Of a stretch of 35,437 nt of DNA, positions 1-35,437 are shown piece by piece. The notes beneath the pieces are model-generated. The model was not told the origin of the DNA, searched no databases, and was given only the letters and a program-made list of their open reading frames with translations. The DNA is taken from NCBI GenBank assembly GCA_021852055.1, contig JAJZOD010000009.1, forward strand, positions 1 through 35,437. Direction: 5' to 3'. A program made the translations under genes and the position numbers. The DNA is from Microcaldota archaeon. Lineage in GTDB: Archaea; Micrarchaeota; Micrarchaeia; Micrarchaeales; CABMGC01. Position 1 is the stretch's first letter, and each line of letters begins with the position of its first letter.

Positions 1-1
1 A

Positions 2-103
2 AAGGATGGTAAATTACTGAGACCTTACGAAGCGTTTATACTTAAAGGGGGCCAAATGAAAGAGATGTATATAAATGAACAAGGAGAAATCCATTTGTCG
101 TGA
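2..103 (+). CDS. 3' end of an unidentified gene
   Basis: An open frame enters from the left edge and runs for 33 codons to a TGA at 101-103. The tail is mixed polar and hydrophobic and ends in EIHLS. I do not recognise it; too little is left to assign a family. It precedes the uL29 gene by 76 bp, and a TATA-like element sits in that gap, so it probably belongs to a separate transcription unit. Confidence 0.45.
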   Translation, partial: KDGKLLRPYEAFILKGGQMKEMYINEQGEIHLS

Positions 104-149
104 GAACCTTAATTCAGGACAATACACAAAGCGATTCAAAAAACAAAGC

Positions 150-157
150 TTAAATAT
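150..157 (+). promoter_or_regulatory. TATA-like box for the uL29 operon
   Basis: TTAAATAT is centred about 26 bp upstream of the uL29 ATG at 180. This spacing is what a leaderless archaeal transcript would show. No Shine-Dalgarno sequence precedes the ATG. Confidence 0.5.
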
Positions 158-179
158 CTTATCTGCGTAATATATAACT

Positions 180-377
180 ATGAAAATAAAAGAGCTCAGA
201 GCACTCTCTAATGAAGCGCTTAGCGCAAAGCTTTCAGAGCTCAGGCTTGAAGCAAGCATAGAACGCAGGAAGATAGTTTCAACTGGCGTATCCAGCAAGC
301 AGGTAAAGATAGGCGAGATAAAGCGCACTATAGCACAGATACTTACTCTTCTTAACGAAAGGGGTGCGGCAACCTAA
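180..377 (+). CDS. rpl29: Large-subunit ribosomal protein uL29 (L29)
   Basis: This is a 65-residue basic, helical protein of the normal L29 length. The N-terminal MKIKELRALSNEAL and the pattern of Leu/Arg helices ending in RTIAQILTLLNER fit the two-helix uL29 fold that binds 23S rRNA near the exit tunnel. In most archaea uL29 follows S3 and precedes SUI1 and an RNase P subunit. Here SUI1 follows but the rest of the ribosomal operon does not. The TAA stop overlaps the next ATG by one base (TAATG), so the two genes are translationally coupled. The ATG lies about 26 bp after a TATA-like element. Confidence 0.93.
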   Translation: MKIKELRALSNEALSAKLSELRLEASIERRKIVSTGVSSKQVKIGEIKRTIAQILTLLNERGAAT

Positions 378-682
378 TGCCTGATATTTGCCCCAAATGC
401 GGTCTTCCAAAGGAGATCTGCGTATGCGATGTCTTAAACAAGGAGACTAACCGTCGCATAAAGGTCTACACTGAGAAGAAAAAGTTCAGGAAGTACATGA
501 CAGTAGTGTCTGGTTTGTCAGGAGACGAGATGGATAAGACGGCAAAAGAGCTCAAGCGCATCCTTGCATGCGGCGGTACATCAAAGAACGGCATGATAGA
601 GCTTCAGGGAGAGCACAAAGACGCAGTAAAAAAAGCTCTTCTGGGTTTAGGTTATCCCGAAGAGAGCGTAGATGTGGCCTGA
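377..682 (+). CDS. sui1: Translation initiation factor SUI1 (aIF1/eIF1)
   Basis: The product has 101 residues, the usual archaeal aIF1 length. It starts with a CPKCGLPKEICVC zinc-ribbon-like segment (residues 5-17) common in archaeal SUI1 proteins. The SUI1 core follows: a basic KVYTEKKKFRKYMTVVSGL stretch, then CGGTSKNGMIELQGEH near residues 74-89, which carries the conserved G-T and I-x-L-Q-G-x-H signature. The factor acts on the small ribosomal subunit in start-codon selection. Its start overlaps the uL29 stop by 1 bp, and its end overlaps the following CYTH gene by 11 bp, so all three are probably cotranslated. Confidence 0.95.
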   Translation: MPDICPKCGLPKEICVCDVLNKETNRRIKVYTEKKKFRKYMTVVSGLSGDEMDKTAKELKRILACGGTSKNGMIELQGEHKDAVKKALLGLGYPEESVDVA

Positions 683-1226
683 TTCCATAGAACAAGAGAT
701 GAAGATACCTGTTGAAAGCTTCGACAACGTACTTGAATTCCTAAAGCAGAGCGGAAGCTTCAAAGGCGAGTCAAGGCAGCATGACGTATACTTTACTGAC
801 ACAACAAGGTATTCAAGCCATGAAGGGAGCTTCGTAATGAGGATACGGCGCACAGAAAGCAAGGCCTTTATGACGTTCAAGGGCTCCACAGGCAGGAGTG
901 GTGTTTATGACGAGTGTGAAATAGAGGTAAAAGATCCTGATACTGCTGAAACAATGATGAAGAAATTGGGGTTTAAGCCGTTCCTCGAGATAACCAAGCA
1001 TCGTGTTCAATACGAATTCAACGGTGCAGAAGTAAATCTCGATGATGTTCAAGGCCTTGGAAAGTTTATCGAGATAGAGATAATCTCTGAAGGCAACGCC
1101 GACAGCGAACTAAGCGAGGTTGCGGGAAGGCTTGGCCTTGATGCAAATACATCAATACGAGTGGGATATGTCACGCAGCTGCTCCAAAAAACCGGTTCAG
1201 AATATTCAAAATTCATGCAATACTGA
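672..1226 (+). CDS. cyaB: CYTH-domain protein (CyaB class IV adenylate cyclase or triphosphatase)
   Basis: The N-terminal EQEMK at residues 7-11 is the ExExK signature of the CYTH superfamily, which forms a triphosphate tunnel. It is followed by HDVYFTD, an MRIRR motif, a TFKG strand, ECEIEVK, a KHRVQYEF strand and LDDVQGLGKFIEIE. These match the order of charged strands in CyaB and thiamine/inorganic triphosphatases. The 184-residue length fits. The family binds triphosphate substrates with metal. Whether this one cyclises ATP or hydrolyses triphosphate cannot be told from sequence. The ATG lies 11 bp inside the end of SUI1, an unusual partner for a ribosomal operon. Confidence 0.85.
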   Translation: MWPDSIEQEMKIPVESFDNVLEFLKQSGSFKGESRQHDVYFTDTTRYSSHEGSFVMRIRRTESKAFMTFKGSTGRSGVYDECEIEVKDPDTAETMMKKLGFKPFLEITKHRVQYEFNGAEVNLDDVQGLGKFIEIEIISEGNADSELSEVAGRLGLDANTSIRVGYVTQLLQKTGSEYSKFMQY

Positions 1227-1258
1227 TTTCGAATCATCTGCAATGATGCGCCTTCTTG

Positions 1259-1927
1259 TCATGCTTCGCTGCTTGGGCATATATCTTTCAATATGCATCT
1301 TCCGCAGAACTTCTTCCTTGCTGTGCATGTATCCCGGCCTAGCGCGATAAATAGGTTGGACACTACCTTCCAATCCTTCTTCGGAACCCTTTTCATAAGG
1401 TCTATTTCTATTTTGTCTGCAGTCTTATGCCTAGTAAGCCCAAGTCGCTGCGATACTGTAATGCAATGTGTATCTATCGCTATGCCCTGCTCAGAAATTC
1501 CGAAGCCCTCGTTGAGTATTACATTGGCAACCTTCCTTCCGACACCATGCAGTTCCATTATCTGGTTTATTGCCGTGGGAACATCGCCGTTGAATTTGTC
1601 CACAATCATACGTGCGGCACTTCTTAGGTTTCTGGCCTTTGTTCTGTAGTAGTTCAAGCCGCTAACGTCCTTTGTAAGCTTCCTAAGGTCTGCATTTGCG
1701 TAATCGTCAAAGGTCTTGTACTTCCTGAATAGGTCTTTCGTAACAACGTTTACCTGCCTGTCAGAGCACTGCGGCGAAAGAAGCACTGCCACGAAAAGCT
1801 CTGTCATATTCCTGTGAGCAAGCTCTGTATGCAGTCTGTCGCTGTATCTATCCATGAGCCTGTTTATTATTTTGGAGACGTACGCCTCCGTATCCTTTCC
1901 TTTCAAGATATCATGTATTATTTGCAT
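1259..1927 (-). CDS. nth: Endonuclease III (DNA glycosylase/AP lyase)
   Basis: The 222-residue protein has the HhH-GPD fold. LLSPQCSDRQVN lies near residue 50, and the helix-hairpin-helix LHGVGRKVANVIL carries the expected catalytic Lys132. AIDTHC holds the catalytic Asp152. The C-terminal cysteines 201, 208, 211 and 217 have the exact C-x6-C-x2-C-x5-C spacing of the [4Fe-4S] cluster. It removes oxidised pyrimidines and cleaves the resulting abasic site. The gene is divergent from the phosphodiesterase gene, and A/T-rich promoter elements around 1957-1972 could serve both. It converges on the CYTH gene with a 32-bp gap. Confidence 0.96.
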   Translation of the reverse strand: MQIIHDILKGKDTEAYVSKIINRLMDRYSDRLHTELAHRNMTELFVAVLLSPQCSDRQVNVVTKDLFRKYKTFDDYANADLRKLTKDVSGLNYYRTKARNLRSAARMIVDKFNGDVPTAINQIMELHGVGRKVANVILNEGFGISEQGIAIDTHCITVSQRLGLTRHKTADKIEIDLMKRVPKKDWKVVSNLFIALGRDTCTARKKFCGRCILKDICPSSEA

Positions 1928-1956
1928 GTGAAAGCTTTAATCGGGAATGTCCCAGA

Positions 1957-1972
1957 ATATATATTTATACTT
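1957..1972 (+). promoter_or_regulatory. A/T-rich promoter element shared by divergent nth and phosphodiesterase genes
   Basis: ATATATATTTATACTT lies between the divergent starts at 1927 and 2002. Both strands contain TATA-like sequences, at about 35-45 bp from either start codon. This would give short leaders in both directions. Confidence 0.45.
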
Positions 1973-2001
1973 ATACCCTGTCTAATTAATATAGTGTTTT
2001 C

Positions 2002-3501
2002 TTGTCAAAGAGAAGGCTGTATTTAATAGGCATAGACTCCGCTCCGTTGCAGCTTACCCGACAATTCTCAAGGAAGCATCGGCTTAAAGGATTCAATGAG
2101 ATAATCAAAAACGGCAGTCTTACCTCTCTCAAATCCACGCTGCCGCCTATAACTGCGGCTGCATGGCCGAGCATTTACACTGGTCTAAGCCCCGCAGAGC
2201 ATGGAGTCATGAACTTCTTTTACCTAGACAAAGAGTACAACAAGCAGCTGACGTTCTACAACTCCAATAAGAACCCTCCGTTCTGGGATGTTCTTGCTAA
2301 AGAGGGCAAAAGATGCCTTGTAATAACTCCAGCAATGGCAACAGAACCCTCTAGAACAAGCGGCGTTGATATGATAACTGGATTTCCACTCAAGCCGAAG
2401 TTCAGCTCGGTCGAAATTGAGAAAGCCTCTGAAAAGTTAGGCTTTATCGGCGAACCGGAGATAGAACAGGCGCTCAAGGAAGGCCAAATGAGTTTTGAGG
2501 AAGCTACAAAACGTTATGTTGAAAGCATACGCAAAAGATCCGAGGTAAGCAAACATCTCATTGAAAGAAACGATTATGATTTAGCGTTCATATGCTTCAC
2601 AGAAACAGACAGGATACAGCATTACGCCCTCAGCCTGAAAAATTCAGAAGAGCACATATTGCCTCTTTACGCAGAGATATCCGACTTCATCAATTGGATA
2701 GTTGCTAGAGCTGAGGAAAAAGGCGAGGAATTTGCCATAATGCTGGTATCCGATCATGGCGCTCAGCCTATTAAGAAGAAGATACTCCTAAATACATGGC
2801 TCATAAGGAACGGATATGCCTCACTGGACTCCGTAATAAGCAGCAGTGGCCTAAAAGTAGATATATCGCAATCAAAAAAACTTTCATCTGCAGAAGGCCT
2901 GCGTGAAGAGAAGTACCACGAACAACTTCGCATCTCGACAAAAAGTCCAGTAACAAGGTTCATATGTGCGAGTGAAGTCGAGACAAGCTACGAAGACTAT
3001 TCATACAAACGCTCCTTTGACATGAAGAATACCAAAGCATTCGCATCCCTGTCAAATAATCCGGTAAGCAGCATCTGGATCAACGATAGCAGATTTGCAG
3101 AACCTGGAATACAAGGGCATTCAAAGGAAAAACTAATTCAAGAGATAAAGATAAAGATGCTTGAGCTTAAGGATGGTGAAATCAATGTTGTATCAAAGGT
3201 CTACTCCGGAAATGAGTATTACGGAGATACAAAACTGTTCATACCACCTGACTTGATAGTGGAGGCAAGCCCTGGATACACAATGGATGTATTTAACCAC
3301 TCTGAGGAAAGTGTGTTTGCCGAGCCTGAAGCGGCGCGCAGCGGCGACCATACCCGTGAAGGCATATTTGGATTCTACTCAAATTCATCAAAGGCAGAGC
3401 AGAAAGACCTTTGCGTTGAGGACATATATCAGATGGTACTAGCTTATTTCGGCGGTACTATAAATAAAATGGCAAAACCTGGAGGATATGATGTCATCTA
3501 A
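2002..3501 (+). CDS. Type I phosphodiesterase / nucleotide pyrophosphatase family protein
   Basis: The 499-residue protein belongs to the alkaline phosphatase superfamily. LYLIGIDSAP (first metal Asp) and PPITAAAWPSIYTG (nucleophile Thr/Ser region) sit near the N-terminus, followed by GLSPAEHGV. FTETDRIQHY and LVSDHGAQ supply metal-binding Asp and His residues, and GDHTREG near the C-terminus gives the last His. No sulfatase Cys/Ser-x-Pro-x-Arg motif is present. The substrate is unknown; phosphodiester or pyrophosphate bonds are typical, and the glycan genes downstream suggest nucleotide-sugar or surface-polymer chemistry. The start is a TTG; no better ATG lies close by. The end overlaps the downstream phosphohexomutase by 14 bp. 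Confidence 0.86.
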   Translation: MSKRRLYLIGIDSAPLQLTRQFSRKHRLKGFNEIIKNGSLTSLKSTLPPITAAAWPSIYTGLSPAEHGVMNFFYLDKEYNKQLTFYNSNKNPPFWDVLAKEGKRCLVITPAMATEPSRTSGVDMITGFPLKPKFSSVEIEKASEKLGFIGEPEIEQALKEGQMSFEEATKRYVESIRKRSEVSKHLIERNDYDLAFICFTETDRIQHYALSLKNSEEHILPLYAEISDFINWIVARAEEKGEEFAIMLVSDHGAQPIKKKILLNTWLIRNGYASLDSVISSSGLKVDISQSKKLSSAEGLREEKYHEQLRISTKSPVTRFICASEVETSYEDYSYKRSFDMKNTKAFASLSNNPVSSIWINDSRFAEPGIQGHSKEKLIQEIKIKMLELKDGEINVVSKVYSGNEYYGDTKLFIPPDLIVEASPGYTMDVFNHSEESVFAEPEAARSGDHTREGIFGFYSNSSKAEQKDLCVEDIYQMVLAYFGGTINKMAKPGGYDVI

Positions 3502-4855
3502 AAGGCTGTTCGGCACAAACGGGGTACGTGGCATAACCAACAAGGAGCTCACGCCAGATCTCGCCTTGGGCATAGGAAAGGCCATAGGCGCATTCTTCGA
3601 TGAAGGCAGCAAGCTGCTTGTTGGCCGCGATATTCGTGCAGGCGGCGATATGCTGGCAAGGGCAATGACAAGCAGCCTTCTAAGTTCCGGAATAGACGTT
3701 TATTATGCGGGCATTCTTCCAATTCCAGCACTGCAATACATCATAAAGAAAGACGGCTACAGCGGTGGCGTGATGATTACTGCAAGCCACAATCCTGCAG
3801 AGTTCAACGGTATAAAGGTAATAGATTCAGACGGTGTAGAAACCGCTAGCTCAAATGAGGAGAAGATAGAACAGCATTATTTCAATAGAAGCTTCAGGAG
3901 TGTTCCATGGCAAAAACTAAATCATGATGTAATCGAGGTGCGCGGCGCAACAGATGCATATGTCGAAGGAGTGTTAAAGCACGTCAATGTAGATAAGATA
4001 CGCAGCAGGAAGTTCAGGGTGCTTATCGATGGTGCTAACAGCGTAGGTTCAATAACAAGCAAGGCTGTTGCAGAGAGGCTTGGATGCCAGACCTACGAGA
4101 TAAACACGAATCTAGACCCTCTGTTTCCCGGCAGGCAGCCAGAGCCTACAATAGTAAGCCTTGCCAAAACAGCAGAACTCGCAAAAAATCTTAATGTTGA
4201 TATAACGGTTGCACATGACGGAGATGCCGATCGAGCCATATTCATAGACTCGGAAGGAAGGATACAGCCTGGAGATAAAAGCGGCACAATACTTTCGTAC
4301 TGGGCTGCGCTTCGTGATGGCGATAAAGAAAAAGTGGTGTTCACGCCATTCTCAAGTTCTGATCTTGCTGAAGAATTCCTAAGCAGGCACGGCATACGCA
4401 TTGAGCGCACAAGGATAGGCAGCATATTCGTGTCAAGATCTTTAATAAGCAAGGGCGGCATATCTGGGTTTGAGGACAATGGTGGCTTCATATATCCAAA
4501 GCACCAGTATGTAAGGGACGGCGCAATGGCATTTGCATTTATGCTGGACTTCCTCGCGTCGCACAGAAAGACCTCTGCACAGATATTCGACGAACTGCCC
4601 GTATATGTATCTGAAAAGATAAAGATACCAATAGCTGGCATAAACACCGAAAAGCTGTTCGAGAAGATAATCTCTGAGTATGGGAGGGAATGCAGGATTG
4701 TAGATACTGATAACGACGGTCTGAAGATAGCCGGCAAGGGCTTCTGGTTCATAGTCAGAAAAAGCGGCACAGAACCTGTCCTCAGAATAAGCGTAGAAGC
4801 AAAGGAGAAGTCAATCCTTAACGCTACACTAGAAAATATTAAGAAACTTGTATAA
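3488..4855 (+). CDS. glmM: Phosphoglucosamine mutase / phosphomannomutase
   Basis: This alpha-D-phosphohexomutase has 455 residues, the usual length. FGTNGVRG opens the N-terminus, and MITASHNPAEFNGIK carries the phosphoserine Ser100. DGDADR at 244-249 binds the metal, and RKSGTEPVLRISVEA near the C-terminus binds the substrate phosphate. It interconverts hexose-6- and hexose-1-phosphate (glucosamine, mannose or glucose); the sugar loop, EDNGGF, does not settle which. Adjacent ATGs at 3488 and 3491 are both possible; GGAGG at 3481-3485 gives better spacing for 3491. It overlaps the phosphodiesterase gene by 14 bp, so the two are probably one operon. It supplies sugar-1-phosphates for the glycan genes that follow. 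Confidence 0.92.
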   Translation: MMSSKRLFGTNGVRGITNKELTPDLALGIGKAIGAFFDEGSKLLVGRDIRAGGDMLARAMTSSLLSSGIDVYYAGILPIPALQYIIKKDGYSGGVMITASHNPAEFNGIKVIDSDGVETASSNEEKIEQHYFNRSFRSVPWQKLNHDVIEVRGATDAYVEGVLKHVNVDKIRSRKFRVLIDGANSVGSITSKAVAERLGCQTYEINTNLDPLFPGRQPEPTIVSLAKTAELAKNLNVDITVAHDGDADRAIFIDSEGRIQPGDKSGTILSYWAALRDGDKEKVVFTPFSSSDLAEEFLSRHGIRIERTRIGSIFVSRSLISKGGISGFEDNGGFIYPKHQYVRDGAMAFAFMLDFLASHRKTSAQIFDELPVYVSEKIKIPIAGINTEKLFEKIISEYGRECRIVDTDNDGLKIAGKGFWFIVRKSGTEPVLRISVEAKEKSILNATLENIKKLV

Positions 4856-4868
4856 GAATATATATATA
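4856..4868 (+). promoter_or_regulatory. TATA-like box for the GalE-like epimerase gene
   Basis: The A/T run GAATATATATATT is centred about 28 bp upstream of the ATG at 4890, suggesting a leaderless transcript. Confidence 0.5.
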
Positions 4869-4889
4869 TTGATTTAATCAACTGATTTA

Positions 4890-5834
4890 ATGCAGGCTAA
4901 GAAGATATTAGTTGCAGGCGGTGCAGGGTTCATAGGCAGTGCAATAGTTGACAGGCTTGTAGAGTCCGGTTATGCAGTGCGCGTAGTTGACGACCTGTCC
5001 TCCGGAAAAAAGGAAAACTTGAGCACGCACATGGGCAAGGCGTATTTCGAGTTCATGGAAGGCAGCATACTCGACAAAAAAGTAGCGGAAAGTTCAGTTG
5101 ACGGTATCGATGCAGTAATAAGCATGGTCGGCATAGGGGATTTGGCAAAATCTGTTGCAAATCCGATGCTTTACCATGAGGTGAACTTGACGGGCAACCT
5201 AAACCTGCTCATAGCCGCGTCAAGCCACAGGATAAAGAAATTCATATTCGCCTCTTCAGGTGCAGTTTACACCTCAAAGGCCGTCGGCGTTATATCTGAA
5301 AACACTGAGTACGGCCCAGCTTCTCCTTACGCTGCAACAAAAGTATGCATGGAGATATACCTGCGGACTTTTAAGGAGGTGCATGGCATGGACAACATAG
5401 CGTTCAGATTCTTTAACGTATACGGCCCCCGAAGAGAGAACAGTACTTATGGTGGTGCAGTAACAAACTTCATGCTTAACATCATGAACGACAGGGAAAT
5501 TGTAGTGTTTGGCACAGGGAATGACAGGCGTGATTATGTCTATGTAAAGGACGTTGCGCGCGCAGTTGTCATGGGTCTTAAGGAAGGTGTATCCGGAGAA
5601 TTCAATATAGGAACCGGCACAGGCACATCAACAAATGAGCTCTTATCAAGTATAGAGGACATAGTGGGAAAGAAAGGCATTGTAAAGATGGCGCCTGCAA
5701 GAAAAGGTGATAGTCCAAGCAGGATAGGTAACATAACTAAAATAAGCAATGCACTGGGATACAAGCCAGAATACACTCTTGCTGCGGGTCTAACGGAGCT
5801 GAAGGCGTATATTCAGTCAAAAAACGCAAAATAA
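4890..5834 (+). CDS. NAD-dependent nucleotide-sugar epimerase/dehydratase (GalE-like)
   Basis: The 314-residue extended short-chain dehydrogenase starts with a Rossmann GGAGFIGS (residues 10-17). It has the VDDLSSGKKENL ribose-binding segment, the FASSGAVY strand with the catalytic Ser region, and SPYAATK holding the Tyr-x3-Lys pair. FFNVYGPRR and DRRDYVYVKDVARA are typical of UDP-glucose 4-epimerases. It probably epimerises a UDP-hexose. The start follows a TATA element at leaderless distance. It lies between the phosphohexomutase and a membrane glycosyltransferase, consistent with glycan precursor supply. The exact sugar is not determined. Confidence 0.88.
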   Translation: MQAKKILVAGGAGFIGSAIVDRLVESGYAVRVVDDLSSGKKENLSTHMGKAYFEFMEGSILDKKVAESSVDGIDAVISMVGIGDLAKSVANPMLYHEVNLTGNLNLLIAASSHRIKKFIFASSGAVYTSKAVGVISENTEYGPASPYAATKVCMEIYLRTFKEVHGMDNIAFRFFNVYGPRRENSTYGGAVTNFMLNIMNDREIVVFGTGNDRRDYVYVKDVARAVVMGLKEGVSGEFNIGTGTGTSTNELLSSIEDIVGKKGIVKMAPARKGDSPSRIGNITKISNALGYKPEYTLAAGLTELKAYIQSKNAK

Positions 5835-5941
5835 AGCAGTCAATACAAAAATACAAAAAACGAAAAGCTGCGATAGTCTAAAAGCTTATACTTCTATATA
5901 CTACTATATCGCATTACCTGCATATATCAAATAGTGTTTTA

Positions 5942-7180
5942 ATGCACGGTATAACAAGCTATGTGTTCCTTGTAACAATAGCCTTTTCAATAATCTCATT
6001 TTCCTATTATCTTATAAATTCAATCAGTTCACTCAAATTGAAGGATAACAAGAAGAGAATTGAAAATTACACATATCAAGACGTAACAATAATGGTGCCG
6101 GTATACAATGAAAACGAAAAAATCTTCAGAAACTGTATTAAAAGCCTGGCCTCTCAAAAGTCGAAGCTTTTGGTGATTGGCGATTCATCTCTGGAGCCGT
6201 ACAAAACAATAACAGAGGAGTATGGCGGGAATTTTATACATCAGCATGAGCATAAGGGTAAGCGCGGTACAATATCAAACGGCATGCTACACGTAAAAAC
6301 AAAATTTGTAATGTTTGTAGACAGTGACACTTCTGTTCCTGACGGCGCAGTAACAAGCATGCTTTCAAAATTTGAAAACAATGTGGGCGGAGTTGGCACT
6401 GCGGTCTCAGCTGAGATAAAGAAGTCAAGCCGGATATCGTATTGTTCAGAATTCTTTGAAAAACTCAAAGAGGTAATGTTCAGGTCTATGCTAATGTATG
6501 GGAGCGTCATGGTGCTTGATGGCAGGTGTGCAATGTATCGTACTGATCTGGTCAAGGATTTCATGCTCTCCGATACATACATAAATAACAGGATATTCGG
6601 CAGGAAAAGCATTCTTGCAGAAGACAGGCACCTCACAAGCTATATAATAAATTCAGGCTACAAAGCCGTAATAGATTACAACGTAACTGTTGTTACTGTG
6701 CCGCAGAAGAACTTAAAGCTGATGTTCAAGCAAATGGTACGATGGTCTAGGGCAGGATACTTTTACTTCTTCAATGAGCTTTTCAATGGAGCCTACTTCA
6801 AAAGAGGCATATTCTACTCATTTGAGATGACATATATGTATCTTTTTCCAATAGCCCTTATATTTCTGGGGCTAATGCGCCTAAACCTTATATTTATGCA
6901 TGGCATTGGGAATTACATTGCATTCGAGGCAAGGCACACGGTCAGTCTGCTTTCGCTGAATTTTGCAGCGCTAGGCCATAATTTCTTCTTATACACCATG
7001 GTTCAGGCTTTGGTTATACTTGGTCTTGCCTTGTTCGGTATAGCAATTGCGTCCAGAATTGCAAAAGGCAGGAAACTCAGGACACTTGTATACGGCATAG
7101 CCACTCTATTAATGATGTTAGTGGCATCAATGTACGGCCTATTCACCATTTGGAAGCAGAATGAATGGATGACGCGGTAG
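5942..7180 (+). CDS. Membrane glycosyltransferase family 2 (hyaluronan/cellulose synthase-like)
   Basis: The 412-residue protein has an N-terminal membrane segment (about 7-28). A GT-A domain follows: MVPVYNENEK near 51-60, the DSD metal motif at 127-129, AEDRH with the catalytic acidic pair at 227-228, and QMVRW at 264-268, which is the QxxRW signature of processive synthases. Three to four more membrane segments occupy the C-terminus (about 290-405). It would polymerise or transfer sugars at the cytoplasmic membrane face from nucleotide-sugar donors. A/T elements near 5884-5909 may be its promoter. The nearest stops on either side show it is probably monocistronic and convergent with the GT4 gene. 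Confidence 0.9.
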   Translation: MHGITSYVFLVTIAFSIISFSYYLINSISSLKLKDNKKRIENYTYQDVTIMVPVYNENEKIFRNCIKSLASQKSKLLVIGDSSLEPYKTITEEYGGNFIHQHEHKGKRGTISNGMLHVKTKFVMFVDSDTSVPDGAVTSMLSKFENNVGGVGTAVSAEIKKSSRISYCSEFFEKLKEVMFRSMLMYGSVMVLDGRCAMYRTDLVKDFMLSDTYINNRIFGRKSILAEDRHLTSYIINSGYKAVIDYNVTVVTVPQKNLKLMFKQMVRWSRAGYFYFFNELFNGAYFKRGIFYSFEMTYMYLFPIALIFLGLMRLNLIFMHGIGNYIAFEARHTVSLLSLNFAALGHNFFLYTMVQALVILGLALFGIAIASRIAKGRKLRTLVYGIATLLMMLVASMYGLFTIWKQNEWMTR

Positions 7181-7184
7181 TGCG

Positions 7185-8270
7185 TTATAATCCGTCTATA
7201 ATTCTCTCATAACTCTTGACGACTTTATCGAAGCTAAACTGCCTGATGAATTTTTGGGCGTTAGCCGAAAGCTTTTTCTGCAACTCCCTGTCCGAATAAA
7301 TCTTGTAAAACTGAGCTGCAAACTCGTCTATGTTTCCATATTTGTACACTAACCCATTGTACCCGGGCTTAACTACTCTGGTAACGGGTCTGTCTTTTAT
7401 GACTGTATTTATGTTATCATTAATCAGAAGCGGCAAGCCACATGCCATGGCCTCCAGGAGAGACCTTCCAAGACCCTCCCACTCTGAAGTTGACACAAAA
7501 AAAGCAGCATTGTTGTACCTTTTTACGAGTTCATCCCCGGCAAAGAAGCCCTCAAAGGTTATGTTGCTCTCGAGCCCCAATGAATGTACCATTGCCTTGT
7601 ATCTCTCACTGTCAATTCCATCACCTATAATCCTGAGAAGCTCCTCAGACTTCAATTCCTTATGGCCTTTGACAACTGCACCAATGCCTTTTATCATATG
7701 GCTTACCTTCTTCTGGCGTTCGTCAAGTCTTGATGCTGCAAGCGCCCCATTAAAGCTCCTCTTTTTACCAAGAAATCTGAACTCCTCGTGCGGCGCTATA
7801 AGTATGTGATGCACTTCAGTTCTTTTATCAAAGAATTTTTTTGCAAAGCTGTACTGGCCTGGATTTATTGCAATATAATAATCAAGCCATTTTTGCATCT
7901 TGGATATAAGGTGCCTTCTGGCAATCATCTTGGGAAGTAGCCTCTTCAGGGATGCATTACTGAAGTTCAACAGCACATTGCCTCTGTCTACGTACAGAAA
8001 TCGGGTCTTTGCGTTGGTATGCGATTCTCTATAAGTGTCAGCTATCGTCACGTCACGTATCGAATTCATCCATATAAGATCGTAATCCTTTGCCAACAGT
8101 TCTGATATATCAACTGTCTTTGCTGCTTTATCTATTCTGTTGAAGTTGCCAAAAATATCTATGTCATAGCCCTTCCTTAACCTGAGTTTATTATAAAGCA
8201 TATACGTATCCTTAGCAGCGCCGCCAATGGTTCTGAAAGAACCGGTTTCCATCATTAGTATGTGTTTCAT
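7185..8270 (-). CDS. Glycosyltransferase family 4 (GT-B fold)
   Basis: The 361-residue protein opens with MKHILMMETGSFRTIGG, a first beta strand plus glycine loop of the donor/acceptor domain. The C-terminal half holds FVSTSEWEGLGRSLLEAMAC, whose EGLGRSLLE is the E-x7-E donor-binding motif of GT4 retaining enzymes. The ATG at 8270 is preferred over the in-frame ATG at 8300. A TTTTTAAA element at about 8307-8315 would put the transcript start after 8300, and a GTGAG motif precedes 8270. The extra ten residues from 8300 do not resemble a GT-B start. It converges on the GT2 gene with 4 bp between stops. Acceptor and donor are unknown. Confidence 0.88.
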   Translation of the reverse strand: MKHILMMETGSFRTIGGAAKDTYMLYNKLRLRKGYDIDIFGNFNRIDKAAKTVDISELLAKDYDLIWMNSIRDVTIADTYRESHTNAKTRFLYVDRGNVLLNFSNASLKRLLPKMIARRHLISKMQKWLDYYIAINPGQYSFAKKFFDKRTEVHHILIAPHEEFRFLGKKRSFNGALAASRLDERQKKVSHMIKGIGAVVKGHKELKSEELLRIIGDGIDSERYKAMVHSLGLESNITFEGFFAGDELVKRYNNAAFFVSTSEWEGLGRSLLEAMACGLPLLINDNINTVIKDRPVTRVVKPGYNGLVYKYGNIDEFAAQFYKIYSDRELQKKLSANAQKFIRQFSFDKVVKSYERIIDGL

Positions 8271-8410
8271 GCACTCACTGCCGATGCAATAATCTTGCAT
8301 GGAGGGTTTAAAAACATTCTGCTACAGTCTAACTTCCTTCATGTGGTGCATCTGTTGTCTATTTAAATACATCCTAGTTTCTTCGCGTGCAATGGCTGCT
8401 TTGACACAAG

Positions 8411-8419
8411 TTATAAATA
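8411..8419 (+). promoter_or_regulatory. TATA-like box for the Nudix gene
   Basis: TTATAAATA is centred about 24-33 bp upstream of the two candidate ATGs at 8439 and 8448. Either would be essentially leaderless. The 168-bp divergent gap also contains ATTTAAAT near 8359-8368, which reads as a TATA element on both strands. Confidence 0.5.
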
Positions 8420-8438
8420 TCACAGAATTTATAAATTC

Positions 8439-9383
8439 ATGGATATAATGGCACATAAGATAATACCTGCAAAAACAAAACCTATCGAAGCCGGAGACGT
8501 AGCCCATACAGTTTCAGTGATATACTCGGGAACATTCAATATAGATATACTCTGCCCTGTCCTATTGCAGTATAAACCGCATCCAGTCATACAGTCGATA
8601 ATAAACAGTAATTACACTAAATGGAGTGCGATACAGGCAAATGGGAAACCGCGCTTCACTAATGAGATGACTTCAGGACTGGGCAACATAATAAGAAACC
8701 ACGACGGAAGTATGCAAATCCAAGCGGTAATGTATCCGTTCTACGCAAAACTTGCGGGGCGCGGCAAGGACGTTACAGACCCTGAGCAGCTTGAGTGGCT
8801 CAAGAAGCAGCATGAATCTGCTGGGCCTGACAATTTTACTACAAGCATAACCTATCCTTTTGCATGCGCACTGCTAGTCAAATTCGATAATAACAAAGGT
8901 TTCATCCTTCAGGAAAGGAGTGCAGCAGGCGCACAGAACGTAGGGAAGATAACTGCGAGCGTAACCGGCAGCTTTGACGAGAATGACTTAATATTATCAT
9001 CGTTGCCAAACATTTATCCTGAAAGAATAGATCTTGTACGCGGAGCCAAAAGGGAGCTATTTGAGGAGAGAGGTATATCCAGCACTACTGATGTAGTCTC
9101 GTTCCAAAGCTCAATGATAGTATACGAGAACATGCTAAAAGAGTTCATATATGTGGGTGTTGTCGAAACTAATCTGACAGATACCGAGGTAATGGAAAAA
9201 GCTATAAGCGCATCCGACAGCTGGGAAACTAACCGTGTGTTGCTGGTGCATCCTGAAAATCCGAATCCTTTGTTGATAGCACAACTGCGCGACCGCGCAA
9301 CTCCTGCAAGCAGAATTGCCATGTATGCCGGACTGAAAGACGATCCGGCAGGGTTGGAATTCCTTAGGCGACTTGTTTCCTAA
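8439..9383 (+). CDS. Large Nudix-domain protein
   Basis: The 314-residue product has a C-terminal Nudix fold. GAKRELFEERGI at 202-213 matches the R-E-U-x-E-E-x-G-U core that binds the catalytic metal. The upstream part of the Nudix box is irregular, because the glycine loop near 177 is separated from the RE core by an insertion containing PERIDLV. The N-terminal 130 residues, with a helix rich in Lys and Glu, are unlike a minimal Nudix enzyme and I do not recognise them. Nudix proteins hydrolyse nucleoside diphosphates linked to another moiety, so a nucleotide-sugar role fits the context but is unproven. ATG at 8448 is an alternative start. Confidence 0.75.
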   Translation: MDIMAHKIIPAKTKPIEAGDVAHTVSVIYSGTFNIDILCPVLLQYKPHPVIQSIINSNYTKWSAIQANGKPRFTNEMTSGLGNIIRNHDGSMQIQAVMYPFYAKLAGRGKDVTDPEQLEWLKKQHESAGPDNFTTSITYPFACALLVKFDNNKGFILQERSAAGAQNVGKITASVTGSFDENDLILSSLPNIYPERIDLVRGAKRELFEERGISSTTDVVSFQSSMIVYENMLKEFIYVGVVETNLTDTEVMEKAISASDSWETNRVLLVHPENPNPLLIAQLRDRATPASRIAMYAGLKDDPAGLEFLRRLVS

Positions 9384-9487
9384 GCAGTCAGTCTGCACTC
9401 TTAAACCAGAAAAACAAATTACACACCAAAAGGATAGCAATAAAAACCTTAATTGCCATCTCTTAGTGAGTTATAAGCGGTGTTTTT

Positions 9488-10264
9488 ATGATAATATCTA
9501 GGGCCATAATTACTGCTGCAGGTGAAGGAAGCAGGATGAAAAAAGTTACCGCAGTTGTACCCAAAGCCCTTCTTCCATTATTTAAAACTGAAGGCGAGTC
9601 AAGGATAATCGTTCCAGTAGCCGATCTCATAATGGAATCACTTATGTCTGCAGGCGTTTCAAATTTCTGTTTTGTTGTAGGGAAACACCGTGCCCTGCTT
9701 ATGGATTATCTCTTTGAAAGAGATGTAACTTTTGTTTTCCAGAATCAGCCTAAAGGCTTCGGCGATGCTGTTCTGCGCGGAGAGGATTTTGCAAGCCGCG
9801 GCCCTGTTGCAGGCAGGGGTCCTGTGTTTATACATGCAGATGACGGGGTGCTAACCGGGGGCTACAAGGAAGCCGTTAATCTTTATGCAAAGAAGAATGC
9901 TGATGGTGTTCTTCTGCTCCGAAAAACAAGCAACCCGAAGAGGTACGGCATAGCAGAAATAGGAGAAGAATTCAGGCATATGGGCCATAAAGCATTTCAG
10001 ATTACCGGAGTGCAAGAAAAGCCTTCAAATCCAAAATCAAATTTGCTCATCTCTGCAGTATACATATTGTCGCATAGGATATTTGATAGCATAAGAAAGT
10101 CAAGCCTTGAACACGGAGAGCTTCAGCTTACTTCTGGGATACAGAACATGATACTCGATGGGCGCAGAATATATGGCATAGCCTTGGAGAAAGAACAGTG
10201 GCTAAACGTGGGTGACACTGAAAGCTACCACAAGGCGCTTGAGTACTCCTTCAAGAATCTGTAG
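9488..10264 (+). CDS. Sugar-1-phosphate nucleotidyltransferase (UTP-glucose-1-phosphate uridylyltransferase-like)
   Basis: The N-terminal AIITAAGEGSRMKK and VVPKALLPLF (residues 7-34) form the G-x-G-x-R ... P-K signature of nucleotidyltransferases. HADDG near 118-122 supplies the metal-binding Asp. GVQEKPSNPKSNLLISAVYI and QWLNVGDTESYHKAL are typical of GalU/RfbA enzymes. At 258 residues it is somewhat shorter than GalU. It would make UDP-, dTDP- or similar sugars. Because it converges on the UDP-sulfoquinovose synthase gene (2 bp between stops), supplying UDP-glucose for that enzyme is a reasonable inference. A GGTG motif lies 5 bp before the ATG. Confidence 0.86.
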   Translation: MIISRAIITAAGEGSRMKKVTAVVPKALLPLFKTEGESRIIVPVADLIMESLMSAGVSNFCFVVGKHRALLMDYLFERDVTFVFQNQPKGFGDAVLRGEDFASRGPVAGRGPVFIHADDGVLTGGYKEAVNLYAKKNADGVLLLRKTSNPKRYGIAEIGEEFRHMGHKAFQITGVQEKPSNPKSNLLISAVYILSHRIFDSIRKSSLEHGELQLTSGIQNMILDGRRIYGIALEKEQWLNVGDTESYHKALEYSFKNL

Positions 10265-10266
10265 TG

Positions 10267-11439
10267 TTATCTTGTGTTTTCTGTCCTTCTCCAATTGGTA
10301 TACGGTAGTATCCTATCGTGGAATTTGGCCATATGCTTCTTGTAAGGCACAAGATCCTTCACCAGCTGGCCTGCAAGATCAGCCATCTTAAGCGTTGGTC
10401 TAAACCCAAGCTTTGGCAGAACTTTTATCTCCGGTTTGTAGTAATGCCTGTCTGCTTCAACCCGCGGGTTTTCGTACTTGCCTATGTTTACCTTTATGCC
10501 TTCTTTTTCAGCAGCTTTTTTTACAGTTTCTGCTATGTTGTTTATACTCAGCAACTCCACGAACTGGTTTGCAACTCTATACTCTCCTCTCTCTGGAGGA
10601 TTCTCAATGAGCAGGCTAAGTGCCTGAATGCTGTCCTCCAGCGATAAATAGCCGCGTATCTGCTCCCCACTTCCATAAACTGTCAGAGGCACTCCGAGAA
10701 CAGATTCAACACAGAACCTGTTGACAACAGTGCCCCAGACCTCGTCAAAGTCAAAACGCGTATGGAGCCGTTCATCTGTTATCTCCGTTGTCCTTGTACC
10801 ATATACCGGGCCTTGCATTATGTCTGTTGCTGTAAGCTTCAACACCTTATTTGCGAACAGTATGTTATTTGTATCATGCACTTTAGACCAGTGGTACCAC
10901 GATCCACCAAACTTCGGGGTTGTAATGCGGTCTTTTTTGCCGTTTATTTCGACATCTACGAATGCAGTTTCAGGTATGTCGAAGTTCGGCGTTCCATACT
11001 CCCCCATCGTGCCCATTTTTACTACATGTATCAATGGGTTCACCTCCATTATGGAATAGATGAGGTTAAGTGTGCCGCTTATGTTGTTTGTCATTGTATA
11101 CGATGCGTGCTTTGCGTTTATCATGGAGTACGGTGCAGATCTTGTCTCTGCAAAGTGTACAACGGTGTCTGGCTTTTCCTCTTTTACTACCTTGTGCAGG
11201 AAATCGTAATCGGTTATGTCACCTTCATGAAACTTCATCTTGAATCCATGCACTTCCTTCGCTGCCTTTATTCTCTCTGCCATCTCTGGAATAGGTATTG
11301 CCGAATCTGAACCCACCTCGCGCACATTCTTTCTTGTGACAAAATTGTCGACTCCAACCACTTCATGGCCTTTTGCCATGAGCCTCAATGACAATGGCCA
11401 CCCAAGATAGCCATCAGCGCCTAGCACTATTACTTTCAT
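10267..11439 (-). CDS. agl3: UDP-sulfoquinovose synthase (SQD1/Agl3-like)
   Basis: The 390-residue dehydrogenase-like protein matches the SQD1 family rather than ordinary epimerases. It has GADGYLGW at the NAD site (residues 7-14), HFAETRSAPYSMI (95-107), KMGTMGEYGTPN (141-152), WYHWSKVHDTNN (181-192) and QGPVYGTRT. NRFCVESVLGVPLTVYG and ENPRVEADRHYY follow near the C-terminus. Thr144, Tyr182 and Lys186 correspond to the catalytic triad known in plant SQD1. The enzyme combines UDP-glucose with sulfite to give UDP-sulfoquinovose; in Sulfolobus, Agl3 feeds this to N-glycans. It lies 34 bp downstream of cysN in the same operon. AGGT precedes the ATG. Confidence 0.94.
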   Translation of the reverse strand: MKVIVLGADGYLGWPLSLRLMAKGHEVVGVDNFVTRKNVREVGSDSAIPIPEMAERIKAAKEVHGFKMKFHEGDITDYDFLHKVVKEEKPDTVVHFAETRSAPYSMINAKHASYTMTNNISGTLNLIYSIMEVNPLIHVVKMGTMGEYGTPNFDIPETAFVDVEINGKKDRITTPKFGGSWYHWSKVHDTNNILFANKVLKLTATDIMQGPVYGTRTTEITDERLHTRFDFDEVWGTVVNRFCVESVLGVPLTVYGSGEQIRGYLSLEDSIQALSLLIENPPERGEYRVANQFVELLSINNIAETVKKAAEKEGIKVNIGKYENPRVEADRHYYKPEIKVLPKLGFRPTLKMADLAGQLVKDLVPYKKHMAKFHDRILPYTNWRRTENTR

Positions 11440-11473
11440 AAGATTACCTATTATTATAATTAATCATAAGAAA

Positions 11474-12712
11474 TTATATACACTGCCTTATTTTTGTGAT
11501 CATGCCTATCCCAGCGAACACGTTGTTGCTGTACAGTACAAACCTGCCTAGTTCTTTTGTTACGTTATAATTTTCGACAGGTAGTTTTTTTCCGAATGTA
11601 ACTCTTGCGTCTATAGCGTTGAGCGGCTCAGCAGTTTTTCTTCCGGTTTTTTTACCCGTAGTTGTATCTATGCCATCAAGCACCTTTATCTCAAGGCATT
11701 TCACATCAACGCCGTTGAATTTGATATAAGAATTATTGCTTATGGTGTTCGTAACAAATATCCTTGCAGTTACCGAATCTGTAATTTCCGGACTGTCTTT
11801 TAATCCAGATATTACTGCACCCCTCAATTCTCCTTTAGTATCACTGTCAATTATCATAGCTGCATTTTCTCCGACGCCTGCAGAATTTACTTTTTTGCCC
11901 TTTACTATTATCTCTTTTACTGTAGCCGTTTCCCTGTTTGGAAGTAATAATATTGCTTCGCCTTTTTTAAGGATGCCACTTATCACTTTTCCCGCAATAA
12001 TATTGTTGTTTTGATCTATGATCCCTTGCACTATTATCCTCAATGCACCGCTGCCGATATTAGATGTCGGAGTTCTGAATGTATTGTACACAGAATCTGC
12101 AAGAGTATCCCCCCTGTACCAGCCCATCCTCGTGCTCCTGTTTACTAAGTTCTCTCCGTTATAAGCTGATATTGGCACAAAAATCACATTCTTTCCTTCA
12201 AAGCCTATCCTGTCTATAAACTCAGAAAGTTCTGACTTTATACTTTCAAATCTATTCTCATCGTATCCTACGCTGTCCATCTTGTTAACTGCAACTACTA
12301 ACTTGTCTATACCGAGCATGCGCGCCACGAACAGGTGCCTTTTCGTCTGGTTCATAATTCCTTCGTCCTTTTTTGCAGAAACGAGAAGTATTGCTAACTC
12401 GCCATATGATGCGCCGCTTATCATGTTCTTTATTAGCTCTTCGTGCCCAGGGACATCAATAAGGGAGAACGCGAGATCCTTATATTTTATCTGTGCTCTT
12501 GTTGTGTCGTAAGTCATTTCCTGCTCCCGCTCCTCAGAAAAGCTATCGAGTATGAATGCCGGCTCAAACGATTTGTGCAGCTTCTTGCTGTAAGCTGCTG
12601 CCTCATTTATCCTTACCTGTGTAGCTGAGCCTGTTTGCATGAGCATGCTGCCTATAAGCGTCGATTTTCCATGGTCCTTGTGCCCTAAAAGCGCAATAGC
12701 TCTGACTATCAT
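11474..12712 (-). CDS. cysN: Sulfate adenylyltransferase large subunit, CysN-type GTPase
   Basis: The 412-residue translation-factor-like GTPase has the P-loop GHKDHGKST at 10-18, a switch segment with FILDSFSEEREQEMT, DVPGHEEL (G3) and NKMD (G4). Domains II and III follow, as in EF1-alpha and CysN. Its operon position directly after cysD and before a UDP-sulfoquinovose synthase identifies it as CysN rather than a translation factor; by sequence alone an EF-1A paralogue would be the alternative. With CysD it would form the GTP-driven ATP sulfurylase that makes adenosine phosphosulfate (APS). No APS kinase domain is fused. A GTGATC motif overlaps the CysD stop just upstream of the ATG. Confidence 0.9.
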   Translation of the reverse strand: MIVRAIALLGHKDHGKSTLIGSMLMQTGSATQVRINEAAAYSKKLHKSFEPAFILDSFSEEREQEMTYDTTRAQIKYKDLAFSLIDVPGHEELIKNMISGASYGELAILLVSAKKDEGIMNQTKRHLFVARMLGIDKLVVAVNKMDSVGYDENRFESIKSELSEFIDRIGFEGKNVIFVPISAYNGENLVNRSTRMGWYRGDTLADSVYNTFRTPTSNIGSGALRIIVQGIIDQNNNIIAGKVISGILKKGEAILLLPNRETATVKEIIVKGKKVNSAGVGENAAMIIDSDTKGELRGAVISGLKDSPEITDSVTARIFVTNTISNNSYIKFNGVDVKCLEIKVLDGIDTTTGKKTGRKTAEPLNAIDARVTFGKKLPVENYNVTKELGRFVLYSNNVFAGIGMITKIRQCI

Positions 12713-12716
12713 AAGA

Positions 12717-13505
12717 TCACATATAACCTAAGGACCTCAACCTTTGCATTACATACTCCCGTTCCTTATCCATGCTTCTGCCAGATCTTTCTTCATCAGC
12801 AGTCGTTTCAAGCTCTTTTATTATGTCGTCAACGCTTTTAGCATCTGATTTCAATGGAACAGTACAGTGAGTGCATCCAAGGCTTCTATACCTGTGTCCG
12901 TCCCTAGAGAAATAAAGCGGGTTGACCGGTATGCCTTCCTGCCTTACATAATTCCATATGTCAATCTCATTCCAATCCAGCAACGGATGCACTCTGATAT
13001 GTCCTTTCTTATCCATATTGGATGAATAATCATCCCATAACTCTGCGGGCTGATTTTTGTAATCCCACGTAAAGTTCTCATCTCTTGGGCTCATGTAGCG
13101 CTCCTTGGCCCGTATGCCATGCTCATCTCTTCTTATCGATACAATTAACGCGTCAAAACCATGTTCATTCATTACCTTCTTCAGCGTTTCTGGTTTGTTC
13201 TTGCCGCAGCACGCGGATCCAACAATGTCCGGCTTTATCTTGCTGTCAGCCACTATGAGGTCAAGGTTCCACTCTTTGGCAAGGTCCTGCCTGAATTTGT
13301 ACGTTTCAGGAAAATCTATGCCGTTGTCTATGTGAATTACCGGGAACGGGACTGTTCCCAGAAAAGCCTTTCTGGTAAGTGCGAGCATTGCTGTACTGTC
13401 CTTGCCCATGCTCCAAAGCGCAGCTATGTTCTTGAACTTCATCTTTGCTTCGCGTATTATGTAAATGCTTCTCTCTTCCAAAACGTCTAATTCCTGCTTT
13501 ATCAT
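12717..13505 (-). CDS. cysD: Sulfate adenylyltransferase small subunit-like (CysD) with APS-reductase-type cysteines
   Basis: The 262-residue PP-loop ATPase has WSMGKDSTAML (residues 31-41), FPVIHIDNGIDFPE, SIRRDEHGIRAKER and PLLDWNEIDIWNYV. The tail ends ELETTADEERSGRSMDKERE and LGYM, all CysD-like. Unlike E. coli CysD it lacks a segment of about 25 residues before the C-terminus. It also has adjacent cysteines at 99-100 and a C-x2-C at 211-214. Assimilatory APS reductases use a CC...CxxC set to hold a [4Fe-4S] cluster, so sulfite production by this protein is conceivable. Adenylylation with CysN is the more cautious assignment. It overlaps neither neighbour; AGGTGA at the end of the small gene serves as its ribosome site. 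Confidence 0.85.
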   Translation of the reverse strand: MIKQELDVLEERSIYIIREAKMKFKNIAALWSMGKDSTAMLALTRKAFLGTVPFPVIHIDNGIDFPETYKFRQDLAKEWNLDLIVADSKIKPDIVGSACCGKNKPETLKKVMNEHGFDALIVSIRRDEHGIRAKERYMSPRDENFTWDYKNQPAELWDDYSSNMDKKGHIRVHPLLDWNEIDIWNYVRQEGIPVNPLYFSRDGHRYRSLGCTHCTVPLKSDAKSVDDIIKELETTADEERSGRSMDKEREYVMQRLRSLGYM

Positions 13506-13509
13506 TGCC

Positions 13510-13803
13510 TCACCTATTGGATACCTGAAGGCCCATTAAGTATATGGTGGCGCCGCGTATTTTCCTGCCATCTTTTTTCACTATTGGCACTTTTGTAATC
13601 AGCTTATACTCTTTATCATAGATTTCGGCATAGGATTTTGTAAGATCCTGCATCTTGCTGAGTTTACCTTCATCTGCAAATACCACCCTGTAATATACTG
13701 CATTGCTGCTTTTCAGCACCTCCGAGAACTTATCCCAGTTGCTCTCACTCTGCTCCTTCCATAGTGCTTCTGATACCTTCGAAAGTTCTGAGTTATCAGT
13801 CAT
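13510..13803 (-). CDS. Small conserved-looking protein of the sulfur operon, function unknown
   Basis: A 97-residue acidic-to-basic soluble protein with no membrane segment or metal motif. It starts with a Ser/Glu-rich helix (LSKVSEALWKEQSESNWDKF), then a strand AVYYRVVFAD, and ends with a VVKK-type basic segment and strands ATIYLMGLQV. I do not recognise the family. It stops 4 bp before cysD and shares its operon, so a role in sulfate activation or reduction is likely. Its ATG is preceded by AGGTGAT at 13809-13815, a strong Shine-Dalgarno match, which indicates translation from within a longer transcript. A TnpB element now lies immediately upstream. Confidence 0.7.
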   Translation of the reverse strand: MTDNSELSKVSEALWKEQSESNWDKFSEVLKSSNAVYYRVVFADEGKLSKMQDLTKSYAEIYDKEYKLITKVPIVKKDGRKIRGATIYLMGLQVSNR

Positions 13804-13816
13804 TTAATCACCTAAT

Positions 13817-13863
13817 CTCGACAAGGAAGCCCACATGATTTATCGGTGGGATGAATTGTCGAG
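13817..13863 (+). repeat. Left-end hairpin of the TnpB element
   Basis: CTCGACAA (13817-13824) pairs perfectly with TTGTCGAG (13856-13863). An inner CCCAC (13830-13834) pairs with GTGGG (13846-13850). Such imperfect hairpins mark the left end of IS200/IS605 elements. On the minus strand the same structure would lie in the leader of the small sulfur-operon gene. Confidence 0.75.
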
Positions 13864-13909
13864 TATAAACGTTATATGTCTTTTCAAATATATATAATTG
13901 GTTAGTAGT

Positions 13910-15130
13910 ATGAAACGTGCTGTTCTTTTGCAGATTGATGAGATTACTACAAAGAAGGCCAGAATCCTCAAAGATTTCTCCATGAAGGCTACTTCTGAAT
14001 TCAACCGACTCTGGGATGAAAGAAATTTCTGCAATACTTTTATGGATTTCCATAGAAAAACTTTTGCTGAATCCAAAAAGAGGACTGGATTCAACGTTCA
14101 GGTCTATGCTTCTTTGGAGCGTGCTGTTTGGAGGAGCAAAGGCAAGTCCAAAGGAATTACTATCAAATTCAACGTTCCTCGCAACTGCAAGACTTTCAAT
14201 ATGACTATGCCCTTTATCGAACTTGGAATTTATCCAAGAAATCGTGTCGCTGTGCCAATCAAGAAGAACCGCAACTTCCAGAGGTATTCTGACCTTCTCA
14301 AAAATGGGTGGATATGCAAGACTTATGGGCTGACTCCTACCTTGCAGATTGTTGCTTATCTTTCCAAAGAAGATATTGAACTGCCTCCTAAAAAGAATAT
14401 TCTTGGAGTGGATGTAAATAGTAAATGCTTTGCTGTTTCTATTCTTTCCCCTAACGGAGATGTTTTGCATCAAGACTACTTCGGTAAAGACCTTTGGATT
14501 AAGAGGAAGAAAATCTATGAAAGGAAGTCTATTTTGCAGAGTAATGCTGACAATAGAAGTGAATATGCTAAAAAGGCACTTACTAAGACTAAACGAAATG
14601 AACATAACTTTGTCAAAAATAGAATAGGTGAAGTTGTCAGAGAGATTACTGAAATGGCACTGCGATATGGTGCCGACATTGCGATTGAGAACCTTAAACG
14701 ATTCAGCCCAAAAGGAAAGAGGTTCAATCGTGAAGTTATGCGTATTCCTTTCTTTACCTTCAAGAAGAATCTCGAACAGAGGTGCTTTGACAAGAATATT
14801 ACGCTGAACATTGTTGATGCATGGCATACAAGTAAGTTCTGTTCCCACTGCGGTGCTGTTGGGAAAGGACATGACAGTAGAAACTATGCCTTGTTCAGAT
14901 GTAAGAAATGTGGAGTTGTTATAAATTCCGATAGACAGGCAAGTCTCAATATTGCCATAAAATCCCTGCTGGAGCGGAGAGATACTACTAACCATAATAC
15001 TCTCCAGATTTCCAATAGGAGAGTCCCAGTAAACGGGCTTATTCGTCCAGATGCGGTTGTTGAACCGATTGTTGCTGTGCGACATATTTCTTCAACTTAT
15101 GGAAAGCCCACGACCTTTAGTCGTAGGTAG
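13910..15130 (+). CDS. tnpB: TnpB RNA-guided nuclease (OrfB family)
   Basis: The 406-residue protein starts at ATG 13910; a TTG at 13898 would add four residues. RuvC motif I is LGVDVNSKCFAVSIL (catalytic Asp), motif II is ADIAIENL (Glu), and motif III is INSDRQASLNIA (Asp). Between II and III lies a zinc ribbon, CSHCG followed by CKKCG. All three catalytic acids are present, so the nuclease looks intact. TnpB proteins cut DNA next to a transposon-adjacent motif using a guide RNA made from the element's right end; the stop codon here lies inside that end. A/T elements at 13871-13897 could drive it. Confidence 0.95.
   Translation: MKRAVLLQIDEITTKKARILKDFSMKATSEFNRLWDERNFCNTFMDFHRKTFAESKKRTGFNVQVYASLERAVWRSKGKSKGITIKFNVPRNCKTFNMTMPFIELGIYPRNRVAVPIKKNRNFQRYSDLLKNGWICKTYGLTPTLQIVAYLSKEDIELPPKKNILGVDVNSKCFAVSILSPNGDVLHQDYFGKDLWIKRKKIYERKSILQSNADNRSEYAKKALTKTKRNEHNFVKNRIGEVVREITEMALRYGADIAIENLKRFSPKGKRFNREVMRIPFFTFKKNLEQRCFDKNITLNIVDAWHTSKFCSHCGAVGKGHDSRNYALFRCKKCGVVINSDRQASLNIAIKSLLERRDTTNHNTLQISNRRVPVNGLIRPDAVVEPIVAVRHISSTYGKPTTFSRR
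15110..15124 (+). ncRNA. Right-end hairpin, likely 3' scaffold of the TnpB guide RNA
   Basis: ACGAC and GTCGT flank the loop CTTTA, just before the tnpB stop. In this family the guide RNA overlaps the 3' end of tnpB, and its guide begins in the flanking DNA after the right end, here about 15130 onward. The RNA's 5' limit cannot be seen from sequence. Confidence 0.55.
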
Positions 15131-15152
15131 TTTACAATACACACAACTCTCA

Positions 15153-15380
15153 TCAACCTATGTAACCCAGCGCCTCAAGCCTTTCTATTACTGCACTCTT
15201 TGCCTTCTTGTCCTTATTGTTCATGTCTATCATGGTTTCCCTTAGTACGAATGTTACCCAGTCCGACACAGAAGAAAAACCAGTGTTTTCTATGCTCTTC
15301 TTTATCTTGTCGAACAATGGCTGCGGGATGGTTATTGTCGTATACTTCCTTGCCGCATTACCTAGTTTTTTGCCTGCCAT
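15153..15380 (-). CDS. Ribbon-helix-helix DNA-binding protein
   Basis: The 75-residue protein has a basic N-terminus and then YTTITIPQPLFDKIKKSIE, the beta strand and first helix of an RHH fold. FSSVSDWVTFVLRETM forms the turn and second helix. Such MetJ/Arc/CopG-type dimers insert the paired strand into the DNA major groove. The C-terminus ends in ERLEALGYIG, resembling the RLRSLGYM end of the CysD-like protein in the same direction. Two TGA codons in tandem end the gene. Four 10-bp repeats upstream look like its own operator. Without the TnpB element it would lie about 45 bp before the small gene, so it was probably the first gene of the sulfur operon. Confidence 0.88.
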   Translation of the reverse strand: MAGKKLGNAARKYTTITIPQPLFDKIKKSIENTGFSSVSDWVTFVLRETMIDMNNKDKKAKSAVIERLEALGYIG

Positions 15381-15407
15381 TTAATTCACATCGTATCATT
15401 GCATTAT

Positions 15408-15447
15408 AATGTATAACAATGTATAATAATGTATTGTAATGTTACTG
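15408..15447. promoter_or_regulatory. Four tandem 10-bp operator-like repeats
   Basis: AATGTATAAC, AATGTATAAT, AATGTATTGT and AATGTTACTG follow each other with an exact 10-bp period. They cover the predicted transcription start and leader of the RHH gene (ATG at 15380). One repeat per helical turn is what cooperative RHH dimers usually bind. Confidence 0.65.
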
Positions 15448-15450
15448 CAT

Positions 15451-15464
15451 TAAATATATAAATA
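15451..15464 (-). promoter_or_regulatory. TATA-like box of the RHH gene
   Basis: TAAATATATAAATA on the plus strand reads TATTTATATATTTA on the minus strand. Its position predicts a start near 15431, inside the 10-bp repeat array, leaving a leader of about 50 nt. Confidence 0.5.
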
Positions 15465-15780
15465 CTTAACCTTACCTTTTCGGTAACCAAGTCTCTAACC
15501 TTTTTGACCTAACCCGATTCGCCAAATCGGCTTTTACCAGTGCAGATTGGGGTTTTTATCCTCATATTTGATTTTGCATGCAGAACGAACTCCACAAACG
15601 TAAAACTCAATTCAGAAAGTCAGGAATATGCATGGGTGTCAATCAAAGATGCGCCGCGTAAACTGTGCCATATACTAAATGCATAAAGGCGTATCTGGAA
15701 ATGAAGCGCAGATGCTACACCCAGGCGAACTGTAACTTCTTACACAACCAATAAAAGCATTTCTCTGCAATATTCAGCTT
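15465..15780. other. Intergenic region between RHH gene and thrS
   Basis: No convincing gene, tRNA or C/D box RNA is visible here. One small stem-loop is present: CCGATT (15514-15519) and AATCGG (15525-15530) with a 5-base loop, followed by CTTTT. It may be a terminator or part of a small RNA. The thrS promoter probably lies near 15748-15755 (CAATAAAA). Confidence 0.35.
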
Positions 15781-15790
15781 AGGTAGTTAG

Positions 15791-17491
15791 ATGAAGATAC
15801 TTCAAATGGATGTAGACAACATAACCTATGAGCCTATACGCCCAGAAGCCAGCGTATATGATGATGTTAAGAAGGAAAGAATATCTGTAGATGACACACT
15901 TGTTATATTTGTTTGCGTTGAGAAAGGCGATACGCCAGATATGGCAGACAAGGCAATGATAGACACTGAAGAGTATATGCAGAAGCTTGCAAGAAAGCGG
16001 CTTGTCATATACCCCTTTGCACATCTAAGCAACATGCTTGCAGACGTAGATGAAAGCAGGAAAATAATAGACCATATGCTCAAGCAGGTTCCAAAGGACA
16101 TAGACGTCAAAAAAGCACCATTCGGCTGGAACAAGAAGCTCATACTTGACATAAAAGCCCATCCGCTTGCTGAACAGTCGAGATCGTATTCATTAAACGG
16201 CGATGACCAAAAGGTATACAAAAAAGCAAAACCCATCAGCGTAAATACCTCCTTGGTGCGCAAAAGCAGCTGGGCCGGGCTTCCGGAGGAAGACCACAGG
16301 ACAATCGGAGAGAAGCTTGATCTTTACAGCTTTCAGGAGGTGTCTCCAGCGATGGTATACTGGCATCCTAACGGACATGTGCTGTACCGTGAACTCATCG
16401 CACTCATGCGCCAGCTCGAGCTTAAGTATGGCTATCTAGAGACAAGCACGCCTGTTGTTGTAAATTTTGCTCTTTGGCAGGTAAGTGGGCACCTTGAGCA
16501 CTACAAAGACAACATGTTCTCTTTTGATACAGATTCAGGATCTTTTGGATTAAAGCCCATGAACTGTCCCTCTACAATGCTTATTTATAAATCCAAGAAA
16601 TGGAGCTACCGGGAACTTCCATTTAGAACAGCAACATTTGACAAAATATACCGCAGGGAGCTCTCCGGCGTCGTGAGCGGACTTTTCCGAGTACAGGAGC
16701 TGACCCAGGACGATGGACATATATTTGCAACAGAGGACCAGGTAGGCAAGGAGATGGAAAGCCTGCTCCGCATGGTCAAAGAAACATACGATACGTTTGG
16801 CATGAAGTTTACCGCAAAACTCTCTACAATGCCGGATAGCCATCTTGGTGATGAGAACTTATGGAAGAAGGCAATTTCGGTACTTGAAGAAGCGCTTCAG
16901 AAAAGCGGTATGAAATATGAAGTCAAGGATAAAGAAGGCGCGTTCTACGGCCCTAAAATAGATTTTGATGTGATAGATTCCATCGGAAGAAGTTGGCAAT
17001 GCGCTACAATACAGCTGGATTATCAGCTTCCATCACGTTTTAATCTGGAGTATACAGCAGAGGACGGGAAGTCAAAGATGCCTATTGTGATACACCGCGC
17101 AATACTCGGCAGCATAGAGCGCTTCTCTGCCGTAATGGTAGAGCATTACCAAGGGAGGTTCCCTACCTGGCTGGCTCCGATACAGGTGCGCGTAGTTTCC
17201 ATATCTCAACAGGTAAATGATTATTCAGAGCGCGTGTTTCTGCAGATGAAGGAGCATGGCATACGCGCAGAGTTAGACATCGGCGACAAAACACTTGAAC
17301 ACAAGATACGCGACGCAGCGACCATGCGCATACCTTATACTATAATCATCGGAAAGAAGGAGCAGGAAAACTCTATGATAACTGTCAGAAGCCGCTCCGG
17401 CAAAAAACAGCAGCCCAGCGTAGCTATTGAGGAGTTCATTGAAAAAATAAAGAAAGAGATAAGCGAAAGATCTATTGTGCTTTCATATTGA
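15791..17491 (+). CDS. thrS: Threonyl-tRNA synthetase, archaeal type
   Basis: The 566-residue protein starts with the archaeal N-terminal editing domain, related to D-aminoacyl-tRNA deacylase (about 1-135, with YPFAHLS and KAPFGWNKK). The class II catalytic core follows. Zinc ligands Cys259 (LKPMNCPS), His310 (DDGHIF) and the His of VIHRAILGSIERF, together with the motif 3 arginine, are in place. The C-terminal anticodon-binding domain has RVVSISQQV and IIIGKKE. It charges tRNA-Thr and removes mischarged Ser. AGGTAG at 15781-15786 serves as a ribosome site. The XPF-like gene follows by 18 bp and may be cotranscribed. Confidence 0.97.
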   Translation: MKILQMDVDNITYEPIRPEASVYDDVKKERISVDDTLVIFVCVEKGDTPDMADKAMIDTEEYMQKLARKRLVIYPFAHLSNMLADVDESRKIIDHMLKQVPKDIDVKKAPFGWNKKLILDIKAHPLAEQSRSYSLNGDDQKVYKKAKPISVNTSLVRKSSWAGLPEEDHRTIGEKLDLYSFQEVSPAMVYWHPNGHVLYRELIALMRQLELKYGYLETSTPVVVNFALWQVSGHLEHYKDNMFSFDTDSGSFGLKPMNCPSTMLIYKSKKWSYRELPFRTATFDKIYRRELSGVVSGLFRVQELTQDDGHIFATEDQVGKEMESLLRMVKETYDTFGMKFTAKLSTMPDSHLGDENLWKKAISVLEEALQKSGMKYEVKDKEGAFYGPKIDFDVIDSIGRSWQCATIQLDYQLPSRFNLEYTAEDGKSKMPIVIHRAILGSIERFSAVMVEHYQGRFPTWLAPIQVRVVSISQQVNDYSERVFLQMKEHGIRAELDIGDKTLEHKIRDAATMRIPYTIIIGKKEQENSMITVRSRSGKKQQPSVAIEEFIEKIKKEISERSIVLSY

Positions 17492-17509
17492 GATATCGAC
17501 TGTGGCTAA

Positions 17510-18157
17510 ATGCAGAGACTAAGCATGCTTATAGACAACAGGGAAAGGAATGCGGAGATAATGGATTCTCTTGCAAGTTTCAATGTTGAAATGTCGTTTG
17601 CACAGCTCCCTGTGGGGGATTATATAATCTCAGACAGAATGTGTATAGAACGCAAAACAGTGCAGGATTTTGAGTCATCCATAATAGACGCAAGGCTTTT
17701 CGACCAGGCCACACGGCTAAGGGATGCATTCGATCTGCCAGTAATTATAATAGAGGGTCGGCTTGAGGACTGTTACGTAAGCAGGCACGCAATCCTGGGC
17801 ACCATCCTAGCTCTTTACACTGATTACAATATACAGGTTATAAACTCTGCTGATCCTTCAGAAACATCCTATATACTGTCAAAATTTGCTGAGCGGGAGC
17901 AGCTGATCGAAAGACGCCTGCCCCGAATTGCAGGCAGAAAGAAGGCCTATACCATGTATCAACATCAGCTGCTCATACTGGAGTCGGTGCCCGGCATAGG
18001 ACCCGAAACAGCAAAAAAGCTTATAAGCCACTTCAGTTCAGTAAAGAATGTGTGCAATGCTGATGTTGATGAGCTAATGAAGATAGATAAAATAGGCAGT
18101 AAAAAAGCTGAACTTATACATGCAGTGCTAAATGCCGATCAGAAGGCGATGCAATGA
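17510..18157 (+). CDS. xpf: XPF/ERCC4-type structure-specific endonuclease (short form)
   Basis: The 215-residue protein has the ERCC4 nuclease domain (1-135) with IDNRER near the N-terminus and the signature G-D ... E-R-K-x3-D: Asp37, Glu47-Arg48-Lys49 and Asp53. A tandem helix-hairpin-helix region follows, with SVPGIGPETAKKL and MKIDKIGSKKA at about 158-205. It lacks the helicase domain found in euryarchaeal Hef, and so resembles the short crenarchaeal form, which works with PCNA on branched DNA. Its stop overlaps the next ATG (ATGA), linking it to the DUF47 gene. Confidence 0.94.
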   Translation: MQRLSMLIDNRERNAEIMDSLASFNVEMSFAQLPVGDYIISDRMCIERKTVQDFESSIIDARLFDQATRLRDAFDLPVIIIEGRLEDCYVSRHAILGTILALYTDYNIQVINSADPSETSYILSKFAEREQLIERRLPRIAGRKKAYTMYQHQLLILESVPGIGPETAKKLISHFSSVKNVCNADVDELMKIDKIGSKKAELIHAVLNADQKAMQ

Positions 18158-18786
18158 GCTTTCTTAAAGGCTTTTTTGAAACTGGGGAAGAGAAGGCATT
18201 CAAGAATACAAAAGGCATAATCCGGGTCGCAAGAAAGGCGAATGCCGTTTTGGCAGACATAATAAATGGGGATTATGACATAACCAAAATAAACAAGCTG
18301 GAAAAAGAGGCTTCAAGCGAGTACTTCAAGGTGTCGCGCTCCATAACAACAGGAGCGATAGCCCCGAATCTCATAGACGACATGATAATGATAGCCGGAA
18401 AGGAGGAGAACATAGTCGATTCGGTATTCAAACTGGCAAGGCAGCTTGTACGCTACAGGATACGCGGCAGCCTCGCAAACAAATATGTAAGGGAGAAGCT
18501 GCTTGAGTTTAATGCACTTTCGAATACTGCAATACAATTGCTTGAAACTATGCATTCTTCAGAAAGCATAAGCGTAATGCGCCTTTCAAGATCAAGAATA
18601 AAAGTCATAGAAAATCAAGGGGACGCGGTAAGGGACAGTTTGCTTGACTTCGCCTACAGGACCAAATCAAACTTCAAGGAGTTTTATCATATAACTGATC
18701 TTGCATATATTTATGATGACGTTCTGGATGATTGCGAAGACTCTTCAGATATATTCCTGAGCATAATACTTTCAATGATTTCATAG
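18154..18786 (+). CDS. DUF47/PhoU-like regulator of the adjacent PiT permease
   Basis: The 210-residue all-helical protein has the DUF47 pattern: KINKLEKEASSEYFKVSRSI in the first bundle helices, IENQGDAVRDSLLDFAY and DLAYIYDDVLDDCEDSSD near the C-terminus. Its acidic clusters fit the metal sites of PhoU-like proteins. DUF47 genes usually stand next to PiT transporters, as here (13 bp between the genes), and are thought to control them from the cytoplasm. It starts within the XPF stop. Confidence 0.88.
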   Translation: MSFLKGFFETGEEKAFKNTKGIIRVARKANAVLADIINGDYDITKINKLEKEASSEYFKVSRSITTGAIAPNLIDDMIMIAGKEENIVDSVFKLARQLVRYRIRGSLANKYVREKLLEFNALSNTAIQLLETMHSSESISVMRLSRSRIKVIENQGDAVRDSLLDFAYRTKSNFKEFYHITDLAYIYDDVLDDCEDSSDIFLSIILSMIS

Positions 18787-18799
18787 CCAAAGTGATTAG

Positions 18800-19723
18800 T
18801 TGCTGTTTATAACGCTGCTCGATGTGCTCCTTGCCCTAATCCTTGTTGCGTTGGTTTCAGGAAACAATCTGTCTGTATCAACCGGCCCGATAATATCAGG
18901 AAGGGTTGTAAACAAGCGCACAGGAGTGCTTATCACAATATTGGGATATGTGTCGGGTTTTCTGCTGCAGGGCAGCATACTGCGCAAAGGCATAAGCAGT
19001 CTTCTGCCTGCCGGAAGCCTTTTAATACCTGTAATACTTGTGATATCAATAATAATGTTCATCATAGCGCATAAGAAGCGCGTGCCAGAATCGCTCTCTA
19101 TAATCTTTATATCAGCGCTTATAGGGGTCAGTTTGGCATACGGCTCAATTAACACGATATATGTAGCCGAAATCCTGTCTTTCTGGATTGTTGCTGGCAT
19201 AGTCTCACTGGTTCTCGCGTCAGTCGTACTGCACAGAGTCCAGAAACTCATGTATAGGGACAATGTTTGGACAGGAATACACTGGGTAAGGATCTTGCTC
19301 ATAATAATCTCGTTTCTTACCGCGTTTACCCTCGGCGCAAATACCTTAGGTACCATAGCTTCAGTAATACAGCCATCGCTGTACGTTTATGTTGCAATAA
19401 TTGTGTCTATCGTTTTAGGCAGCGTGTTGCTCAGTACTGGAGAGCTGCACAGGCTTGGTGACGAGATAATGCCTATGCGGTATGCGAATGCTCTTGTATC
19501 GCAGCTTGTTGCTGCGGCATCTGTGGAATTGGCTACCCTTTTAAGCGTGCCGCTTTCAAACACGCAGATGCTTACGAGCACCATATATGGAACAGGGCTT
19601 GGCTACAAGGAAAGGCTTTTATCAAAGAAGCCGGCAGTACAGATAGTATCGATATGGATAATTACTGCAGTATTCAGTGTAGCAGTGGCATACGCTGCCT
19701 CTGCAGTAATACTTGCTCTCTAG
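18800..19723 (+). CDS. PiT-family anion permease, divergent
   Basis: The 307-residue protein has about nine or ten membrane segments and the inverted repeat of PiT transporters: GNNLSVSTGPIISGR (about 21-35) and TLGANTLGTI (about 175-184). SVPLSNTQMLTSTIYGTGL corresponds to the conserved PVSTTH... stretch. The usual acidic residue of GANDxAN is missing in both repeats (Asn and Thr instead). Substrate may be phosphate or sulfate; PiT members of both kinds are known, and sulfate genes lie 5 kb away. The start is TTG, with an AGTGAT motif before it. Its stop overlaps the convergent Cgi121 stop in a shared CTAG. Confidence 0.85.
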   Translation: MLFITLLDVLLALILVALVSGNNLSVSTGPIISGRVVNKRTGVLITILGYVSGFLLQGSILRKGISSLLPAGSLLIPVILVISIIMFIIAHKKRVPESLSIIFISALIGVSLAYGSINTIYVAEILSFWIVAGIVSLVLASVVLHRVQKLMYRDNVWTGIHWVRILLIIISFLTAFTLGANTLGTIASVIQPSLYVYVAIIVSIVLGSVLLSTGELHRLGDEIMPMRYANALVSQLVAAASVELATLLSVPLSNTQMLTSTIYGTGLGYKERLLSKKPAVQIVSIWIITAVFSVAVAYAASAVILAL

Positions 19724-20160
19724 CTGTCTCCAGACAATCCTGTTATTGCAACGTCCTTGGCAATATTTTTGTCAATTTCAAGTCTGCATGTTTCCATAAT
19801 AGCTGACCCAGTTGTAATAATGAACTCATTCATCAGCTTTCTGTTGCTGGCAAAAACAATAAACTTAGCGTTGTTATCAATGCCTGCGCTTCTTATAGCC
19901 TTATTAATATTCATAGTTCCGGCTGCAAAAAGCAGCACTTCTTTCTGCAAAGATTCAGCGCGCATGAAATGTTCTGTGTATCTGAGGTATGCATTCATAA
20001 ATGATGGCAAAAGTCTTCTGCGCACACTGCTGCTGTCTTTTAAAAGAAGCACGAAGTTTTTCCCAGAAGACATTTCTCCAGAAGCTTTCACGAGCTTATC
20101 TACAATTGCATCTGATCTGGCAATACATGCAACCGGCTCTGCATTATTGAAAATGTCCAT
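19720..20160 (-). CDS. Cgi121-like subunit of the KEOPS complex
   Basis: The 146-residue protein shows a helix SVRRRLLPSFMNAYLRYTEHFMRAESLQKEVL-type segment (about 58-80), then FAAGTMNINKAIRSAGI and a strand KFIVFAS. The AESL-x3-hydrophobic ... G-x-x-x-I-x-x-A-I pattern is typical of Cgi121, which binds the tRNA 3' end and brings it to the KEOPS threonylcarbamoylation enzyme. Similarity is recognised by motif only, so the call is moderate. The ATG at 20160 is preferred over an in-frame TTG at 20169. Confidence 0.6.
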   Translation of the reverse strand: MDIFNNAEPVACIARSDAIVDKLVKASGEMSSGKNFVLLLKDSSSVRRRLLPSFMNAYLRYTEHFMRAESLQKEVLLFAAGTMNINKAIRSAGIDNNAKFIVFASNRKLMNEFIITTGSAIMETCRLEIDKNIAKDVAITGLSGDS

Positions 20161-20249
20161 GGATATCAATATGGCCAGTTAATAGGCACATATGCAGAGA
20201 TGTGCACATTACAAAATGTACGGAGCCAAGTTATTAATATTTATGCTTG

Positions 20250-20259
20250 CTATATATAT
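20250..20259 (+). promoter_or_regulatory. TATA-like box for the eS8 gene
   Basis: CTATATATAT lies about 27 bp upstream of the ATG at 20282. This supports that ATG over an in-frame ATG at 20192, which precedes the promoter. Confidence 0.6.
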
Positions 20260-20281
20260 TGCTAAAATATCGGTTGTTACT

Positions 20282-20677
20282 ATGAGCCAGTTTGGATCTC
20301 AGCTTCATGGAAAGTCGAAAAGAAAGCTTTACGGCAACGGGAAGCTTAAAAAGAAGAACAGGGATAAGAAAAGATATGAGATGGGCGGCTACTTTGCCAA
20401 CACAAGGCTTGGCGAGGAAAACCAGATAAACGCGGTCAGAAGCAGAGGCGCATCCCAGAAAAACAAGCTTAAATATGCGGCGTATGCAAATCTTCTTACA
20501 AAAAACGGCTACAAGAAGGTAAAAATAAAGGCAATACTCCAATCTAATGACAACAGGAACTTTGCAAGGCTTAAAATAATGACAAAGGGCACCGTAATAG
20601 ATACTGATGAAGGAAAAGCAGTGATAACAAACAGGCCCGGGCGCGAAGGCAGCATAAACGCCAAGCTCGTCAAGTGA
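20282..20677 (+). CDS. rps8e: Small-subunit ribosomal protein eS8 (S8e)
   Basis: The 131-residue basic protein starts MSQFGSQLHGKSKRKLYG and has the eS8 hallmarks: KKRYEMGG, TRLGEE, VRSRG, KKVKIKAI, an ITKGT-like IMTKGTVIDT, and TNRPGREGSINAKLV at the C-terminus. These match the archaeal/eukaryotic S8e consensus and length. An upstream in-frame ATG would add 30 hydrophobic residues, but it lies before the TATA element and is rejected. The following small gene starts 4 bp after its stop. Confidence 0.95.
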   Translation: MSQFGSQLHGKSKRKLYGNGKLKKKNRDKKRYEMGGYFANTRLGEENQINAVRSRGASQKNKLKYAAYANLLTKNGYKKVKIKAILQSNDNRNFARLKIMTKGTVIDTDEGKAVITNRPGREGSINAKLVK

Positions 20678-20681
20678 TATA

Positions 20682-21056
20682 ATGCCTTCGCAGGTTTATG
20701 TTTGCGATGCAAGCGAGGCAAACGACCTAAAAAGACTAATGGAGTATGACCCATATCTTGACAAAAATCTCAATGAACAGCAGCTGGCAGACCTCAAAGA
20801 CAATGATGATGCAAATACCATATTTGCAAGGCAGGATTACAGCATAAAAGACGGCATATCAATTAATCTTGATTCCCAAAAATACTATTTATACATAAGT
20901 GCAAGCGAAGAGTTTCTAGCCCGCGCAGAAAAGAAACTTAAGGCAAACATTAAAAGCATAAAACGCGCAGACAAAGAAACCGAGGATAAGGTCATAAACC
21001 TGGTTGAAGGGGAAAGGCAGCAGAGCGAAGAAGGGATAGGCAGCATATTCGGCTAA
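20682..21056 (+). CDS. Small archaeal-looking protein downstream of eS8, function unknown
   Basis: The 124-residue acidic, soluble protein has no membrane segment. It contains VCDASEANDLKRL, a DYSIKDGISINL hairpin, then YYLYISASEEFLARAEKKLK, and ends GIGSIFG. The region after residue 60 looks like an alpha/beta domain followed by charged helices. I cannot name the family; SRP19 was considered because of the ribosomal context but its motifs are missing. It is cotranscribed with eS8 (4 bp apart), so a translation- or RNA-related role is plausible. Its TAA shares a CTAA with the stop of the convergent VirB4-like gene. Confidence 0.7.
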   Translation: MPSQVYVCDASEANDLKRLMEYDPYLDKNLNEQQLADLKDNDDANTIFARQDYSIKDGISINLDSQKYYLYISASEEFLARAEKKLKANIKSIKRADKETEDKVINLVEGERQQSEEGIGSIFG

Positions 21057-23269
21057 TCCGATCCAATATCCACTGTTATTACATTATCAGTCCCGCCATA
21101 AGCATCAAAAAAGCGCGTATCTTTCTTTTTTGCACCGTACATTGCTACTTTGTATCTCTTGTCTTTCAAAAGCCCTTCTATGCATACCCTTCCTTCACTA
21201 TCAGGAACACCTTTGTATATTTTCTCACCTGCATAAAAAACCTCTATTGTATTGTGCAGGCCAACTCCCTCCCTGCTTAAAATCCTTATGCCTGTTGCGG
21301 GTGCCGCATACGCTTTTATTTCATCTGGCTTATATGCGTCGGAGATGTTAACAAGCAAAGGTCTAATAAAAACTGAGCTTGAAGGTTCCTTGGAACCGTT
21401 TTTTATAGTCATATAACTCGCAATACATGTCTGCTGCCTTAACTTCTTAAGACTGTCTATAATGTCATCATTTACATCCTGGCCGAAGAGGAGGTCTGCT
21501 GCTGCGTATCTGGCCGATTCTGTACTTTGCCTAAAGTATAATTTTGTCTGGCACAGCCTTCTTATAGAAATCTCAATGTCATTCGCGCTGTGCGTAAGCA
21601 TGGCAAGGCACACACCCCTTTTTCTGAAATCCTGGATTCTTTGTTTTAGGTCTCTATTTGCAGCAGACTGTTCCTCATTATCGAAAATGAGCTGAGCCTC
21701 TTCTATGCATATAAACATGCGCAGGCTTTGGTCGCCGTGCACATCAAATGTGTCAGCAAATCCATACGCCTGGTTGAGTATCAGTGCATAGAAAAAGGGT
21801 TTCATGGTATTGCTTACAGGTGAAAGGTCGAATACAACACCCTTTTCGAGCAACTGCCTGAAATTCATACCCCCTTGATAAGCAAATTGCGGTTTGAAAA
21901 GCATCTGCCTCAGATTCTCGAGCCCTGCCATTATATTTTCTCCATGCTTCGTATATTTCACCCCCGCAGCAGTGCGTTTTGCATGCCTGTCTATGACAGC
22001 GTTTTCTATCTCTTCATAAACGTACAATGGATCCGGGTCTGTGCATAAAGAGTAAACTCTTCTAAATGCGGCAAGCAGACATTTTTCCATCGGTTCTCTA
22101 TACGGTCCAGCTCCAGATGCCGAAGCCATGAGCATGGCAAGATTCTCATAAAACTTCTCCTTGTTTACTCCATCCTCACACTTTAAAAAGTTTAATCTAA
22201 CATTATGGTCGTATATCCTCACAACTTCCATGCCTGCGGTTTTCCCGAAACCATTCCATTCTTCAGTAGGCGATATTACTATAGACATCGGTTTTTCCCC
22301 GATAAAGGACTGCCTGAGTATTCCCATAGCCGCAAAGCTTTTTCCGGTTCCTGGTAAGCCCGCAAGTATCAAACCTAGATTTAGATTCTGCTTTTGCATT
22401 CTTACCTGTTCTCCGGTATCGCACAAGCCTCCGTCTAAATACGAGCCAAGAATAATTCCACCTTCAGTGTCAGACAGAAAGGTGGGAAGCACATCCCTTC
22501 TAGATATCTTATTTGAAAAACCAAGAATTGTAGCAGAGTGCCTGCGTGAGAACGGCACGGCCGCAAAATCTTCAGATTCATTATAAACAGAGGCGATGTC
22601 AAAAGAACTTGAGCTAAAGCTTTCCAAAACTGACACCCTTGATTTTATATACTGCATTACTTTTTCAGAGGGATTTGATATTATGACCGAAATCCTATAC
22701 GATATGCAATTCTCGGTATACGCTTCATTTACTGTGTTTACCATGGATAAGAGCATTCTTCTTTCATCAGAGCCATAGTAAAGGTCCAACTGAGCTGAAC
22801 CGGTCCTGCTCCCTGCCGTAATCCCATCATCAAACTTTGTAAATCTCACTTTTCTGCTGCTGAGCTCATGCTCCACACTGTCTTTTACGCGCCTAAGATA
22901 ATCCTCTGTTGTGGGCATAAATGATATCATGATTAAAGAGTCCTCACCTCCCAGAATATCATACATGTCATAGAAAACCTGTTTATCCTGATGCATAATT
23001 TCAGTATTTTTACTGCTGTAATCTGTAAATGGTATTACTACTACCGGGCTCTCAAGCTTTTTGCTGTAATCAATGCAGCTTAAAATCGCGCCTTTAACTG
23101 CGCGTTCCACGCTCTCTTTTGCAGAATCTGCCTCTGTCATTATAAATGTATTTCTACCCTTAAGATCATGGCAAACAATAAATCTGTTTCCTGAAAATGC
23201 ATCAAGAAATTCGACAAAATCAATCTTTGAAGGCAGCTGTTCAATCTTGAATGCCAATGGCTGTTGCAT
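21053..23269 (-). CDS. VirB4-like ATPase of a DNA-exchange/type IV secretion-like system, with C-terminal beta domain
   Basis: The 738-residue protein has an N-terminal domain (1-295) with a VirB4-type helical/strand pattern, e.g. LIMISFMPTTEDYLRRVKDS. A RecA-fold motor domain follows with Walker A GLPGTGKS (304-311) and Walker B FICIEEAQLIF (519-529); QRIQDFRKRGVCLAMLTHS (543-561) resembles the VirB4/HerA sensor region. The last 80 residues (about 658-738) look like a carboxypeptidase-regulatory/Ig-like beta sandwich, unusual for a cytoplasmic ATPase. The ATG at 23269 lies 1 bp after the upstream stop; a longer frame to 23314 would overlap the previous gene. It is the last gene of the nine-gene operon. 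Confidence 0.85.
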   Translation of the reverse strand: MQQPLAFKIEQLPSKIDFVEFLDAFSGNRFIVCHDLKGRNTFIMTEADSAKESVERAVKGAILSCIDYSKKLESPVVVIPFTDYSSKNTEIMHQDKQVFYDMYDILGGEDSLIMISFMPTTEDYLRRVKDSVEHELSSRKVRFTKFDDGITAGSRTGSAQLDLYYGSDERRMLLSMVNTVNEAYTENCISYRISVIISNPSEKVMQYIKSRVSVLESFSSSSFDIASVYNESEDFAAVPFSRRHSATILGFSNKISRRDVLPTFLSDTEGGIILGSYLDGGLCDTGEQVRMQKQNLNLGLILAGLPGTGKSFAAMGILRQSFIGEKPMSIVISPTEEWNGFGKTAGMEVVRIYDHNVRLNFLKCEDGVNKEKFYENLAMLMASASGAGPYREPMEKCLLAAFRRVYSLCTDPDPLYVYEEIENAVIDRHAKRTAAGVKYTKHGENIMAGLENLRQMLFKPQFAYQGGMNFRQLLEKGVVFDLSPVSNTMKPFFYALILNQAYGFADTFDVHGDQSLRMFICIEEAQLIFDNEEQSAANRDLKQRIQDFRKRGVCLAMLTHSANDIEISIRRLCQTKLYFRQSTESARYAAADLLFGQDVNDDIIDSLKKLRQQTCIASYMTIKNGSKEPSSSVFIRPLLVNISDAYKPDEIKAYAAPATGIRILSREGVGLHNTIEVFYAGEKIYKGVPDSEGRVCIEGLLKDKRYKVAMYGAKKKDTRFFDAYGGTDNVITVDIGSD

Positions 23270-23270
23270 C

Positions 23271-23546
23271 TCACAAACCCCCGCCGGCAAGCGAAATAAG
23301 AGCCACCAAAACACTTGCTAGAAATATAAATACGAATAAATTAATTTCTACAAATCTTATCTTTGAATTTTTTACTATAAAAATAGAAACTATTGTGGTG
23401 ATAAGAAAGGAGGCAATTAATGCAGACTCGTAATTGCCAGAAATTATAAAACTTATGACAAAAGCGTTTAAAAACACAGCTGAGTATATTAATCCGAACT
23501 TAAGGCGCAACTGCTTCCTGCTTCCATAAAAATGCGTGAATTTCAT
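23271..23546 (-). CDS. Small membrane protein of the VirB4 operon (VirB3-like?)
   Basis: The 91-residue protein has a basic N-terminus (GSRKQLRLKFG) and three hydrophobic stretches: about 18-37, 43-58 and 67-87. It ends AGGGL. It lies directly before the large VirB4-like ATPase, where bacterial systems have VirB3, and its size fits; no sequence signature confirms that. ATG overlaps the upstream stop as TAATG. Confidence 0.65.
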   Translation of the reverse strand: MKFTHFYGSRKQLRLKFGLIYSAVFLNAFVISFIISGNYESALIASFLITTIVSIFIVKNSKIRFVEINLFVFIFLASVLVALISLAGGGL

Positions 23547-23734
23547 TACAACAGCTTCATTAAAATAAATGACGACACCAATAACGCCATAAATCCAATA
23601 GTCTTCGATATTATGCTCCGTCTATATGTCTGCACACCTGCCAATACTGCGTAAAATGTAAGTATAATTAGGCTTCCGCTTGATAGGAGTGCTGCTATGC
23701 TCTCAACAATCTCAAAGAAGTTTGTTATAATCAA
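23546..23734 (-). CDS. Tiny two-span membrane protein of the VirB4 operon
   Basis: The 62-residue protein has two hydrophobic helices (about 10-33 and 43-61) joined by a basic YRRSIISK loop. It resembles in size the small CedA-type partner or VirB2/VirB3 proteins, but nothing specific is recognisable. The start is TTG, preceded at 4-bp spacing by GGAGG (23739-23743), a strong Shine-Dalgarno that decides the start. TAATG links it to the next gene. Confidence 0.6.
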   Translation of the reverse strand: MIITNFFEIVESIAALLSSGSLIILTFYAVLAGVQTYRRSIISKTIGFMALLVSSFILMKLL

Positions 23735-23743
23735 ATAACCTCC

Positions 23744-24205
23744 CTACAAAACCTCTACTTTTTGCAGATAAAAGTAATAAAGCAACATTCCCCCTCTGCG
23801 TCCGAAGAAGATCAGTACTCCGTGTATGCTCTGCACCTGTTCGCCAAGCACCCTAAGAGTAAGACTTTTTGTTCTGCATTCCAAAAGTTGTTTTCTGTTA
23901 TATACGTCAAAGATACCAAAATTCTCAAAGCCCCGCTTCTTGAATTCTGAATATACGCTCGGCCTTATCCCAGAAGTTATCATAAACTTATCGGTTTCAT
24001 CTGATATGCGTTCCTCTTTTGAATACATTCTTTCTTCACCAAATGCGCAGTCTTTCAATTCGATATACTCGCCGTCATAATCCTGCTCTGGAGTAGATAT
24101 TACGATTTTAACATGCCCTAATTTTATGATTCTAATAAGATACATTAAACAAATCCCAGCTAATATCGGGGCCATATCAAGGAAATATGTTTCTGCTGTG
24201 CTCAT
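23744..24205 (-). CDS. Membrane-anchored protein of the VirB4 operon, function unknown
   Basis: The 153-residue protein has one N-terminal membrane helix (about 10-28) followed by an alpha/beta domain with an acidic EQDYDGEYIELKD segment. FKKRGFENFGIFDVYNRKQ and a basic strand FFGRRGGMLLYYFYL follow. No family is recognised. It could be a bitopic scaffold protein of the apparatus. Its ATG overlaps the previous stop as ATGA. Confidence 0.62.
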   Translation of the reverse strand: MSTAETYFLDMAPILAGICLMYLIRIIKLGHVKIVISTPEQDYDGEYIELKDCAFGEERMYSKEERISDETDKFMITSGIRPSVYSEFKKRGFENFGIFDVYNRKQLLECRTKSLTLRVLGEQVQSIHGVLIFFGRRGGMLLYYFYLQKVEVL

Positions 24206-24882
24206 ATACCAACCACGCTAAACTCTCCTTTTCCGTGCCATACTACTCTTTGCCCCATTGCACGCAGATAGTCTGTTGCATTGCGTATATCTTCTTCACT
24301 CAATCCCATTTCCTGCGTTAAGGTTTTAATGCTGCATATTGAGCGACATCTTGTCCGGAGGATTATTGCTGTGACATTTGCAATCTTTTGTCTATTTTCA
24401 TCGTTCTGCTTCCTTAAAACAGAAGTTTCCTTCTTAAGGTTTATTATCCTGGCAGACAAAATAGTCTCCGGACTTCCTCTTCTTTCTATACCTTTTACAT
24501 TCATGTAATAATCTAACTTTTCAGAAGTAAGTGCTTCTATGAGATAAGGAAATATGCTCTTTATGTCAAAGTCATATACTGCTTCTACAAAAGACGCAAA
24601 TGCCAGCAAATGTGCAACTCCCTCCTTGATAAAAATCAGCGGAGATGCAACTGAGTAAATTTCAATAGAGACGGCGCTATGAGAGAACTCTACAATATAA
24701 AACCGTGTCTGCATATCCTCTTCGTTTACCAGATATCTGCACGAGCTACCATAGCTCAAGGGTTGAAGTGCAGGATGCATTTTGATTATATTCCTGAGCT
24801 TCTGCAGATCCAGTAGCCTTCCCCCGAGAGGTATTCTTGAAAGGAGATAACCTGCTGTATTTATCTTCTTCTTATTTACCAT
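24202..24882 (-). CDS. Winged-helix-like protein of the VirB4 operon
   Basis: The 226-residue soluble protein has an unrecognised N-terminal domain (1-135) and a heptad-like charged helix ARIINLKKETSVLRKQNDEN (about 146-165). The C-terminal region, CSIKTLTQEMGLSEEDIRNA followed by a WHGKGEFSVV hairpin, looks like a winged helix-turn-helix. It might bind DNA as part of transport, or regulate the operon. It overlaps the HerA-like gene by 11 bp. Confidence 0.62.
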   Translation of the reverse strand: MVNKKKINTAGYLLSRIPLGGRLLDLQKLRNIIKMHPALQPLSYGSSCRYLVNEEDMQTRFYIVEFSHSAVSIEIYSVASPLIFIKEGVAHLLAFASFVEAVYDFDIKSIFPYLIEALTSEKLDYYMNVKGIERRGSPETILSARIINLKKETSVLRKQNDENRQKIANVTAIILRTRCRSICSIKTLTQEMGLSEEDIRNATDYLRAMGQRVVWHGKGEFSVVGI

Positions 24883-25993
24883 CGAAACTGACCTTGTTCA
24901 ATGCAATGGCGAAAGCATCAGCCAAATCATCGTTCTTAAAACCTGCAACTCTCATCTCATCAAGTATATCATGTTTATTTGCACCTAAGCGAATCAGCTG
25001 TTCTATAAGTTCATCTAGCCCTATTGCTTTCTCACTGTTTAGTTTTCTTAACAGTTCAGAAGAATCCGACTTTGTCAGTTTAGTTATTATCTCTTCTAAC
25101 CTCCTATACTCCAATTCTACCACTACCCCACCTTTTACCTTTATTATTGTTCCGACAGAAAGCCCTACAACTCCTGATATAAAAAATGCATCCCTCCTGC
25201 CAGATTTACCAAGTTGCATGACAAGGCATTCTCCTATTCCAAATGTCTGCACCTTATGTGTATACGCACTGCTTAATTGATAATCAGTTTCCAGCCTTCT
25301 AAGGCTTGCTTCTCTCTGTATTCTGAATATAAACAAAGTAGCTATGTTTGAAAGCATCCCTGCCTCAAGATCCTCAATAAGCTGTGATGTAATTATTATT
25401 CCTGTTCCATACTTCCTGCCTTCCCTAATTAAAGCTGCAAATGATTTATCCAAAGAGAGAAGTTTCCATGCTTCATCAAGAATCACATACAACATTCTGT
25501 TTTTTCCCGAAGTTCTTTTTCGCATAAATCCGGCAATTTCTTCGACGACATTAATGGCTGCGGAGATTTTTTCTTTATCGCGCATGCCTCCAAGCCCTAT
25601 ATATAATATCCCAGGTTCTTTTTTTACTAATACCTTTGAAATTCCTGAAAAGTCGTATCTCGTGCAGCCGGCGAACTCCGAGAAATCTGCATACTCTCCG
25701 GTAAAGTCTATCAATATTATCTGATTACCAAGTACTGCATATAATTTAATCATAAGATTCTTTGTAAGATACGTCTTTCCGGAGCCGCTCATTCCGGCTA
25801 CGAATATATGCGGGTTTATCAGATCTTTAGGATTTAAGAAAAACGGCATGCCTGTTTTTTCTGTGCATCCTATAAAAATGCCGCTCATGCTATGTTCCTG
25901 CGCTATCGCAATGCTATGCTCTGTCAAATCTGGGAAAACCATTAAATTGGCCAATGTGCTGGAACTTGTAAGCTTATGGAATGTCATTTTCAT
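24872..25993 (-). CDS. HerA/VirB4-family ATPase (CedB-like)
   Basis: The 373-residue motor has Walker A GMSGSGKT (67-74), LIDFTGEYADF in the HerA-like second strand, Walker B LYVILDEAW (168-176) and TSQ (202-204) as sensor. A C-terminal helical tail (about 325-366, LIEQLIRLGANKHDILDEM then a similar second motif) resembles a UBA-like bundle. It lacks the membrane N-terminal domain of VirB4, which seems to be coded by the gene just upstream. Archaeal CedB is a HerA-type ATPase that powers DNA import. ATGA overlap with the upstream gene. Confidence 0.87.
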   Translation of the reverse strand: MKMTFHKLTSSSTLANLMVFPDLTEHSIAIAQEHSMSGIFIGCTEKTGMPFFLNPKDLINPHIFVAGMSGSGKTYLTKNLMIKLYAVLGNQIILIDFTGEYADFSEFAGCTRYDFSGISKVLVKKEPGILYIGLGGMRDKEKISAAINVVEEIAGFMRKRTSGKNRMLYVILDEAWKLLSLDKSFAALIREGRKYGTGIIITSQLIEDLEAGMLSNIATLFIFRIQREASLRRLETDYQLSSAYTHKVQTFGIGECLVMQLGKSGRRDAFFISGVVGLSVGTIIKVKGGVVVELEYRRLEEIITKLTKSDSSELLRKLNSEKAIGLDELIEQLIRLGANKHDILDEMRVAGFKNDDLADAFAIALNKVSFDGK

Positions 25994-26715
25994 GCACCTC
26001 CAGCAAATGCGAGAAGTCTTTCGCCTTTTATTATTTCATAATTGAGTTTTGTAGTTGCAAAGAATGAGCTACAAATCCTTTCAATGGATTTTAATGATTG
26101 TGTTGCTGCTTCTGTTTCGTTCTTTTCAGAGGAAAAAGCCCTAATCTTAATTATTGTGTCAAAGGCCTTTCCGCTGTCTCTTACGCTGCTAATTTCAGAT
26201 TCTAAAATTTGAATCTCACGCCTTATCTGGTTTGCTTTGTCATATTTCTGCGCATTAATTTTTGCAAGGCGTATCTCCTGCATCCGCCTTCTTAAATCCA
26301 GAGAATCTATAAGCCTTTTTTTGTCTACTTGCATCGCAGTAAACGAGAACTCAAACTGTTCATGTATGCTTTCCAAAAGCCTGCAAAGCGTATCAGGTGA
26401 AATATCCACTGCACCATCAAATACTAGCACAGCGGCGCTTACCCCTACATATAACTCGCCTGATCTTTTTGTAAGTGCAGCAAGATTGCTGCTGAGCTTA
26501 TAACCGTTGATCAATTCTATTACTCTAGACCGTTTTATTAAAAGATTATTTATAATGTGCCCGGATTTGTAGTAAACTGCAGATGCAAAGATTAAGCATG
26601 CAGAGATGAGAGAAGCCAAATAATTCCCTGAGGCAATGCTGATTGCCAATATGCCAACTGCTACAGCATAGAATGCGTATGCATAAACCCTGCTGGCAAA
26701 TTCAAGTTCTTCCAT
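25990..26715 (-). CDS. Membrane protein resembling a detached VirB4 N-terminal domain
   Basis: The 241-residue protein has two N-terminal membrane helices (about 10-29 and 32-50). A domain with GYKLSSNLAALTKRSGELYVGVSAAVLVFDG follows, then a long charged helical region (IRREIQILESEISSV) and a FDTIIKIRAFS strand. Helix-rich regions with repeated E-x-E and a strand of FxxxI..R type occur in VirB4/TraC N-terminal domains, so a split VirB4 is inferred. Its ATG at 26715 follows the VirB6-like stop by 4 bp; a frame to 26760 would overlap that gene by 41 bp and is rejected. Confidence 0.68.
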   Translation of the reverse strand: MEELEFASRVYAYAFYAVAVGILAISIASGNYLASLISACLIFASAVYYKSGHIINNLLIKRSRVIELINGYKLSSNLAALTKRSGELYVGVSAAVLVFDGAVDISPDTLCRLLESIHEQFEFSFTAMQVDKKRLIDSLDLRRRMQEIRLAKINAQKYDKANQIRREIQILESEISSVRDSGKAFDTIIKIRAFSSEKNETEAATQSLKSIERICSSFFATTKLNYEIIKGERLLAFAGGA

Positions 26716-26719
26716 ATAC

Positions 26720-27784
26720 TCACAGTATGTTAAATCTCCCGAAGAATGCCTCTGATCCAAGCATTACGGAAAGTTCCCTGACTGATATGCCTGTTATTAT
26801 CAGACTAAAGATGGGCAGTATAAAAGAGTAAACTATGAGGTAAGCAAGACTGTTAAGAAGGCTATTAATTATCCCTGTTATCCCATTTGTAATAAATGAT
26901 ACGCCAGAATTTATACTCTGAAGAATCCCTCTTGAATTAGTAGAGTTGGATGTGGCATTATACTGCGCCTCTGCTCCGAATACAGAATCTTTAAGCGATG
27001 TTGCGCTTGCAGATATGCTGCTTATGCTTGTTTGATTTATATAAGTTGGATAGCTGTTGGTTATATTTACGTCTAAAACATACGACATCGGAAGCACTAC
27101 ATATAACCCTATAGAAAGTGCCATAATGAAACCGCCGAGCTTTCTTGTCGGATAAAATGTACGAAGTATAATGCCTGTCGGAAGCAGGACTGTCAGAACA
27201 CAGACCGCAACAAAATCTAGAATTGATGCTTGTACAACTGCAACTATGTCTACTGTGCCAAGAAGTTTGACTATATATTGAAGTTCATTTATTATCGGTG
27301 AAATAACATAAGAGAAAGAAAAAGTAACTATCCCTAAATCTATTTTTACCCCTGCTATCATTCCGAGAATCCCATTAAGGAGAAGAAGGTCTGTTATCGT
27401 TGTTGTGGCCGTAGAAAGCACAGAATAACGCTCAACACCTTTATATGTATACGGAACTGGGCTTGCGAGGTAGTTATACGCAAGGCATATTGCTGTGTTA
27501 TTTGCCATAAATCCACTGCATTTCATTACTGTTCCGTTAGCCAAAGTGGCCTGATTTATTGCCGTAGTTACAATTCCGTTGTTGGTGAATAGTACAAAAA
27601 TACTTCCTACAATTACTCCATTAATTATTGATTCGAGAAGCTCTTTTTTCCCGAATTCCTTCATCTTTTTTTCGTTTAATGCATATCCCAAACCCAATAC
27701 TACTCCTCCAATCGCAATCATAATGCTTATCAGATATACAGATATGCTAAGACCATACTGGCTTAATGGCAATTCATCACGCAT
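26720..27784 (-). CDS. VirB6/CedA-like polytopic membrane protein
   Basis: The 354-residue protein has about seven membrane helices (13-35, 52-70, 122-147, 152-170, 180-208, 216-238, 310-335). It has a basic NEKKMKEFGKKE loop and two long loops (70-120 and 238-308). N-x-S/T sequons occur only in those loops: Asn83, 95, 240, 250, 276 and 280. Both loops fall on the same predicted side, with a possible Cys89-Cys100 pair. This layout fits a translocation channel like VirB6/TrbL or CedA. It starts 4 bp after the pilin-like gene. Confidence 0.78.
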   Translation of the reverse strand: MRDELPLSQYGLSISVYLISIMIAIGGVVLGLGYALNEKKMKEFGKKELLESIINGVIVGSIFVLFTNNGIVTTAINQATLANGTVMKCSGFMANNTAICLAYNYLASPVPYTYKGVERYSVLSTATTTITDLLLLNGILGMIAGVKIDLGIVTFSFSYVISPIINELQYIVKLLGTVDIVAVVQASILDFVAVCVLTVLLPTGIILRTFYPTRKLGGFIMALSIGLYVVLPMSYVLDVNITNSYPTYINQTSISSISASATSLKDSVFGAEAQYNATSNSTNSRGILQSINSGVSFITNGITGIINSLLNSLAYLIVYSFILPIFSLIITGISVRELSVMLGSEAFFGRFNIL

Positions 27785-27788
27785 TTAG

Positions 27789-28175
27789 TTATAAAGAATT
27801 TGATGTTACATTTGCCAATAAGCCTGTAGATGCAACTGCAAGACCCGTAGACGCAACAGATAAAACTGCAACGATTATGGCACCTATTATTATATCTATC
27901 GAAGCACTGTGGAGGCTTGCCCTTTTGCTGCTTGGAAACAGCTGTCCTATGGAGTAGAAAATACCTGCAACGACGAATAACACAGCGCTAAGTATCGGTC
28001 CTACATGCATAAGTACTCCTTGTATGCTATTCAAAGTTGATATTATATCCATTGAAACCAGAGCAGGCGCTGCATATGCTTGCCTCAGAAAACCAACATA
28101 AAGAATAAACAATGCTATCGGGATCCTTACTATTATTCTCCTTATTCCATTCGGGACTAAATTTCCTATCCGCAT
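27789..28175 (-). CDS. VirB2/CedA1-like pilin precursor
   Basis: The 128-residue protein has a long, basic signal-like N-terminus (1-35) ending AYA before APAL, a plausible signal peptidase site. The mature part has two hydrophobic helices (about 57-78 and 92-120) joined by a basic PSSKRASLHSAS loop, the size and topology of VirB2/TrbC pilins. A single sequon, Asn122-Val-Thr, is at the C-terminus. It is first in the operon, as pilin genes often are. Identification rests on topology and position. Confidence 0.76.
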   Translation of the reverse strand: MRIGNLVPNGIRRIIVRIPIALFILYVGFLRQAYAAPALVSMDIISTLNSIQGVLMHVGPILSAVLFVVAGIFYSIGQLFPSSKRASLHSASIDIIIGAIIVAVLSVASTGLAVASTGLLANVTSNSL

Positions 28176-28186
28176 TTATATCATCT

Positions 28187-28221
28187 TTTACTTAAGTATA
28201 AGTATTTTACTTTAGTAAAAT
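28187..28221. promoter_or_regulatory. Two operator-like dyads before the VirB operon
   Basis: ATTTTACT and AGTAAAAT (28204-28221) form a perfect 8-bp inverted repeat around TT. A second copy of TTTTACTTxAGTA starts 18 bp away (28187-28202) and is centred on the palindrome TACTTAAGTA. Together they straddle the predicted start and TATA box. This looks like a tandem repressor site. Confidence 0.6.
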
Positions 28222-28230
28222 ATTTAAACC
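28217..28230 (-). promoter_or_regulatory. TATA-like box for the VirB-like operon
   Basis: AAAATATTTAAACC on the plus strand gives GGTTTAAATATTTT on the minus strand, centred about 48 bp before the pilin ATG at 28175. The predicted start is near 28197 with a short leader. Confidence 0.5.
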
Positions 28231-28502
28231 TTTTGTAAAATGCATAAATGCAAAAATTCGTCAGATTAAGATGGGATGTTCTGTAGTGACCGCCAAGGAT
28301 AATTATATCAACGTGCAATAGCCGTTAGGATAACTGCCCTTTTTCTATTTAGAATTATCTGGCAGGACAGCCATGTTCGTGTCTTTGTTGACTTTAAAAG
28401 ATATCAAGGATATAAAGGTCAAAAATTGAATAATTAGTGAATTCACAAAATAAAGAAAAATAAAATATTTAAATAATCCGTTAAAGCATTTGATTTACTA
28501 TT
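28231..28502. other. Intergenic region between the VirB operon and the TRAM gene
   Basis: The 272-bp stretch is AT-rich, especially at its right end. It holds a further TTTTGTAAAAT half-site near 28231-28241 and no convincing gene, tRNA or terminator. A small RNA around 28290-28345 cannot be excluded. Confidence 0.3.
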
Positions 28503-28802
28503 TTACTGCATTACTTCTCCAACAGAGTATCTTGCTCTTACCTCGGTTATCTTTACCTTTACGGAATCTCCCTGTTTCGCATTCTTTACGAAGATTACGT
28601 ACCCATCCTTCTTAGCTATGCCGTCTCCCTTTGAAGCTGTTGCTTCTATGGTTAGATCTAGCTCATCGCCTACCTTTACTGGCTTAGGCAAAAAGTAGTT
28701 GGGCTTCATTCCGGGCCTTCTTTCTCTTCCGCCGCGGTCGCCTCCCATTCCTCTGCTCTCTCCAGTGCTTTCATTCTGTTCTCCAAATTCTTCTTCTGAC
28801 AT
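28503..28802 (-). CDS. TRAM-domain RNA-binding protein
   Basis: The 99-residue protein has an N-terminal disordered, Gly/Arg/Glu-rich part (1-36) and a C-terminal TRAM domain (about 40-99): VKVGDELDLTIEATASKGDG, IAKKDGYVIFVKNA and VKVKITEVRARYSVGEV. Archaeal single-TRAM proteins act as RNA chaperones, often in cold response. A strong AGAGG (28810-28814) lies 7 nt before the ATG, unlike the leaderless genes around it. Confidence 0.9.
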   Translation of the reverse strand: MSEEEFGEQNESTGESRGMGGDRGGRERRPGMKPNYFLPKPVKVGDELDLTIEATASKGDGIAKKDGYVIFVKNAKQGDSVKVKITEVRARYSVGEVMQ

Positions 28803-28923
28803 GTTGTTTCCTCTTTGTAGAATCAGCCTTTAGCTTTACTACGCATATGTTTTTGCAGTTTATCATTTATAAGCCTATCGTTCACAAACATACAAAAGAA
28901 ATTGACAGAAACCTGGACTTAAA

Positions 28924-28934
28924 GCTTAAATATC
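28924..28934 (+). promoter_or_regulatory. TATA-like box for the pentapeptide-like gene
   Basis: GCTTAAATATC is about 33 bp upstream of the ATG at 28962, so the transcript would start close to or at the ATG. Confidence 0.5.
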
Positions 28935-28938
28935 ATTA

Positions 28939-28962
28939 TAAAATCATAATAGTACGATTTTA
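28939..28962. promoter_or_regulatory. 24-bp near-palindrome at the start of the pentapeptide-like gene
   Basis: TAAAATC (28939-28945) and GATTTTA (28956-28962) are perfect inverted arms. The centre keeps the TA steps of the dyad, so 20 of 24 positions fit the symmetry. It lies between the TATA box and the ATG, where a repressor would block transcription. Confidence 0.5.
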
Positions 28963-29858
28963 TGGCAAAGGTTATAGAAAGGCAAACGGCTGGCACATTG
29001 CAAATTCAATGTGCAATGCAGTCTCAGGCTATCAAATCAATTTCCGGTAGTTTTAAGGATCCCGAAATGCACGCTGCTCTTGTTTCGGCCTCAAGGCGTT
29101 TTGAGCATCAGGACCAGTTCATCAAAGATACACAAATCAGTAAGAATAGAATCTCAAGTGAAAATTTATTTGGGAGATTTGCAGAAGCCGATGCTCTGAA
29201 GAGCGCACTCAGACTTAAGCAATACGATTCACATACCTCCTGGTTGCTTAATAATGCAGTGTCAATGCTCCTAGATTTTAGTATGTGCGATTTTACAGGC
29301 AGGCACCTAATGGGGCGTGATGCAACTGACATACCTAATATCAAAGTCAAAAACAGTAGCGTATACCTTAACGAAGGAAATTTTAGATCCAGCGTGTTCA
29401 ACGACGCATGGATAGATGGCATATATTTCCTAAAGTCCATATTTAACGGTGCAATATTCAACAATTCTATTTTTTCCTTTTCGGGAATGATAAACTGCAG
29501 TGCTATTGCAGGAAGTTTCTCAAGAGCCTCATTTGATTCCTCAGCACTGAATGGTTTTGATTTAAGCTATTCAAACACCGAAGACCTGATGCTTTCTGGA
29601 AATACTATAAACGGACTAAAATTCGGCGACTTTGCAAGCTCCTCAAGCAGATTAAAAACTCCGTTCAGCAATATAGCCCGTACCGGTATGTTCGGCAAAT
29701 TTCTGGGCAACAACGGCATGCACACACTGAGGTTTTTAGGCAATACACTGGCAACGCCCCTACAGATAGAAATGCTGTCAAATATAAGAAAAGAAACTGG
29801 CACAGATACTTCTGATCTCCGCTTCTTGATACCCCGAGATCAGCTCCGAGAACTCTGA
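28962..29858 (+). CDS. Pentapeptide-repeat-like protein
   Basis: The 298-residue protein has a helical N-terminus (1-105) and then repeats of about five residues with Phe or Ile at the centre: FTGRHLMGRD, NFRSSVFNDAWIDGIYFLKSI-like runs, IFNNSIFSFSGMINCSAI and FDSSALNGFDLSYSNTE. These resemble a right-handed beta-helix of degenerate pentapeptides rather than the strict A(D/N)LxX form. A helical tail follows. The role is unknown. The ATG is at leaderless distance from the TATA box. It is not linked to neighbours by overlap. Confidence 0.72.
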   Translation: MAKVIERQTAGTLQIQCAMQSQAIKSISGSFKDPEMHAALVSASRRFEHQDQFIKDTQISKNRISSENLFGRFAEADALKSALRLKQYDSHTSWLLNNAVSMLLDFSMCDFTGRHLMGRDATDIPNIKVKNSSVYLNEGNFRSSVFNDAWIDGIYFLKSIFNGAIFNNSIFSFSGMINCSAIAGSFSRASFDSSALNGFDLSYSNTEDLMLSGNTINGLKFGDFASSSSRLKTPFSNIARTGMFGKFLGNNGMHTLRFLGNTLATPLQIEMLSNIRKETGTDTSDLRFLIPRDQLREL

Positions 29859-29893
29859 ATTATAAGCATTTAATGTATGTCGAACTAAATTTA

Positions 29894-30520
29894 CTAAAAT
29901 CTTCTGTTTTTTACAATGTCTTTCAAATTTCTGTATATGTAATCTGGTTCTACAGTAACAAGCTTTGAGTATGGCTCCAGGCCGTCTCCAACAGCGCATG
30001 AACTTATGCCTGCAAACTTCGCAGTCAGTATGTCTGATGCTGTGTCTCCAATATACACACATCTGCTGCGGGGTATCCTATACTTGTTCATCACTATCAA
30101 TATCCCTGTGGGGTCTGGCTTATACCTGCCTACTGAACTTGCACTCAGGACAAAATCAAAGTAGTCAAAAACGCCAAGCATCCTGAGTTCACTCATAAGC
30201 CTGTACGACTTGGAATCGCTGAATATTGTTATTGTCTTGCCTTTTTTCCTAAGATATTTTAATAAATCTACAGATCCGCTTTTCATTGCAGGAGGAAACA
30301 ACTTAACATACGCATCATACAGCCACGCAAACGCCATGCTTTTTGTTTCATGTATCTCAAGATTCTTCACTGTCCTGCGGTACTTGTCCTCGTTTTTTTT
30401 GATATATTCTGGGTCATACCTTTTCACGAAAAGTCTTGATGCTGCAACTATCAGCGAAGAGCTGCTAAGAGTTCCGTCCCAATCAAATATAAAGTGGTCG
30501 TTATCTGTGATTATTGACAT
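29894..30520 (-). CDS. HAD-superfamily phosphatase
   Basis: The 208-residue protein has all four HAD motifs: FDWDGTLS (Asp13 nucleophile, Asp15), FSDSKS (motif II), KPDPTG (motif III lysine) and GDTASDILTA (motif IV), with a helical cap between I and II. It resembles phosphoglycolate phosphatases; the substrate cannot be deduced. The ATG at 30520 is preferred over an in-frame start at 30697, because the TATA-like element at 30541-30553 places the transcript start at the ATG and the extra 59 residues look unlike the family. Confidence 0.9.
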   Translation of the reverse strand: MSIITDNDHFIFDWDGTLSSSSLIVAASRLFVKRYDPEYIKKNEDKYRRTVKNLEIHETKSMAFAWLYDAYVKLFPPAMKSGSVDLLKYLRKKGKTITIFSDSKSYRLMSELRMLGVFDYFDFVLSASSVGRYKPDPTGILIVMNKYRIPRSRCVYIGDTASDILTAKFAGISSCAVGDGLEPYSKLVTVEPDYIYRNLKDIVKNRRF

Positions 30521-30540
30521 AAGGTTAATAATGTTAACAA

Positions 30541-30553
30541 CAAATAAAAAAGC
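30541..30553 (-). promoter_or_regulatory. TATA-like box for the HAD gene
   Basis: The minus-strand sequence GCTTTTTTATTTG is centred about 27 bp before the ATG at 30520, giving a leaderless transcript. The gene is divergent from the EXO5-like gene. Confidence 0.45.
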
Positions 30554-30632
30554 ATATGATGACACAGGTGATCGCGGAGCTTCGGCGATGAAGATAGGTA
30601 GGCGGTCTGATAAATAAATAAGCAGTGTATTG

Positions 30633-31511
30633 ATGGCGAATGGTAGGCTAAGCGCATTAGCTAGGCTTAATAAGCAGAGCATATCCGTGAAGGACATGGC
30701 TAGCCAGCTGTGGTGCGAGAAACAGATGGAGCTTGGGATAATTCATGGCGTATACAGCACCCCTGCTATGTCAAAAGGCTCCGTTGTGCATGCTATAATA
30801 CAGGAGAAGGTGTTTGTAAAACTCCCTGTTGAGCCTGTAACCTATATGGACAGGCTTTACAAGTGGGCGTATGAAAACTATGCAGGCATAAGCAAAATGC
30901 AAAGCGATGGCTACTGCCGCGAAATACACGTATATGGATCTATAAACGGGTTCAGGCTTTCTGGGCAGATAGACGAACTGCGCATAGTTGACGGCAAAGT
31001 AGTTGTTGTGGAAGACAAGACAATAAGCGGTTATGGGAACAGCAACGGGGTAGGGCAGCGTTTTGATTCAGATAAGATGCAGCTTAACATATACAAGAGC
31101 CTTCTTGATGACATAAAGAACTGCAGATACAACTACGACAACTTTGCGAAGTCCTACGGCATAGAAGGCAAGCCGCTATCTTCTGTGTTTCTTCAGGGCA
31201 TCAAGTCCCTTGGCATAAAGGACGAGCTTCTCAGATTGGAAGGCATCTACAAAAAAATGTTCACGGCAATGGAATCCATGCCGGAGATAAGCGACACGGT
31301 TGAGCTCAGGTATCTGAACAGATCTGACAGTTCTATAATTACTGATATGAAAATTCCTTATGATAAAAACAGCCTCAATGCATACCTGAAAGATGCGCTC
31401 GGCTACTGGTCCGGAGATCGTGATGCGAGGCCCGTGTCAGAAGCAAACAAGTCGAGATGCAACTTTTGCAAGTTCTTCGGCAAGGAGTGCACAGTGTGGT
31501 GGCCTAAATAA
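30633..31511 (+). CDS. EXO5/Cas4-like Fe-S exonuclease (PD-(D/E)XK)
   Basis: The 292-residue protein has SQLWCEKQMELG near the N-terminus (Cys28), then KGSVVHAIIQ, GQIDELRIVDGKVVVVEDK with catalytic Asp114, Glu127 and Lys129, and MQLNIYKSLLD (motif QxxxY-like). The C-terminal CNFCKFFGKEC gives Cys276, 279 and 286. One Cys early and three late is the [4Fe-4S] arrangement of EXO5/Dem1 and Cas4 nucleases. No cas genes are nearby, so a DNA repair exonuclease is the likelier role. It precedes Hel308 by 105 bp, which fits. ATG 30633 preferred over TTG 30630. Confidence 0.88.
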   Translation: MANGRLSALARLNKQSISVKDMASQLWCEKQMELGIIHGVYSTPAMSKGSVVHAIIQEKVFVKLPVEPVTYMDRLYKWAYENYAGISKMQSDGYCREIHVYGSINGFRLSGQIDELRIVDGKVVVVEDKTISGYGNSNGVGQRFDSDKMQLNIYKSLLDDIKNCRYNYDNFAKSYGIEGKPLSSVFLQGIKSLGIKDELLRLEGIYKKMFTAMESMPEISDTVELRYLNRSDSSIITDMKIPYDKNSLNAYLKDALGYWSGDRDARPVSEANKSRCNFCKFFGKECTVWWPK

Positions 31512-31616
31512 GTATTCTTTACACGCCGTTCGTTAAATTGGTATATTTTATCAACGTCCTTTTGATTACTAAGATAGTAATACATAATTTACTCGCTATG
31601 TATTGAATGTGTTTGT

Positions 31617-33725
31617 ATGTTTTTAAAAAATGCTGGGAGCTCTCTGCCAAAGGAGGTTGTTGAGTCAGCGGAGCTTCGCGGCATAACGTTGCTTACGCCT
31701 CCTCAGGAGCTTGCCCTTAAGAAGGGCCTTATGTCGGGCTCTAATATAGTTGTCGCTGCTCCAACAGCCAGCGGCAAGACGTTTATAGCTGAGATGGCAA
31801 TGCTGCGCACTGTTTTGTGGGACAAGAAAAAAGCGCTTTATATAGCACCCATGCGCGCACTTGTAAGCGAGAAATATTCCGACATGAAAAAAGATTATCC
31901 GTACCTGCACATTGCAATGTCCATCGGCGACCTTGATGCGCTTGATCACTGGCTGGACAATTACGATGTCATATTTGTTTCAACCGAAAAACTTGACAGC
32001 CTGATACGGCATGGGGTGCCATGGCTTGATTCGGTAGGATGCGTAGTTGTAGATGAACTGCATATGCTTGGAGAGTATGGCCGCGGTCCGACACTCGAGG
32101 TTCTCATAACAAAGCTGAGAAAGCTGATTCCTCGGTCGCAGATAATAAGCTTAAGCGCTACTATAGGCAATGCAAAGGAACTTGCTGACTGGTTAGATGC
32201 CGAACTTTTGAGCAGCGATTTCAGACCCGTGCCTTTGGAAAAAGGCGTTGTAGTAAATGACTTTATTAATTTCGGAGATCATGAAGAAGTACTTTCAGGA
32301 AGCGCGGAGATGCCGGAGGTACGCATAGCGCAGGATACATTGCACAAGAAGAAGCAGGTTCTGTTTTTTTACTCAACGAAGCGCAATGCAGAAGCAGGCG
32401 CAGAGAGGCTCGCAGAAGAGGTGAGCAAGTCGCTCACTCCAGAAGAGAAGGCAGCACTCGAAGAAGCCGGTGTTGAAGTGCTTTCAGCGCTGGGAAAGCC
32501 GACATCGCAGTGCGAAAAGCTTGCAAGATTCGTGAAATGCGGGGTCGCATTCCATCATGCGGGCCTTGCAAATCAGCAGAGGGGAGTTGTCGAGGATTAC
32601 TTTAAGCGTGGCATTATAAAAACCGTCTGTTCAACCACAACCTTGGGTTTCGGAGTGAACATGCCCGCGCATACTGTTGTTGTGCGCGATACCATCCGCT
32701 ACAGTGAAGGCGCAGGCTCAGTGCACCTCGGAGTTAATGAAGTCATGCAGCTTTTCGGGCGCGCCGGCAGGCCAAAGTACGATAAATACGGCAGAGCCCT
32801 GCTTATAAGCAAAAATGCCGAGGACGCAAAGAATCTGTTCCGCAGGTATATAACTGCTGATCTGGAGCCTATTTATTCTCAGTTGGGTGTCATGCCTGTG
32901 CTCAGGACCCATGTGCTTTCATTTATTGCAACAGATTTTCTCAGCATGGAGGATTCGATTACTGCGTTTCTCCTGCAGTCTTTCTATGGACACCAGCACG
33001 GAAGCGAAGGCGAACTTCACAGGATTATAAACAGCATACTTGAAGAGCTTGAGGAGTGGGGGTTCATACACCATACAAACGGCACGTATAAGGCAACACG
33101 TATAGGCAGCCGGGTGAGTGAGCTTTATATAGATCCTGTATCTGCAAAGTGGATAATTGACACGCTTCCAAAGGTGTCAGATGACATATCCTGCCTTTTT
33201 ATGATAACAAATACTATGGAGATGAAGCCTTACTCTAAAGCAACAGAGGAGGCAGAGGAGCGATTCATAAAGTACGGCAGCCTACTCGAGGGACAGGGTG
33301 CATATGACAGCTACCTCTACGATCCGATAAAGCCCTTTAGCACAGCTTTAATGCTGAACGAATGGATATCAGAGAAGGGTGAGCAGGAGCTTCTTGTGAA
33401 ATATCACGAAACTCCAGGATCTATATTCACCAAGACCAATAATGCCGACTGGATGCTTTATTCAAGCACTGAACTTGCACGTCTTGTCAGGGTCAATACG
33501 AACAAGCTACTGGAACTTCGTGTGCGCATGAGGTATGGCATCAAGAAAGAGCTTCTTGACCTTGTGCGCCTTGAGCAGGTCGGCCGCGTAAGGGCGCGCA
33601 CAATGTTCAACTCCGGAATAAAGACTGTAGAAGACCTCAGGAAGCAAGGTAGCAGCATAAAGCTGGAAAGGCTGTTTGGCAAAGAAGTATCTGCGAAAAT
33701 ACTGTCACAGCTCGGTTCTGTTTAG
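31617..33725 (+). CDS. hel308: Hel308/Ski2-type DNA helicase
   Basis: The 702-residue superfamily 2 helicase has a Q-motif (LTPPQELALKKGL), Walker A APTASGKT (48-55), APMRALVSEK, VVVDELHMLGEYGRGP (DELH box, typically DEIH/DEVH in Hel308), SLSATIGNA, STTTLGFGVNMPA and QLFGRAGRPKYD. A C-terminal helix-hairpin-helix lies at RLEQVGRVRARTMFNSGIK, matching domain V of Hel308. It acts on stalled replication forks and branched DNA. Its length is typical. The ATG at 31617 follows ACATAATTTA (about 31581-31590), giving a short leader. Confidence 0.95.
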   Translation: MFLKNAGSSLPKEVVESAELRGITLLTPPQELALKKGLMSGSNIVVAAPTASGKTFIAEMAMLRTVLWDKKKALYIAPMRALVSEKYSDMKKDYPYLHIAMSIGDLDALDHWLDNYDVIFVSTEKLDSLIRHGVPWLDSVGCVVVDELHMLGEYGRGPTLEVLITKLRKLIPRSQIISLSATIGNAKELADWLDAELLSSDFRPVPLEKGVVVNDFINFGDHEEVLSGSAEMPEVRIAQDTLHKKKQVLFFYSTKRNAEAGAERLAEEVSKSLTPEEKAALEEAGVEVLSALGKPTSQCEKLARFVKCGVAFHHAGLANQQRGVVEDYFKRGIIKTVCSTTTLGFGVNMPAHTVVVRDTIRYSEGAGSVHLGVNEVMQLFGRAGRPKYDKYGRALLISKNAEDAKNLFRRYITADLEPIYSQLGVMPVLRTHVLSFIATDFLSMEDSITAFLLQSFYGHQHGSEGELHRIINSILEELEEWGFIHHTNGTYKATRIGSRVSELYIDPVSAKWIIDTLPKVSDDISCLFMITNTMEMKPYSKATEEAEERFIKYGSLLEGQGAYDSYLYDPIKPFSTALMLNEWISEKGEQELLVKYHETPGSIFTKTNNADWMLYSSTELARLVRVNTNKLLELRVRMRYGIKKELLDLVRLEQVGRVRARTMFNSGIKTVEDLRKQGSSIKLERLFGKEVSAKILSQLGSV

Positions 33726-33744
33726 CGTGTCAAATTACGAATAC

Positions 33745-33894
33745 TCCGAAAGTCCACAGCATTCAGGCATAAGACATTGTTAAACAGTGTGAAACAGTGT
33801 TGACAATCTATATAATATTTTCCTATGAAATAGCTTTGTCCTCAAAGTATCCAGAAAGTGCGACTTTTCGGACAACTTCAGGACTTTCTGGACA
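33745..33894. repeat. Inverted operator-like repeats upstream of the methyltransferase gene
   Basis: TCCGAAAGTCCA (33745-33756) and TCCAGAAAGTGC (33850-33861) face CGACTTTTCGGACA (33861-33874) and GGACTTTCTGGACA (33881-33894). The arms TCCAGAAAGT/ACTTTCTGGA are a perfect 10-bp inverted repeat with a 23-bp loop. Nothing else in this 384-bp gap is a clear gene. A direct repeat of AAACAGTGT lies at 33783-33801. Confidence 0.5.
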
Positions 33895-33970
33895 TCTTTA
33901 TAAGTGAGTTGAATGACCGATAAATACACTTCTAAACGAATTTTTACACAGCCTATAACCATAAACATAA

Positions 33971-33979
33971 TCTTTAAAG
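33971..33979 (+). promoter_or_regulatory. TATA-like box for the methyltransferase region
   Basis: TCTTTAAAG is centred 27 bp before an ATG at 34003, predicting a leaderless transcript starting there and running into the methyltransferase at 34110. Confidence 0.45.
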
Positions 33980-34002
33980 GTTTTCCATCCAATATACTCA
34001 AC

Positions 34003-34107
34003 ATGGCAACTTCCAGTATAACTGACTTTTTTATTATTCTATGAGGTGTCCAGAAGAAGATTGATGAAGAAATAGAAGCTACGAATTGGAAAGAACCAGA
34101 GGAATAA
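34003..34107 (+). pseudogene. Minicistron interrupted by in-frame TGA before the methyltransferase
   Basis: An ATG at leaderless distance from a TATA box opens 13 codons, ends at TGA (34042-34044), and the same frame continues for 20 codons (charged, protein-like, with KKIDEEIEATNWKEPEE) to TAA at 34105-34107. The methyltransferase ATG follows by 2 bp. TGA is a normal stop elsewhere here, so this may be a decayed small gene or two short cistrons. It is too short to name. Confidence 0.35.
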
Positions 34108-34109
34108 AA

Positions 34110-35437
34110 ATGGAAAACCAACTTTATTATGGAGATAATTTAGATGTTCTTCGTAAATATGTTAAAGATGAATCTATAGACTTAATTTATCTCGACCCAC
34201 CTTTTAATTCGCAAGCGAATTACAATGTTTTGTTTAAAGAAGCAAAAACAGAAGTTAATGAAGGAGAAAAATCAAAAGCTCAGATAGAGGCATTTACTGA
34301 TTCTTGGACTTGGGACGACAAAGCCCAGATTACATTTGAATATCTAACAAGCAATAAAAATGTTCCGTCCGATATAACCGAACTAATCTTAGCATTTGAG
34401 CATTTCTTAGGAAAAAACTCTATGAGTGCATATATTGTTATGATGACGGTTAGGTTATTGGAATTGCATAGAGTTCTTAAGAAAACTGGGTCTCTTTACC
34501 TTCACTGTGACCCTACAGCAAGCCATTATATAAAACTTGTTTTAGACTCTGTTTTTGGAGTTTACAATTTTAGGAATGAGATAATATGGAAAAGGACAGT
34601 AAACCCAAAAGGCTCACAATATGAAAGTAAGAAATTTGGAAAGGCTCACGATACGATATTCTTTTATTCAAAGACTAACGACTTTACATTTAATCTTGAA
34701 GAAGCCAAAGTAAGTTTAACTGAAGAAGAAATCTCAAAAAAATATCATTTACACGATGAAAAAGGTAGCTATTATGTTGGTCCAGTTATAAGGTCTCAAT
34801 CTATGGGCGAAAGACCTAATTTGGTATACGAATACAAAGGATACACTCCAGATTCTTCTGGTTGGAGAATGACAAAAGAAAAACTTATAGAATTAGATAA
34901 CAATGGAGATCTGGGTTGGTCTAATTCAGGTAAACCTTATAGAAAACTTAGACCTAAAGAGCAGGAAGGCAAGCCTATCTTTGATATTTGGGATGACATA
35001 AATAGACTGTATGATAGTAAAGAATCATTAAATTATGCAACTCAAAAACCATTAAAATTACTTGAACGAATTATAAATGCTTCAAGTAATAAGGGAGACC
35101 TTATTCTTGACCCTTTCTGTGGTTGTGGGACTACAATAGACGCATCAGAGAAATTAGAAAGAAAATGGATAGGAATAGACATCACTCATTTGGCTATAAA
35201 TCTAATTAAACGAAGAATAAGAGACAAATATCCAAATTCTAAGTTTGAAGTAATAGGAGAACCAAAGGACTTGGAGGGTGCAAAAGAATTAGCACAGAAT
35301 GATAGATACCAATTTGAATGGTGGGCTTTGTCATTAGTTGATGCAAGACCTATAAATGACAAAAAGAAAGGTTCTGATAGAGGTATTGATGGAATAATTT
35401 ATTTGAGAGACCCTAATTCACAGAAAACAAGAACAGT
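34110..35437 (+). CDS. Beta-class DNA methyltransferase with Mrr-like C-terminal domain, 3' truncated
   Basis: About 442 residues are visible and the frame is open at the window edge. Motif IV, LIYLDPPFNSQANYN, comes first (about 27-41). The target-recognition region follows, then LILDPFCGCGTT (motif I) at about 331-342: the order of beta-class N6-adenine/N4-cytosine enzymes. Near the end, FEWWALSLVDARP followed by KKGSDRGIDGIIYL looks like the start of an Mrr-type PD-(D/E)XK nuclease (D-x-G-I-D-G), with the last catalytic residues beyond the window. So it may be a fused modification-restriction protein. The region is visibly AT-richer than its neighbours, suggesting transfer. Confidence 0.88.
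   Translation, partial: MENQLYYGDNLDVLRKYVKDESIDLIYLDPPFNSQANYNVLFKEAKTEVNEGEKSKAQIEAFTDSWTWDDKAQITFEYLTSNKNVPSDITELILAFEHFLGKNSMSAYIVMMTVRLLELHRVLKKTGSLYLHCDPTASHYIKLVLDSVFGVYNFRNEIIWKRTVNPKGSQYESKKFGKAHDTIFFYSKTNDFTFNLEEAKVSLTEEEISKKYHLHDEKGSYYVGPVIRSQSMGERPNLVYEYKGYTPDSSGWRMTKEKLIELDNNGDLGWSNSGKPYRKLRPKEQEGKPIFDIWDDINRLYDSKESLNYATQKPLKLLERIINASSNKGDLILDPFCGCGTTIDASEKLERKWIGIDITHLAINLIKRRIRDKYPNSKFEVIGEPKDLEGAKELAQNDRYQFEWWALSLVDARPINDKKKGSDRGIDGIIYLRDPNSQKTRT

What the first reader, a model, noticed from the sequence alone, without database searches (positions are those of the whole stretch)
21053..28175. Nine-gene Ced/T4SS-like DNA-exchange operon in a small-genome archaeon
Seen: one minus-strand operon with gaps or overlaps of a few bases. 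It encodes a two-helix pilin with a signal peptide, a polytopic seven-helix protein, a membrane protein plus a HerA-type ATPase, a winged-helix-like protein, three small membrane proteins and a second VirB4-like ATPase. Known: Sulfolobales Ced and Thermoproteales Ted systems import DNA with CedA1 (VirB2-like), CedA (VirB6-like) and CedB (HerA/VirB4-like). Inferred: this is a Ced/Ted relative or a new mini-T4SS; no relaxase or VirD4 is visible, so import or cell-cell exchange is likelier than conjugation. If the host is a DPANN symbiont, it could take up DNA or nucleotides from its host.
Basis: partly seen in the sequence, partly recalled or inferred. Interest (0 to 1): 0.9.

Follow-up and report, generated by a model that had tools for sequence, protein, structure and literature searches.

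The report
Chromosomal conjugation-like machine in micrarchaea
A nine-gene operon in a tiny-genome, probably symbiotic archaeon encodes a stripped-down relative of the machines cells use to pass DNA to one another, with its main motor split into two genes; it has been inherited vertically through a whole order of these archaea and may let them exchange or acquire DNA.

Summary
Nine minus-strand genes (21053-28175) abut or overlap by a few bases, and the order A-B-C-D (pilin, polytopic protein, membrane protein, ATPase) is kept in 59 of 59 loci from two families. The organism is a micrarchaeon (DPANN; about 1.0 Mb draft). A is a VirB2/TrbC-type pilin (Pfam hits in 14/19 homologues). C plus D are one VirB4/CedB split into two genes: the C model matches R388 TrwK/VirB4 (top 12 Foldseek hits), and all 16 D homologues hit the DNA-import ATPase CedB family. 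I is a second HerA/VirB4-type ATPase, weakly CedD-like. B has VirB6/CedA-like position and topology, but neither profiles nor fold search confirmed homology. The operon is chromosomal, present in 39/51 near-complete genomes of the order, its tree follows the taxonomy, and no plasmid or viral copy or PF03432 relaxase was found: a domesticated machine, not a conjugative element. DNA exchange is the best-supported function but is inferred; effector delivery or host contact, as proposed for Patescibacteria T4SS, is not excluded. I found no description of it in the held papers. A second, phylum-wide cluster with six tandem paralogues of B lies elsewhere in the genome. Verdict: new variant of a known kind.

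The parts
27789..28175 (-). A: VirB2/TrbC/CedA1-type pilin, 128 aa, signal-like helix then two TM helices
   Evidence: Pfam PF18895 T4SS_pilin and PF04956 TrbC/VirB2 each hit 14 of 19 homologues, best E 1e-5; window member alone only E 0.9. R388 TrwL (VirB2) ranks first among 36 T4SS/plasmid proteins in profile comparison, weak
26720..27784 (-). B: polytopic protein, about 7 hydrophobic segments, 354 aa; putative VirB6/CedA-like channel
   Evidence: Position directly after the pilin and before the VirB3/VirB4-like gene; topology; homologous to six tandem paralogues in the genome's second T4SS-like cluster. No family or fold match
25990..26715 (-). C: two-helix membrane hairpin (VirB3-like position) plus VirB4 N-terminal domain
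   Evidence: AlphaFold2 pLDDT 79; top 12 Foldseek hits all from R388 TrwK/VirB4-containing structures, best E 8e-4, prob 1.00. Start moved from the mechanical TTG at 26760 to the ATG at 26715 on the alignment
24872..25993 (-). D: VirB4/CedB C-terminal ATPase domain without an N-terminal domain, 373 aa
   Evidence: NCBIfam CedB hit by 16/16 homologues, best E 2e-18; pNOB8 conjugative-plasmid ATPase at hhalign probability 97.8; invariant GxxGxGKT Walker A and DE Walker B
24202..24882 (-). E: 226-aa soluble protein with coiled coil and winged-helix-like C-terminus; function unknown
   Evidence: Conserved position; homologous to a 249-aa protein of the second cluster, hhalign E 1e-7; winged helix is a reading of the sequence, not tested
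23744..24205 (-). F: single-TM protein, 153 aa
   Evidence: Conserved position, fast-evolving
23546..23734 (-). G: two-TM protein, 62 aa
   Evidence: Same size and position in relatives despite about 10-20% identity
23271..23546 (-). H: small polytopic protein (3-4 TM), 91 aa, next to the second ATPase
   Evidence: Same size and position in relatives; no similarity to VirB3/PrgI/VirB8 found
21053..23269 (-). I: second HerA/VirB4-type ATPase, about 738 aa from M16, with a C-terminal Ig-like/regulatory-like domain
   Evidence: Profile match to D's ATPase domain, E 9e-11; NCBIfam CedD 6/14 (best 6e-10) and CD1110 VirB4 6/14; invariant GxPGxGK and conserved EEA motif

Best explanation
This is a chromosomal, domesticated type IV secretion-like (Ced/Ted-like) translocation machine of micrarchaea. 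The pilin A would assemble a thin conjugation-type pilus (inferred). B would form the membrane platform or channel (inferred). C and D would together form VirB4/CedB: C anchors the motor in the membrane and supplies the N-terminal domain, D supplies the ATPase hexamer (identities shown by fold and family matches; assembly inferred). The second ATPase I, with small membrane proteins G and H beside it, would be the substrate-handling or DNA-translocating motor in place of VirD4 or CedD (inferred). The most likely substrate is DNA exchanged between micrarchaeal cells, or taken from neighbours, and used in RadA-dependent repair (inferred).
For: Pilin family hits; VirB4 N-terminal fold of C; CedB-family ATPase in all 16 D homologues; second HerA/VirB4-type ATPase with CedD/VirB4 hits, as CedB and CedD pair in Sulfolobales (PMC11868833). 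VirB6-VirB3-VirB4 gene order as in pCF10, and pilin next to a seven-TM protein as in Ted (PMC9905601). Conserved as a unit in 59/59 loci and in 39/51 near-complete genomes of the order (counted); 10 of the 12 near-complete genomes lacking it also lack I. Vertical descent: both families and all 11 multi-member genera recovered as clades; convergent neighbour NreA, a DNA-repair gene, in 16 of the sampled genomes across both families. No B match on plasmids or viral contigs, no PF03432 relaxase, no ComEC, but RadA present.
Against: B could not be tied to VirB6 or CedA by sequence or fold. I has no TM helix, unlike CedD, and only weak CedD similarity. No part proves a DNA substrate; the ATPase class also drives protein-secreting T4SS. 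Lost in about a quarter of near-complete genomes, so not essential throughout the order. Ups-type pili and DNA-damage induction, which accompany Ced, were not tested. Relaxase families other than PF03432 were not searched.
Confidence: 0.6

Rival explanations
1. A T4SS-like machine used for the symbiotic interaction itself: it delivers proteins or effectors to the Thermoplasmatales-type host, or forms a pilus for contact and uptake of host molecules, as proposed for Patescibacteria T4SS.
For: Same machine class; Micrarchaeota are host-dependent (PMC5498576, PMC8975820); relaxase-free T4SS with VirB2-like pilins is essential for epibiotic growth of Ca. Southlakia epibionticum, as reported in PMC12102498; effector-secreting T4SS proposed for nanohaloarchaea (PMC10266531); E and F have no DNA-exchange counterpart known to me.
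Against: The ATPases match DNA-import and conjugation families best, though these are the best-annotated families; absent from a quarter of near-complete genomes of equally small-genome relatives; no candidate effector gene was recognised beside the operon.
Confidence: 0.27
2. A degenerate or integrated conjugative element that moves itself between cells.
For: All recognised parts are conjugation-type; archaeal conjugative plasmids also lack recognisable relaxases (PMC12857230).
Against: The gene tree recovers both families and every sampled multi-member genus; flanks are ordinary chromosomal genes and partly ancestral; no plasmid or viral copies of B; no PF03432 relaxase in the genome and no integrase noted beside the operon.
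Confidence: 0.05
3. Not a T4SS but another membrane complex (for example S-layer or type IV filament assembly) with HerA-like ATPases.
For: B has no recognisable family and no PDB fold match; E to H are unassigned.
Against: C matches VirB4 structures and nothing else at comparable score; the pilin matches VirB2/TrbC families; archaellum and T4P systems use PilB/GspE-type ATPases and prepilin-peptidase sites (general knowledge), which the nine genes do not show.
Confidence: 0.08

Closest known systems
Ced system of Sulfolobales (CedA, CedA1, CedA2, CedB, CedD)
   Same: Chromosomal, no relaxase; VirB2-type pilin, polytopic membrane protein, CedB-family ATPase and a second HerA/VirB4-type ATPase
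   Different: CedB-like protein split into membrane/N-terminal (C) and ATPase (D) genes; second ATPase lacks a TM domain; all genes in one operon with extra genes E to H; B not demonstrably homologous to CedA
Ted system of Thermoproteales (TedA, TedB, TedC)
   Same: Pilin with signal-like N-terminus next to a seven-TM protein; VirB4-like ATPase nearby
   Different: VirB4 split; no ParA or Rad50 in the operon; second ATPase in the operon
MPF_FATA T4SS of monoderm bacteria (pCF10 PrgH-PrgI-PrgJ)
   Same: Order VirB6-like, VirB3-like membrane hairpin, VirB4
   Different: VirB3-like hairpin and VirB4 N-terminal domain in one protein, VirB4 ATPase separate; no VirB1, VirB8, VirD4 or relaxase recognised in the operon
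Relaxase-free T4SS of Patescibacteria (PMC12102498)
   Same: Small-genome, host-dependent cells; VirB2-like pilins near VirB4; relaxase usually absent
   Different: VirB4 of bacterial monoderm descent, not described as split; different gene set
Giant-protein VirB4/TraG-like T4SS proposed in nanohaloarchaea (PMC10266531)
   Same: DPANN T4SS-like ATPases
   Different: No giant Ig-repeat protein here; here a compact operon with pilin and putative channel

Membership tests
Ced system | CedA1/VirB2-type two-helix pilin | tested here: met
   TrbC/VirB2 and T4SS_pilin Pfam hits in 14/19 homologues; CedA1 itself not compared
Ced system | CedA: polytopic VirB6-like protein | tested here: inconclusive
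Ced system | CedB: TM region, VirB4-like N-terminal domain and HerA/VirB4 ATPase in one protein | tested here: not met
   All elements present but in two genes, C and D
Ced system | CedD: second ATPase with TM region | tested here: inconclusive
   Second ATPase present with weak CedD hits in 6/14; no TM helix
Ced system | DNA-damage-induced, species-specific DNA import | not testable with these tools
   Needs expression data and genetics
Ted system | Locus with unsplit VirB4/TedB and commonly HerA, ParA, Rad50 | tested here: not met
   VirB4 split; no ParA or Rad50 in the operon
T4SS superfamily | VirB4-type ATPase with VirB4 N-terminal domain | tested here: met
   C fold plus D ATPase, in two polypeptides; PF03135 itself not hit
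T4SS superfamily | VirB6 channel protein | tested here: inconclusive
   B fits by position and topology only
Conjugative T4SS | Relaxase | tested here: inconclusive
   PF03432 absent from the genome; other relaxase families not searched; genome about 90% complete; archaeal conjugative plasmids also lack recognised relaxases
Conjugative T4SS | VirD4-type coupling protein | tested here: inconclusive
   I could fill the role but matches VirB4/CedD/HerA families more than TrwB/TraG; no genome-wide VirD4 search

The most novel reading that the evidence does not exclude
A DPANN-specific class of T4SS, with VirB4 split into membrane/N-terminal and ATPase proteins and a dedicated second ATPase, through which host-dependent micrarchaea draw DNA (as repair template or as a nucleotide source) from their archaeal hosts; the phylum-wide cluster with six VirB6-like paralogues would be its sister machine.
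Probability: 0.2. Interest if true: 0.88.

Novelty: new variant of a known kind. Interest (0 to 1): 0.66.

Why it matters
Ced and Ted, as described in the papers held here, are crenarchaeal. A vertically inherited equivalent in an order of DPANN archaea extends domesticated conjugation machinery to host-dependent archaea and offers a concrete candidate for the pili-like structures and gene exchange reported between ARMAN-type cells and Thermoplasmatales. It parallels the T4SS reported as essential for epibiotic growth in Patescibacteria. The split VirB4 gives another natural cut through that protein, besides the CedB/CedD arrangement, and makes the role of its N-terminal membrane part testable in isolation. 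Existing micrarchaeal co-cultures could be tested directly, if their strains carry the operon.

Tried and rejected
Pfam scan of the window proteins alone: pilin only E 0.9; B, G and H nothing. PDB sequence searches with B and I alone: none. PDB profile searches: pilin none; B only ABC-transporter and coiled-coil matches judged spurious; I weak to HerA; D clear to HerA/VirB4. NCBIfam and Pfam of C: nothing; only the fold search resolved it. B fold search: TTYH and ABC proteins at E 0.03 or worse and TM about 0.2, rejected. Six paralogues of B from the second cluster in two genomes: no VirB6 Pfam hit. Profile comparison with pCF10, pNOB8 and R388 proteins: B, E, G and H nothing; C to PrgI only at P 0.03, not used. 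NreA, Hjc, Hel308, Exo5 and ERCC4 near some operons: suggestive of DNA repair, but single-copy neighbours with shared ancestry and no random-region control, so not used as proof of function.

Full report
What is there. The nine minus-strand ORFs are real and form one tight operon. Two mechanically called starts are probably wrong: C starts at M16 (26715) and I at M16 (23269), judged from alignments and the profile match; all junctions then lie within 11 bases. The window is the start of C14 of a 1,018,812-base, 14-contig draft about 90% complete. The named matches are micrarchaeal MAGs, one labelled Marsarchaeota (L055 has the same length and match coordinates as the G004 contig, same genus). 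NCBI now calls the phylum Microcaldota.

Conservation. B homologues occur in 138 of 148 relatives, but this mixes two paralogous groups. Counting only strong matches (my count from the table, E below 1e-14), the operon type is present in 39 of 51 genomes at least 90% complete in the order: 14/19 in the window's family f1 and 25/32 in f2. Of the 12 near-complete genomes without it, 10 have no I match, one (G116) only a weak fragment, and one (G014) has a clear but partial I. In 59/59 loci taken from 57 genomes, A, B, C and D follow in that order on one strand; most continue with E and end with I. F, G and H diverge so quickly that BLAST misses them, but ORFs of similar size stand at the same positions. 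In genus g3, I lies elsewhere. A tree of concatenated A-D separates f1 from f2 with support 1.0 and recovers all 11 multi-member genera. The commonest neighbour, in 16 genomes of both families, is the DNA-repair gene nreA, usually convergent with I. These results indicate vertical inheritance from an ancestral chromosomal locus with later rearrangements and losses. Outside the order there are a few related B proteins (G173, G176, G182 in f4; G235 in f15), and G235 also has an I homologue.

What the proteins are. A: 14 of 19 homologues hit Pfam T4SS_pilin and TrbC/VirB2, best E about 1e-5; A begins with a signal-like helix followed by two TM helices. D: all 16 homologues hit NCBIfam CedB, best 2e-18, far below the equivalog cut-off, so it is a relative, not a CedB equivalog; it lacks the N-terminal half of CedB (its residues 32-99 match CedB 247-314). 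C: no sequence family, but the AlphaFold2 model (pLDDT 79) gives TrwK/VirB4-containing R388 structures as its 12 best PDB matches (E 8e-4 to 2e-2, probability 0.98-1.00), with unrelated proteins far lower in probability. C has an N-terminal membrane hairpin and lies between B and D with a 4-base overlap to D. I therefore read C+D as a split VirB4/CedB, C perhaps including a VirB3-like part; VirB3-VirB4 fusions are known (PMC12102498). I: its ATPase domain matches D's profile (E 9e-11); NCBIfam gives CedD (6/14) and the CD1110 VirB4 family (6/14) among the leading hits. It has no TM helix. B: seven-TM-like, in the right place, but unassigned by Pfam, NCBIfam, PDB profile, Foldseek and profile comparison with VirB6 of R388 and PrgH of pCF10; its model is of moderate confidence (pLDDT 72). 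VirB6 and CedA are known to diverge beyond simple searches (PMC9905601), so this is inconclusive rather than negative.

How it may work. Shown: a VirB2-type pilin, a VirB4-type motor in two pieces and a second HerA/VirB4-type motor are encoded together and inherited together. Inferred: A polymerises into a thin pilus on a membrane platform of B, C and the small proteins; the C-D motor powers pilus assembly or transport; I, next to G and H, handles the substrate in place of VirD4 or CedD. The Sulfolobales system uses two HerA-type ATPases whose N-terminal domains together resemble a VirB4 N-terminal domain (PMC11868833); here the division is different, but again there are two motors. DNA is favoured as substrate because the motors belong to DNA-import and conjugation families, the genome has RadA but no detectable ComEC, and repair genes recur in the neighbourhood in some genomes. 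The last point is weak. Dihydroorotate dehydrogenase was not found, which is compatible with a need for imported pyrimidines but proves nothing. The main rival is a role in host contact or effector delivery, given the reported requirement for T4SS in Patescibacteria epibionts.

Element or organ? No match to B on any of 72,556 plasmids and only weak ATPase-domain matches to D, none in viral contigs, no PF03432 relaxase. With the tree and synteny, a mobile element is unlikely.

The sister cluster. The own genome (C9; L035) and G008 (L053) carry another cluster: an E homologue (tested for L035), a short D-like tail, a 501-aa VirB4-type ATPase, two C homologues and six tandem B paralogues; the B paralogues and operon B are homologous by profile (E 7e-25). 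Multiple B-type matches occur in most families of the phylum. In G008 a pilin-like ORF lies nearby. Housekeeping genes flank it. This suggests that the window's operon is an order-level specialised relative of a phylum-wide machine.

Literature. Papers found describe two type IV pilus systems, genomic islands with possible conjugative elements and pili-like contacts in Micrarchaeota (PMC5498576), and T4SS-like giant proteins in nanohaloarchaea, but not this operon; the library lacks most subscription papers and preprints, so absence there is not proof of novelty.

Noticed in passing
G000:C9 = L035 about 6379-18912 (-); L053 2965-15607 (-): Second T4SS-like cluster with a 501-aa VirB4-type ATPase, two C paralogues, an E homologue and six tandem VirB6-like B paralogues; multiple B-type paralogues per genome occur in most families of the phylum.
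   Followed up: partly
L035 3827-6208 and L053 446-2806 (-): Large secreted or membrane-anchored protein (about 790 aa, no Pfam hit for the L035 copy) at the end of the second cluster in both genomes; possible surface component.
   Followed up: no
G000:C4:4818-5393 and G000:C12:7326-7664 (L002, L004): Two further HerA/VirB4-like ATPases (565 and 534 aa) elsewhere in the genome, with DUF87 and TraG-type P-loop Pfam hits; one may be canonical HerA, the other unassigned.
   Followed up: partly
window 17510-18157, 30630-31511, 31617-33725: ERCC4/XPF-type nuclease, Exo5 nuclease and Hel308-like helicase within about 6 kb of the operon; in some relatives Hjc or NreA adjoins the operon instead.
   Followed up: partly
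window 21053-21350 (C-terminus of I): The second ATPase seems to end in an Ig-like or carboxypeptidase-regulatory-like domain (weak hits in one or two homologues), unusual for a cytoplasmic motor.
   Followed up: no
L040 and L041 (genome G001): One draft genome holds two copies of the operon; duplication or strain contamination (5% contamination estimate).
   Followed up: no
window 34086-35437: Start of a probable DNA methyltransferase gene (type III restriction-modification-like by eye) running off the window.
   Followed up: no
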